From the NCBI RefSeq assembly GCF_963675165.1, contig NC_087382.1, positions 6,868,315 to 6,932,314 of the forward strand: a stretch of DNA of 64,000 nucleotides. Direction: 5' to 3'. Below, piece after piece: positions 1-64,000 of the stretch. Within the stretch, counting starts at the first letter, position 1. Each line of letters opens with the position of its first letter. The position numbers and the translations under genes are program-made. Source of the DNA: Halichondria panicea (lineage: Eukaryota > Porifera > Demospongiae > Suberitida > Halichondriidae). The notes below the pieces were generated by a model, which saw only the letters and a list, made by a program, of their open reading frames with translations, was not told the DNA's origin and ran no database searches.

Positions 1-1766
1 ACATTGAAATGACTTGTAGCGCAGACCCCAGAGGTACCAGAGGTATCTTGACACCATCATTATTACCTAGCAACTGACTATCCCAGCGATTGTTTACCAA
101 TTATACAATATGGCACAAAGTGACTTCTCAATGTTCTCATGGTATCAGCAGAAACTTGTCTGTCGGCAGACGTACACACAGTCCTAAATACAGTTTATAC
201 TGAAGCTACAGATGCTACTCTAGACTTACCACATCCAGGAACTTAGTCCGATCTTCTTCATCAGGTTGAGGTAGTTTCTTATCTAGCTATGATCCCAGTC
301 ACTGTCCTCGGCCATAATCATCGTTCTCCTCACTCGTACTAAGAAGATTACGGTCACTTTTCTTTCAGCAGTACTGTTAAATATACCACGTGAAAGAATA
401 TACCACGTGAAAGAGCTGGTACCTACAGCGTGTGCATAGCTCCAACACAACAATTTTTTGAAAATAGTCAGTAGTGCGGCCGGAAAAAGACACAAAAGAC
501 TTAATTTGAATTCTTTCACAGCACTTTCACAGCATTATTTCTTTCACAGCATTATAATTACATTAGCCATAGAGAGACGGCTTATTGATACACTATAATT
601 ATACTGTCAATTATGGAAAGTCGGCAACAAAACAACCATCCAATATTTAACCACATTATACTGCATGGCAGAGTCAGAGTATAGCTATGGTTGATTACAC
701 ACTAGCCTCGTTCCCAGACCTACAAAGCAGCTGCCACCAGAGCTTCGTATACATCTTTGCTATATGCAACCATTGTCCTCTCACCACAAATGTGTGTTGC
801 TGATTGACAGATTGACAGAGCCAAGTAGGGGTATTTGCTGCGATCAGTTGAAATAGCTTCGGACATGTACGTAAGGTTACAGCTGTGTATATAAACGTAT
901 GCTTGCATTATGGCGAAAAAGGCCGGTATTATAATCGCAAACACCGCAAACACGCATATGCTCACCGAGATCATATGCTCACCGAGATACATACTTTCAA
1001 AGTTTTCCGGTTGGCAGTTGCTAGTATGGGCTGCTTCCCATGGTGTAAACATTAATGCCCTAATTCAGCACAGGTTCATGCACCACTTGTAAAATTAACA
1101 TGCTACTGAATCTCTGTAACACGTCCAAATATTAATCGTTACTCGTAGCTGCTAAAAAAATTGCAGTATATAAATGTTCAGTACCTGCACCCAAACACAA
1201 AGGCCGATTATATATGTAACACCACCACCTTCAAAACTGCTGATTTCTGCCTTTTGCTAGCAAGCTCGTGCACTCCCCCAGCCATCTCACTAAAGGTTTT
1301 TGCATGCAGCGAAGCATAGCTGCAATTCATGCCAATAATTATGCTCTGAAAGTGCAGGACATGTTTGTTTTATCAACGTCTTCTTCCGCAATACGATGAT
1401 TCCATTAATTTATTCTGTATTCTGTGTCCTTATCTGTGTCCTCACAATCAGGATGAGTAGCATTTGCCTTCCTTTTTTTCGTAGGGGGCCCTAGAAAAAT
1501 ATGCATGCAAATGACCATTTTTCGATGGCATCCGCTTGTTATAGAACCACTTTCTCAGCTGTGTTTTCCTGCGCTGACTATGTAAAGCTACTAGACATCT
1601 GCGAGGCAAGTAAAAATGAATAGCTAAGCGATGTAGTGTGTAGTGCAGATCTATCTAGTTATGCATGCACGAGTCTAGAGACTGCAAAAGGCCTTACAAA
1701 AACAACAAAAACAAGCCATAACTCGAAAACGAAGTAAATCCACAAGTGAAGAAAAAGTGGAAGCTA
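1..1766. other. Intergenic stretch, no gene recognised
   Basis: I see no supportable gene here. Short open frames exist on both strands but lack family motifs and splice logic. The stretch contains one copy of a dispersed repeat (about 720-930) and several short direct duplications, for example at 378-413, 510-555, 812-828 and 955-985. Confidence 0.5.
720..930. repeat. Dispersed repeat, copy 1
   Basis: This segment resembles 3,290-3,475 in the same orientation. Shared words include CTGCCACCAGAG, ATCAG(C/T)TGAAATAGC, TATATGAACGTA-like text and ATGCTTGCATTAT. The two copies are diverged and neither shows clear ends, so the repeat class is unknown. Short hydrophobic frames on the minus strand in both copies probably reflect this shared sequence and not a gene. 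Confidence 0.5.
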
Positions 1767-1768
1767 TA

Positions 1769-2008
1769 CCGTATAGCGGGAAATTTTCGTGGGGTGCAAA
1801 TTTTCGCGTTTTTTCGAGGGCAGAGTAGTCAACGCGAAAATTAAAACTGGGATAAACTCCCACGCACCGGTATACGCAGGTGCAAAACCTATTGGTGGGT
1901 GTGGTTTATTGGCATTGACACGAAAATTAAAACCGCGAAAATTTCTGCTAAGGGCTCTGGGAGCCAAATAGCGAAAATTTGCACCCGCGAAAATTTCCCG
2001 CTATACGG
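1769..2008. mobile_element. MITE with CCGTATAGCG inverted ends, TA target site
   Basis: The left end reads CCGTATAGCGGGAAATTTTC and the right end is its reverse complement. TA lies on both sides (1,767-1,768 and 2,009-2,010). The inside is rich in CGAAAATT words in both orientations and has no coding potential. Related copies lie at 6,637-6,861 and 57,296-57,520, with a worn one near 40,377-40,577. A TA duplication is typical of Tc1/mariner-type families; no matching transposase is visible. Confidence 0.8.
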
Positions 2009-3960
2009 TATTACTTGTACGTCCATTGCAACCGTACAGCAGGCACTTACGGCAGTGATGCGCACGCACGCACACATAGATCTATCCCTGCTATCCCCGT
2101 ACCAAGTCATAACAATGTTACACCAGACCGCATATCCGATTATTGCAACTTACTATTCCATTTCCCCATTGCAGTCTGGATACTTCTTCACAACATATGG
2201 GTTAGGTTTGTCACAAACTTGATCACCCAAGGTTTGAATGATCCTGGTCCTAGTTGACATCCAATATCTTGTCGTGTAGAATTTCGGAAAGGGAACTGCT
2301 ACCCGAGTTGATTGTTTGAGTTACTATATTAAACACTGGGCGCTTTATAGCTATGCATATAGCTGCATGTCTCCATCATCTGTGCTAAGCGCATTTCCAT
2401 CATTTCCATCGATCAGTTCGTCTTCAAACTTTTTATCCTTTCTCTTGCAAGAAGCTACATACTTCATCCACTTCGAAGCGAGATATCGATGTTCTAGTCA
2501 CTCTAGGAGTAGCCTTAACTTTTCACTCCACTGAGCACATACCTTCCTTCATAATTATCTGCCTCATACCAAGGGCCCCATGATTTTTAATAGTCCTCAA
2601 AACGTTAGCAGACACGTCTATATAGCTACTGTGAGTTATACAGCCTCAACTATATATAGCGCATAAAATCGAAAAATCCATGCCCAGCAAAATCTGTACG
2701 TATACAAATGTAAGACGCGTATGTACTTGAGGTAGGTTTGCAACTGGGACCAGAGGAGGTACGGCTAATGAGTTACTGCATTCCTGCAGCATGACAGGAT
2801 GTAACACCCACATTTACCTGGAGGAGGTGTGGCCTCGCGTCATAATTTATCATCAAGTTTCACGGAGGAGTTGTGAGTGCTAGCTAAAAGACTACAAACG
2901 ATCATAGTACTCCACAGTTCCACAGTAGTTATAAATAATGCTATCCTGTGACATAAGAAGACATAAGAAAATGAATAGCATTGTCATAGGAGCTATAAAC
3001 TTATGCGCTAATGTAACACTGATACTAAGATAGATAGACTAGTAGAAATGCCGAGACAAAATAGCGCTGACAGTGCATAAAATATCTGCTGAGTCATCAC
3101 AAATATCATGTGGGCGTGACATCCTGTCATGCTGCAGGAATGCAATACGGGAATAACTCATTAGCAAAAGTCCTCTGGTGAGTGAGTACACACTATTACA
3201 CACGAGTTGTCCAGAGACTGGACTTCGCAATAGAAGGAAGATGTTGACTGTCGTCCATAAGTATATCCGCTCCATAAGTATATCCGCCCTGTCAAAGCAG
3301 TAGTATACTGCCACCAGAGCAAACAAAGCTTCATATACTCTCAACCACAATATACAGGTATTCGCTGCAATCAGCTGAAATAGCAGCTTTGGCGTTAGAG
3401 TCAATCTGTATATGAACGTAAGCAATGTGTATAAGCAATGTGTATATGAACGTTATGCTTGCATTATTATACATACTATGCGGCCATGGCTGGCGATTAC
3501 GTTTAATTAAGCAGTACATTAGCTATAAGCCTGTGTGTGTATTAGCTATGAGTGTGAATGAGGGGGTTGTACATGCATGTCATTTGACAATGACACACAC
3601 CATAATTATGTCCCCAAGCACCAACAAAAAAACATTTGTGTTTGAGAGGAACAACAAGCTGTACAAGTAAGAGTGCAAGTGGCAGACAATCAACACCTGG
3701 TTTTGTTTCTAAAAATAGAACTGCCCATATTCATTTAGCCAATCGGATTGGAACTAGAGCATTTTAGGAATATAAAAAGTCGCTGTAACTCACTGTCTTC
3801 TCGAGGGATCTTTTGCACACACTACCTGTACCAGTCTCAGCCCGGCTCTACCGGCTCACTCTAACATCTCTCAATGTCAACGCAGGTTGTCGTGATTAGG
3901 GTATGGGGTATTATGAGATCTTGAAAAGCACTTGTGTTTTAATCTTGGTCAAGTTCACTC
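2009..3960. other. Intergenic stretch, no gene recognised
   Basis: No gene is supported. It holds the second copy of the dispersed repeat (3,290-3,475) and a short direct duplication at about 3,256-3,292. Confidence 0.45.
3290..3475. repeat. Dispersed repeat, copy 2
   Basis: Counterpart of 720-930 in the same orientation. It shares the CTGCCACCAGAG word, the ATCAGCTGAAATAGC block and the final ATGCTTGCATTAT block. Confidence 0.5.
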
Positions 3961-4502
3961 TTTAGACACTAGTTGATAAGATCTACATGGGAAGGAAGTA
4001 CATGAGAAGTACATGGGAAAAGTGCCTCAGAGCAGGTATACTATGGGACTTAGTGTACCTGCAAATTTACTTAGTATACCTAGTATTCCGTTGTCAGTAT
4101 TGTAGTCAAGCAGTTTGCGCATGCGCACTAGTATCTAAATGAGTTAGATACTGTTTTGTCGGTGTCCATGTACCCTCGCTACGCTCGGGATACTAAATCA
4201 GTGCCTTTGGGCTTCTAAATCCCATAGACACCTCCAAAACAGTGTCTAACTATTATTTAGACACTAGTTGATAAGATCTACATGGGAAGTACATGGGAAA
4301 AGTGCCTCAGAGCAGGTATACTATGGGACTTAGTATACCTGCAAATTTACTAGTATTCCGTTGTCAAGTAATTGTATTGTAGTCAAGCGGTTTACTAGAC
4401 GCTGTTTTGTCGGTGTCCTCCATGTGATTTAGAAGCCCTCAGCCACTTTAGTACCCGTGCCTTTGGGCCCATAGACACCTCCAAAACAGTGTCTAACTAT
4501 TA
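3961..4502. repeat. Two-copy tandem repeat with internal inverted repeat
   Basis: Copy 1 spans about 3,961-4,255 and copy 2 about 4,256-4,502. Both begin TTTAGACACTAGTTGATAAG and end with CCTCCAAAACAGTGTCTAAC. Within each copy the end block is roughly inverted against an internal block (GATACTGTTTTGTCGGTGTC in copy 1), so each unit can fold back like a MITE. No protein frame is present. Confidence 0.75.
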
Positions 4503-5049
4503 TGTAGTGCCCAAGGGTGGTAGAGATAGTCCGATTGATTGTACTGCAAACAATCTTATCTTATGTATCTTCATTTACCCCTTGTGTTTGCTATAGATGT
4601 ACCAAACAGAACTTAACTTCCCAAAGGCGGAAGAGGCAGTGAGGAGAAAGCAGTTACTAATCTTGCCTTCGTAATACTACTTATTATTATATCCTTTGCT
4701 ATTCAGGTTAGCGAAACCCCTGCGACACCTAGAAAGGTAAGTATAGCTTCATTGAGAGACTTGATTCAGAGACAATTCAGTACCGTTCCTTTGTAAATAC
4801 ATGTTCTTCCTTTAGGAATCGGCTATTGTGTTACTGTGAACCAAACTGACTTCGATGTTGCAGTTAGCAATAAGAACAAACTTTTTTTTTCCAACTTTCA
4901 AAATTATACTTTCTTTCTATCAGACAGTAAAGATGATCACCGCACAACACAATTCACTGCACAACACAATGGCGAAGTCAAACTAAAGTGAGTTAATTGC
5001 TGATAGGCATTCTGGCAAACAAGATTCTTACTCTTGTAGTATATCTCTT
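4503..5049. other. Intergenic stretch, no gene recognised
   Basis: No gene signal is seen. Several GTAAGT-like words occur (for example about 4,737) but I could not connect them to coding exons. Confidence 0.35.
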
Positions 5050-5164
5050 GTTGGTTAAGAGTCGTCGTAGTAGTTTAACGACTTTGTTGTCCTTCCAGGA
5101 GATGCCCGTCACTTTTCTCTTCTGGAATGTCTTGGACTCACCCCTGTGTAAAGGTAAAGGCAAA

Positions 5165-5210
5165 TCAGTGTGTGGTGTGTGTGGTGTGTGGTGTGTGCAT
5201 TTCGTGCGCG

Positions 5211-5246
<36 letters not shown>

Positions 5247-5310
5247 TACATGTATTACATGTGTGTGGGTATAATTATGTCACACATGTGTTGTGTGTGT
5301 GTTGTAGGTG
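5165..5310. repeat. (TG)n-rich microsatellite
   Basis: A TG/GTG-rich tract with a pure (TG)n core at about 5,216-5,246. It lies inside the last intron of the piggyBac remnant read on the minus strand. Confidence 0.9.
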
Positions 5311-6163
5311 AGTTAGTAAAATTAACTGTTTACCTTTGTTTGAGATACTCCTGTCCTTCCGAGCCGTCCCGCACCCATAGATGCCATCCTCTTCAAGCAG
5401 TCGAAGTAGACATGGTGGTTCTTTCCCCTTCAACCCCTTCAACTCGCCAACGTCCTCACCACATGTTCCCCGAGACCACATGTTCCCCGAGACCAACCTG
5501 ACGGCTATCCTTCTTCCCCGTGCTATCTCCCAGTACCCACACTTTGATCCCACGCTTGATTGGCTTCATAGGAGCGGACCGACCCTGAAATTTGATCATT
5601 GCCTTGTCCACAGCAACATTCTTTGATGGATTGTACAACTGCAGACTGAGGTGATCAATTAGAAGGCGGACTTTACCTAGCCTATCAAACGTGGGACTTC
5701 CTCTTTGAGCGAGGTGTTGATTGTTTACAAAGTGCAGGTACCGAGAGATTTCCCTGAAGCGCTACCGAGGAATCTTCATCGCGATGGGGGCATAGTGAGT
5801 GAGAGGGTCTCTGCTCCAGTAATCGTCAAACGATGGTAAGTGAACTACACCATACAAAAACCCCAAAAAGCTTTCAATTCTTCTGTATCGATGGTTCTCC
5901 ATGCCTCGTACTTTTCGTCTCCCCTGGCATATCTGTTGGTTTCCTTCACAATAGGTCTCCGTTGAAGAAGAGTTGAAATATTTGGAGTTGAAATATTTGG
6001 AGTGGGCAATGGGCCAGTCTGAGAGGTGAAGGTGTTGATTGTGGTGTTGATTGTGACGCTTGTGAGATTCTCGGACCAATTGCGTAAGATCTGTTTTTAA
6101 AAGAACTATATATTATATGCGCTCAACAGAATTAAACATTTTTATTATAATTACCTGGAATGT

Positions 6164-6315
6164 TGAGCGGAGGGAGTGGAGGTGGGGGTGGGGATGACTG
6201 TCGAGGGTTGAGCGGTGGTTGAGGTGGGGGTGGCTGTTGAGAATTGAGCAGTGGGCGGTGGTTGAGGTGGTCGAGGGTTGAACGGTGGGGGTGACTGTCG
6301 AGAGGCTGTTGAGTG
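6164..6315. repeat. Imperfect G-rich minisatellite within proline-rich exon
   Basis: Short units of the kind GGTTGAGGTGG and GGTGACTGTCGAG recur several times. On the minus strand they encode a proline-rich linker upstream of the piggyBac core. Confidence 0.6.
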
Positions 6316-6636
6316 TTTGGTAGAGGTTGCAAAAGTAACCCCAACCCTATCCCAAGGCCACTCGTATTATCTAAAATCTAAATAATAACAAAAGTATTAC
6401 ATAATAATATTAGTTGTATTTATGTATTATTTTACCATATTCCTCGTCGTCAGACTCTAGATCTGCAAATTCATAGTCACTCCCTTCCCTCATAGGTTCA
6501 TCTTCGTCCTCATCATCGGACAATAATTATGTCACCTCATCCACAGTCATTCTTCAAGTTTTAGATGGTTAAAAGTTTTAGATAGTTAGAATTAATTTGC
6601 ATGTATTTATATTGTATTGTTTAATATCTGTCTATA

Positions 6637-6861
6637 CCGTATAGCGCGAAATTTTCGAGGGGCTTAATTTTCGTGGATTTCGTGGGTTAGCAATCCTACA
6701 CGAAAATTAAGTCCACGAAAATCGTTCTTTACCTGCTATAACGTGCAAGATTTAAAGGAGTGGCTTCCGGTAGCAGTCATTCCGCGAACATTGTGCAACG
6801 AAATGGCTTTTAGAGGCCAATCCACGAAATATAAGTGCCTCGAAAATTTCGCGCTATACGG
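6637..6861. mobile_element. MITE with CCGTATAGCG inverted ends, TA target site
   Basis: Ends are CCGTATAGCGCGAAATTTTC and its reverse complement, flanked by TA (6,635-6,636 and 6,862-6,863). The inside closely matches the copy at 57,296-57,520, with shared blocks such as GGGTTAGCAATCCTACACG and AGTCATTCCGCGAACATTG. Confidence 0.85.
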
Positions 6862-7349
6862 TATTCAAACTGAATTTGTGCAAAATTTTTATGTGTTACC
6901 CCATGCATTTACTTAGTCTACAGTTACCTTAGCAGTGCTCGTGCAAGCAGCAGCTCCTCCTCCTTTGTAGATCTTGCAAAAAGAAGACGTGCAACTGCAG
7001 CTGCCGCAAAAATGCGTCTGTGGCGTCATAGCGACATGACGCAATAATGCAGTTGTTTGGACACTAAAGTTCTCACTTTCCGACATTGGAGTCTAAGATT
7101 GCATATTTTGGACAAAATTAATTTTTGTGCCATATGTCACGTGCCCGTGTACGAGAATTCATTGCAGAGAAATAGCTCGCTTGTCCAGAGAATGTGCTTA
7201 TATATATAACTTTAGTAGTAAAAACCAGACATACCCTTCAGACGGATTGAAACCACTATCCTCAAGTACAAGGGACTGAGAGCAACTAAAAAAAAAGAGT
7301 TCATCTCACATAATGGATGGGTTGCAGGAACGTACCATTAAATCTCGGG

Positions 7350-7880
7350 TTATCCTGCTACTGCTGCTGCTGTCAGGTGAGGCTCCACTAACTGTTTTTC
7401 AAACCCATTCTGCTTTGTCTCCATTATTTTCTGGTTATCAAGAATTTTTGCAAGCGCTTCTTGCTGCTCCTGGATGAGTGATACGAGATGCTGAGAGGAT
7501 TCACTAGAGGTCAATCGAGAGTTTCTGAAAGGAGCCACCACCAACAATTCATTCAGCGGCGATGAACCGCTCAATGGTCATCTGCATCGCCATGATAAGT
7601 ACCTTCATACAAGCTCTGGTTAGTGACCGTAACTGCCTGTACAAACTGCCTGTACATTACTAAATAACAGCGCCACCCATAGTCATAATTATGCGCTAAT
7701 TTTTCTGGCGCTATAACTACAGAAAGGATAATACCCCAATGTATTTACATCTAGTCTATATACGTATGTGGGGTGACAGTTAGAAGCAATAACTACAATT
7801 TACCTTCTGTCAGTTGGAGGTAAGTCTGAAGTGATCCTGGCCGCCAAATCTTCAGCCGAGTAGCGCCTACCTCCAGCCAT
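7350..7880 (-). CDS. Possible small multi-exon gene, not recognised
   Basis: An ATG at 7,880 opens a short exon reading MAGGRRYSAEDLAARI, with a plausible donor at 7,803. A second open stretch (about 7,574-7,350) reads a serine-rich part followed by a likely coiled coil (SLIQEQQEALAKILDNQK). The intron between them would contain a 12-13-base direct duplication (GTACAGGCAGTT-type) that offers several alternative acceptors, so the joint is uncertain. I do not recognise either part. It may be a real small gene, a transposon accessory gene, or chance. Confidence 0.25.
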
Positions 7881-7995
7881 GCTGACTAGAATTAAAGTAG
7901 CCGTAGAGCCTAAGAGTAACTAGCTAGCGCTAGTCCATGGCCAGCTGCATGCCATGATGCCATGCCAAAGTCACGTGGACATTGAGATCATGTGC

Positions 7996-8042
7996 CATGG
8001 AAACCACACCCCTTTCTCAGAGAAAAGGGGAGTGGTTTCCAA
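7996..8042. repeat. Short perfect-type hairpin
   Basis: TGGAAACCACACCCCTTTCT is followed a few bases later by its near-complement AGGGGAGTGGTTTCCA. The arms are about 18-20 bases and could be a MITE tip or a structured transcript. There is no neighbouring gene to link it to. Confidence 0.5.
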
Positions 8043-8509
8043 TTTATCTTCAATAGTGCACAATGGATCGTAGAACTAGAAGGAGTTCCAAGCTTGTATT
8101 TTGTGGTCGAGAGTGTCGAAGAGAACTTACTATGATCCACCGGAGGGTGTAGGTTACGGTATAGTGTTTCACCCACGCATCCAAACCTTGTATGAAATAT
8201 CATTATTTGTACATTCCTGTGGCATATAATCACGTGTATGGCCACACAAAACTGTATGCTAGCAGCAGCTACTGCACTGTAGTACTAGGTAAGTAGGTTG
8301 TTCAGTGATAGGTGAATTATGATGATTTTATGATGATCCCTGATGGGGCAAGCTAACTCTGACGAAAGATAAAAGTTCCTTAATTTTGATAGTTGTAACC
8401 ACCTATTGTCTCTGTTGATATTGTCTCTGTTGATACGCTCGATGTGAATGTCTTTGCACACCGTTGTGTGTCAGTACAGTACTGTATTTGATAATAGTAG
8501 TCATGTACA

Positions 8510-9960
8510 GAAACTTGACTTGCTTCTGTTAGCAGAAAAAGGATTTTTAATCTCAAGGATTTTTAACCTCAACTAGTCCTTGAGGATGGGATATTTCTGA
8601 GGATGGGATGTTTCGCTTGGGTCGTTAACTAAACCATCTGGAGTCGCTGCCAGCCAATTGTTGTGCTCTGAAACTGAAATGAACAAGTCTTAACTTCTAT
8701 TAAGCAAGCCATAACGTGTAGCTTCGTTGCCTCTAAATGTGGACGTCGTCTCTTTGCTATTCCTCCCACTCTCGATGCTGTAATTCTTTTCCTTCTCTCA
8801 TACTTCCCTCTCATACTTCCGTTGTCTTGTTTTCTTCTCAATTGTTTGTGCTTGTGCCTGGTAAAAGCTTGTTTTCAACTTTTCAAGTCTCTGCGAGGAA
8901 ATGTCTTCAGTTATTTCATCCGGAGAAACTCCTTCGTCATGCCTAGTGTAAGAGTTATCTATTTTAGTGTACTTGCTTTTTCTTTGCATCAGAGAATACT
9001 TTATTTGGCATCGATCTGTTCCCAGGTCTGTGGTCCCCATTTTCTTCCAAGGTTCTGCCTAAGCCCTGCTCCCATGCATCTGTGTTCCCAAGATGACCTT
9101 CCCACCATCAAATTTAGCACGAATATGCACATTCTGCCAGTTGCTCACAAGTTGTACCTGAATGTCATAGTAAAGTCGCGGGTCCACGTTTGTTGGTGTG
9201 TGTCCACCTTGTCGACCTGTGATTAATATCAATACATATTTACACTTGCCTCAATTAATGTTATGTTTTTATTCTGTAGGTCTGAACTCACCATCAAGCA
9301 TGTCATCATTGTCTACGCTCATCATTGTCTACGCTGGAAGTTAACGGTTGAGATGTGGACTGAGTGAGCGAGGGAGATATTGTTGCGGATGAGAGCGCTG
9401 TCTTACAAAAGTCAGGGCCAAAACAAGTCACGTTTGAGTGATATCAGGGCCTTCTTCGGGTCGCTCTCCGTACGAGCAGCAGAAACCAGAAACCAGAAAC
9501 CAGTCGCTTTCTTGTTTTCAGCGTAAGTCCACCAGTTCCCTTGTACCGCATTCCAGCTTCTTGATGGCATGTCCCCACCCTGGAACATTTATGTATGTAT
9601 ATGTACCGCAGGATAATGTCTGTCTCCATTTCAGAAGATGACTTGTTCCAGTTGCGGAAACAAGATGTTTCGTGCACAGGCATGGCAATACTTATTTCGC
9701 ACACCTATGTAGCCGGTGGCAACACCTGAGTTTGCATGCTTGTGTGACCGCCTTCATTATAGCTCCCCATTTCCTCTGCTATTCTTTTCTCCTCCCGTCC
9801 TGCTTTGGCCATTGACTCGATTAAAATTTGCTTCCAAATCTCTCCAATATTTCTCTCAGTTGAGATGAAGCTCGCTTTCGTCATGGTGGGAATTCTCATT
9901 TGCTCCTCCAGCTGAGAATGACCACCCATCTGCCCCCACACCGCAGCAAAATTGCACTCC
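8510..9960 (-). pseudogene. Mutator-like transposase / YqaJ-nuclease transposon protein, degraded
   Basis: Read on the minus strand, pieces appear in family order but in changing frames. An exon after an acceptor at about 9,959 gives ECNFAAVWGQMGGHSQ and IPTMTKASFISTERNIG. Next come ACFRNWNKSSSEMETDIILR-like text (about 9,700-9,600), LVSNWQNVHIRAKFDGGKV (about 9,170-9,120), KYTKIDNSYTRHDEG and EKLKTSFYQAQAQTIEKKTR (about 8,950-8,850), then ERRKRITASRVGGIAKRR (about 8,800) and EHNNWLAATPDGLVNDPS (about 8,650). From memory this layout is a Mutator-like transposase domain followed by a YqaJ-like exonuclease domain, found as a transposon gene in many invertebrates. Frameshifts, stop codons and a missing catalytic stretch between 9,440 and 9,200 make it a remnant. 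Direct duplications at 8,545-8,610, 8,796-8,820 and 9,295-9,330 lie inside it. Confidence 0.7.
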
Positions 9961-10032
9961 CACCTAAAAACGGAGAGTCTTTGTTTGTAAACGATTTGTG
10001 TGCATGTTTACCTGGAATAGGCTCGAGGACCC

Positions 10033-10772
10033 TTACTCAAGTGAATTAAGGACTGGGTCCTTCAATTATTGTATTGCTGATTCAGCTAAAACGAAGCTCC
10101 GCCCACGCTTTTTACCAGCAATTGTGCATAAAAATGGATCTCAAACTGCTTAAATCTTTAGCTCTAATTCCGGAGTCCTAAACGCTCCTTGAAGCACTTA
10201 CTTTTTAGTGTAGTAGCTAGTTCTAAGGCTAGTACAAACAGTAATATTCGGAAGGAGCTGTTTGAGATATTCTATAAAACATAGTTTTCTTAAGGTATAG
10301 CCAGCGATCCGATTACGGCAGATGTTTTTAATATATCTGATGATAGATCTTGATTAGTGCTCTCTAGTGGTTGTCTTGGATTTCCAGTGCCTTGCCTTGC
10401 TTGGTTCTCTAGATATGAAGGCCGAAAGTAGCTGGGCGTGGTCTGGCGAGTGGGTAAAAGGTGCTAGGTATGACCCTTTACCCACTCGCTAGACCACGCC
10501 CAGCTACTTTCGGCCTTCATATCTAGAGAACCAAGCAAGGCACTGGAAATCCAAGACCACCACTAGAGAGCACTAATCAAGATCTATCATCAGATAAAAT
10601 TATTAAAAACATCTGCCGTAATCGGATCGCTGGCTATACCTTAAGCAGTTTGAGATCCATTTTTATGCACAATTGCTGGTAAAAAAAATTGCTGGTAAAA
10701 AGCGTGGGCGGAGCTTCGTTTTAGCTGAATCAGCAATAATTAAAGGACCCAGTCCTTAATTCACCTGAGTAA
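10033..10772. mobile_element. Long foldback element F, copy 1
   Basis: The whole segment is an inverted repeat centred near 10,470. Ends read TTACTCAAGTGAATTAAGG and the right end is nearly its reverse complement. Arms share GATTCAGCTAAAACGAAGC, CTCCGCCCACGC and AGTAGCTGGGCGTGGTC. The right arm lacks about 140 bases present in the left (around 10,155-10,290). Two further members are at 38,052-38,606 and 53,660-54,180. No coding sequence. Confidence 0.85.
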
Positions 10773-11559
10773 CTTTCTTTGATGTTGAAGTACATTTTTA
10801 CTTCAAGATTGAAGCCAGCTACTCGAGTGTTGTGTCAGCCTGTCAGTATACTGTTGAAGTTTATCTAAATTCACAATTCTGTTTCCTTCTAGACATTTGT
10901 GACATTTGTGACAGTGCCAATGAAAACGGACCTTAACGCGAAATTAAGGTAGACATGAAAAACATAGGCAAAAAAATTTTTTTTCCACAGGTGCTAACTT
11001 CAACCTTTCCTCTACCTACCTGTGAAAATTTGGGTCTCTACGAAGCTTCAGGTCAAGCGCCGACGTTGAAGAAACTCACCAAACGTTCATTTGTTACTAT
11101 GAAATTTACTGCCCTGGGAATTTCCCTATTATTGGTCATTATTTTTAACAAATTAAAGATGACAACTTGTACAAGACTATTTCATCAGCCCAGTACTTAC
11201 AATCATCAAGAGGAGCCAGGTATATTATAGCTCCACTTTTTAACAAACATAATTAACAGAAATAGATTAGAAAGAGCAGCTATCTAGCTAGCTAGCTTGG
11301 CGTAGATCCACTCTTGTTTCTTTAGATGTATGTATCCCGTGCCCATAAACACTCCATAACAACCTACAGATAAGTAGTAAGTTAAGATAGACACAATATC
11401 AATGTTCTAGCCAATAGACTAGTGTTCCTCCGACACTTACCACCACCTGGGGGATAAACAGTTTCCTGGGCCCTCCATGATGTGATCACCTATCCCATCA
11501 GGCCTGTTACTACTAAGCACAATGGCAGTGATACCAGTACTAAATTAAAGGAGGAAAGC

Positions 11560-12436
11560 TATGGGGCGCCGTTTGTCTCAAAACTCCTAGGAAATATGAC
11601 CAGTGTAAAATTTTGAGGTTATATATAATTATACTGACAGTCTACATATATAAATAGGTGGTGAAGTATATATACTGACAGTGTACATTTATAAGTAGGG
11701 GTGTAGTATATATAGAGATAGGCATTATATATACTGACCATCTACATTTATAAATACAGAGAGGCATTATATATACTGACGGTGTACACTTATGAATAGA
11801 GCATCAAATATAATACTGAGAATCAACATTTTAAATAGAGTGGTGTTATATATACCGATCAACTACATTTATATAAGTGTGCCACGCTTATAAACAGAGA
11901 GGTGACATATATATACCGACCTACTACATTTATATAACATATATATACCGACGGACTACATTTATATAAGTGTGCCACACTTATAAATAGAGAGGTGACA
12001 TATATATACCGACCTACTACATTTATATAAGTGTGCCACACTTATAAATAGAGAGGTGACATATATACACTGACCTACTACATTTATAAGTGTACCGGGC
12101 CACGCCGCTTATAACTCTGACAGAGAGGGATCATTACCCATTCTATAAGTATAACATCACATGATTGTAGGCGTGCCATGTGCATATATAGTGAGAGCCA
12201 TATAGCCACTTGAAAAGAGACTTAGTTAGGTGAATCAGATGGCCAACATATCTGTGAATGTTGGCACACTCTCCACTGCATTAGCTGCTGCACTACAGCA
12301 AGCTGTTGGTACCAATCAGCAAAGTGTAACACCTCGACCTCAGGCTCAAGCACAAGTACAGAGTCAGCCAGGACCCAGCCTGAGCAATAGTCAGGGACCA
12401 AGTACAAGTGCAAGTGTAGGGTGAGTGGCAGTTAGT
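11560..12436 (+). repeat. Left terminal inverted repeat of transposon A
   Basis: It is the reverse complement of 24,970-26,325. It comprises the TATGGGGCGCC tip, a unique arm, the ~62-bp palindromic repeat array, a short spacer with CATATATAGTGAGAGCC, the leader exon (ATG at 12,239) and its splice donor. Similarity stops shortly after GTGAGTGGCAGT. It is shorter than the right repeat because its array has fewer copies. Confidence 0.85.
11640..12125. repeat. Palindromic ~62-bp minisatellite in left TIR of A
   Basis: Units contain TACATTTATATAAGTGTGCC followed by ACACTTATA and a TATATATACCGAC or TATATACTGAC word. Outer units are diverged and of varied length. Inner units (about 11,865-12,100) are near-identical, and each carries a near-perfect palindrome of the type TAAGTGTGGCACACTTA. 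I count roughly eight units. They sit directly upstream of the leader exon and could act as promoter or transposase-binding sites; that role is inference. Confidence 0.8.
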
Positions 12437-14913
12437 TTAATATGTAGGTGGGAGCTAGCTATGGAATTCGGAAGAGTCAAAAACAGTACTGTTTTTTGTT
12501 TGTTTAGACATGCCTTGTCAGTGTTGCCTTCATTTCTGAAGAGAAGAAAGGGTAACTCTACCCTCCCGAGAAAGCGCAAAAAAACGTTGCAAACATGGGA
12601 CAGAGACATCGTTTGCCTCCCTAAAGTGAAATCAGCAGATATGCATATCGCCTACCCAAGGGGAAAATATCGTGAACAGCTAGGGAAGAATGGGTTGATT
12701 GGAAAGGTACGGCTCAACTCAAATATGAGCATGCAAGATGCAAGAAGTCGAGCGAAATTCGCTCTGTGTTTCAGCAGCCGATGAAGGATCAACGTGACTT
12801 TCCTTACATTTACTTACAGTCAACAGGTTGTGGAAGTCGCTCGCTAACCATCCCATCCTTGTCGGCATCGTTTGAATGGACAGTGCAGCAGGTAGTGAAG
12901 ATCGGTGGAACCAAAGGAAACACATATATAATGGCACAGACTGAGTTGTTTACACCATTTGAGGTGAGCTACATGTTACTGAGTGCTAATCAAAGTCTAG
13001 TGTAAACATTTCAACAGCATGTCATTACATTTTTATAACGTGTTACCATTTCACACAGAGTGATCATGAGGATGACGATCATTCAGATGCAGAAATATCT
13101 TCAGATGAAGCTGAAAAAGTTTTCTCAAAGAAAGCTTCCTCGAAGAAAGCTTCCTCAAAGAAAGTTGAAAACGAATCTCCTGCCGTTAGTACATCTTTGA
13201 GTTCTGCTGAAAGTAGTTACCAGTAAGTTATATGTGTATAATTATTTTGTCAATAAAATAATTTTTGCAATTAGGAATTATGTTGACGTTATTGACCTCA
13301 CCACTGATGAATTACCAAACATGGAAAGTGATGACTCTGAATTAGATGATCTTCCTGTTGTTCCCATTTCAATGGATTCTCGGGCCATTAACAAGTAAGG
13401 TTTATATGGGGTGATTCTCAGTGATTTATCAGTTGGTCCATAGGATGAAGAGAGCACCAGACATGGTGGTTGCCAAACATGCAATGATACAGCACCAGCG
13501 AAAGGTCATCCAAGCTAAAGATGAGGAAGATGAGGAAGATACGCAATCTGTGTACATACGACGAAAATTACTCTATTCTGATTCTGATGCCTTCAAAGCC
13601 TTTTCTCAGCCTTCTTTTAATGTCTCTAAAATGTTGAAGGTGACATTCATTGGAGAGGGAGCTGTGGATGACGGGGGACCACGCAGGGAGTTTTTTTCCA
13701 TCCTAATGAGAGACACATTTGCTAAATCTGGATTATTTTGTGGATCACCTGAAAATGTTCTTCCAATCTATAGTATTCAGGGTGTTGCCGACAATCACTT
13801 CTATATCATTGGGAAAATGATATCTACAAGCATTGTCCAAGGTGGTCAGCCACCTTTGTGCTTTTCTCGAGCAGCAGCAGATTTCATTGTGTTTGATAAA
13901 GTTATCAGCACACCTTGTTTAGAGGATATCCCTGATTACGAGATTCGTGAACATTTGAAAAGAGTAAGTGATATATTTAAAGGCTGACTCTAATTAATGC
14001 GCTCTCTAATTATAATGTGTAGTGCAATTTAGCAAACTTCCAAAGTTGTATTTGCACTCCAAAATAGAGTATTGAGTATTGTACAACAGCTTCATTGAAA
14101 GGGTCATTAGTGATTACTTACATTATTAGGAGTGTAGGGAACTTAGCATTAAAAATGGCACGAAAGGTTGGTCCAAACAAATATTAGGCCACACCCACTC
14201 CTGAACTATGTCAGAAGCGCCAAATATGTGAGTGTAACTGTATAATTTTTTCAGCTGCAGAAATGTGACACCACTGAAGAGTTACAAGAAATGCTTCAAT
14301 CAGAACATTTCGAGTTCATTTTTGAGTGTGGCTATTCGAAATTGGTATCTTCTGTTGATATCACCTGTAAAGAGGAAATAATTAAATGCATATGGCTGAG
14401 CTACAACAGCTACGAAAAGGTATTAGAGAAACGTTGCAGATGGAGCTCCCCATATGCATGTATCCAAACGAGGTGCATTCCTTGTTGGTGCCGTCGTCCT
14501 CACTGAAGATCACTACACATTTCTTTCTGGATGAAGTAATAATTGATTACTCCGATCATGGATCTAATAAGCGCACTTTTGAAGAAGCTGTCATTCTCCA
14601 TTGGTCAGATTACATCATTGATTTACCTGGTAAGTGTTACAAACTAGTCAAACGAGTTCATTTTTTATTTTCCAGGACGAAATATCACACTTCAAGACGT
14701 GCTAAGATTTATGACTGGATCGACGTGTTTACCAGCAGTTGGGTTGAGAATCCCCCGTCAATTTCTTTTACTGATGCTGACCAGCTGCCTACAGTTTCCA
14801 CCTGTTCTTTGACCTTAACGTTCCCACGATCATGTTCTAAAATGTCAACTGACAATTTCCAACAAATGATGGACCTGTGTATTCTAGGATCATGCGGATT
14901 TGGACAGGTTTAG
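12239..14913 (+). pseudogene. HECT-type E3 ubiquitin ligase of transposon A (HECT1), frameshifted
   Basis: Exons by splice sites and frame: 12,239-12,420 (leader, MANISVNVGTLSTALAAAL), 12,508-12,963, 13,059-13,222, 13,275-13,394, 13,444-13,963, 14,255-14,629 and 14,676-14,913. Domains in order are the Q/P-rich leader, an N-terminal domain opening WDRDIVCLPK (also found in HECT2), an acidic and lysine-repeat linker (FSKKASSKKASSKK), a SUMO-interacting motif VDVIDLTTDE, and a HECT domain. HECT landmarks are GEGAVDDGGPRREFF, NHFYIIGKMISTSIVQGG and the C-lobe STCSLTLTFP, whose Cys matches the ubiquitin-accepting cysteine. Three one-frame slips break it: near 12,755 (consistent with five extra bases), near 14,385, and at a C-run near 14,757. 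So this copy is probably dead. The stop is about 150 bases (insert removed) from the convergent integrase stop at 22,305. HECT ligases transfer ubiquitin through a thioester; a role in transposition is inference. Confidence 0.75.
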
Positions 14914-14989
14914 AACTTAATGACTTTTGAATTATTCATGCGGATTTAGAACTTGAGAATTATTCATGCTGATTTGTATGGCGGTAGAT

Positions 14990-15500
14990 TAGTGTCAAAA
15001 TTATGAGGTGTTTTTTCAGCAAGGGGGTTATTCTACAGAGGGTGTCAAAATTATATGGGGTGTCTTTTCAGCAAGGGGGTTATTCTACAGAGGGTATCAA
15101 AATTATATGGGGTGTCTTTTCAGCAAGGGATTATTCTACAGAGGGTGTCAAAATTATATGGGTGTCTTTTTAGCAAAGGGTTATTCTACAGACAGTGTCA
15201 AAATTCAGTGTATGGGATGTCTACTCTGTGTGTGTCAAAATTATAATGGATTGTCTTTCCAGCAAGGGGGGTTATTCTACAGACTGTCAAAATCAGTTAT
15301 ATGGGGTGTTTCAGCAAGGGGGTTGTTCTACAGGTGTCTTTTCAGCAAGGGGGGTTATTCTACAGACAGTCAGGTGTAGAATTAAGAGGGGTATTTTTCC
15401 AACAAGGTCGTTGACTGTTATTCTAGTGTCAAAAGCATGAGGAGAGTTAGTTGGAGCGTGGCCCAACTTGATGGAGGGTGTATTTTTCAGCAAGGGTCTG
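14990..15500 (+). repeat. Left TIR minisatellite of element B
   Basis: About nine units of roughly 45-55 bases carry GTGTCAAAATTATATGGGGT, TCTTTTCAGCAAGGG and GGTTATTCTACAGA words. The last units (15,370-15,500) are diverged. It is the inverted counterpart of 21,742-22,200. Open frames across it only reflect the repeat. Confidence 0.85.
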
Positions 15501-15516
15501 CCATGCATTGCATGCT

Positions 15517-15600
15517 AGCCTCGATTCCAGGCCTTGAATCGAGGCTAATGCATTGCTCATTCAGCCTCTTCAAAGCGGCCTGGATTCGAGGCTTTTAAAT
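15517..15600. repeat. Small hairpin at inner edge of the left B repeat
   Basis: TAGCCTCGATTCCAGG is followed by CCTTGAATCGAGGCTA, forming a 32-base hairpin. A third related block, GGCCTGGATTCGAGGC, follows at about 15,577. No function is evident. Confidence 0.55.
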
Positions 15601-15660
15601 TATGGGAACTGAGTAATTTTTGAGAGGGCGTGGTCTCAATTACTTTATTAATGATCAAGC

Positions 15661-17207
15661 ATGAGTTGTGACTGGATTGTAGACAGCTTGGTAGCACTTA
15701 TCTCCGATATGAAGGAGGGAAGAGTAGTAACAAGAGATATAGTGGATGGCTACAAGTGGAGAATTGAACTTATGTGCTCAGATTTAATGGCAAAGGGCAA
15801 AGGAAGCTATTTCTGGCGAATTATGTACTTCCGAGTGTAGTACTCTTGATTTACTGAACAAGGCCTACAAGGAGATGGATACATTGCTAAATAAGTTGTT
15901 AAGTAATGGAGGAGGTTCTAACGCACAATTTCAAGCACCTTTGATGTTGTCTGGTGTAGTTGGACGACCAGCGTATGTTATTCCTGAAGAGCAACTTCAA
16001 TGTTTAATTGAATCTCGTTTCACAGTTCCTCAAATCAGCAAACTATTAGGTGTATCTGTATCCACAGTTCGTCGACGTATGTCATCCCTAAATCTTTCCA
16101 TCCGCTGTACATATTCACAAATATCAGACGAAGAGTTGGACAGTGTTGTTGGAGGTGTACAACAACAGTACCCAAACTGGGGTAACCGACAGATGTACGG
16201 TTACCTTGTGTCACGTGGAATCAGAGTGCAAATGAATCGAGTTCGGGAATGTCAGAGAAGAATTGACCCACAAGGATGTGTCTTGAGAAGGCTGAGAAAC
16301 TTAAGGAGACGAGTGTATTCAGTTCAAGGTCCACAACATCTTTGGCATATAGACGGGCACCACAAGCTAATCAGGTATGGCACCATGTTTTTCATTATTA
16401 TGATATCAATGATTAATTAATTTAGGTGGAAGCTTGTGGTTCACGGTGCTATTGATGGGTACAGCAGATTAATTGTGTTTCTCAAATGTGCTGACAACAA
16501 CACTTCTGAAACTGTGCTGTCCAATTTCACAGATGCAGTTCAGTTGCATGGAGTGCCTAGCAGAGTACGCAGCGATAGAGGTGGCGAGAATGTACTTGTA
16601 CACGAGTACATGGTGGCACATCGTGGACCAAATAGAGCAAGCTTTATTGCAGGGCGAAGCGTACATAACCAGCGTATTGAACGGTTATGGCGTGATGTCT
16701 ACAGTGCTTGCATTGTTGGGTATTACTGTTTATTTTCACACATGGAGGACATAGGTATCTTAGATGTTGACAACTCTGTTCATCTATTCTGTTTGCATTA
16801 CGTATTTCTTTCAAGAATTAATCAGAGTCTACATGACTTCACAGCTGCTTGGAACAATCATCCTCTTTCATCAGTCAGAAATGCAAGCCCAAAGCAACTT
16901 TGGATAAGTGGATCACACCCCCAAGACATTGATGAACAGGTATGCAAATAACAGTTGTTGATTAATTATATCTCTGGTCTCTATTTAGATCCACAACAGC
17001 GACTACGGTATTGATTGGGATGGACCTCTTCCTGTTGGCAGTAACGAGAGCTCAATAGTTGTTGATCCACCACAACAGCCTCTTTGCTCTATGGAATATG
17101 AAGAATTATCTTCTGTTGTACACCCCCTTGCACAGAGTTATGACCATGGCATGGATTTCTATATGGACGCTGTTGAATACACCTACAGTAAAATTAACAG
17201 TTGCTAA
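15661..17207 (+). pseudogene. IS3/retroviral-type DDE integrase of element B (INT1)
   Basis: An ATG at 15,661 opens MSCDWIVDSLVALISDMKEG. A one-base slip near 15,795-15,800 moves the frame to EAISGELCTSECSTLDLLNK. From there the gene reads through with two introns of 51 and 49 bases (16,375-16,425 and 16,940-16,988) to the TAA at 17,205-17,207. Next come a helix-turn-helix (ISKLLGVSVSTVRRRM) and the rve core with all three acidic residues: [16 protein letters not shown] and [12 protein letters not shown]. It is about 40% like INT2 by eye in the core. The enzyme family cuts and joins element ends to target DNA. Only the N-terminal slip argues against function; if translation starts at 15,875, the catalytic part is whole. 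Confidence 0.75.
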
Positions 17208-17365
17208 GATTTAATAATTATGTCACTTCTGTTTCCATAAATAATCTCATGAATAAGTAATTTTGTGTCCATAAATATCTCTTGAATTAGTATATACTCC
17301 AGGAGAGATGAAAACTCAAAACAAAAAAATAATGATGATTGTGAAGGGTATTCTTGAAATTAAAA
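17208..17365. other. Spacer between convergent INT1 and HECT2 stops
   Basis: A 158-base AT-rich spacer with a direct near-repeat (TTCCATAAATAATCTC and GTCCATAAATATCTC). It must hold the 3' ends of both convergent transcripts, but no certain poly(A) signal stands out. Confidence 0.5.
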
Positions 17366-20300
17366 TCATGCCAGTCCCATGCCATCGTTTCCACGCAGAG
17401 ACAGCATTAGTTTGCTCCTGAACACATCATAAGATGAATGTCTACACGGGAGACGAAGACGGAGACTGCACGTACTGGCAGTTGCTAGTTCAGCATCAGT
17501 GAAGGTCAATGTCGGTACAGGCTGGAAACCAAGTGGGGGCTCCCTGTCAGCTCCAGTGAAAAAGATGAGAACATCGTCAAGAGTCACTTTGTCCCCATTC
17601 TCTGTTGTTGATGTTCCATCTATAGTAAAATGAATACCTTTGCATGATAGTGATCGAATTAGGCATTACACTTATATTAATGTGCAACTACATAGGAAAA
17701 TGAATGTAGTAAAAAATGTACAATACAGAGGAGGAAAAACACAATTAACCTTATGCACTTAATTATGACTTTTTAATGAACACGCATTCCGCAGTCGCGG
17801 TTCAATTGCACTTTGCTTCTGCAGTTTAAGTGAAATCACAATAATCATGTGCTTTCATAAGAAACAGGTGAAGAGAATGATTTTGGTACAGCCATGAACC
17901 TAATCCTGCTGCAACCAGGAACAGATACAGCTAGTCAGGCTCAGTACAGTCGGACATACCAGTAACTTTTTTTTACAGTATCTATGGTAACGTGAAAAAA
18001 ACTTTAGGAATGTCACATGAATGATGACGCATGTCCAATCTCCTCCTCTGCCATTATACAGTAAATTCAAATAAGAATACATTGCATCAAGAGTTTACGA
18101 ACGTAGGCATATACTGTACATCAGATGTATGTGGAGAGTAACGTGACTTCCTGTATCTGTCACAAGCTTGGAATTTGCACACTGACCAATCCAAGTGTGG
18201 GTGATGTAATCTATCAACCCATCCAAGTGTGGGTGATGTAATCTACTTTCTTGATAGATTACATCACCCACACTTGGATTGGTCAGTGTGCAAATTCCAA
18301 GCTTGTGACAGATACAGGAAGTCACGTTACTCTCCGCATACATCTGATGTACAGTATGCCTACGTTCGATACTCTCTCTCTATCATAAACTCTTGATTGC
18401 ATGAAATTAATCATTAAAGTGAAACCTTTGATTATTCGGACACCTTGGTTCTGGATAATCGAATGGATAAACCACGCCTTGATCCCACATAATGGACAAA
18501 CAGCAGAGCCACATGGTTGCCAGCGCATGCGCAGAAGATAAGCAGGCCTGTCTCCATAGTAATGCGCATGTGCAATAAAAGGACAAGCCAAAAATAAAAT
18601 TGCCAAGCCGGATAATGGAGGTTCAGAATAATGGACGTTCTACTGTATTACATTTAGTTTCTTCGTGTCCAACTTCTTCTGCGTGTACATCATATATAAT
18701 GGGAATCACTAATAAATACCACAGTATGATATTCTTTGGCCTAGGTGAACACCAAAAAAGAACACTGCCTTATACATGTATGTCAAATTAACTAGTACCT
18801 TCACATTCTTCCAAAAAATCCATGAAGAAGATGTACGCAGCCTCTTCTTTGGCTTTTCTATTTGAATCAGTTAGTGAGAACACACACGGAAACTTCTTAA
18901 AGAAGTCTACAAAAACAATAACAATATGAATGCATGACATATAATATTAATTAACGCACCCTTTGACAATACGCTTGGTTGCTGACAGAACAAAGGCTGC
19001 ATCAAATCAGAGTAGTTTTGAACATACTTGAGGACTTCACAAGTGTGTAACCCCTCTGTGAATTGATCTAGTTCCGCTTTGATCTTAATCAAGGAATGGT
19101 AGTCTCTCAATGCGTTCTTGATCCCATCCTTGTCAGCCATGGAGGCAAGGCACAATGCCTTACTATAGCCGGTGTCGCACACGAGTCCAACTTTTTCGTC
19201 ATCTTCGAATATTAACCTCAGTTTTTCATCCGTATCTGCATCATTGATCAGAAGGGGTACACCACATTAAAAGCCATGCAGATATCTAGGGTGTATAATT
19301 ATTTGCTTTGTGCGTATATTTGCTAATAAATCACATGGTGTGAATGAGTGTACCACCAACTAGGGGGGTCATGCTCCCCCTGCTTGGGCAAATTTTTTTC
19401 ATCTTGGGATTGCCTTTGCAAATGTTATAATTTTTATTTGTCCATAATTATACTTAGTCTTACCGGAAATTACCCGCTACAAGGTCATTTTAAGGGGGGG
19501 GGGGGGGGGGGGGATTGGGCTAGGGGGCTCCCTCTCCTGTGTATCATAATGATGACTTACTTGACTTACTTCTCTCAAAAGGGTTCGGACCTGTTCATTT
19601 GGAACAGCTGTATCATCCCTTACTCCCAGGTAAGTCCCCGTGCAGATGTACCGGTACACTGAAGGGTGAAAAGCAGGTATTCCAGAACCCCCTTGTACAA
19701 TACTCATAGCGGTGATTTTGCCAATGTTCTTGAAGTCCTCATTCTGAACACAATTTGTTATTAAATGTATGCACACCCATACATAATGCGCATTTAATTT
19801 ACCTGCAGAGCAACAACATTCTTCAGCGGAAAACATTGGCCACTCTCATTGCTGGTGCAGTACTTTTCAGTTACCCCCTTTGCAAATAGACGATAGAATT
19901 CTCTCAGTGGCCCACCAGTGTCTACTGCTGCCTCACTCACAAAACTGACCTGTATAGTACCCATCCGTAATCAATGTACATTTATGATAATAACTTTCTT
20001 AAACTTACTCTGAGAAGATTGGACGTATTGAATCGTTTCTTCTTTGCTTCTCTGATCCCATCTTCCACTACAAAGCCACGTCGCACATCAATACTAGTAC
20101 GGGAAGCAACCTCCCAGTCCTCACTGTTGACATCAGGGATGTGAATACCACACTTCGCCCTCAAGGCCAACACAATATGGCTCAAGCAGTTCAGTTCTCT
20201 AAATAAGTATAGCATTATCTCACAGTACATTATCTCACAGTACTATACACACATAATCACAGCTGGTTATACCTTGGTTGACAAAAGTCGTCCATACTGT

Positions 20301-21627
20301 TTTTGACAGCAAGTAAGATATCATTTTCTAGGGTCAAGTCTACCAAGTGGGATGATTGAGTATGGTCTTGTACCTAAACATTTTTTGGGGATGTTATCCT
20401 CATGCTATAAATTGGAGCATTGCTTACTTGTACACCACTGTTGTTAGGAGTAATTGGGGAAAAAGCTGGCGGTAGTGGAGATTCTGGTGGTGAGCTCAGG
20501 TAACTAAATTCTTCTTCTTCAGAGAATGCTTGAGGAAGGGGAGAATCCAACCTTAGCGAACAAATTAAACATTAAGAACTTGATAAAATGAACTGCACCT
20601 TTTACAAGTATCGAGATGTTGTTTAAGTTGACACAATGGAATGCTTTGATCACATTTTAGGCATATTTCAGTCGGTGCAATTCCCTACAGAGCAGTACTC
20701 ACACGAAGCACTACCAACCAAATAAAACTTACCAGATCTTTATTCTCCAATACACGTTTCAAACATAATTTCTGCTGTAGAGGACGGATAAACACTTTAG
20801 CACTACCTACAACATTCTTTAGGTACTGAACAGTATAGCCTCCACTTTGCGGTGGAATTACCCCGAGCTGACGATTGTTGTTGGGTAAGGTGCGTAACAG
20901 TTCATACCCCCCTGCATTCACAAGCTTTGGATATGCATTAAGAAGTTCATCGTGGAACTCAAATGCCTCGCCATATTCAAATAGACAGATTTTCTTTGGT
21001 CCAAGCCCAGCATTGATGAGGTCTGCTTTTTCCATTGGAGTTGGAGGAATTGACTGATCCACATTTGCCAGACAAATAAATTCGTGCTCCCACATACTCA
21101 GCTTTACTTTTTTCGATTTTTTTTTACCTGTTCCTGTTTTTTGTCCATATTCTGACATCCACGGAGGACGGCGAGTAGGCAGTGATAGACCACGTCGGCT
21201 TGACATGAACTGTGGCACATTACAGGTACCAGAGCGAGAGCTTCCTGGAAGCTGCTGATCCTCTCGAGCTCTCGGCCGCGGAGGTTGCCGATCAGTACCA
21301 GAGCGAGAGCTTCCTGGAAGCTGCTGATCCTCTTGAGCTCTCGGCCGGGGTGGTTGCCGATCAGTAACATTTCCTGTATGCAGAACAATTATTTTTATAT
21401 CACTACTACTACTGTGCTTTCTTTAATGGAACCCTTCCCCCCCCACACTCGTACTCTCCTAGACTACTTTCACCTACTTTCCCTGACTCTACTTTCACCC
21501 ACTCTCCCTGACTCTTTTACCACTGACCCCCACTGTTCGAAAGCTTACTTGAGCTACTGCTTTGTGGGCTCATCATGGACAAAGCGTTCTCGAGGAGACT
21601 GCGAGCAGCTCTTACAGAATCGTCCAT
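17366..21627 (-). CDS. HECT-type E3 ubiquitin ligase of element B (HECT2)
   Basis: Eleven exons, in order: 21,627-21,549, 21,373-20,733, 20,684-20,599, 20,551-20,428, 20,373-20,273, 20,198-20,009, 19,949-19,803, 19,743-19,570, 19,235-18,960, 18,906-18,799, 17,619-17,366 (about 727 residues). The chosen start gives MDDSVRAARSLLENALSMM. Order of parts: a 23-residue unit repeated twice (DRQPPRPRA...), an N-terminal domain (WEHEFICLANVDQSIPPT, then GGYELLRTLPNNN), a zinc-finger-like exon with C-x2-C-x11-H-x3-C spacing (CLKCDQSIPLCQLKQHLDTC), an acidic/proline linker, and a HECT domain. HECT landmarks are EAAVDTGGPLREFYRLF, KIKAELDQFTEGL and ASTCSLRLRLP, the last with the acceptor cysteine. All joints keep phase except exon 8 to 9. 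That joint needs a weak donor seven bases inside, or hides a one-base slip. Introns are about 47-60 bases apart from three larger ones. The largest intron (18,798-17,620) holds two MITEs. No stop codon interrupts it. Confidence 0.8.
18098..18368. mobile_element. Foldback MITE in HECT2 intron
   Basis: The left arm starts CGAACGTAGGCATA and the right arm ends with its reverse complement. The arms (about 125 bases) match almost perfectly through AGTAACGTGACTTCCTG and CCAAGTGTGGGTGATGTAAT. The left arm repeats its inner ATCCAAGTGTGGGTGATG block once more. An outer pair, GCATCAAGAGTTTA and TAAACTCTTGATTGCA, is also inverted. Confidence 0.85.
18417..18645. mobile_element. pogo/Tigger-like MITE in HECT2 intron
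   Basis: Left end AAGTGAAACCTTTGATTATT and right end (reverse complement) CAGTAGAACGTCCATTATTC are imperfect inverted repeats, with TA on both sides (18,415-18,416 and 18,646-18,647). Both ends repeat a second GATTAT/GATAAT-type word. CAGT-initiated ends with (A/G)AACC plus TA are the pattern I know for pogo-group elements. There is no coding capacity. Confidence 0.65.
19494..19513. repeat. Run of 20 G in HECT2 intron
   Basis: An uninterrupted 20-G tract (poly-C in the transcript) between exons 8 and 9 of HECT2. It could form a G-quadruplex on the plus strand and is prone to length error in assembly. Confidence 0.8.
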
Positions 21628-21741
21628 CTCTTCTTCTTCACCACGTGGACTTTCATCTACATGTGTGACCTTTAACCCTGTGACCTTTAACCCTGAATAC
21701 CCTTTGCAGAAAATCCTTGCAGTAGTTTCTAAGTAGCACCC

Positions 21742-22200
21742 TGTCCTGGAAAAAGACACCCCTCATAATTTTAATACTGTAGAATATACCCCTTGCTGAA
21801 AAATTAAGACACCCCATATAGTTTTGACACTGTCTGTAGAATAATCCCTTGCTGAAAAGACACCTCATACAATTTTTTAACACTATACCCTGTGTGTAGA
21901 ATAACCCCCCTTGTTGAAAAGACAACCATATAATTTTGACACTGTCTGTAGAATAACCCCCTTGCTGAAAAGACACCCCATATAATTTTGACACTGTCTG
22001 TAGAATAACCCCCTTGCTGAAAAGACACCCATATAATTTTGACACTGTCTGTAGAATAACTCTCTTGCTGAAAAGACACCCATATAATTTTGACACTGTC
22101 TGTAGAATAACCCTCTTGCTGAAAAGACATCCCATATAATTTTGACACTGTCTGTAGAATAACCGTCTTGCTGAAAAGATACCCCCTCATAATTTGACAC
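21742..22200 (-). repeat. Right TIR minisatellite of element B
   Basis: About nine units of 48-52 bases, the inverted counterpart of 14,990-15,500. Plus-strand words are CCATATAATTTTGACACTGT and AGAATAACCCCCTTGCTG. The inner units (21,930-22,160) are nearly identical to each other, more so than in the left array. Confidence 0.85.
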
Positions 22201-22304
22201 TGTTGTACCGCCATAGATTTGGACAGTTCAGAATTGAATGTATTGTTACAATCGTTTCGTTAACTTCATGCAATTCTATTATTATCATTAATTAAACATA
22301 ATAA

Positions 22305-23460
22305 TTAAGTTCCACAGTCATCACAACCTACAAGTAGGTGGCTACCAATTAACTGAATAGCACTTGTATACAACTGTTTGCCATTGTCAGGGTTTTCTTC
22401 AAGTACATCAATTGATGACAGACTATGCATGAGTGCTTCGCATGGTGTGAACACATCAGAAGGTATATTAACGTGGTTATCCACCAGTGAAGTTAGGTAC
22501 GACGTAGCATCCAATGCCGCGTGTGTCACACTTCTCTCATCAGATTTGTGCAGCAACCCTTCTATGTATAGTTGATAAGGTGATCGGTTTCCTTCAGTTG
22601 AAAGTTTATGGTGATTCCAGCTTTCTCTGAACTCAAGTAAATTACGATTAATGCGTGGTAAAAAGATGAAGTGTAAACAGAACAGATCCACTTTATTCAA
22701 GGGGTTGAGCAATGCTTCCTGTTCTAAGCAACAAAACAAGTCACCAAACATACTCAAAACACAACGATGAACATCCCTCCACAACCTTTCAACTCGCTCA
22801 TTATGAACAGAACTACCAGTTATTACACACGAAGTATCGTTTCCATGAGACAGGATCACATATAGCCAAATGTCAATGTTTTCACCTCCGTGATCGGTCC
22901 GCACCTTTTCCGGTACACCAAAAGCTGCGACTCCTTCATTAAAAGATGCACATGCAGTAGCAGCTTGATTGTTAGTTGAGCATTTAACATAAGCAATTAA
23001 CCGTGAAAAGCCGTCCACCCCAGCGTGAACAACAAAACGCCATTTAATTAATTTATGATTACCATCGATATGCCAAATGGTATTTGGATAGGGAACAGAA
23101 TAAATTCGACGTTTTACGACACTTGATTGGCGAGACACAGTATTCTCATGGTCCACACGATGAATTGAACGTCTTAATCTTTCACGAGTTACCTTTATGT
23201 CTTTACTTGTTAGATGCCCTTGAATTAATACCTCTACCTCTCCATCATTCGGATGCTCACGTTTAATCCCAATGATCAAATTGTCCAAATCACTATCGGA
23301 AATCATACATTTGTCATCAGTAGGTACCCCAGCTTCTGTTAAGCGTCTATACAAGGTTGCTCTTGATATACCCAGTATCTCGGCTATCTTAGTCCAGGAA
23401 AAATTGAATCTCCGTAAAGTTTTAACTTCTTCCAAGTCAATCAATACTTTAGGCCTCCCT
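22305..23460 (-). CDS. IS3/retroviral-type DDE integrase of transposon A (INT2), apparently intact
   Basis: One uninterrupted exon of about 385 residues follows an acceptor (TTTCATTAACAG) ending at 23,461. An upstream in-frame ATG at 23,495 exists, but the acceptor matches the phase of the leader exon in the right TIR (25,179-24,982). So I favour a spliced start giving leader + GGRPKVLIDLEEV. Parts in order are an HTH of resolvase style (SWTKIAEILGISRATLYRRL), then the rve core with D, D and E in WHIDGNHK, RTDHGGEN and NERVERLWRDVH, then a C-terminal tail ending CDDCGT. No stops or slips are seen. It converges on HECT1, with only B inserted between. The family catalyses strand transfer of element ends. 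This is the best candidate for an active transposase in the window, although a LINE now sits in its first intron. Confidence 0.85.
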
Positions 23461-23640
23461 CTGTTAATGAAAAAACCACAGGCATTATTATGCATACTAG
23501 GTTTGTATTAAATATACAATGCAGAGGGTTTTGTTCAATTAATGAGGTCGTTACGTCGTTATTCATAGTGTAATTACATCACATACTATAATAGGTTTCT
23601 GGGTGGTACATTTAGGCCAAACCCCCAAGACTAAAACTAA

Positions 23641-24945
23641 TTTTTTTTTTTTTTTTTATTTAAGAAATTTTTATGCAAAACCAAGGTGTGCATAAGGGTA
23701 GATCAGGTAGCTCAGATGGCTAGTGTGAAGACTTCCCCTGGACAACACAAAAACAGAGAAATAAAACAGGAGCTACGGCTAATTATAATAATTATTACAC
23801 AAAAAGCTACTGAGGTTCGATTTAAATGATGAATCAGAGGAGCTGTTGATAACTTCTGGTGGTAAAGAATTCCATTTTGGTATTACATCCAGAAAAAAGG
23901 AATGTTTGTGGGATGAGGTGCCCACATGTGGTATAAAGAGTATTTGGCTGTGCGGATGACGGGGGGAAGGGGATGGGTGGGGTGAGAAGACAGAGGGAGG
24001 AATACAGGATTTGTTGTTGATGATTTTGAAGCATACTTTAAGTTTTTGGATATTCCTGCGGTCTTTAAGAGATTTGAGTTGGAGTTTGTTAAGTAGAGAA
24101 GTATAGTCAGATTTCCATTCTTTGGTTATGATTTTGCAGGCAAATGATTGGGTGTTCTCCAGTTTCTTGGTGAGTGTTGATTGATGGGGGTCCCATACTG
24201 CGGCGCAGTATTCAAGTTTGGGTAGTACAGTGCTCCTGTAAATTGTATGCTTTGATTGCTGTGATGCATCTTTTAACTTCCTGTGGAGCAATCCCAGTTG
24301 TTGTTTGGATGTCCTCACAGTGTTGGTAATGTGCTCAGACCAGGACAGATTCTTAGAGATGGTGACGCCGAGGTACTTGAAACATTCCACAATGGGGATT
24401 TGCTGGTTTGAAATAGAGAGGGTGAGTGGGATCGCATTCATAGATCTTGTGATGGGTAGAACATTGGTTTTTTTGTTGTTTAGAAGGAGACCATGTTGTA
24501 TAGTCCAGTTGTGAACTGCATTAATATCCTGCTGGAGCTGAGTGAGATCGTTATCTGAAATTACTGGCCTGTAAAGGAGGATGTCATCAGCATATAGGAT
24601 TAGCTTGGTTCCGGGGCAGAGCTTTATTTCATTCAGCGAGTCCATGAATATAATGAACAGTAGGGGTCCCAGAATAGAGCCTTGAGGGACTCCAGACGTT
24701 ACACGGCACGGTGTTGAGGATGCACCTTCCAGGACGACTCTCTGACTTCTGTTTGATAGGTAGTCTGAGAGCCAAGTTAGCAGTGGACCCGAGATACCAT
24801 GTTTTGAGAGTGACTTAATGATCTGATTGTGGGGGACAGAGTCGAATGCTTTACGAATATCAAAGAAAACTGCTCCTACTTGTCTGTTTTTTGATAGTAA
24901 TTGGTGCCAGTCGTTTGTGACAGTCAGTAGTGCATCCTGAGTTTC
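23641..24945 (-). mobile_element. 5'-truncated non-LTR retrotransposon (CR1/L2/Rex-like LINE)
   Basis: It ends in a poly(A) tract on the minus strand (plus-strand T-run at 23,641-23,660). It is truncated at its 5' end near 24,945, as expected for target-primed reverse transcription. It lies inside the first intron of INT2, between the leader exon (24,982) and the integrase exon (23,460), in the same orientation as that gene. No clear target duplication was found. Confidence 0.8.
23779..24938 (-). CDS. LINE reverse transcriptase, partial (5' truncated)
   Basis: An open frame of about 386 residues without its own start. The reverse transcriptase blocks are in order: GAVFFDIRKAFDSVPH (catalytic Asp), GVPQGSILGPLLF, and the active-site LILYADDILLY. 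It ends with the C-terminal IPKWNSLPPEV block typical of CR1/L2-type LINEs. The endonuclease and the N-terminal finger region are missing through 5' truncation. There are no internal stops, so the insertion is fairly young. Confidence 0.85.
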
Positions 24946-24981
24946 TTACCCATGCACGTGCCACCTTAGCTACACTGCCAC

Positions 24982-25179
24982 TCACCCTACACTTCCACTT
25001 GTACTTGCACTTGTACTTGGTCCCTGACTATTGCTCAGGCTGGGTCCTGGCTGACTCTGTACTTGTGCTTGAGCCTGAGGTCGAGGTGTTACACTCTGCT
25101 GATTGGTACCAACAGCTTGCTGTAGTGCAGCAGCTAATGCAGTGGAGAGTGTGCCAACATTCACAGATATGTTGGCCAT
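24982..25179 (-). CDS. Leader exon in right TIR of A (shared 5' exon)
   Basis: An ATG at 25,179 opens the same leader as at 12,239: alanine/glutamine-rich, then PRPQAQAQVQSQPGPS. It ends at the same GG|GTGAGT donor with two bases left over. It differs from the left copy by about four extra residues near its end (STSASTSGSVG against STSASVG), a short-repeat length change. The leftover phase fits the INT2 acceptor at 23,461, so the exon can supply the N-terminus of the integrase. The leader has no recognisable domain; it looks low in complexity and flexible. Confidence 0.7.
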   Translation of the reverse strand: MANISVNVGTLSTALAAALQQAVGTNQQSVTPRPQAQAQVQSQPGPSLSNSQGPSTSASTSGSVG

Positions 25180-25299
25180 CTGATTCACCTAACTAAGTCT
25201 CTTTTCAAGTGGCTATATGGCTCTCACTATGCACATGGCACGCCTACAATCACGTGATGTTATACTTATAGAATGGGTAATGATCCCTCTCTGTCAGAG

Positions 25300-26265
25300 T
25301 TATAAGCGGCGTGGCCCGGTACACTTATAAATGTAGTAGGTCAGTGTATATAATATGTCACCTCTCTATTTATAAGTGTGGCACACTTATATAAATGTAG
25401 TCCGTCGGTATATATATGTCACCTCTCTATTTATAAGTGTGGTACACTTATATAAATGTAGTTCGTCGGTATATATATGTGTCACCTCTCTGTTTATAAG
25501 CGTGGCACACTTATATAAATGTAGTAGGTCGGTATATATATGTTACCTCACTGTTTATAAGTGTGTGGTAAACTTATATAAATGTAGTCCGTCGGTATAT
25601 ATATGTCACCTCTCTGTTTATTTTATAAGCGTGGCACACTTATATAAATGTAGTCCGTCGGTATATATATGTCACCTCTCTGTTTATAAGCGTGGCACAC
25701 TTATATAAATGTAGTCCGTCGGTATATATATGTCACCTCTCTGTTTATAAGCGTGGCACACTTATATAAATGTAGTAGGTCGGTATATATAATAATGTTA
25801 CCTCACTGTTTATAAGTGTGGTAAACATATATAAATGTAGTCCGTCGGTAATATATGTCACCTCTCTGTTTATAAGCGTGGCACACTTATATAAATGTAG
25901 TCCGTCGGTATATATATGTCACCTCTCTATGTCACCTCTCTGTGGCACACTTATATAAATGTAGTAGGTCGGTATATATATGTCACCTCTCTGTTTATAA
26001 GCGTGGCACACTTATATAAATGTAGTTGATCGGTATATATAACACCACTCTATTTAAAATGTTGATTCTCAGATTATATTTGATGCTCTATTTATAAGTG
26101 TACACCGTCAGTATATATAATGCCTCTCTGTATTTATAAATGTAGATGGTCAGTATATATAATGCCTATCTAATTATACTACACCCCTACTTATAAATGT
26201 ACACTGTCAGTATATATACTTCACCACCTATTTATATATGTAGACTGTCAGTATAATTATATATA
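25300..26265. repeat. Palindromic ~62-bp minisatellite in right TIR of A
   Basis: About eleven near-identical units plus diverged outer ones. Each has TATAAATGTAGTCCGTCGG or the GTAGTAGGTCGG variant, TATATATATGTCACCTCTCT, and the palindrome TAA(G/A)(T/C)GTGGCACACTTA. The array is roughly twice as long as its left counterpart, so it changes length independently at the two ends. Confidence 0.85.
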
Positions 26266-26822
26266 ACCTCAAAATTTTACACTGGTCATATTTCCTAGGA
26301 GTTTTGAGACAAACGGCGCCCCATAGAAAGCGTCTTATAAGGCAGTTGGATCAAGCCTTAGATCGATACAGACTACCTATAATAGATCACGACAGAGACA
26401 CTTTCTGTAGGCTCCATACAAGTGAGGGATCTTTTATAAGACTGATACATTACACAGTACAAATTACACAGTACAAGCTTATAATAAGACATGAGAGCTT
26501 ACAATTTGAGCGACGGGAGTCTTTGTCTCTTTATTTCTTCGAAGATCCTTGCCAAGCAATCCAGCTACATAGCTAGTCCTAGATGTCTTCTCTAGAACAT
26601 TGCTTTATGAGTATACGGAAGTGAACTTCAATTATTCAACGTTTGAGCATCATTTACTCAAGAGGGCGTCCCTTCGTAGCGTTCCCTCGAACATATCTCC
26701 GGAAAGAAAGTAGCTCGATCTTGGTATCATTTTGAAGCTTACAGGACGCTCTATCCGATTCAACAATAAAAACTGATTCGAAAATGTCCGCGTTAAGGTC
26801 CGTTTTCATTGGCACTGTCACA

Positions 26823-27529
26823 TGTCCCACTGTGTTTTTTTTTTGTCCCACTGTGTTTTTTGTCCCACTGTTTTTGTCAGCACTTGTACCGGTATGAATC
26901 CTTTGCTGGTTTTCACATTTGATTTTAGTCTTACTTCCCATCTCATAGAAAAGCTCTCTTTTGTATGTATCTATGTTTTCAATGTCCCCGCTCGAAAAAC
27001 CGGTAATTGCGTGGGTGTCTATTGTTTTGCGGTACAGCTGCAACTTACTTTTGTCGTCAAAATTTAGACTGGGTAGACCGAGAAATCTTGAACTATAGCT
27101 TCTATCTATTTATATGAAGGAAGGGGCAGGGCGACAGAGAAATGTTGAAAATTGTTAGGCCAGCCGTTATGTTGAAATCGTATTCAACAACTGCAGGCAG
27201 TGGAGCAGAGGACAAAGAGCAGCGGGCCCCTATAGCTAGGCACAAAGGGAACAAAGAACAACTATACACAAAGAACCTACTAACGAACAGAAACCACAAT
27301 AACAGAAAAGTACTATACAGGAAGTAAAGTTAACCACAGGAAATTAGTTAATTAACACTATGCACATGGAAGCGTTACAGCAACATATAAAATAACTCAC
27401 TACAAACGGTAGCGGTTGTCGCTCGAGCTGACCGACGAACCGACGAACACTTGGAGTTGCTAGTGTGTCGAGCCAGTTGGTGGTGGTGGTGATTGTTCAG
27501 AGGGTGTTTCGGTATCATCCGGTATATCA
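26823..27529. other. Intergenic stretch, short tandem repeat, no gene recognised
   Basis: A unit TGTCCCACTGTGTTTTT is repeated about three times at 26,822-26,876, immediately beside the right end of the host element. The rest shows open frames without family motifs. Confidence 0.45.
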
Positions 27530-28570
27530 GTCCAATCAGTCAGGGGTTGTGTTGTTCGACTGTAGAGCGGGGATCTGCAGAGCGGGGATCTGCGTGTCGA
27601 CGAAACGTCTGACCAGTAACGTTGAAAGACAGAGGGCTAGCCGGGAACCCAGGAGGGCAAATCACAAACATAGACATTGTCTCTGTCTCCAACATCGAAC
27701 TTCCGAAGCTGATCATGACCAATCTTTTGCTGCAGCTGTTTTGCTCAGATGGGTGCGGTGTCATTCTGTACTGAAACAGAAACTGATGTCTCTGAGTGGG
27801 GCTTTCTTCATGTAGGCGGTGGTATTGTGTTTTTACAAAGTACTTGAACTGGTGAACACTGATCCGTTGTCTGACACGAGCAATTCAGGTATGCCGACCT
27901 GAGTTCAGTGAGGGTAGTAGCCGTGGTAGCGTGCCGTTCACCTCCATCCATGGGTGTCTACTACGACCAAGAACATGTGTCTGAGAAGAGGTAGTCGATG
28001 TGCAGCCTAGCCCAGGGGTGTTCTGGCCATTCCCAGGAGCTTGACTTTCGTGCTTTGTCCATTCTGGGCCACCATACAAAACATCGGGCGAGACTCTTCA
28101 TTTTCGAGATGCCCGGGTGTCCTTCGTGAAGTTCCTCGAGAATTCTCTCCCTTCCTGGAGGTGGGATAACCACGCGACTTCCCCACATGACACAGCCATC
28201 GTGGAGGCTAAGTTGAGTGTGTCGTTGCTGGTAGGGTTTGAGTTCTGCATCGGTGTTGTCTCTCCAGCCAGAAGCAAGCATACGGCGAACTCGAGAGAGC
28301 TTCTCTGTCCAGGATGTGATTTCTTTTGCCTGATAGCCAGGATATTCTCTCCAGGGCACATTCTGGGAGGTTCTGGGAGGGGGAGACGACTGAAGACATC
28401 AGCGGTCTGGTCCTGGCTTGCTTGTGGTCAGACAAAATGGTAAACTGGTGGAGACAAAAATAATAGCTAACCCCAGCTGGGAGTATTTCTTTTCAGCCGG
28501 ACCAAGTGAGCGGGATATGAAGGCCACAGGTTGCCGTCAGGTAAAGCTCCAACTCCATACAGCGAGTCCA
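27530..28570 (-). pseudogene. Ty3/gypsy-type pol remnant (RNase H to integrase)
   Basis: Minus-strand pieces in several frames follow gypsy pol order. RNase H C-terminus: FISRSLGPAEKKYSQLG. Connection: DVFSRLPLPE. Integrase zinc-binding region: HDGCVMWGSRVVIPPPGRER and HEGHPGISKMKSLARCFVWW. Integrase core: WARLHIDYLF with the first Asp and GIPELLVSDNGSVFTSS with the second. The CxxC half of the zinc-binding motif and the Glu region are deleted, and frames shift often. A direct duplication of GAGCGGGGATCTGC lies at 27,562-27,600. Neither LTR was identified. It is a decayed fragment. Confidence 0.75.
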
Positions 28571-28900
28571 AAGTGGCCAACTTGAATTTAGCACTGTGAC
28601 CACTGAACCTGGTGCATATGAAACAAGCTTTTGGCTTTTAGCTCAGCTTTCAGCTATCAGCTTTTGGCTTATACCAGCTATCAGATCAGATCATCAGCAG
28701 TGGACCAAAGTGGCCAACTTGAATTGAGCGCTCAGGGACCACAGGTCCTGTGACCTGGTGCATATGAAACTAGCTTTTGAATTACACTAGCTTTTGAATT
28801 ACCAAGCTAGCTACTGTGGACCAAAGTGGCCAACTTGAATTGAGCACTGTGACCATAGAACCTGGTGCATTGGCATACAAACTATCAGATCAGATCATCA
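28565..28900. repeat. Three-unit tandem repeat (~125 bp)
   Basis: CCAAAGTGGCCAACTTGAAT followed by a GTGACC...CCTGGTGCAT block occurs at about 28,567, 28,704 and 28,822. Between units lie AGCTTTTGAATTAC and CTATCAGATCAGATCATCAG words, themselves duplicated. No coding sequence. Confidence 0.7.
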
Positions 28901-29080
28901 GTGGACCCAAGCTGCTATTAAAGTTGATCATGAATTTAGCACTTCTGCTATCAGCACTAGCCAAGGGCTCTTTGGATCTAGGTAGGTATGATTATACTAA
29001 TTCGCATGCATGATTGCTGGAATTTTGACCTTCAATGTTTTTCCATGATTTCAACATCTTTTATGAATCCATAACCGTAT

Positions 29081-30035
29081 CTAATCGGAACTAGTACTAG
29101 TATCAGTATCGTAATCTAAGGGTGACAGGTTCATAGTAATTTGGATAAAGTTGAGTATGGCATCTTGAAGGGGTTGCTTATTGCCGCACATCAGTTTGGT
29201 ATAGATATCTTCTAACGTCATACAATTTATTGACCATTCTTGATGTGAGAGGATGGGGTGAGAGTGTAACGGATCTTCTCCGAAGTCACTTGAATCAGTG
29301 AGTCTACCCCCTTGACCTCTGTAGGCAGCAACAGCATCTGCCGCTGTGGGAGGGTCAACTGGAGTAGTTTGATTATTTTCAAGTTGTAGAACATTTGGAA
29401 TTCCCTTTCGTGGTATAGTGTGGCTGTTCCATGCATTCACCATTCTGCGAAGACCAACAGCACATACTCTTCTAAGCACAATCGAGACACTATTTATCAG
29501 TGCTGCTGTCCATATTAATAGTGCGTTCATCATCCATTAAGACGATTACTGCCTTGATTGGGTAAGTAACCCTCTTGTTGACCTCGACCCGTGGTTGTAC
29601 GTCGAACTTGTTTGTAAATAAGGAGCGTCACCTCTTCCTTCTTTTCTGAGCTTGTAAAGCATGAGGTAGAACTCTTTGCCATGATCCACTCTGATTTCAT
29701 CCCACAAGCCATATTCAAGCAAGCACTTCCGCAAACACATCCTCATATATAACTTCGTTATCTTTTAGCGACATAATAGATGTACCAACAATTTTGCCAG
29801 AAAAACCATCCCGAGCAAGAACATATGTAACACCGTAATGTACTAACTTCCGACATGTAGCTTGTGTCCAAAATAGTTGGCAATGTAGATATGAGGATCG
29901 TGAGAGCATTTCTGGCGGGCTTGAGGAGATACTACTGGCAAAATTCGTTTCAATTGTCTTTCCGATGTGGCAACTCGTTTGGATAAGAGGTATCCTTTTA
30001 AAATTTTTCTGCCATACGATCCTCCAACCTACATA
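29081..30035 (-). pseudogene. rve-type integrase/transposase of a third family, degraded
   Basis: Minus-strand pieces in changing frames: GGSYGRKILKGYLLSKRVA, HYGVTYVLARDGFSGKIVG, LLEYGLWDEIRVDHGKEFYL, a basic stretch around RVEVNKRVTYPIKAV, then LRRMVNAWNSHTIPRKGIPN and an acidic C-terminus. The DGFSGKIVG and VDHGKEFYL blocks look like the first two acidic sites of an integrase core. The third (Glu) falls in the shifted RVEV part. This family differs clearly from INT1 and INT2. From memory, similar proteins occur as repeated genes in sponges and cnidarians. At least three frame changes make it inactive. Confidence 0.6.
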
Positions 30036-30261
30036 ATTATGTTAAAAATGATTATACAGAACGGATGGTGGTAAAAAATTATGGCCAGTCCTAGTATACT
30101 GAATTGTGTACTGAATAATTGTTACCGTAATTGATGTAATTACAGCGCCACCATAATAATTATAAGCGCCATGTGAGCATCTTTGACTGAACAGTTGTCT
30201 GATCCATAGCTATACAGTCAATGAATGCTGTTCACGAGTCATATCTTCAACGTGAGGCTAG
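30036..30261. other. Spacer without recognised features
   Basis: No gene or repeat was identified in this short AT-rich stretch. Confidence 0.4.
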
Positions 30262-30565
30262 CTACAGGGTTTTTAGGTATCCTTGCAACATGCAGGAACA
30301 GCTATAATTTCCAAATAAGGAAGTTAGTTTGTCTGCATAATACACAGGTCTATCAATGTGAATCTCATTGTGATGCCCCACCCCCACATCCCCCTGGAGG
30401 GTTCGGGCTAACATGGGGGATTTGACCATATACACAAATCCCCATGTTAGCCCGAACCCTCCAGGGGTGTGGGGGTAGTGGGGTATCACATTGCATGATA
30501 CATGTGCAGACAAACTAACTTCCTTATTAAGCTGTACCTGTTGCAAGGATACCTAAACCCAGTAG
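30262..30565. mobile_element. Foldback MITE
   Basis: The left arm starts CTACAGGGTTTTTAGGTATC and the right arm ends with its near reverse complement. The inner arms share GGAGGGTTCGGGCTAACATG with its complement around a loop at about 30,425-30,440. Arms are about 145 bases, with small differences. No coding sequence. Confidence 0.85.
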
Positions 30566-31062
30566 TGAGTGAAACAAAAAGCATGGTGAAACTGGCACCA
30601 CCATAATTTAGGCGCCTCAATGCAATTTTTTTTACTCTAAAAGATGCACCCCTTGGAAGTGGAATTAATTTTTTTTTGGGTAATTACATCAATTACGGTA
30701 CAAATTAATATTCAGGATCGGTTGGGTTATAGGTGGGTTATAGGCTGACTTACTTCTCGTATACTGTCTTCGATCAATGTTTTCTTTTCTGTCTCACACA
30801 CATGTCTGACACTGCGTTCCGATAGGCCTCGTTTCATATTAGATTTTTAATTCTGTAGAGATGTCACGATAGTTTTTTCCACTAAAAAGCAAGCTTTTAA
30901 TAACTTCTTCAGCAACTTCCATTCGATGAATCTCTGATTCTACATAGCTAGCTAGACATAGATATTGTGAACCACGTGGAATAGATGGGCGTGGCCAGGA
31001 GACGGGCCATGCCCACCTAGTGATGGTTTATGGCCTATTACGCATGCCCAGGCCACGTTAAT
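30566..31062. other. Intergenic stretch, no gene recognised
   Basis: AT-rich, with a short T-run and a duplicated GGTGGGTTATAGG-like word near 30,730. No gene signal. Confidence 0.4.
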
Positions 31063-31512
31063 TATTGATCTGGTGAAGATGTCGATGAGCTCTATACACT
31101 GAAGGCAGAGGATATTTCTGTGAAACTTCGACCTTCACAGATTCGACCTTCACAGATGACTGTTGACACTATTGGGAGTGTTCAATTTAGAAAGTACCGG
31201 TATCTTTCTCGTCGGAGAAAATGCGTCGGAGAAAATGGGACAGTAGCAACTCCAGAAGAAGACGGTACCTACGAAATGCGATATGCCGTGAATTGGACTG
31301 TTAGCGGTAACCCCATCCATCCCACTCCTGGGTCAAGTAGCCAGCAGACTACCCCAGGAGGAGGCAAGTGGAAGCCTGCCTGTGGGTCATCAGTAGCGGC
31401 AATGTCCAAGAGGAAATTGAGTCTGAAACATCAAGAGACTATTCCTAAAAAGGCCTTACCTGGCAGTGGTCCTGCTATCCTGGACCAAAACGGTCGAGGT
31501 GTGTTGCTATGA
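31063..31512 (+). CDS. Unrecognised open reading frame
   Basis: A frame of about 150 residues runs through DELYTLKAEDISVKLRPSQ and a hydrophilic middle into a serine/proline/glycine-rich part (SSSQQTTPGGGKW), ending at the TGA near 31,510. It contains two direct duplications (CGACCTTCACAGATT at 31,127-31,157 and GTCGGAGAAAATGC at 31,211-31,238), the latter in frame. I recognise no domain. It could be an exon of a larger gene or chance. Confidence 0.25.
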
Positions 31513-31686
31513 CCCTGTAAGCTCTTACATTAAGAATCTTCCCGTGATTTTGAATGAGCAAACAGCAACAGTGCCAAGGCTTGCAGACATGACTTCTGCT
31601 TGGAGACCCAGTTGCGTTGTTGGATTCCGATAACCTCCGAGTACCTGACAGTATTGGGACCAGAGGTATGTACAGTATAACCAACT

Positions 31687-31998
31687 AGGGTGTCATACAG
31701 TGGGGGAAGGGGGGAAGGGGATATCCCCCCCCCTATAATTTGCAATTCAGTTAACTATAATTATATAATACATGGCTAGCACTGTCACTGTTATCTATCT
31801 ATTTCTTTACGTGATCTCTTGCTCGTAATTGCGAGACCAATACCTATTAAATGTTAAATGTCCATATAAAGTATTAATGTTAAATCCCTACATCTTCAGT
31901 CAGGTTACAATACAACATGACTACCTAATTTCCTTTGCGTGCCTGCCTGCCTTATCCCCCCCTACTATCCCCCCCCTACAAATTCCTATATGACACCC
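31687..31998. mobile_element. Possible MITE with AGGGTGTCATA ends
   Basis: AGGGTGTCATACAG on the left is inverted against TATATGACACCCT on the right. Next to each end lies a G-rich or C-rich block (GGGGGAAGGGG and CCCCCCTACTA). Flanks show no clean duplication. It is about 310 bases and non-coding. Confidence 0.5.
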
Positions 31999-32007
31999 TG
32001 ACAGTAA

Positions 32008-32617
32008 TTAAGGTTGTGGTCAACCGTTTGCTCATTAATTATTCATGAGCTAGATCTAGTGATTAGCAGCTAGATTGAGCTGGAAACGCAGTAGTCATTT
32101 CATGGCTCGAATAGACACTTTTACTGGATAGCTTACATAAGCTTAACTATAATAATGCAGGGCAGTATGAAGAGATCTTTCTTACTGAAAGCTCACTGGA
32201 CACACTAAAACCATCGCATATAGCATGCTATTTTGAAAAAGTGTGCTACGGTTTGGAGGCTTGGCTTTGACCACCACATATTTATATTTTGTGAGAGTTT
32301 CTTGGCCTCGAAAGAAAAAAAACACATATGTGCTTCAATCGCAGACCAGGCAAAGTAGATTCCTTGTTTCCCTCGTGGTAAAAAGTAGCTGCCTTGACTT
32401 TATTATTGCTCTAAAGCATTGACACACCCCTTAATTTCTTAATCATGTGATCTTTTGGAAGTTTTACTCGTAATGTGGTCACTTCGAATAATGACCGCCC
32501 GCCCGCTCTCAAATTGAGAAAGTGGCTGATGAGAAACAAGGAATCTACGTTTCACTATAAGAAAATCATTAAGAAAATCATGAATATTCATGAGCAAACG
32601 GTTGACCGTAACCTTAA
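32008..32617. mobile_element. MITE with TTAAGGTT ends
   Basis: The left arm TTAAGGTTGTGGTCAACCGT, continuing TTGCTCATTAATTATTCATG, is inverted against the right arm (reverse complement TTAAGGTTACGGTCAACCGT). Arms are about 45 bases. TTAA at each outer edge may be a target duplication. No coding sequence inside. Confidence 0.7.
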
Positions 32618-32710
32618 GAATTAAGACTCTTGTACCTGTAATGGTGAGTTTTTTTAATATACTATTCCTGTGTTCGTAGGTTCAAAGTTTTGGAAATCAA
32701 CAAGAAAGAT

Positions 32711-33040
32711 TCGAGTTATTAGTGTGAGTGACTATTCTTCGTACAAAGGAAAGAAGAAGTTTGTGCAAATGCCAGAAATATCGATTCTGATTTCGAAAGT
32801 TATTCGAAAAGTCAATGTGTGGATACAAATGATGCTGGTGATGCTGATGGATGCTATTGAAAAAGCCATGATCGAGTTATTAGTGTGAGTGACTATTCTT
32901 CGTACAAAGGAAAGAAGAAGTTTGTGCAAATGCCAGAAATATCGATTCTGATTTCGAAAGTTATTCGAAAAGTCAATGTGTGGATACAAATGATGCTGGT
33001 GATGCTGGTGATGCTTATGGATGCTATTGAAAAAGCCATG
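32711..33040. repeat. 161-bp tandem duplication
   Basis: Copy 1 (32,711-32,871) and copy 2 (from 32,872) are almost identical, both starting TCGAGTTATTAGTGTGAGTG. Copy 2 differs mainly by a short GATGCTGGT expansion. Such near-identity means a recent duplication or an assembly error. Open frames across it show no recognised domain. Confidence 0.85.
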
Positions 33041-33612
33041 AAACTTTCTATCAGCCAAATACAACGGAGCACAATACGGTCCAGTAGGAGTGTGCACCTG
33101 TATTTAAAACATAGGCTTTATACAGACTGTTATATAGCTAGCTAAACACGTACACACCTTGAGTATACACAATAATAACTTACTGGGCCATGTACTACAT
33201 CTTCAGGCTCCACCGAATCACGTTCACCTAGGTTCACACTAGCTCCATCTTCAAGATGGTCACCAGGTTGGTATCCTCGATCTTGGAGAGCTATAGACTC
33301 CAGTATCATTGATGAAGTGGCTGATGCTCGCGCGACCTAGCAGTCCCTAGCAGTAGCAGTAGATCCAGATCTAATATAAAAGTTTCTTCCTGGTCTCAAA
33401 AAACACGTGCAATAAAATGCCGCCTTTTCTAAGGTCATCCAAGTTCACATGATGACCCATAATTATGGGGTCAGAGGTCGATTTACATGTTCATGTGTTG
33501 CCAGTCTACCATGCCAGTAATACAGTGCCTTACAGTGCCTAGCTAGCTAGCTTGCGTAGCGCTTACACTTGAACTCAACTCATACATTAGTAATAGCTAC
33601 TAAGCTAGCTGT
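33041..33612. other. Intergenic stretch, no gene recognised
   Basis: Only short duplications (for example CTAGCAGTCCCTAGCAGTAG near 33,336) and palindromic AGCTAGCTAG runs are visible. Confidence 0.4.
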
Positions 33613-36397
33613 GATGGCAAGCAGTACTAGTCATGGAAAGAGGCAGTATCTCTGTGGCCACTGTGACCAAAAGTTATCCAAAACTTCATTTTACCAACAC
33701 AAGAGGATGTACTTAACAGAACTAGTGAAACATGAGCACTGAGAGACTAAGATTTGAAGAGGGAGAAGATTTTGTTCTCGCACAAAAAGGTATTAAGATA
33801 TCCACTTTGTGTAGCCTGTCAGAGTTTGTTTAATAATATTCAAACCGGGCACATTTAGATGACATGCCGTATAAGTTATATATGAATCAGTAGTTACAAC
33901 ATTGTTTGTTGTTACTTTTAGAGCTCGAAAGTAGCCAGTGGTTGATGCTGAATCGGATGAGGACTTGCAACTTCCTATGTACACCTCTACGGAATTCAGT
34001 GATTTTGATGTAAGTTACATGTATATGAAATGCATTGTGTTTCGGTATTGAATAGTAGCTTCTTATACTTCTTATTGCAGATGAATGAGGACATCACTGA
34101 AATACAATTGCACGAAGAAGAAGATGTAATTGTAATTATAGGAGAAGACAGTGCACACTCCTCGCTACTACGTCTGTACATCATGTTCATTTTTATGTGG
34201 CAGTCGACCTTCAAATTGTCAGATGCTGGGACAAATGTGCTATTCACAAATGTGCTATTCACTTTTATTGCTTCATTTCTTTTACTTTTGGCGACTTCTC
34301 AAGCACTAAAAGATTTTTGTGCCCATCTCCCTCGAAATATACCATCAGCACGAAAGATTGCAGGACAAACCAGAGAGCGGTTTCAGAGGTGGGTTTGCTG
34401 TAGTTTGTACTCCATTGAAAACTTGAAAACAAAGGAGAGCGATGGACAGGTAGTGTCAAGGAAATGTGAATTTGTACGTTATCCTGATGATCCTCAGTCT
34501 CGTCATAGACAGCCATGTGGTGCTATGCTCCTAAAATCGGTTAGAACATCAGCTGGATGTCTATCTCTACAGCCAAGAGCATTTTATGACAAACTTGATT
34601 GATGCCTTGAGTGAAATGTTTGTACGACCTAAGTTTTTGAGGAATGGCGAAGAAGATTTTCAATAGATTCTACGGACATTGTGTATCATGATGTGTTCGA
34701 TGGTAAAATTTGGAAAGATTTTCAAAATGTAGATGGTCATCCATTTCTATCAGCCCCGTACAACTTCTGTTTTACTTTTTACTCTGAACGTGGACTGGTT
34801 TCAGCGGACTACTCATTCTACTGGTGTTATGTACTTAGCCATACAAAACTTACCCAGAAAAGAGCGCTATCTTTGTGAAAACGTAATTGTAGTTGGTGTT
34901 ATCCCCGGTCCAAAAGAGCCAAAGAAAACTATGAATTCCTTCCTGCAGCCCCTTGTTGATGAGCTACTACAGCTGTGGGAAGGAGTAGTTATGAAAGGAG
35001 CGAATGGAATAAATGTTTTAGTTCGTGGCGCACTTATCTGTGTTGCTTGCGATATTCCTGCTGCCAGGAAAGTTTGTGGATTTCTTGGGCACGACTTGGG
35101 TGCTCAAAATGTTTGAAACAATTTCCTACAGAAACCTTTGGACAAAAACCTGATTTTTCCGGTTTCAATCGCTCAGAATGGACCCCAAGGAATGTTGAAA
35201 CACACCGAAGATTTGCCTACAAGCAGAGAGACTGTAATACCCGTGCTGCTCAAACACGGTTGTCGCTATTCAGTTCTACTAGAATTACCGTATTTCGATC
35301 CTATTCGTATGTGCATAATTGACCCAATGCATAATTGGTACAGCTATGACGATTTGGGTAGAGCGCAAACTACTTGACCAGTCTCATCCAGAATAAAGTT
35401 AACACTTTCGTAACACCAAATGACATCGCCGTAGAATACCAAACAAAATAGCATCAGGATTTACAGCGGAGCAGTGGAGGAACTGGATACTAATCTACTC
35501 ACTTTCCTCCCTAAAAGAGGTACTTCCACGGGAGCATTACCTGTTAAAGCTTTCCCAACAACAACTGCAAGATGCTGATCTATTTTTGTAGTCCTTTTGT
35601 ACCCAGTTTGAACTTGTGTATGGGAAATAATATTGTACTATAAACATTCACCTACACAGTCATCTCGTTTCATGTATGGAAGATTACGGACCTGTGTACT
35701 CGTTTTGGCTTTTCGCTTTTGAGAGACTAAATGGTGTAATGGAATAACATCGCCCCGCAATTAATGAGACGGTTTCTCGATATACATACAAATGGTATCC
35801 TACAGTGGCCTGCACAATATCAAAAACAGTTCGTACCACTTTTGGAACATCACAGATTTAGTAAATTCTCTCACACATCATTGGAGCCAGAAGCGCACAC
35901 CAGAAGCGCACAACACTGCAGTTGATTTAAAACCCCTTCCACCAGTGTTTGAACCCCATCAAGTTGATTCCTTGAAGGAATGTTTAACGGATATTGTAAC
36001 TGGAGATTTTTCTATTCTTCCCTTGATCCGAAAATGTGCTGCAATATCGGTCAATGGCCATGTTATAGGCTCAACAAAAAGTCGCTATACTACATCGTCT
36101 GTAATAATGGTAGATGGATCAGCTCTCAGAGTAGCAGAAATTCAGTACTTTTTCTCGTTTGACGTTGACGTGTGTCAAACTGGACTACAAACATTTGACT
36201 ATGCTGCTCTTTGTTTCTACTTTCCTCACGAGTGCAAAGTGTGGTTTGGATATCCTACGGAAGTTTGGTCGTGTGTTACTTGTCCAGATGTCTGTTTCAT
36301 ACCGATAGATCATCTCAAGGCTTATTCTAAGCAAAAGGTCAACTTTGGTAGAAGGATAGGAGAAGACTCTGTTTTAATAATTTCACCCCTTTTATAG
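33613..36397 (+). pseudogene. EnSpm/CACTA-type (tnp2-like) transposase, degraded
   Basis: It starts with MASSTSHGKRQYLCGHCDQK, a C2H2-like zinc finger, followed by acidic exons (DAESDEDLQLPMYTST and NEDITEIQLHEEEDV). The transposase body reads KCEFVRYPDDPQSRHRQPCG, then VYHDVFDGKIWKDFQNVDGH, LNVDWFQRTTHSTGVMYLAI (likely first Asp), VGVIPGPKEPKKTMNSFLQP, LVRGALICVACDIPAARKVC, GCSKCLKQFPTETFGQKPDF, YFDPIRMCIIDPMHN and a C-terminal part to 36,397. This block order is the one I know for tnp2-like transposases of sponges and corals. Frame changes near 34,620, 34,790, 35,115, 35,200 and 35,370 inactivate it. Direct duplications at 34,228-34,262 (in frame) and 35,890-35,912 lie inside. A convergent partner gene follows at 36,900-36,600. 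Confidence 0.7.
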
Positions 36398-36599
36398 ATA
36401 ATAATTATGAAATTAAATGTACCTTATATATATGTCCAATAATTCATAGCATTCTTGTTAATGCACGCTATTAGGTGTTATACGTAATTTCATGTACTTT
36501 GTCCTTTCTTGTTAATGCACATTTCTTGTTAATGCACACTATTATAATTTATGATTTGATATCACGAATGAACATAACAATTATAATTATAGTACGGAA

Positions 36600-36900
36600 C
36601 CTATTCTTCAATTCTTCAATAAGGCTTTCTGTACAATCTGCTCTTGAGGAACCTTTGCATACTTTGTTACGCCAAAAGTTCCGAACCAATTCAATCTTGT
36701 CATTTAGTTCATACACTCTTTTACGCTTCTCAGTTTGTATACGTTCGGCAAGATCCCGATAAAACTGGGCTTTCTCAAGGGCTTTTTTCGTTCTTTGACA
36801 CTTGAAACAGCCACTCTATCGACCCCAGTAACATGAACATTCTTCAGAATGTCATCTGGTAGCGTGTGGTCAGTTGAGGGAACCAATTGCAAAGGAACTT
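36600..36900 (-). pseudogene. Coiled-coil partner gene fragment of the CACTA-like element
   Basis: The minus strand reads VPLQLVPSTDHTLPDDILKN, then a basic helical stretch KALEKAQFYRDLAERIQTEK and VRNFWRNKVCKGSSRADC, probably a coiled coil. One missing base in an A-run near 36,786 shifts the frame between the two parts. It faces the tnp2-like gene tail to tail, as second genes of CACTA elements do. The protein family is not characterised to my knowledge; a DNA-binding accessory role is inference. Confidence 0.45.
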
Positions 36901-38051
36901 TAACTTTAGACCTCTTATCAATCCATGTAACATTTCACGTACGTCATGCTTGCTAATTATTATTACAATTCAGATCAAAGTATTGTTTCTAATTATAAGA
37001 GGTATAGTAGTTTACAAGGCATTATTTCAACCTCAAGCACAATCTGAAACAATTCTTCTGGTCTTCTGGTCTCACTTTATATCAAACTTTGACTCTTTGT
37101 TCATATCATTTGAAATGTCCTTGTTGCAAATGCATACTTAAGCGTTAGCTAGTAAATATAATAGTAGTTTTGGTAGCCTGTTAAATCAGGATTGCCCTCA
37201 GCATCACTTATTTTATGTAATCATATCAAAATCTATCACTGTACATGTGACATATTGATGATTGATTGATTATGCTTACTTATATTATAATTATGCTCAC
37301 TTTACTAGAGAGAGACTGGTGAACATCAGCGGCTTCAACTCGTTTTCTGGGGCTAAATCTGTAGAACAAGAGGTATTAGCAAAAGTATTCAAAGAGTACC
37401 TGCGCATCAATTCTTGGTAAAAATCACCCTGCACACCTGCACACCTGCACACCTGAATTCATAAGTGGCCAGTCCTGATTTTGCAGGCACGTACTATACG
37501 TGTCCGTAAAATTAGTGATGTACACACGTACATGTACGATGTCCGTGATTTTGCAGGCACGTACGTACGTAACTGTAAAACACACGTACAGTACATGGCT
37601 CTCACCTGCTGAGCAGAATAGTGAGGTGCCGAGCATAATTATGCATCTGGACATGCGGAGAAGAATGCGGTACCACCGTGACGATAGAGAGGTCGTACTG
37701 TTCGCAAGGAGTGCAAGAGAGGCTTCATGATTACCAGTGATGGTAGTAACCCAAAGGTACGGTTTGATCGCACTTAGATTTTCCATTTGGTCACACTAGA
37801 AGGAAGTAACTCATTGGTAAAGTATGAACATTTATAATTATTTGTTGTGCCTGCAAGTATTGTATTTGTGTTTGTTATTGTTTGGGGGAGCCGTAGACAT
37901 TAGAGTACACGTATGTATAATGGTTGATAAAACACAAGAAAAAAACAATGTAACGTACATATAATAATTATAGTGAAACCTAAGCAGTATAATTATACCA
38001 AGTTTTGTACAAATTCACATACATAATTGAAGAACTTTCTTTGCTGAAGCA
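36901..38051. other. Intergenic stretch, no gene recognised
   Basis: No supported gene. GATTTTGCAGGCACGTAC occurs twice (about 37,482 and 37,549), and CACACCTG is repeated at 37,432-37,456. Confidence 0.4.
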
Positions 38052-38606
38052 CTCAGTTATATTAAGGACTGGAACCTTCAATTATTGCTTATTGCTGAAT
38101 CAGCTAAAACACAGCCACGTTAATATCTTTTGTGTGTAAAAATTTTGTGCAGCTACTTATCTTTTTTAAAAACGGTGTTCTAAACCTTCCTTTTAGCTCT
38201 TAATTCTTAGTGTAGTAGGTAGTTCAAAGGCTTAAGCAGACATATCCGCTGGGAGAGAGCATCATGTTCTATTTAGAGTAAGTTATTAGCCTATAAAAAT
38301 AAAAATGTCACTTATTGTCAGCTGTAATTATTGTCAGCTGTAAGACTAAGTTTTGTGCAAAATCTCACCTTTGGCCAAAGAAGTGGCTCTCTCCCAGCAG
38401 ATAATTATGTCTGCTTAAGCCTTTGAACTACCTACTACACTAAGAATTAAGAGCTAAAAGGAAGGTTTAGAACACCGTTTTTAGAACTAAAAAAGATCAG
38501 TAGCTGCACAAAATTTTACACACAAAACATATTAAAAATCGTGGGCGTGGCTGCGTTTTAGCTGATTCAGCAATAATTGAAGGTCCCAGTCCTTAATATA
38601 CCTGAG
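38052..38606. mobile_element. Long foldback element F, copy 2
   Basis: Ends CTCAGTTATATTAAGGACTG and, inverted, CTCAGGTATATTAAGGACTG. Shared family blocks are ATTGCTGAATCAGCTAAAAC and GTAGTAGGTAGTTCAAAGGC. The centre has a strong inner stem (GCTTAAGCAGACATA with GCTGGGAGAGAGC). Non-coding. Confidence 0.85.
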
Positions 38607-39836
38607 CAGTCTGACGGATACCATGCTTGTCATGGGCTCTTCATGTTTGTCTCCACATTCTTCAGCCTGGATGAATACATTTATAGGCATCATAATAATA
38701 ATTAGACAGACAATTCGGACTTAGGTAATTTTTTTCACTCTATATTAGTAAATATTTTTGGACATCCCAATCTAATTAGAACGAAAAAGAGCATGCGTAA
38801 TGCGGGAGCGTGCGGGAGCGTGACTAGAAGGGGAGGGGCTGCTCGTTGCATAATCACAATAATCAGCAAGAGGGGGTTAGTAATGCGGGAGCGTGACTAG
38901 AAGGGGAGGGGCTGCTTGTTGCTTAGTGGAGAAAGCTCCTACACACAATAATCAGCAAGAGGGGAGGGGGTAGGCAAAGGAACGGATCTGGATAGTCTAG
39001 TCATTCTCAACACAGTTTGCCCCTAACGTCAGCTTGGTAGAGACTCAAAACTCTACTTGAATCAAGGCCGCGTACGTACCTCATGTAATATTCGTTCTAA
39101 TTAACTATGGGACACCCTAATACAAGGGACACTTCGACTTTTTCTTCAAGGTTCTTCAAGGTTCTTCAAGGGACATTGCAAGCCATAATTATTTTTAAAA
39201 TTGTGTCCCGGTATTTCGGGTGAATACGGTATATGTATATATACTCACATCAAGAATTGACATTGTTCTTGGTTCTTATTCACTGGCATGGCATAGACAT
39301 GTAGACAAGCTCCCTGTGTAAAAAGATATACCTCTATAGTGTATAACAAATGGCTGCTATTATCAGGACTGAGTACTCCTGGCTATATGGCTATATGTAC
39401 AGCTGTCTTGCTTTGATACACTCGTGTCCTCGCCTCTTTGGGTGCTGGATTGATCTCTCTTTGACCAAAAGACCTTGGAGAACTGGTAGATAGATACTAT
39501 TATATCATTATATTATATCTAGACTAGATCAAGTTGTTGCTTCAGCTAGCTCCAACTTCTCCAAGCTGGTTCTCTTGAGTTTCAAAGAGAAACATGTGGC
39601 AGTGAAGTGAGAAAACTACAAACTAACCAATGAGATTTTAGAGCAATGTCATTGAGTAAAATTCTTTAACATTAGCACCTTGTACTTAAACTGTTACACA
39701 CTGTGCAGTTGAGTGTTCTATTACACACTATTACACACAATCGAGTGTCAGTGAACACACACATCAGTGAACACACACACTAAAATTTAGTAGTGAAAAG
39801 TAGTGTGCTATTCAACACACTAGTGTAAGAGTCCAA
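38607..39836. other. Intergenic stretch with a two-unit tandem repeat
   Basis: At 38,796-38,970 a block AATGCGGGAGCGTG...AGAAGGGGAGGGGCTGCT...AATCAGCAAGAGGGG occurs twice. TCAAGGTTCTTCAAGG is repeated at about 39,146-39,170, and GTGAACACACACA at about 39,751-39,778. No gene was recognised. Confidence 0.5.
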
Positions 39837-40034
39837 TATACTAGTCCTAAGTAGGAGTCCGATATAATAAGTAAGACTCCGATATAATAAGTAGGATACT
39901 AAAAAAGACTCTGATATAATAAGTAAGAGAAGTAGGAGTCCGATATAGTAGTAAGTAGGAGTCTGATACTCTGATATAATAAGTAGGATGATATAATAAG
40001 TAGGACGATATAATAAGTAGGAGTCCAATATAAT
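39837..40034. repeat. AT-rich minisatellite (~20-25 bp units)
   Basis: About nine units of the type AGTAGGAGTCCGATATAATA with variable spacers. Long tyrosine/leucine-rich frames on the minus strand here are only translations of the repeat. Confidence 0.85.
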
Positions 40035-40376
40035 GTAACAATGACATAATTATATGACATAATTATAATGAATGACATAATTATTGAAGTAATGAATAAC
40101 AAAAGGGTCATGCAGATGATAAGGGTATATATAAGAGAGCATGGTATATATAAACGCAATGGAAATTAAATGATCGATAAGGGTACACCATATTCAAAAC
40201 TGGTCATATGATTCATATGATTCGTTATCACTGCTTGCCAAGGAAAATTAACATGAATTAACATGTGTGAGTGGTCACTGCTCCTACGTCATCATTGTCC
40301 AAAAACTGTATTTTGATACTTGCCACCAACTTTCCGGTGACATGAAACAAAAATGCTCTAGAGGTCAAGCTGAAGG

Positions 40377-40577
40377 TATAGTGTAAAGCATAGCGCGAAA
40401 TTTCCTTATTTAATTTTTAATTTGTTTTGTACACGAAAACAAAATCAACAAAAAATAATCAACAAAAAATTGTTCTTAAATTAGAGAGAACGTGCAAAGA
40501 TTAAAGGAAAATGGTGTATTTTAGATTTTAGAGGCCATTCCACGAAATATAATTATTAAGTGCCTCGAAATATAATA
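40377..40577. mobile_element. Worn copy of the CCGTATAGCG MITE family
   Basis: It contains CATAGCGCGAAATTTCC on the left and the family blocks GAGGCCATTCCACGAAATAT and GTGCCTCGAAAT on the right. It matches the layout of 6,637-6,861 with several deletions. Terminal TA sites are no longer clear. Confidence 0.6.
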
Positions 40578-40774
40578 CACAGTTTCATGCACTTACCTTC
40601 TTGATCACAATTTGCTACGTATCTCCGTAGGAACTTGAGTCAGTTATTTTGGCCTCCGGACTGACAACTAGGGCATCTAATACATCTGCTGCAGCCAGAC
40701 TCCCGCAGAAATTCTTCAGGAAAAGCTCTCAGTGGCAACACACAGGTGTTCTTTTGAGCCCATCGCAGAACTGA

Positions 40775-41522
40775 CAGTGCAACAACCAGAGATTTTTTTT
40801 TATATTATTTTTTTTCACATTTTGTGGCATATCTTCTGAAGTAAAAGTGATATGAGTGCAGGTACTGAAAGTTCAATTATTAGCGCTTCCATTGGACCAC
40901 CACCTGTTACATCATATGACATCATCACTATGAAATGGCTGTCTGAAGATGTGTACCTCCGAAAATATGTTAGGAATAGAAGTAGCTTATTTGTTTGAGT
41001 TAAGATCTGAAATTTATTGTGTATGTACCTGACTCATCTTTTGAGCTTCAATGGAAGTCTGGGCTGCTAGTAAGTTCTGAGAAATACTGAATTTTGTTGT
41101 TTTTTGGTGGCAAATAATTATGTTAGGAATACAACTTTCGTAGGAATACAACTTTCGATTTTATGCTAGTTAAGTCTGATTTTTGAGGAGCATGTACTAC
41201 AATAGCATAGAATTCATCTGTACTAACTTACAGGAGCTAGACAAGTCTCATCTTTGCTAGAGTGGCCCTTCTTGTCTTTTGCTGACATATGCAATGATAT
41301 TCATTGATTTGTGACATCACAAATCATCTTGTTGTTATTTGCTACATCCAAGATGTCTACCTGCAAATACACAGTTGGTGTTGGTCCAATGGAAGCGCCA
41401 ATAGTTGAACTTTCAGTACCTGCACTCAAATAGATCATATCACTTTTACTTTAGAAGATTTGCCACAAAATGTAAAAAATGTGTACCAAAAAAAAAATCT
41501 ACTCTCTTTGGTTGTTGCACTG
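40775..41522. mobile_element. TIR element with CAGTGCAACAACCA ends
   Basis: Ends CAGTGCAACAACCAGAGATT and, inverted, CAGTGCAACAACCAAAGAGA. The arms extend about 130 bases with shared blocks AGTAAAAGTGATATGA, GTGCAGGTACTGAAAGTTCA and CGCTTCCATTGGACCA. Flanks do not show a clear duplication. The inner 480 bases have no long reading frame. The superfamily is unresolved. Confidence 0.75.
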
Positions 41523-42764
41523 TATAGTTTCGAATTCTTGCTTCGTGAGTCAGAATGTCTTGAGCTATTAAATCATAGACCAGCTGAAAATTTTACACAC
41601 CCATGAAAAGCAGATGGAAAATCAAACTACGGCATCATTGTTTTCATGGGAAATTCATGGATACATCTATTAAATTAGAATTTCAAAGATTGAGCATTGT
41701 GAAATATCCATTAAAATTTAATAATAGTTATAAAGTGAGTGAAAATTTACATATCCATCAAATGAAACTTAAAACGTACATGCTATGGCCACGAACATTT
41801 GTATGCCATAACATAACATAATATCTTCCTGTCTCTTTTTCCTCTCCCAGTGTACACGTAGAAGGATCGTTCTTTTCGTTATCTCTGACAACCAATATTT
41901 CGAGCCCTATGTGCATATAAAAAATTTCTATTGATTTGCATTCATGAGGAATAACAGTTACCTGTATAAACATAATTATTATGAGACTGCATGTGTATAA
42001 TTATTGTAGAGATACACCAACACACACAGAACACTAATAAACAGGTAGGTATATATAAGAAGCCACTCTTGGTCCCTCCTTATTTCAGACTACTTTGACT
42101 CAAGTCTCTCTAGTAGAATCCTAGGCTGCAGCTGCAAAGTATATATAATTATAGGTATTTTACTGTTGGATGTGTACAGCTATTATACTGCCTGGAGAAA
42201 CTCACCACTTGCTATCCTGGTCATGACACCATCCTCTGTTTCATCCTCTTTGAGCCTTTGTTCCCTGGTATACATAGTAGTGGCGTACATGGTATCCTCT
42301 GAAGTTTCCCTGCTTTAATTTTTAGACTCTCAGTTCTGGAGCAACTAGTAACTGCGCATGCGCATAGCAACTGCTGCACTGACCAACAGAGTCTAAGACT
42401 TTAATGAGAACTCAATGGTCTTCTCTTGCTTTATGGAGGGGTGTCTGCAAGATCCACCAGACATGATCCAAATTTTCTTATGTTAACTTGTTCAGTGCTC
42501 ACATGATATCAGTGCTCACATGATATTAAATTTAGGCCATACATTTTTACCTGCTGCAATCATTATCAGGCCAAAAATTAATATTATTTTACTGTTAGTT
42601 TCATGGATTGAATAAAGTTGTCAAAAACAGCATACCCATCAAATCACCGTCATTTCGTACAAAACTACATTCCTACTAAATTTCATCCATTAATACATCA
42701 CAATCATAAAGATATGATGCCCTGTGCACCATGTGGCTGAGCCATCCTTAACACCAGTGAGTAT
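41523..42764. other. Intergenic stretch, no gene recognised
   Basis: Short frames on both strands lack motifs. AGTGCTCACATGATAT is directly duplicated at about 42,494-42,526. Confidence 0.4.
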
Positions 42765-42973
42765 GCCAGACGCTGTTTGGGACTGAGGATATGCACCTAG
42801 ACGCTAGCGCTATGGACCAGGGCGGTGAAAGACCAGGAGAGGGCTCACTGTGTGACTCTGGTAAGTAGTATAGTATAGCTAGAATATCAGTAGTGTATAG
42901 AATTAGCAGTAATGTCTTTATGTGAGCTCGTAAGTAATACAGTACATGTATTGTACTTCAAATTGATATATCT
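42765..42973 (+). repeat. Dispersed repeat with first-exon-like content, copy 1
   Basis: It matches 59,575-59,812 over about 200 bases. It contains an ATG (about 42,794) followed by a frame LDASAMDQGGERPGEGSLCD and a good donor (TCTGGTAAGTAG). It then holds a non-coding part ending CAGTAATGTCTTTATGTGAG and TTGATATATCTTA. Similarity stops abruptly on both sides. It may be the 5' end of a repeated gene or transposon. Confidence 0.6.
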
Positions 42974-43294
42974 TATGTGAAAATCAACTTAGTTAACCAT
43001 ATGATAGGTCACCGCTGGCCGAGCATTTTTTAAAATGATAAAAAAGGGTGAGCGTAATAACCGTGGTTGTTATGGCAACACATGTTGCACCCTTGTTGTA
43101 TAGGCATTCTATTGGTATATGCATTTTATTGCCCGATAGAGACATTTCACTTCACTAAGAATCCGACGGTTAAAAGGTTACATGTACAATTTTTTATTGA
43201 AATTCTGTTAACTGGAAAAAATTAAGAAACAGTTTTGTTCTCTTCAAATTTTGAAGTTCTGGAAGTTCTGAAAGCTATCTATACAGTTTTGATC
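42974..43294. other. Intergenic stretch, no gene recognised
   Basis: Nothing recognisable beyond AT-rich sequence and a short GAAGTTCTG repeat near 43,252. Confidence 0.4.
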
Positions 43295-43520
43295 GACCTT
43301 CAATTACGACTACTACTTGTATCTTTTGGAGCTTCACTCATTTGATGAGATACCTTTCTTGCGATAAGGCGATAAGGAGTTCCTCCTCCAGACCTAGCAA
43401 ACATTGTTGTATTTGGGGAATCCTCGTGTAAACCACCAGTAATCATTTCTCCCCAAATGCGATACTGCATCAATGTGAATTTCGACCCATAACTTTTCTT
43501 TTAGATTTCTCATTCTCCAA
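43295..43520 (-). CDS. Unrecognised exon
   Basis: After an acceptor-like CTGCAG at about 43,520, the minus strand reads AELENEKSKRKVMGRN, QYRIWGEMITGGLHEDSPN and FARSGGGTPYRLIARKVSHQ to a stop near 43,295. The start looks like the end of a coiled coil. I do not know the family; it might be the distal exon of the coiled-coil gene seen at 36.6-36.9 kb, but they are far apart. Low certainty. Confidence 0.3.
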
Positions 43521-44910
43521 TTCTGCAGAGAGCGAGGAACGACAGAGAGCGAGGAACGAGGACTAGTATGCGGTCCGGGAGAAATAGAATTCAATGCCCT
43601 TATCAGACTACAAGAGGAGCTAAAGCAACAAAGTACTGCCCAGTCATACGACCATGTTGTTGTAAGCAAGCATGTGTTGTAAGCAAGCATGCTGCGACAC
43701 AAGCTACACGAGTAAACACCAACAACTCAAGGTACTCAAGGTATCCAGCAAACATCACTTTTGCTCATCAAAGACTAGCACTGTACGCACTTACCTTTTA
43801 GTACATGGATGGACTGTGTCAAGATTCATCACTATGACGTAGAACGTGAAAATGAAGACATAACAATACAGAATGAAAGCGACGACCCTGACAATGTGGC
43901 AATGCAGTTTGCGGATCTGGAGGTTGATAATGAAAATCAGGCCAGGCCATCCAATGAAGTAGGCTGCACTACGACCATTATTAGAAACTAACACACAATG
44001 TGTTGGAGCTTCACAGCTTCACATACTTGCAAATGTAAGCACACACCGAGTCGAGAAGGCAATTTAAAACCATACGAACTACACCTTCCAAACAAGAACT
44101 GGCTGTTTGGAAAAGAGAACAAAACAGCTAGACAAAGCCAAGGCAGTATACAAACAGCAACCACAATCCCAATTTCTAAAGAGACAATACCTTGAGATCG
44201 AAAGCAGCACTTCAACAATGGTACTAAAAATCTACAGAGAATGTGACTCAAAGATAAAGAAGTGGGAAAAAAACTTTCATTGCACAAAATAACAGATTTC
44301 CTGTGTAATTCGCCAGAGGTACAAGGAAAAGCATAATATAGCTAGGGAAGTTAGGGAAGTATTAATATCTTGGAGCATTACAATCCATTTGTAAACTAGA
44401 GCACTGAAGTGCAAACCCTCGGCTGGTAACATGATTATAAAGAAACCAGAAGAGTGAAACCAGAAGAGTGCAGTGCATGTAGTGATGTATGACTGAGCTG
44501 TCTAGCACAAAACATTGAGAACAGATCGAGTTATAGTGGGGTGCCTCGAATAAAGGCCGCGTGTACCGCGTGTATAGTGTTAGCTAGCTAGCTAGCTGCC
44601 AACGTGCAAGTTCAAGCTTCTTAGTTTATGCTCGCTTTTTTTTCGCTCTAACACTTTTATTCGCTCTAACATAGAAATCTACTATTGTTAACTTATTGTG
44701 TGAAGGCTATCCATGCTGTAAACGCAGTGCTGTGGCAGCAGATCCAAACAGACAAACAAACAACAGGTAGGTTGAGGGAATGATTCAGAGTTGTAAAGTT
44801 ACTCATGCATATAATTACTAGATGTACATGTACATACAGGAAATAGCACATTCCCATAAATTTTATCTTGGTGGCAAATTCAACACTGATCAGGCTATAG
44901 TTGTAACAAG
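43521..44910. other. Stretch without recognised genes
   Basis: Some plus-strand frames (43,568-44,290) are hydrophilic and interrupted, and none has a known motif. Direct duplications CAGAGAGCGAGGAACGA (43,525-43,559) and TTGTAAGCAAGCATG (43,658-43,690) are present. Confidence 0.4.
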
Positions 44911-45581
44911 ATGCCAAGGAGTTTTTCTGAAGATTTAAGGTGGAGAATTGTCTTTATGGTATGTTTGCAATTTAAAACCATAGACGAGGTTACTAGAGCT
45001 CTGTATGTTAGTCACTCAACAGTTGAAAGGATTGTACATCTTTACAAGACCACTGGTGATGTCACTTCAATACAACAGAGACATGGTCCATGCAGAGTTT
45101 TAGGAGAAATAGAAGTACTGGAACTGTTCTTAAATAATCCTGGCATATACTTAAAGGAAGTACTATTTAATGTTTGTGGCAAGTGGGTTGAATGTTCCAC
45201 GCTCACAAGGCAAAAAATGAAGAGAGTTGCCATTCAACAATCTAATGCTTTAAGAGCACAGTATATGGCAGAGATAGAAGCTTTTGACCCCAGCATGGTG
45301 ATAAAACAAATGCTAAGCGTTTATTTGGATATGGAGTTAGAGGTATCACACCCATCACTCACCATTTACTCGCATAATTTACTCGCATATGGACAACGAA
45401 TCTCAGCAATAAGTATTATATCAACAAGAGGAATTGAAGATGTATACCTCGCTGAAGGAAGTGTCAATGGAGACACCTTTGTTCAGTTTATTCAAAGGTC
45501 CCTACTAAATATTCGGGAATAACCCAAGATACTCGATAATGCTTCAATACATCATGTAGATGCTGTTATATCTGCTGCATA
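44911..45581 (+). pseudogene. Tc1/mariner (IS630)-type transposase, truncated by insertion
   Basis: It starts MPRSFSEDLRWRIVFMVCLQ. Paired helix-turn-helix text follows: SHSTVERIVHLYKTTGDVT, then LEIEVLELF-type spacing and a second helix region. The catalytic domain begins near SVYLDMELEV (first acidic site, altered from the usual D-E), continues ISIISTRGIEDVYLAEGSVN, and has the second site in KILDNASIHHVDAV. An in-frame TAA at 45,520-45,522 precedes that block. A near-duplicate TTACTCGCATA lies at 45,367-45,388. The frame is then cut at 45,581 by the second host element, and I could not find the rest after 49,488. It is inactive. Confidence 0.7.
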
Positions 45582-45749
45582 TGTGATAGTACTTAGGAAA
45601 AGGGCCCTTAACGCGGCAATAATTAAATTAAGCTATAGGCCAATTTAGTAGAAATGAAAAACATGGGCAAAAAATTTTTTTTTCACAGGTGCTAACTTCA
45701 ACCCTTCCTCTACCTACCTGTAAAAATTTGGGTCTCTACGAAGCTTTAA

Positions 45750-48310
45750 CCGATTAGCCGCGGTTATGATTTCATACGTAGTACCGCCCACCGCGGAACC
45801 AAAATCTAATTAATTTTAAATTACTTTCATTTACTTTCATTATCATTATCAGCCCCTAGCAAAGAAAGATGCGTAGCTAAGAAGCAGTAGCAGTTTTCTG
45901 CAGGCAACTTTGTTGCAAACTAGTCTAGAATAGCTACTCTGCCAGGATCTCTAAGTTTTGAACGGAGGAGTATACCAGCCAAGGCCCCAGCGAAGGATCA
46001 TTTCACAAGTAAGCTCTGTGTGTGTATAGCGATCATCATTTTCCTAGTTCAGCCTTTAGAAGCCTTTTGAGCTGATGTAATATGCTTGTCCACCTACCTA
46101 GATAGCCTCTGAGTGTGTGAAACATACTGGAAGAGTAGCTTCGTGAGTTTAGAGCCTGTTTTTAGAGTGTAGTCTACAACGTTTGATATTCAAATTATTT
46201 TCTCTTTTTCAGCATTCGCCTCTAGCAAAGAAAGATGCATAACTTGGAAACAGTGACAGTTTTCTTTATTCAACTTCTTAGCAAAGTAGTCTACAGTAGT
46301 TACTGTGTCAGGATCTCCTGGTTTCCAAAGAAACAGTCAACCAGCCAAGGGCCAGAGCAAGGGATCACTTCAGAGGTAAGCTTTGTGTGCGTATATAGCA
46401 AGCATTATGTAGCTAGTATAAGCCTTCAGAAGCCTCTGAGCTGATTTAATATGCTTATGCACTTGCCTAGATAGCTTATGAGTGTGTAAAGTATACTTGT
46501 GTAGAAGCTGAGTTAGTTTAGAGCCTGTTTTTAGAGTGTAGTGTACAGTGTTTGATATTTAATTTATTTGTTTCAGTGTGGCAAAGAAAGATGCACCCCT
46601 TAGTAACAGTAACAGTTCTCTTCAAGCTACCTTGTAGTTCTATCTGAACAGTCGAAGAGTCAACCAGCCAAGGACAGAGCGAGAGATTACTTTAGAGGTA
46701 AGCTTTGTGTGCGTATGATTATACTATACGCTTACCTACGTAGCTTGTAAAGTATACTTGCTCCAGCAGTGTGTTGAAGCCCGAGTTTAAAATACAGAAG
46801 CCTATATATGTACGCTCAGCAGTTCAGCAGTGTTGCAATGTAAAGGTGTTATGCTTAGCTATCTGTTGGTCTCATCCACAATGTATTCTGTTAATAGCTG
46901 CATGTGTATTCACTATTGATGCCCGCGTATGTGCGTGCATGTGTGTGTGTGTGTGCGTGCCCGCCCGTGCCGTGTGTGCCCCCTGTGTGTGCCTGTGGCA
47001 TGATACTTTATATGTGCTAACAATTTACATATTACCAGTGCTGCCAAAAGTTAATTCTTATGCCTAGGCTTGTGTGAAGTTTCTGCTTGCTTCCAAGGTT
47101 ACAATTCAATTAGGCTACTACTCAATTAGGCTCACTACTCATTAGGCTCACTGTGTACATGTATGGTGGTTGATTGCATAATGAAAGCAAAGGCTTGTTG
47201 GGCTTATGAGTGTACTGTTTACTTGTGTAAGGACATTTTATTCCCAACATAATAGGCTTGTTGGTTGTGTTATGCTCCCCAGCTAGGATTAGGTCATAAT
47301 TTGTCATTAGTTGGCTTGTTGGCTTGTGTGTTTGCCTGTGATATGCATTGTAATTCTTCTGTGCCCAAAGTTGAATCTTTTTATGAACTCCCAGTTTGTT
47401 GTAGGATCACAATTGCTTTATATGTGCCTATGAGTGCCATTGCATGTAAGTTTGCTTGTGGGAGCCTATACATAATTATGTCTAAGGTTGCATGATTCAT
47501 AATTATTTTTTGTCACCCTTGTATGAGATGTACTGTACTTTGTGTATGGCTGTTCTCAGTATACTTCTTTAGGTTTGTTGGCTTGTGAGTTAGTGCTGTG
47601 TTACATGTATCTACCCAATTTTTAGTGTGCTGTCTGTTATAGCAATTCAATTATAATTATGTGGCTGAATGTCAATTTAGTGTTTGATTGCATGATAATC
47701 TTTTGATCTTTTAGGCACCACCCCAAAGGTGACATTTAAAATTCAATTCTTTATGGCTGGCTTGTTGGCTGGTGTTTCTTAGGTTCTGTGCTACTTGTGT
47801 GTAAGAACCATTGATTCTAGAGGTGATCTGCTTGGTTGGTAATACTCTTTCTTCCTCATGCAGGTCTGTGAAACAATCCTCACTGCTATCTGCCATGGAA
47901 CCACCACCATCTTATGGGTCCGAGAAGTCCTACTCACTGTCACTACTATCCAAGATACCCAGGATACCTCATCCCCTGTGTACAGAGGCCTCTTTGTTAT
48001 TGTTGTACCATAGAATTAATTGTAATTGTATTTATTATAATGTATGTTCACTTTTGAGATTGATATTGAATTTATATAAAATACAAATTTCATACGAAAT
48101 TTTAAGCAAATTTTTGATTGCTAACCTATGGTGATCGGACTGGGTATGGCTTCTGTTGACCTTCGAGAGAAGCCTTGCAAAGATGTGGAGCTCAGGAAGG
48201 TTGTAGCTTACCACAAATTAAATAAGAGTAGAGTAAGCAAATATGCGTCATCCGCGGCTAAAGGGTCTATTCCCTAATTACGCAAATTTGCGTCATCCGC
48301 GGTTAATCAG
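45750..48310. mobile_element. TTAA-flanked element (piggyBac-like ends), non-autonomous
   Basis: TTAA lies at both borders (45,746-45,749 and 48,311-48,314). Ends CCGATTAGCCGCGG and, inverted, CTGATTAACCGCGG are about 14 bases. The H1 copy shows no insertion at this site. A TTAA target and C-initiated ends are typical of piggyBac; no transposase frame is inside. The interior contains exon-like tandem units (45,853-46,750) and many GGCTTGTTGG words (47,190-47,790). Confidence 0.75.
45853..46750 (+). repeat. Tandem ~360-bp units with splice-site-like borders
   Basis: Units begin near 45,857, 46,220 and 46,575, each with GCAAAGAAAGATGC followed by an AACAGT or AGCAGT block and a CAACCAGCCAAGG-type block. 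The later units start after strong acceptor-like CTTTTTCAG or TTGTTTCAG and end with CAGAG|GTAAGCTTTGTG or TAGAG|GTAAGCTTTGTG. The pattern looks like a duplicated exon. The frames are not conserved, so it may belong to a non-coding transcript. Confidence 0.65.
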
Positions 48311-49487
48311 TTAAACAGGTCAAACGCGGACGCTCACTGAACGTTCATTTTTTACAATGAAATTTACCGGCGGAAATTCCCTGGGAATTTCCCTATTATT
48401 GTTAATTATTTTTAACAAATAAAAGATGACAACTTGTACAGGACTATTTCATCAGCCCAGTACTTACAATCATCAAGAGGAGCCAGGTAGCTCCACTTCT
48501 TAACAAACATAATTTAGCAACAGAAATAGATTAGAAAGAGCAGCTATCTAGCTAGCTAGCTTGGCGTAGATCCACTCTTGTTTCTTTAGATGTACGTATC
48601 CCGTGCCACTTGTCCACTTGTCCTCACTTGTCCTCATAAACACTCCATAACAACCTACAGATAAGTAGTAAGTTAAGATAGACACAATATCAATGTCACT
48701 TACATTCTAGCCAATAGACTAGCGTTTCTCAGGCTTACCACCACCTAGGGGAACCATCAATATAAATGTTATACGACAATTCTTATACGACAATTCCACG
48801 CAGTTTCCTGGGCCCTCCATGATGTGATCAACCATCCCATCAGGCCTGTTACTACTAAGCACAATGGCAGTGATACCAGTACTAAATTAAAGGAGGAAAG
48901 CTTCTTATAAGGCTACTAATAAGTTGGATCAAGCCGATACGGACGAATACTAAGTGAAACACTACGCTTCCTTTAAGTTGTATGAAGGACTTCTGTAGGC
49001 TCCATACAAGTGAGGATCTTTTATAAGACTGATACATTACACAGATAATAAGTACAAGCTTATAACAAGACATGAGAGCTTACCATTCGAGCGACGGGAG
49101 TCTTTGTCTCTTTATTTCTTCGAAGATCCTTCCTAGGTGCCAAGCAATCCAGCTACATAGCTATACTAGCTAGCTAGAGAGTCCTAGAACGCCTAGCCTT
49201 CATCTAACTAACTAACCTTATCTTCTCCAGAACATCTATTACTAAGCTTTATGAGTATACGGAAGTGCCCGGAAGGCAATAATTGAACTTCAATTATTCA
49301 TGACGTTTGAGCGTCATTTACTCAGAGGGTGTTGCAATACCTTCGTAGCGTTCTCTCGAACATATTATCTCCGGAAATCGATCTTGGTATCATTTTGAAG
49401 CTTAAAGGACGCGCTATCCGATTCAACAATAAAAACTGATTCGAAAATGCCCGCGTTAAGGGCCCTTTTCCTAAGTACTATCACATA

Positions 49488-51004
49488 TGATAGTTTGGGC
49501 CACAGTAGAAGCTGCAAAAGATCAGCTTGCTATAGCTCTTTCAATTTAGTGCACACTAATCAATGATGATGCAACAGTTCACATGTGGGCTAGGCGTGGG
49601 ACATCCTAACTTAATTATCAACGCATGAGTAACTTTAGACTCTGTAGCATTCCCTCAACCTACCTGAAAACGTCTGTATTACTTCCATTTCACGCCTTAT
49701 TTTTTGTTATTTTGGTTACTAAGAAAAACCACCACCGGCATGAGTGCAAGAGAAAAAGAGCTGAAAGAAAATTTCGGGGTCAAAGGTCGCGCCCTGGGCT
49801 TTATACTCAGAATTCGGTAATTAAAGCCAACATGCTCGTTTAAACATGCTCGTTTAACTTTTCCTAATCGTCGTGCAAGAGTGACTTGAGCAGTGGTATT
49901 TTAAGAAACTCAGTCTACGTGTTGTCTACACTTGTCTGTGTGGTTTTCGATTGATTCGACTTAGCGACTTAGCAACAACATCAGCAACAACATCACACTC
50001 CTTTGTTGCACTATCAAGATGATGCTAGGTTGTATGACGCATCAATAGTAAGACAAGTTATGTATTTTATATACCATAATACCGTAATTATTATTATAAC
50101 TTATAACCTGCATCATGCAAGCCTCAAGCCTCAACTTCTTGAGCTGTTTTATACGCTCCCCAGTTTTATACGCTTTGGCAATAATTACCAATCTGCCAAA
50201 TGCAGCTTCACAAAAAGCACACTTGAATTATTCTGATCCTAGGCCTGCTGTATCATAAATAGTAATATAATGGTGCCTGGTGCTTGAAGTAAGCTTACCT
50301 TTGAAGTATTATTATTTTGTTGTTGCAGATCTCTCGTTGTTTTCATTGTCTCAAAAATACTGGTGCTTGTTAAACACTCTTGCCATCATGGTTTTTGTGT
50401 GTACTTGCTACAGGCAGAGAGTATGAGTTGTAATTGTGGATGCATGGTTTTATTTTGAGAGCTATAGCTGTACATCTCTATACACACTTTTCAAAGTGCG
50501 TGATCTAGTGTCTGCGCAGTTTGACTCACAATACAACACGCATGGCGGCTTCAAACAGTACTTGAAAAACAAGGCGACTAAGTTGTGTTTTCAAGAACTA
50601 CTGTCACAAATCTGTGCTTAATTCTGACTTACACCTATCATGTAAAAATCTCAATGTTGTGCCTGGCGCACCACTACTTTTCAGTAGTCGACCTTTATTT
50701 TAGGCTTTGTGGTGTGATGCTAAGCTTGCAAGGTGGAACTGTTCCTGCAAAGAAGGTGATGTGTGCAGCCACAGCAATTGCTAAATCATCTGCAGGTGCC
50801 AAATTCGAGGAGCTGTTTAACAAGAGGATGTCACAGCAATAGTAGTACAATTACAGTGTTATTACACTGAGTGGAGTATAACTGATTCACAGTCGATTCA
50901 TTTGATCGCAATGTTGATTTAAGCTTTCCTCGAGATCAAATTGTTTGATCGTGTCCCCTCCATAATGAGGCAGCAGCAATAGCTAGTTAGACTCTCTGGG
51001 TGTG
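49488..51004. other. Intergenic stretch, no gene recognised
   Basis: Short frames only. One near 50,585-50,842 ends TAIAKSSAGAKFEELFNKRM but has no known family. AACAACATCAGCAACAACATC is partly duplicated near 49,972-49,992. Confidence 0.4.
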
Positions 51005-51180
51005 CTGACCATTAGAATAATTATGTGGATGGGTGTGCGCACGCTCTCTGGACGAGCTGAGTGTGCTAACCATTACAATAATTATGTGGGTGAATTATGT
51101 GGGTGGGTGTGCGCACGCCGTTATATCTCTAGACGAGCTAACCATTACAATAATTATGTGGGGCACGCCGTTAGCGTGTG
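51005..51180 (+). repeat. ~60-bp tandem repeat beside the CA satellite
   Basis: About three units contain AACCATTACAATAATTATGT, GGGTGTGCGCACGC and CTCTAGACGAGC. They run directly into the GT-rich flank of the gap. Confidence 0.75.
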
Positions 51181-52799
51181 TGACGCCGTGTGTTGTGTGT
51201 GTGTGTGTGTGGTGTATGCGTGGTGTGCACACCGTGTTTGTGTTNNNNNNNNNNNNNNNNNNNNNNNNNNNNNNNNNNNNNNNNNNNNNNNNNNNNNNNN
51301 NNNNNNNNNNNNNNNNNNNNNNNNNNNNNNNNNNNNNNNNNNNNNNNNNNNNNNNNNNNNNNNNNNNNNNNNNNNNNNNNNNNNNNNNNNNNNNNNNNNN
51401 NNNNNNNNNNNNNNNNNNNNNNNNNNNNNNNNNNNNNNNNNNNNCCACACAACCAACAGTGCACACACACGCACACGCACACACCACACGGCCCCTCCCT
51501 ACACACACCACACACACACCCCACACACACATACAGGCGTGCACACCACACACACACACACACACACAGCTTGCACACACCACACGGCCTGCACACACAC
51601 CATACACACACACGGTGTGCACCACCCCCCAACACGGCGTGCACACCACACTACCTCCACACACACACACAACACACCACACACACACCCTCGCTTACAC
51701 ACACCGCACGACATGCCTGCACACACACCCAAGACACACAAAACACACACACCACACTACCTCAACACACACACACAACACACCACACACACACCCTCCC
51801 TACACACACCGCACGACATGCCTGCACACACACCCAACACACACAAAACACACACAAACACGGCAGACCACACACACACACACACACAGCTTGCACACAC
51901 CACACGGCCCCTCCTTACACACGGCACCTCCTTACACACACCACCCCCCCACACGCACACAAACACGGCGTGCACACCACACACACACAGCGTGCACACC
52001 CCCTTCCACACACACACACAAACACGGCGTGCACACCTACACACACCACACGGCCCCCATACACACAACCCCCACACACACAAACACGGCGTGCACACCC
52101 CCCTCCACACACACACAAACACCCACACACATACACACAACACACAACGCTTGCACACACCACACACACGCCCCTCCCTACGCACACACGGTGTGCTCAC
52201 ACAGCATGCACACCCCCCTCCACACACACACACAAACTCGGCGTGCACACCACATACACAACACACCACCCCCTCACACGGCGTGCACACCCCCCTCCAC
52301 ACACACACAAACACCCACACACATACACACACACAACACACAACGCTTGCACACACCACACACACGCCCCTCCCTACGCACACACGGTGTGCTCACACAG
52401 CATGCACACCCCCCTCCACACACACACACAAACTCGGCGTGCACACCACATACACAACACACCACCCCCTCACACGGCGTGCACCCCCCACACACAAACA
52501 CGGCGTGCACCCCACACACACACACACAAACATGGCGTGCACACCCCCCTCCACACACACACACAAACACCCACACACATACACACATACACACACACAA
52601 CACACAACGCTTGCACACACCACACACACGCACACGCCCCTCCCTACGCACACACGCCTACGCACACACGGCGTGCTCACACAGCATGCACACCCCCCTC
52701 CACACACACACACAAACTCGGCGTGCACACCACCGTGCACACCACATACACAACACACCACCCCCTCCCTACACACACACACAAACACGGCGTGCACCC

Positions 52800-52830
<31 letters not shown>

Positions 52831-53190
52831 ACACACAACACACACACGGCTTGCACACACCACACACACGCACAAGACATACACACACACACACATACAG
52901 GCGTGCACACCACACACACACACACACACACACACAACACACACACGGCTTGCACACACCACACACACCCACCCACCACACGGCCCCTTCCCTACACACA
53001 CCACACACTGCGTGCACACCCCCCCTACACACACAAAACACGGCGTGCACACCACACACACACCATACACAAACACGGCGTGCACAACACCGCACAACAC
53101 CACACACACACACACACGGCGTGCAAACCCCCCCCACGCAAACCCCCCCCACACACTCACCCCCACACACTCACACACACAAACACGGCG
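51180..53190. repeat. CA-rich satellite with CGGCGTGCACACC motif, interrupted by gap
   Basis: To the right of the gap, nearly 1.75 kb consists of (CA)n runs with regular blocks such as CACGGCGTGCACACC, GCTTGCACACACCACAC and CCCCCTCCACACACACA. Longer units of about 200 bases recur (for example 52,190-52,300 against 52,380-52,490). To the left (51,190-51,244) the same motif appears in the opposite orientation (GGTGTGCACACCGTGTTTGT). Very long histidine/threonine frames are translation of the repeat. Confidence 0.9.
51245..51444. other. Assembly gap, 200 N
   Basis: Exactly 200 unknown bases, a standard placeholder for a scaffold join. Real distance and content are unknown. The gap separates the two orientations of the CA/GT satellite. 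Confidence 0.95.
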
Positions 53191-53196
53191 TGCATG

Positions 53197-53659
53197 ATAT
53201 AAGTCACCAAGAATTGAATGGGGTCCATGGCGGTAATCTACTGCGTCTCTGGAGTAGCAATTTAGCGTGGGAAAATGCTATTTCGCATCAACACAAAAAA
53301 CTCAAGGAATTGTCACGAGAAGGAGACTCGTCAATAGAAATTAAAAACTGTCAGATCAAGATGTGGAGACAAGGAGGCATTGTCTCCAAAAATTACCGTA
53401 AAAGTTTAATTTGGACAATGACAGAGCCAATGTCAGGCACAGAATATAGATTATACCAGTGAAAGAAGGCCTATCAGTGGAAATAGGAAACAAGAAGAAG
53501 CAAGAGATATTATTAGTGACTTTGTGGGAGGAAGGGATCGATTCCTTAGAACAAATCAATCAGAGCAGAGATTGCCGTGGAATTGCCTTGGTGATCCTGT
53601 ACACAGCAACGGTTTGCAATGGAACACACAATGTGCACCATGTTGTTGCTTCTAACACA
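53197..53659 (+). CDS. Unrecognised open reading frame(s)
   Basis: After the satellite, a frame reads NGVHGGNLLRLWSSNLAWEN, REGDSSIEIKNCQIKMWRQG and IVSKNYRKSLIWTMTEPMSG to the stop at 53,460-53,462. An overlapping frame (53,459 onward) continues with EIGNKKKQEILLVTLWEEG until the foldback element at 53,660. Amino-acid composition is protein-like, unlike the repeat next to it. I do not recognise the family. It may be the disrupted start of a gene cut by foldback F copy 3. Confidence 0.3.
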
Positions 53660-54180
53660 CTCAGGTACATTAAGGACTGGGACCAGCAATTATTGTTGAT
53701 TCAGCGAAAACGAAGCTCCGCCCACGATTTTTACTATCAATTGTGTAGTAAAAATGGAGTTTTGCTGCTCTAATCTTTAGCTCAAATTCCGGAGCGTCAA
53801 ACCTTAGTTTAAGTGTTTACTTTTTAGTGCAGTAGTTAGTTCAAAGCTATATGCAGGCACTACCGTTAGCGCCAAACAGTGGGATCAGCTAAAGATGAGA
53901 TTTTCTAAATAAAGCACTTTTTAAGCTTAATATTTTGCATGTAAAGGCTAATAACTTACTTTTCATTGATCCCACTGTTAGGCGCTAACGGTAGTGCCTG
54001 CATATAGCTTTGAACTAACTACTGCACTAAAAAGTAAACACTTAAACTAAGGTTTGACGCTCCGGAATTTGAGCTAAAGATTAGAGTAGCAAAACTCCAT
54101 TTTTACTGCACAATTGATAGTAAAAATCGTGGGCGGAGCTTCGTTTTCGCTGAATCAACAATAATTGCTGGTCCCAGTCC
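53660..54180. mobile_element. Long foldback element F, copy 3
   Basis: Left end CTCAGGTACATTAAGGACTG. The right arm ends CTGGTCCCAGTCC, lacking the outermost bases. Arms share TTGATTCAGCGAAAACGAAG, CTCCGCCCACGATTTTTACT and TTTAAGTGTTTACTTTTTAG across a centre near 53,930. Compared with copies 1 and 2 the arms are the closest to perfect. Confidence 0.85.
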
Positions 54181-54588
54181 AGAGGAGGCTGGAACCACTT
54201 AACCTTAGCTAATTAAGGTCACTAATTGGATTTTTCACAAACTTCTCTTGCAGACTACTTCTTCCTTAGTTGTTGGTGTCTGCAAGCTTTTAAAGGTATT
54301 TTTCAGGGGGGGTCAAATTTTGTTTTCGCCAATTTTGCTCAGAAGCAGAGATATGAATCAGTGCCCTTGTGATGGCCTCGAGACAGGGAGCGGCCTGGTC
54401 TCGAGCATACTATACTGAGTACTACAGAATTATACTAAGAAGAGACTATACAAGAAGAACCTGTATACAGTGTAGAGGAGTTGGAGCTGAACAAGACTTG
54501 AACAAGACTTATCATTAATAGTCAGACCACGACTAGACTAGACTGCACTGTACTGGCAGTACCTCTTTGTTCACTAATCAATATCATT
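54181..54588. other. Upstream region of the HIRAN-like gene
   Basis: Non-coding as far as I can see. ACAAGACTTGAACAAGACTT at 54,492-54,511 is a direct duplication. It may hold the promoter and 5' untranslated part of the next gene. Confidence 0.35.
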
Positions 54589-55678
54589 ATGGCTTCAAGA
54601 AGCATACCAAGAGACCAGAACTCAACAACAAGTGGATCTACATGTGGTCTACCAAAAAAGAGAGCAAAAAGGCTGACACCCATTCTTAAACAGCTGAGAC
54701 CTGAAAGTTCAAGTGATTCTGATGATAGTTTAACACCAACTTCAAAAGAGGAGGATTCATGCAGCGAGGAAATGGATGTTGTATGGAGTGGCAATATGTA
54801 TCAATATACTGATGTGAAACTCAGCCTTCTTACAGTTAATTTACGGCATATTCGCTGCAGGTGTACTACCAGCCTAGGGACTGTTAATGATATCGATGCT
54901 TTTATTAAAGAAAACGACTCTGCTATTGTTGTACCGACTTGTTTAAGAATGTTGAAGTATTGTAAGATTGAGGTATGTTTAGTAATACTGTTACCATGCA
55001 TGGTTTAATCATACTCATACTCATACTGTTAACCATGCACTTCATGGTGATGTTTAATTATAATTATTTTATTTGACTAGGTTGAAGAGCTAAAAAAATC
55101 AGCAAAAATATCTGGGCTGAAACTGAATGGGCTGAAACTGAATGGACAAGTTTTGGTAATTTGGGAGTGGGAAGTGATTGTTCACCTTAATTATCATTCA
55201 TCTGACAGTAATGAAGACTTTTCTGATAACGACAGTGAACCAAGTGACGCATCTTCTGGTGTAGAAGCTGACCAAGCACATAATACTGATAGACACACAG
55301 TCACCTTTAAGGTAATCGGGTGCACCAAGGAGACGATTTATCAGTCAGTGCTGGTTTGGGCAAGAAACATGATTGAGGAGTATAGTTTTGTCGAAGTAAA
55401 GCTCCAACGGTGAACCCAACAATCCCTACGATCCCAATGCTGTCGCTTTCCTCACTCTAAAGGATGGCAAGTTCTTAAGAATTGGTTATGTAGTAAAAGA
55501 AATTTCTCACGAGGTGTGTAATGTATTGGCCCGAGGGGAGATTTTAAGTGTTTCTTTCAAGTGGATCAAATACATAACAGACTGGAGTCGATCAGGTCCA
55601 GGATTTTTCGCAGGAGTGAATGTTACAAAAAAAGGCAAGTGGTCTACTGCTGTCATGAGGGCTTCTAGTACTAGGTGA
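54589..55678 (+). pseudogene. HIRAN-like domain protein, two exons, one frameshift
   Basis: Exon 1 (54,589-54,972) starts MASRSIPRDQNSTTSGSTCG and is hydrophilic with an acidic serine stretch (SSSDSDDSLTPTSKEEDSCS). Exon 2 (55,081-55,678) follows in phase and has an acidic linker. Then comes the domain: TVTFKVIGCTKETIYQ, VEVKLQ, then EPNNPYDPNAVAFLTLKDGK, RIGYVVKEISHEV and RSGPGFFAGVNVTKKGKWS. The EPNNPYDPNA(V/I) block followed by a GYV turn is the signature of HIRAN domains, which bind DNA ends or stalled forks in HLTF-type proteins. A one-base slip near 55,405 breaks the frame inside the domain, so this copy is probably inactive. A 16-base direct duplication (about 55,120-55,150) is read in frame as GLKLNGLKLNG. 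It converges on the gene at 57,935-56,363. Confidence 0.55.
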
Positions 55679-55925
55679 TTATCCACGCGTACAATGTACA
55701 TGAAACTTCAAATAATCATAATTAGTCTATAGCTACAGTATGTATATATTTAGTGGAACTTCCAATAATTATACATAACTATACTGTGTTCATTCTTATA
55801 TATCTGTTAAATTACTCATAATTATAAGGACATTGCAATTCATTTCGCTATTGTTCTTTTGTCATTAAATTTGAAACGGAAACATGAACATTAACACACA
55901 TTATAACTGTTACAATACTAGTATA
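55679..55925. other. Spacer downstream of the HIRAN-like gene
   Basis: AT-rich, with ATAATTATA-type words and no recognised feature. Confidence 0.4.
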
Positions 55926-56344
55926 TGTGACAGGCTCTGGGAAAACCAGACTATTGGAGCAGACTAAAATATGTGTGATTAATGTACCAAATAATAGAGC
56001 AGAGCATCGCCTACACAATGATATGCTTAGTGTTCACATACCTAGTTTCATACCCGAGTCATGCGCGTTGGAAACTCGAAGCCGTAAAATGTAGTATCGA
56101 GAAAAACGACTCTCAAAGATTGCTTAATTAGGAAAAATAAGGTAATAGCGAAACTTTGGACGAAGCTTTCGATGGAAAGAGTTGGATTTAGAGCATCAGA
56201 TTTTACAGAGAGGTAGTAGAAGGACTGTAGATACTTATACATCAATAACATTTTATTTGAGATTTTATACTGTAGGCATAAATTTAGCTGTAGCTCAATA
56301 CTAAATTCTGCTCCAATAGTCTGGTTTTCCCAGAGCCTGTCACA
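55926..56344. mobile_element. MITE with TGTGACAGGCTCTGGGAAAA ends, TA target site
   Basis: The left end TGTGACAGGCTCTGGGAAAA, continuing CCAGACTATTGGAGCAGA, is inverted at the right end. TA lies on both sides (55,924-55,925 and 56,345-56,346). About 40 bases of arm, 419 bases in total, non-coding. The tip resembles those of the host elements (TGTGACAGTGCC... and TGTGATAGTACT...). It lies just beyond the last exon of the minus-strand gene. Confidence 0.8.
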
Positions 56345-56362
56345 TATGTATCTACCACATAC

Positions 56363-57935
56363 CTGTTAACTTCCATCAATGAGAGATCGTATTGCGTCCT
56401 ATGCCATGGCATGAGCTCATCCAACAACATATTCAGCAGCTCATAGTTGAACTGGCACCTTTTAAGTTGGGTGAGGCCACGTTCATCACATGCACGTCTC
56501 CAGTTTCGTACAGTAGTCACAAACTGAGCTTCATATGTGTATCCCTTTCGGTTCATGAAATTGGCAACAGAGGACGAGAAAAAATTTTCCACATCACGAA
56601 TTGACTGCTTTCTTCTTCCAATCAAAGCTGTGTAGGTAAGATTTGCTGACTCATCATAAACAGCTTCATTGAAGCGCTCCAGCTTGAACCGTTTCGGACC
56701 ACCCATTAGAGTCGAATTTCTCATTCTCTATTAAAAAGCAATGAAGTGCATGAATAGAAATAAACTTCTATTTACCTTGTACACATGTCCTTCATCTTCG
56801 CGCTCGTGGAAGACTGTGCCAAGTTCTGGATGTTCTTCCGGTACATATATGTACGTGCGAAATGGCACACCTTTCTGGTCCCAGGAGCGAACAACATGCG
56901 TAAATTCCATTTGAGCAAGAATAGAGCGTAGTTTATCATCCAGTGACTCACTTTCACCATCTAAGTATAAACAAACATCACTGACAATATAAGAATGAGA
57001 TAAGACATGTATACCTGACAAGGTTCTCCAGCTATGTATAGGGTATCCAGATGGCACAGTTCTACATCTAAGCCGGCTGACAATATCCTCCATTGTCATT
57101 CCATTTCTTTTGAGAAGTAACACCTCACAAAGCACCTCCCTCGGGACAACGCAGTTGTGTTCCTCTCCTACAACATCACCAGTACTTGTGCCTAGAAAGG
57201 TTAAACTAAGACACGTACACACTGTAAGACAATACATAATACTATACAGTCATGTACATGTATGTGCATGACTGTATAGCATTATGTATTATGTACTGTA
57301 TAGCGTGAAATTTTCGAGGGGCTTATTTTCATGGATTTCGTGGGTTAGCAATCCTACACGAAAATTAAGTCCACGAAAATTGTTCTTTAATTACTATAAC
57401 GTGCAAAGATTTAAAGGCGTGGCTTCCGGTAAGCAGTCATTCCGCGAACATTGTGCAACGAAATGCTTTTAGAGGCCATTCCACGAAATATAAGTTCCTC
57501 GAAAATTTCGCGCTATACGGTATGTAACATATGTACTCACAAGTAGGAGACAACATTCAACATTCGCATCATCTTTGCTTTCCCCATCTGAGCATATTTT
57601 GCCCGTGCGTTTGATTTTAGCTTGAGCACTGACAATGGCCGAGAGTAACCCATACTTCGCAATGAATTAAACTCACCGTTAGCCACAAAACCTGTCAATA
57701 TTTTAGGGTGAGATACGGATAAACATACATTTTTCAAGCTCACCAACAACATTCATTCCTTTCTCTTTCATTGCCTTCGCAACATTTGTCACTATCGATC
57801 TGATTTGAAGATGACTGAGCGAAACATAAGGAATACACTGTACAGGCAATGCATATGGCTTCCTTCTCCGGTCATCAGGACTAATCATAACAGCCAGAAC
57901 ATGCGTTGCAGCTGTCCTTTTGTGACGATATAAGT
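56363..57935 (-). CDS. Five-exon gene of unrecognised family, 5' end missing
   Basis: Exons by splice sites: 57,935-57,744 (YRHKRTAATHVLAVMISPDD), 57,691-57,541 (ANGEFNSLRSMGYSRPLS), 57,191-57,015 (LKRNGMTMEDIVSRLRCRTV), 56,960-56,776 (THVVRSWDQKGVPFRTYIYV, FHEREDEGHVYK) and 56,727-56,363 (FKLERFNEAVYDE, VRNWRRACDERGL, LLNMLLDELMPWHR). A TA-MITE (57,296-57,520) sits in the intron between the second and third. The last exon ends at a donor at 56,362, and further exons would lie beyond the second MITE but are not seen. The start is unknown; 5' of 57,935 a reverse transcriptase fragment begins. I remember similar uncharacterised proteins in sponges and sea anemones, often in many copies, which suggests a transposon gene. 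No catalytic motif can be named. It converges on the HIRAN-like gene. Confidence 0.55.
57239..57288. repeat. Hairpin beside the MITE
   Basis: CTATACAGTCATGTACATG is followed by a near-complement ending GCATGACTGTATAGC. Arms are about 20 bases around a short loop. It may be a decayed MITE tip. Confidence 0.5.
57296..57520. mobile_element. MITE with CCGTATAGCG-type ends, TA target site
   Basis: Left end CTGTATAGCGTGAAATTTTC, right end (reverse complement) CCGTATAGCGCGAAATTTTC, TA at both sides (57,294-57,295 and 57,521-57,522). Near-identical inside to 6,637-6,861. It lies in an intron of the minus-strand gene. Confidence 0.85.
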
Positions 57936-58089
57936 CTGTAAAGACATGGCATTTACAATCATATTTATTACATAATTATACCACAGTGTACGTGTACATG
58001 TACATACAATTAAGAGTTGCATGGGTGATGTGATCTGGGGGGCAGGAGTTTGGGTAGTGCCAGGCAAGATCTCAAGCTTGTAGCACCGA

Positions 58090-58390
58090 ATCACAGTAGG
58101 CAGGTGGACCAATTGGTAGGGATATCATCGGAGGCCGACTGTGGGACCATCTGATTTTGAGTGCTGGCCTCGGGTGGTCCGATCAGTGTGCCGTCATCCA
58201 GATACCACGCGTTCAGAGAGAGGGAGGGGCTTAATGCGGTAGACCTCAAGTATGGTGTCTTTGCCAAAGTGCAGTAGGGGTTGACCAGAGTAGCATGACT
58301 CAACCCAAGCTGATAGACTGGGGAGATTGACGATCAAAATCGTTGAAGGCGTTTGAGAAATCCAGTAAGAGGGTCTAGTGTTGGGTGGTG
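58090..58390 (-). pseudogene. Reverse transcriptase fragment with YLDDGT motif
   Basis: Minus-strand pieces in shifting frames: LDFSNAFNDFDRQS (catalytic Asp block), WVESCYSGQPLLHFGKDTIL and NAWYLDDGTLIGPPEAS (active-site YLDD). From memory, a YLDDGT(L/I)GG-type enzyme occurs as repeated genes in cnidarians and sponges, of DIRS-like or uncertain class. Less than a third of a reverse transcriptase remains and the frame is broken. Confidence 0.55.
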
Positions 58391-58475
58391 GACGTGGACG
58401 TGTGTGTGCCCCCTGTGTGTGTTTGTGTGTGTGTGCGTGCGCACGTGTGTGCTGTGTGTGTACCCCCTCTCTGCG
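58388..58475. repeat. TG-rich microsatellite
   Basis: GTG/TGTGTGC runs, directly beside the reverse transcriptase fragment. Confidence 0.75.
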
Positions 58476-59574
58476 CACTTAAGGCCCGGGTCCAGATATC
58501 AACACCAAAATTTACACTATGTTCATACTGCTGTATTATTTGCAATATACAGTGTATGCTGCATCAAAATGATCCAAAATGAAGCTCAATGTTTTCTTTT
58601 TCCAAAAAACTAATTAGCTTAATTCAATTATGCTAATTAGTCCCATAAATGGTGATGACGTCATGGCACTTTCAGAAAGAGAAGTGCAAATACGGCGTTG
58701 AAGATGCCAAGATCAAGCTTCAAAAACAAGGCTAGATGAACATCTCATAGCTAGGTACTAGTATCCTTGATGGGAAGAGTAGGAGTTATTGTATTCTTGA
58801 GATACACAAAATAGCCTACCTCTAGAGTGGCTGGGCTGTCAGAGCTAAAAAAGCTAGCATAGCTAAGAAAGTTTTGGACATTTTTACTTCCTATCAAGGA
58901 AACATAATCATAACAATATACTCTATCTTTTTTAGGTCCGCCGTATTTGTTGCCAAAGATAATCTATAATAGTTCTAGCAGCTAGCTAAGCAAATACATT
59001 GACCTTATGACGTCACATGCAATGAATAACATTAATAAACATTATGAATCTCATTAACACTACATGATCTACATGATCTACATAAAATGTTGGCAATGAA
59101 TAAAATTAATCTTATCAGTGCCTGACCCAGGCCTTAACTGCGCAGAGCTGTGTTGTGTGCCCTGTGTGTGTGCGTGTTCCACTGCTCATAATAATAATTA
59201 TTACTAGCTCATGCTCGCTTAATTTAAATCTGATACTAATTAAGTGTATTTACGACAAGGATTTACCAGAAAAAAATAAAAAACGAAAGAACAAAAAAAA
59301 ACAAACAGCATACAGAAGAAGCAAACAGATGCTCGGCCGAGAATGATGGGTTAACCCTTTAACCGCCACAGGCCACAGGCCACGATCGTGGCCCGCGAAA
59401 TTCGGAAGTAGCTCGAACTACGCACAGCTGTAGAATCACGTGCAATTTAGTCTAGAAATTTCCAAGCCATTTGCTATGTTAAAATTTCATTAGCATCTTA
59501 CCCGATGTAGCTTGAGGACGACAGTGCCTATGAAGGAGAGGGGATAGTAGGATACCTCCCAAAGGCTACCAGCA
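58476..59574. other. Intergenic stretch, possible isolated piggyBac-type end
   Basis: No gene is supported. At 59,351 the sequence reads TTAACCCTTTAACCGCCAC, the general form of a piggyBac-type terminus, and is followed by a duplicated CACAGGC. I did not find a matching opposite end in the nearby sequence. Confidence 0.4.
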
Positions 59575-59812
59575 GACGCTGATGAACTGTCTGGGACTGG
59601 GATATGCATGACATGGACCTAGACGCTAGCGCTATGGACCAGGACGGTGAAAGACCAGGAGAGGGCTCACTGTGTGACTCTGGCAAGTAGTATAGTATAG
59701 CTAGAATATCAGTAGTAAGTATAGTATAGCTAAAATAGAATTAGCAGTAATGAACAGTCTTTATGTGAGCTTGTATACATGTACGTATTGTACTTCATAT
59801 TGATATATCTTA
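59575..59812 (+). repeat. Dispersed repeat with first-exon-like content, copy 2
   Basis: Counterpart of 42,765-42,973. It has the same ATG frame (DLDASAMDQDGERPGEGSLC), but the donor GT is changed to GC (TCTGGCAAGTAG). An AGTATAGTATAGCTA block is duplicated within it. It ends at TTGATATATCTTA exactly where the BEL-type pol begins. Confidence 0.6.
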
Positions 59813-59814
59813 GC

Positions 59815-60804
59815 ACTGTTACATTCCCGAAAGAATTCAAGATTGCGTTCAAGCAACTACATGGATGCTCTGATGCTTCAGAAAGGGCATATGCAGGTGT
59901 AGTTTATCTGACGCATACACACATCTTTTGTGATAGCAAAAACCAAAGTTGCCCCTATCAAAAGGCTGACGATTCCTCGACTTGAACTCTGTGGAGCAAG
60001 ACTACTTGCACAACTTCTCCATCATTGTAAAAAGGTATTCAAATTTTCTCTAGAGGACGTTTTTGCCTGGACAGACAGTACAATAGTTTTGAATTGGATG
60101 TCAGGAAATCCTCGCCGATTTAACTTACGTAGCCAATCGAGTATCGAGCATTGTGGAACTCATCCTGTCTAACCGTTGGAATCATGTCGAGGGAATTGAG
60201 AACCCAGCAGACTGTGCCTCTCGCGGTATCCTACCTTCAGAACTGCTCTCGCACAAGCTGTGGTGGGAAGGCCCCGAATGGCTTAGTTATGGCATCCAGC
60301 AATGGCCCCTCAACTACATGCTACCATGTAATCAACCCTCAGAGGAAGTTGAAGAAATTTGCTCTCATGTCTTAATAATCTCTGATCCGATCATACCCCG
60401 TGACCAATTCTCGAGTTTCACAAGGCTAACAAGAGTCACCGCTTCGGTGAAAAGATTTGTGAACAATTTCCAAGCCAAAGTGAAAAAACTGGCACCAAAA
60501 ATTGGCCCCCTCAGCGTGATTGAATTGGAACAAGCAGAGGTGTACTGGCTACGTCATTCAGCTCGGAGATTGAAGCCCTCAAGCCCTCAAGAAGAAAGCT
60601 CATCTTCTCAAATCTAGTCGTTTGATATCTCTTTGTGTGGGCGGTCGTCAAGAAAATGCACCGTCATCTTATGACACACGGCATCCGGTGATCCTTCACG
60701 GAAGTCATCCGATCAGCAAACTGCTCATTCGCAGAGAGCACATACGTCTGCTACATGCTGGTCCTTTGCTAGTTGCTGCATCACTTAGTAGCCTATTGGT
60801 GGTA
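59815..60804 (+). pseudogene. BEL/Pao-type pol remnant (RNase H to integrase zinc region)
   Basis: Pieces in BEL/Pao order: HGCSDASERAYAGVVYLTH, then (frame change) KTKVAPIKRLTIPRLELCGA and DVFAWTDSTIVLNWMSGNPR, which are RNase H acidic sites. After another change comes NRWNHVEGIENPADCASRGI with LWWEGPEWL, and then VGGRQENAPSSYDTRHPVIL and LLIRREHIRLLHAGPLL, the integrase zinc-binding region. The region is cut at 60,804 by the TA-flanked transposon and resumes at 63,297. A GCCCTCAA duplication near 60,575-60,592 contributes to a frame break. It is 5' truncated, as gag, protease and the reverse transcriptase are absent. Confidence 0.75.
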
Positions 60805-63296
60805 TAGTGCAGTTCAGCTTTAACTTCCGATTTGGTGTTTTTTATAGTTTACATCTAACTCAGCAATGATTCATTAAGGGCACAATTCTACTTTGCAGGC
60901 CAGCTAAGAGGTGGTGGGCCTACATTTTGTACGGGTTCAATTTTCATGAATACAATTAACCTTTGACCAATACTGGATTAATTGATTTTGCTTCAAAGTG
61001 ATTCAACTCCTCCCCTGTTCAATTTTATACCCAAATTTTGTATGCATGCTTTACATTCCATTGCCAACCATTCTACGCTCATGAATTTTGATAATCTATT
61101 GTGTAGTGTAAACAAATCACTTTTGGGGTGTCTTCCCATAAAAGGAATCAAGTCAATCACTGTACACATGTAGAATTCAATTCAACACTTCATATACAGT
61201 ACTATAAATGGATGTGAGCAAGGCATACAGGAGCAAGGCATACAGGGAATGAGTTCTACGTTATTCAAAAGTGGGCGTGGTCTATTCATTCGGTCCAATC
61301 CTTATACTTTTTAAGCCTTTCATCAAGTTCTGTACCAGGAATAAGACCCTCCAAACCCTCCAAATCCTCCAAATATCCAAACATATAGTGCCGAACTTTT
61401 CTAAAGTAGTTTTCGATGCTATCTTGAGTGATGGTATCAAACGCAGAGGGTATGTTTCGTCGAAGTGACTGAATGGAGTAGTTACAGTGGGCTCGTGTAT
61501 AACGCTTTGCCACACCCTCTCGATTGGGTTGAGTTCAGGGTGGAACTTCGGTAGGAAGGTGGGAATATGACCATTCTTAAGTGCTTTTCTATTTCAGACT
61601 TTTCAAATTTAAAATTAACATGTTGTGACGGAGTAAGTTTCATCCACGTTCTTCAAGCACTCTTTTCATGCCTTTGGCAACCTTTTGTCCTCTTACTATA
61701 GTGTACATGATCTGGCTTCTTCCATTGTAGACAGTGTCTCTCAATATCTTCTGTGCTCCACCAGGATTCACATTCATGCGGTTTACATTCAATGCGTTAT
61801 CTGCCATGGCATTATGACAGCTACTGTTGTCAAAAACCCAGCAACATCTCCAGCCGTCAGCCTTTGGATATTTTATATCAGCTATTTCAACAGCTCGTTT
61901 CAATTGTGCCAAGAATTTAACCATAATCTAATATCCTTCTTTATTTTCACCATATTCGAGAAACTCGCGGGCATATTTTCTGCAGGCAGGATTGTTCGTT
62001 TTGGCAATCTCATATTCCGCATCATTCAAGGCTAAAAACCCATTCTTTTCCTCGATGAAATCTGAGACCATAATTCCAGCTCCTCTGCTTTTTTTCTTCA
62101 TTATTTTGATCGTCATTTGCATTAAAGGTACTCTCATCGTGAAATATGAAAACAGTTTTCTCACGTTTCTCAGCAATTGGTGGTTCAATGTCTTGTGGTA
62201 TCGCGTTCCTTGCTTCATCAGTAGGGGCTTTCAACAAGTTTAAAAAACCAACTTTCACCATTCTTCTCAAGAAAGCGGTGCGTGCTTCCACTACATCTGG
62301 CCGTTCGTGTTCGTCAATAAATATACCTTTAACCCCATGGCCTGCAACCATCTTCGATAAGTCGATACAGACACCTTCCGAGGGAAACCTGGTTCAAGGG
62401 TTAGGTTTGGAAGTAAGAATGTGTTCACCCATCGGCAGAATTGTTCTTGTACATACTTCTTCGCCATCTTTGACAGTTCTTCATTTTGCCACAACACACC
62501 CTTTCTCTCATGACATCCTTGTTTGGTCTTCGGAAGCCTTCCTTTATTCTTGATTACGTCTGTTCTCTACTGCCTAACGCTTCTGTCAGACTTCCCAACA
62601 ATTTCAGCTGTTAGCTCAGCTGCTGCTGTTGCCTGCATGCCAATCTTTGTTGTGAAAACATTACATAGAAAAAGGGCTAGTGATAGCCTGTTATCTCTAT
62701 CGAGCTCCACTAGCCATCCACTAGCCATTCATAACTGAAGTCCTCCAGAATCTCGGCAGTTGTTCGTGTATCGTCTTCATCACTATCATCATCAGAACTA
62801 TCTTCAGAGCTTGAATTCTGTGTAGGAGTTGTAGCTGATGCCTCAGCTTCAGCTTCAGTTGTAGTGACAGATTCATTGAGAGTGGTGGAGGGTGAAACTG
62901 GTTCAGATGAGGTTGGAGTTGCAGGGGCAGGTGGTGAGCGAATCTTCTTCCGTTTCTTGGCACTACTTGCACTTGCAGCCTTGCTCTGACTCCTTCTCTT
63001 AGAGATTTTAGGCATTACTATACTCTAAACTGTCAGAGAGGGACTAGAAAGAGATTATATTACCATGGCAACACATCGCTATAGCGTCATCGATGATGTC
63101 ACTGCCCACACATTTTTTGCAAAATTTTGCAAATTTTTGTGGGCAACTCCAAAACTCTTGAACCCCTCAATCAATTGCTATGAAATTAATGATGGGGTTA
63201 TAAGTAACAATGATAAGCATTTCTATCTACTTTTTTTAGAAATTCATCCTTTGGGTGTGCAGATACAATTTTGGAAGTTTAAGCTGAACTGCACTA
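60805..63296. mobile_element. Complete TA-flanked DNA transposon inserted in BEL/Pao pol
   Basis: Ends TAGTGCAGTTCAGCTTTAAC and, inverted, TAGTGCAGTTCAGCTTAAAC, arms about 24 bases, TA at 60,803-60,804 and 63,297-63,298. It carries a minus-strand DDE transposase. Removing it restores continuity of the surrounding pol sequence up to a small deletion. A TA target duplication agrees with the Tc1/mariner group. Confidence 0.85.
61286..63015 (-). pseudogene. Tc1/mariner-group DDE transposase with acidic N-terminus, frameshifted
   Basis: An ATG at 63,015 opens MPKISKRRSQSKAASASSAK, a basic then strongly acidic serine-rich region ending FSYEWLVDG. Later pieces change frame: SVSTYRRWLQAMGLK, KGIFIDEHERPDVVEARTAF, KTVFIFHDESTFNANDD (first catalytic Asp), GIMVSDFIEEKNGFLALND, CWVFDNSSCHNAMADNALNV (second Asp), GMKRVLEERG, FHPELNPIERVWQ (third acidic site), and CNYSIQSLRRNIPSAFD to about 61,286. 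This block order matches a family of mariner-group transposases with a D-D-E core known from fungi and invertebrates. At least four slips exist. The ends of the element are still good, so it could move only with help from another copy. Confidence 0.7.
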
Positions 63297-64000
63297 TAAG
63301 AAGTCTATCAGATCGATCACTCGTAGCTGTGTCATTTGTCGACGTACATCTCTGAGAACTGAATCCCCATTGATGGGGCAGTTACCCAAGGAACGAGTCA
63401 CTCCTGACTCCGTGTTTGATAGAGTTGGACTAGACTACGCTGGGCCAGTATACGTAAAACACGGCTATGTACGCAAACCAGTGGTAATCAAAGCGTACAT
63501 TTATGTTTTCGTGTCTCTCTCCGTTAAAGCCGTACATATCGAACTCGTATCGGATCTGACATCTGAATTATTTATTGCCTGTCTAAGACGGAAACCAACC
63601 CTTATGGTGGAGTGATCATGGCACAAATTTTGTTGGAGCTGCTAGACAGATCAAGGAATTATACGACTTTCTAAGCCAAACCAAGACTTCAGAGCTCGTG
63701 TCGGATTTTTGTACTACCCAAAAAATCAAATGGGAATTTATTCCAGAGAGAGCACCACACTTTGGTGGACTGTGGGAAGCAGCCGTTAAGAGCCTCAAGA
63801 ACCATTTGAGGCGCATTGTCGGTACAATTAAACTCACCTTTGAGGAAATGACCACTGTGCTAACCCAAATAGAAGCATGTCTCAACAGCAGACCCCTAAC
63901 TCGTCTTCCGTGTGACGATGATGATGGTATTCAAGTATTGACACCTGGTCATTTTTTAATTGGCCGACCGTTGGTGGCCTTGGCCAATCCCGAATTTAGG
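63297..64000 (+). pseudogene. BEL/Pao-type integrase, continued beyond window
   Basis: It resumes with SIRSITRSCVICRRT and MGQLPKERVTPDSVFDRVGL. The integrase core follows, with VGLDYAGPVYVKHGYV (first Asp), YIYVFVSLSVKAVHIELVSD, then after a slip near 63,590 WSDHGTNFVGAARQIK (second Asp), PERAPHFGGLWEAAVKSLKN (Glu), and LNSRPLTRLPCDDDDGIQVL. The end GHFLIGRPLVALANPEF runs into the window edge. All three catalytic residues are present, but the slip and the split by the TA element inactivate this copy. Confidence 0.75.

Follow-up and report, generated by a model that had tools for sequence, protein, structure and literature searches.

IS3EU transposons are described, in the available text of PMC10045372, as elements with TA..TA ends, usually 6-bp target duplications, and an IS3-like DDE transposase without HHCC, and the available text of PMC12730594 gives TAYGG..CCRTA as the ends of fungal members. 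The available texts of the relevant papers report transposon-borne enzymes for the removal of ubiquitin/SUMO (PMC2836005) and of DNA methylation (PMC12730594), and place an alpha-kinase gene opposite to the transposase gene in fungal IS3EU relatives with TET/JBP (PMC12730594). In Ginger1, the tag-removing OTU/Ulp1 is fused to the transposase, the ends are TGTNR, and the duplications are 4 bp; for these domains, a connection between transposition and repair by way of ubiquitin/SUMO was suggested by Bao et al. 2010 (PMC2836005, available text). The word HECT does not occur in the available texts of PMC10045372 and PMC12730594, and no HECT-carrying IS3EU was found in the literature searched; Repbase and most subscription journals were outside its scope, and a prior description is possible.

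In a 64,000-nucleotide stretch of the Halichondria panicea genome (the window), we analyzed two nested elements that share TA..TA ends, 6-bp duplications, and a DDE transposase without HHCC with IS3EU (including GingerRoot; Repbase) and carry a HECT gene. As judged from their ends and duplications, they are IS3EU-type cut-and-paste transposons, and they agree in ends, duplications, and transposase with the published description (PMC10045372, available text) of IS3EU, the group whose Repbase entries a preliminary description had recommended for comparison. They resemble Ginger1 in combining an integrase-like transposase with an enzyme of the ubiquitin/SUMO system, but the Ginger1 enzyme is a fused tag remover, whereas here it is a predicted tag-adding ligase encoded by a separate gene. 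With host HECT ligases (RSP5, AREL1, E6AP, and HUWE1), the element proteins have in common the HECT domain, the catalytic cysteine, and, in several of them, a GFG-type C-terminus, and they are very distant from them in sequence.

The outer element (positions 11560-26325) was delimited by its terminal repeats and the 6-bp duplication GAAAGC (left copy at 11554-11559, right copy at 26326-26331). Its terminal sequence, TATGGGGCGCCGTT, is present at either end, beginning with TATGGGG. The left terminal inverted repeat (TIR; 11560..12415, + strand) includes the first HECT exon, and the right TIR (25003..26325, − strand) contains an expanded subterminal repeat of ∼63 bp; the two match at 97-99% and differ in repeat number. 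The inner element (14977-22215) was delimited in the same way by its terminal repeats and the duplication GATTTG (14971-14976 and 22216-22221). Its terminal sequence, TATGGCGGTA, is likewise present at either end, with TATGGCG termini, and its TIRs (∼14977-15222 and 21971-22215; 88% identity) consist mostly of subterminal repeats of ∼50 bp. The inner element lies between the integrase and HECT genes of the outer one. It interrupts no gene, its site being the spacer that directly follows the stop codon of the outer HECT gene on the 3′ side. The empty site is provided by L043, another member of the outer family located on a different contig: at the insertion point it is uninterrupted, with a single GATTTG and 120/120 identical flanking bases. 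The inner family is likewise represented by another copy, L042 (99.3% identity over 7,245 aligned positions), which is flanked by a different 6-bp duplication, ACAGCC. The TIRs, the duplications, and the empty site rule out a host gene origin of these HECT copies.

Each element was found to contain one integrase and one HECT gene facing each other, and the preliminary description was correct on these points as well as on the TIRs and 6-bp duplications. The inner integrase gene (15788..17207, + strand) has two short introns identified by eye (∼16374-16427 and ∼16939-16987). The main exon of the outer integrase gene (22305..23460, − strand) translates into 388 amino acids, with a putative acceptor just before it; a 5′-truncated LINE (RVT_1; ∼23641-24941, − strand), foreign to the element, lies in the presumed intron. 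Pfam profile searches matched both integrases to PF24764 (1.1e-69 for 16424-16948 of the inner one), with an additional weaker match to rve (PF00665) and N-terminal HTH matches, and listed no zinc-domain match. In line with the D, D, E core noted earlier, D136, D193, and E228 of the outer integrase, which we read as the catalytic DD35E triad, are invariant across an alignment of 12 sequences.

The inner HECT gene (17366..21371, − strand) comprises ten modelled exons, every one of which is open, and encodes 707 amino acids (first exon excluded) that include a C2HC finger, an (I/V)DLT plus UIM-like motif, and the HECT domain, with the catalytic Cys codon at ∼17468-17470 (− strand). The exons of the outer HECT gene that follow exon 1 (12508..14913, + strand) end in GFGQV, with the catalytic Cys codon at ∼14803-14805 (+ strand). 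In comparison with L039, a related element, the outer gene loses the reading frame near 12.75 and 14.75 kb, which makes this a broken copy; when it was searched piecewise, the last stretch scored 23.8 bits, just below the Pfam cutoff of 23.9, and the N-lobe stretch 12.5 bits. Against the same cutoff, the spliced inner protein scored 44.9 bits, that of L039 44.7 bits, and that of the sponge Iophon 28.7 bits, and a PDB sequence search gave best E values of 6.7e-6 (L039) and 3.5e-4 (Iophon). In the L039 and inner proteins, the part toward the N-terminus gave no confident Pfam match. TC is found at the catalytic site in 10/10 aligned families (chosen for the availability of both integrase and HECT sequences, with the outer family represented by L043); in the C5 family, the site reads HVC by eye. 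HECT ligases generally have a Phe four residues from the C-terminus. This Phe is present in the C-termini GFGQV and GFGMC, replaced by Met in the inner GMGLA, and placed one residue earlier in GFGGGP of L039. The identification of these genes as HECT genes is firm; their ligase activity and substrate are inferred.

Of the 95 integrase loci in the H. panicea genome, 70 are paired by coordinates with a convergent HECT match no more than 12 kb away, versus a mean of 0.57 and a maximum of 4 convergent pairs in 300 runs of random placement (spanning 19 contigs, with the size of C20 assumed). The pairing is not due to chance, as the occurrence of the same pair in two elements had already led the preliminary description to argue. 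Seven of the 70 pairs depend only on weak HECT matches (E of ∼1e-5 to 7e-5, with in-frame stops), and in five the nearest HECT match is more than 5 kb away. Reading of further loci, with 8 of the 95 set aside, added four convergent pairs (74/95). Convergent order is the rule and is not universal: four loci have a HECT match on the same strand ∼3 kb downstream by coordinates (the one of these that was read is degenerate), one (C5) is divergent, and one (C6:6772803) has HECT matches on the same strand just upstream of the integrase. No HECT gene was found within ∼3.5-6 kb on both sides at C1:16825977, C6:2978436, C7:5253412, and C16:3891753, or near C1:3145433 and C6:2972042, which were inspected chiefly on the 3′ side. 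HECT is present in 10 of 13 integrase families sampled from this genome. Conversely, a convergent integrase is missing from some HECT matches of the transposon type: 6/27 (N-lobe), 8/35 (C-lobe), and 6/30 (N-terminal).

In six complete elements from four families, the integrase and HECT genes are both enclosed by repeats that are flanked by 6-bp duplications. Duplications were identified by script (GAAAGC, GATTTG, ACAGCC, and CATATA) or by eye (CTGGTA, CCTTTC, and CTTAGC). The expectation that the pair recurs between TATGG...CCATA ends held for the enclosure of both genes and for the duplications, but not for all ends: the outer and inner families have TAYGG..CCRTA-type ends like fungal IS3EU, L041/L044 have TATGGCA (seen at one end), and L039 and the C5 family have TATGAGG, which conforms to TA..TA yet not to TAYGG. 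TIR elements lacking HECT, named beforehand as the case that would speak against a conserved partnership, were represented by the one repeat-bounded example found, the 1.8-kb C14. Since its ends match those of the HECT-carrying C5 element and its integrase is truncated, with the N-terminus missing, we read C14 as a C5 deletion derivative and not as the integrase-only counterexample that it had first seemed to be.

What the ligase might do is suggested by the linker that separates its N-terminal domain from the HECT domain, in which pattern matches to SUMO-interacting motifs (SIMs), fingers, and UIMs point to SUMO- and ubiquitin-binding-like motifs in several HECT proteins. A combination of SIM-like motifs with a ubiquitin ligase domain resembles that in RNF4, a SUMO-targeted ubiquitin ligase; here, the SIM-like motifs are pattern matches and occur in some families. 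To our knowledge, the known SUMO-targeted ubiquitin ligases are of the RING type. Strict SIM pattern matches were obtained in 5/9 families, exactly the five in which the motif had been noticed beforehand, so that their linker position is a post hoc finding. A prediction set in advance for four further families failed, with 0/4 strict matches and look-alikes only. For SIM type a, there were four matches on the opposite strand versus two on the coding strand, with a total of 6 versus 2.96 in shuffles. A SIM-like IIVIDSE in C5 was spotted later by eye.

In our reading, the integrase acts at TATG...CATA ends, leaving 6-bp duplications, and this clade carries a gene for a HECT ubiquitin ligase as a long-retained second gene. 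Through the linker motifs, the ligase would recognize proteins at the element that already bear SUMO or ubiquitin, candidates being host silencing or heterochromatin factors, and would add ubiquitin, leading to their removal and allowing the element to be expressed and to move. In C. elegans, SUMO reportedly favors silent chromatin as well as silencing directed by small RNAs (PMC8131105 and PMC8131101, available texts). The element-encoded ligase probably acts on host silencing factors, and we lean, by a little, toward the full version in which it reads their SUMO or ubiquitin marks and tags them for removal. If true, a conserved ubiquitin ligase that adds the tag would give a DNA transposon a counter-weapon unlike the tag- or methylation-removing enzymes, and would account for multicopy integrase-linked HECT genes, possibly annotated as host ligases; the old proposal of a ubiquitin pathway in transposition (PMC2836005, available text) would become directly testable. 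The presence of the pair in many related elements suggests that these transposons have a long history of manipulating protein tagging in the cell.

A further feature links the two proteins in some families. In the outer element, HECT exon 1 (12239..12420, + strand; starting with MANISVNVGTLSTALAAALQQAV, with a GTGAGT donor and predicted splicing) and integrase exon 1 (24986..25179, − strand; end read by eye) are both encoded by the TIRs and specify the same peptide in the same splice phase, the integrase exon being four codons longer. Such a common first exon was found in the outer and L039 families only and was not seen in the inner and L040 sequences read. In outer-type families, the two TIRs would act as matching promoters encoding an identical first exon, and integrase and ligase would begin with the same peptide and may therefore be coexpressed and colocalized. 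We regard as rather unlikely the combination in which a SUMO/ubiquitin-reading IS3EU HECT strips silencing while twin-promoter TIRs and the common N-terminal peptide unite both proteins in one complex. Alternatively, with the shared exon joining both, the ligase may ubiquitinate the element's own integrase or the postcut complex, either so that this is disassembled and repair is called in or so that copy number is kept low. The common peptide, the recurrence of the two-gene partnership, and the repair link proposed for Ginger1 OTU/Ulp1 (Bao et al. 2010) speak for this reading, which is possible though doubtful: the exon is confined as described and may reflect nothing beyond shared promoters, and the linker motifs, if real, indicate modified proteins rather than the integrase.

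That HECT is passive cargo from a single capture, with no role in transposition, would agree with the broken outer copy, with the mobile HECT-less derivative C14, and with the silence of both IS3EU papers, as far as their texts are available, on HECT. However, such cargo would be expected to decay, and HECT with its catalytic cysteine is kept across integrase families that are 33-57% identical to one another; we consider this explanation improbable. The outer and L039 elements are no longer alignable as DNA (no blastn match at 1e-10), but their HECT N-lobe exons are 55% identical, as expected if selection acts on the protein. Across the 10 aligned families, integrase divergence is also correlated with HECT divergence (Mantel r = 0.35, P = 0.01). 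The analysis as a whole shows the anatomy, the recurrence, and the retention of the catalytic cysteine and HECT domain, and it lends good support to the earlier view of the ligase as a conserved component of the element. Chance proximity of host HECT genes to integrases, for which one might cite that 68/95 exon-level PF00632 matches lie more than 12 kb from any convergent integrase, is already refuted by the random-placement control and the six repeat-bounded elements and deserves practically no credence.

The pair also occurs outside H. panicea, with integrase and HECT on one contig in Iophon. Protein database searches returned 125 relatives for one Iophon HECT query versus 2,724 for its integrase, a deficit that introns and the word-based search may explain in part, and a search of IMG/VR returned no relatives. 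Among the 120 HECT and 120 integrase matches listed, seven HECT matches lie on a contig of exactly the same size as that of an integrase match, versus a mean of 1.14 (maximum, 4) in a shifted-size control, and among contigs of >20 kb in these lists there were three equal-size pairs versus 0.01 expected.

The preliminary description had placed two nested transposons here, each within 6-bp target duplications, and this was borne out: the outer element spans 11560-26325 (duplication GAAAGC), and the inner element, inserted between the two genes of the outer one, spans 14977-22215 (duplication GATTTG). Elsewhere in the genome, the outer family has another copy (L043; 6,501 bp, duplication CATATA) that lacks the inner insertion and retains the intact site with a single GATTTG. 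For the inner family, another copy (L042; 7,210 bp, duplication ACAGCC) shares 99.3% identity with the inner element, so this family moved recently. Six elements from four families are complete, with two genes, both terminal repeats, and duplications: these four, one of a separate family (L039), and one on contig C5. Some carry broken genes; the outer HECT gene loses its frame at two places and is therefore broken, and the L043 integrase is split over several frames. The outer element has HECT on the plus strand and integrase on the minus strand, the inner element has integrase on plus and HECT on minus, and in both the 3′ ends of the two genes face one another. The convergent order proposed earlier holds for these two elements but not throughout, as the genes are divergent in the C5 element (by-eye reading of C5:4161583-4167991) and in tandem at C4:2654278, where HECT is degenerate. 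An element on C14 (1.8 kb, duplication CTTAGC) has a truncated integrase and no HECT. A HECT intron of the inner element contains a MITE-like 107-bp inverted-repeat hairpin (18111-18357), and an ORF at 477-830 of another locus, L041, is much like that of the hairpin region. A 5′-truncated LINE with reverse transcriptase and one poly-T end (23641-24941) sits in the presumed outer integrase intron, and a long compound tandem repeat, CA-rich with strong strand skew, lies at 51462-53181.

The integrase core corresponds to Pfam PF24764 (1.7e-76 for the outer element), with weak likeness to retroviral integrase and an N-terminal helix-turn-helix; all 12 sequences aligned share D136, D193, and E228. 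The spliced inner HECT gene has an open frame of 707 residues without the first exon and a HECT match of 44.9 bits (L039 family, 700 residues and 44.7 bits); PDB sequence matches of the HECT proteins were weak (RSP5, AREL1, E6AP, HUWE1, and others). On the suggested comparison with IS3EU, ends, duplications, and transposase agree with the IS3EU/GingerRoot descriptions in PMC10045372 and PMC12730594. In fungi, IS3EU elements bearing TET/JBP likewise have a second gene, for an alpha-kinase, oriented opposite to their transposase (PMC12730594), a layout paralleling that of HECT and integrase here; Ginger1 transposases have OTU or Ulp1 domains (PMC2836005). Nothing in the literature listings and passages searched describes a HECT gene within IS3EU-type elements.

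To quantify the pairing, the genome (131 Mb, 39 contigs) was searched for integrases (118 and 107 matches); pooling all matches of the first search with 12 additional places from the second gave 95 loci, which were compared by coordinates with the results of four HECT searches, one using PF00632 and the others three exon proteins. A convergent HECT match on the opposite strand lay within 12 kb of 70 of the 95 loci, both window elements included, and within 5 kb of 65, against means of 0.57 and 0.29 pairs in 300 runs of random placement; in 7 of the 70 pairs the HECT side consists solely of weak matches to the C-lobe, interrupted by in-frame stops. Reading of loci added four convergent pairs (L019, L032, L050, and L053), giving 74/95. 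Because copies are not independent, families weigh more than loci. Single linkage at 70% identity gave 16 integrase families, 13 from this genome, and HECT is present in 10 of these 13; it is doubtful in the L029 family (N-lobe match 9.2 kb off) and the L049/L051 family (weak matches in relatives alone) and was not found in the L017 family. By the random placements, the claimed pairing exceeds chance. Transposon-type HECT matches had no convergent integrase within 12 kb in 20 of 92 cases (6/27, 8/35, and 6/30); the same was true of 68 of 95 exon-level PF00632 matches in this genome, and most of these 68 probably belong to host HECT genes.

Two long open integrase genes, L018 (C6:2972042-2973055, plus strand) and L017 (C6:2978436-2979560, minus strand), lie ~5 kb apart; neither inverted repeats nor HECT were found in the 10.5 kb read, and the genes are possibly domesticated. 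One IS3EU family, including L044 (C9:2872900-2882899) and L041, is arranged as inverted pairs ~8-28 kb across by coordinates, as also on C13, C16, C8, and C1, with a single end seen, TATGGCACGCC. The L044 arms are near-identical (99.8% over 1,975 bp), each with integrase and the last HECT exon, and such arms are apparently giant terminal repeats duplicating the transposase.

No DNA match between the outer element and L039 reached 1e-10, yet their HECT N-lobe exons share 55% protein identity. Among families with both gene sequences, the catalytic TC of HECT is invariant (10/10 aligned), and integrase and HECT distances are correlated in the same 10 (r 0.35, p 0.01). Both terminal repeats of the outer family code for MANISVNVGTLSTALAAALQQAV..., with a GTGAGT donor after it. 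The left-repeat exon could be spliced into HECT in phase; the right-repeat exon is four codons longer in the same phase, with a plausible acceptor ahead of the integrase exon. Both L039 repeats have a homologous MAEG...VNVGVLSSALAV.IQQA exon, and we infer that repeat-encoded first exons may be spliced to both genes.

In the HECT proteins, a linker separates the HECT domain from an N-terminal region to which no Pfam family could be confidently assigned. A finger, CxxC-x(10-13)-H-x(3,4)-C, occurred in five of nine families scanned (0.375 expected from shuffles of all ORFs, both strands); a UBZ profile matched the inner finger at E 0.75 only. SUMO-interacting motifs (SIMs) of type b, which we take to be hydrophobic-hydrophobic-D-L-T, were found in three families (0.49 expected), type a gave six matches (2.96 expected; two on the coding and four on the opposite strand), and the ubiquitin-interacting pattern gave two (0.31 expected). 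All five coding-strand SIM matches, each noticed before the patterns were set, lie inside the linker; SIMs predicted ahead of reading four further families had 0/4 strict matches and look-alikes only. By eye, IIVIDSES and a stretch resembling CUE were recognized in the C5 HECT protein. As a lead, these motifs suggest that element HECT proteins may read SUMO or ubiquitin.

In the main rival proposal, the ligase would regulate the integrase or the complex that remains after the cut. In the reading that we favor, the integrase would move the element, and the ligase, made from the opposite terminal repeat, would most likely ubiquitinate proteins near the element that already carry SUMO or ubiquitin. 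Host silencing factors would be the likeliest targets, because SUMO is reported to act in small-RNA-linked silencing (PMC8131105 and PMC8131101).

A prokaryote genome collection held four integrase relatives, all on contigs in sponge-symbiont MAGs of Cycloclasticus and Methylococcales (L045-L048; LWTN01000118/139/127 and QPIL01000069) and presumably host DNA, which suggests that the window itself comes from a sponge. On L047, which belongs to the MAG of a Methylococcales symbiont in the sponge Iophon, integrase (3337-4807, plus strand) and HECT (4999-6111, minus strand; ORF match 28.7 bits) are convergent. L048 stops inside the integrase, L045 has no HECT in the ~1 kb 3′ of it, and L046 has retroelement ORFs downstream. 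These MAG contigs contain animal-type transposon genes, and one of the integrases is annotated as a symbiont hypothetical protein. Among the matches listed for the Iophon queries in the protein-database comparison (best 120 of 125 for HECT and best 120 of 2,724 for integrase), seven contig sizes were identical (139890, 351236, 86176, 8928, 3721, 3695, and 2451), against a mean of 1.14 and a maximum of 4 with shifted sizes; above 20 kb there were three coincidences against 0.01. The same HECT matches compared with another integrase list (119 of 120 sizes) gave one coincidence among the matches listed. Indirectly, this points to the HECT-integrase pair in several further assemblies.
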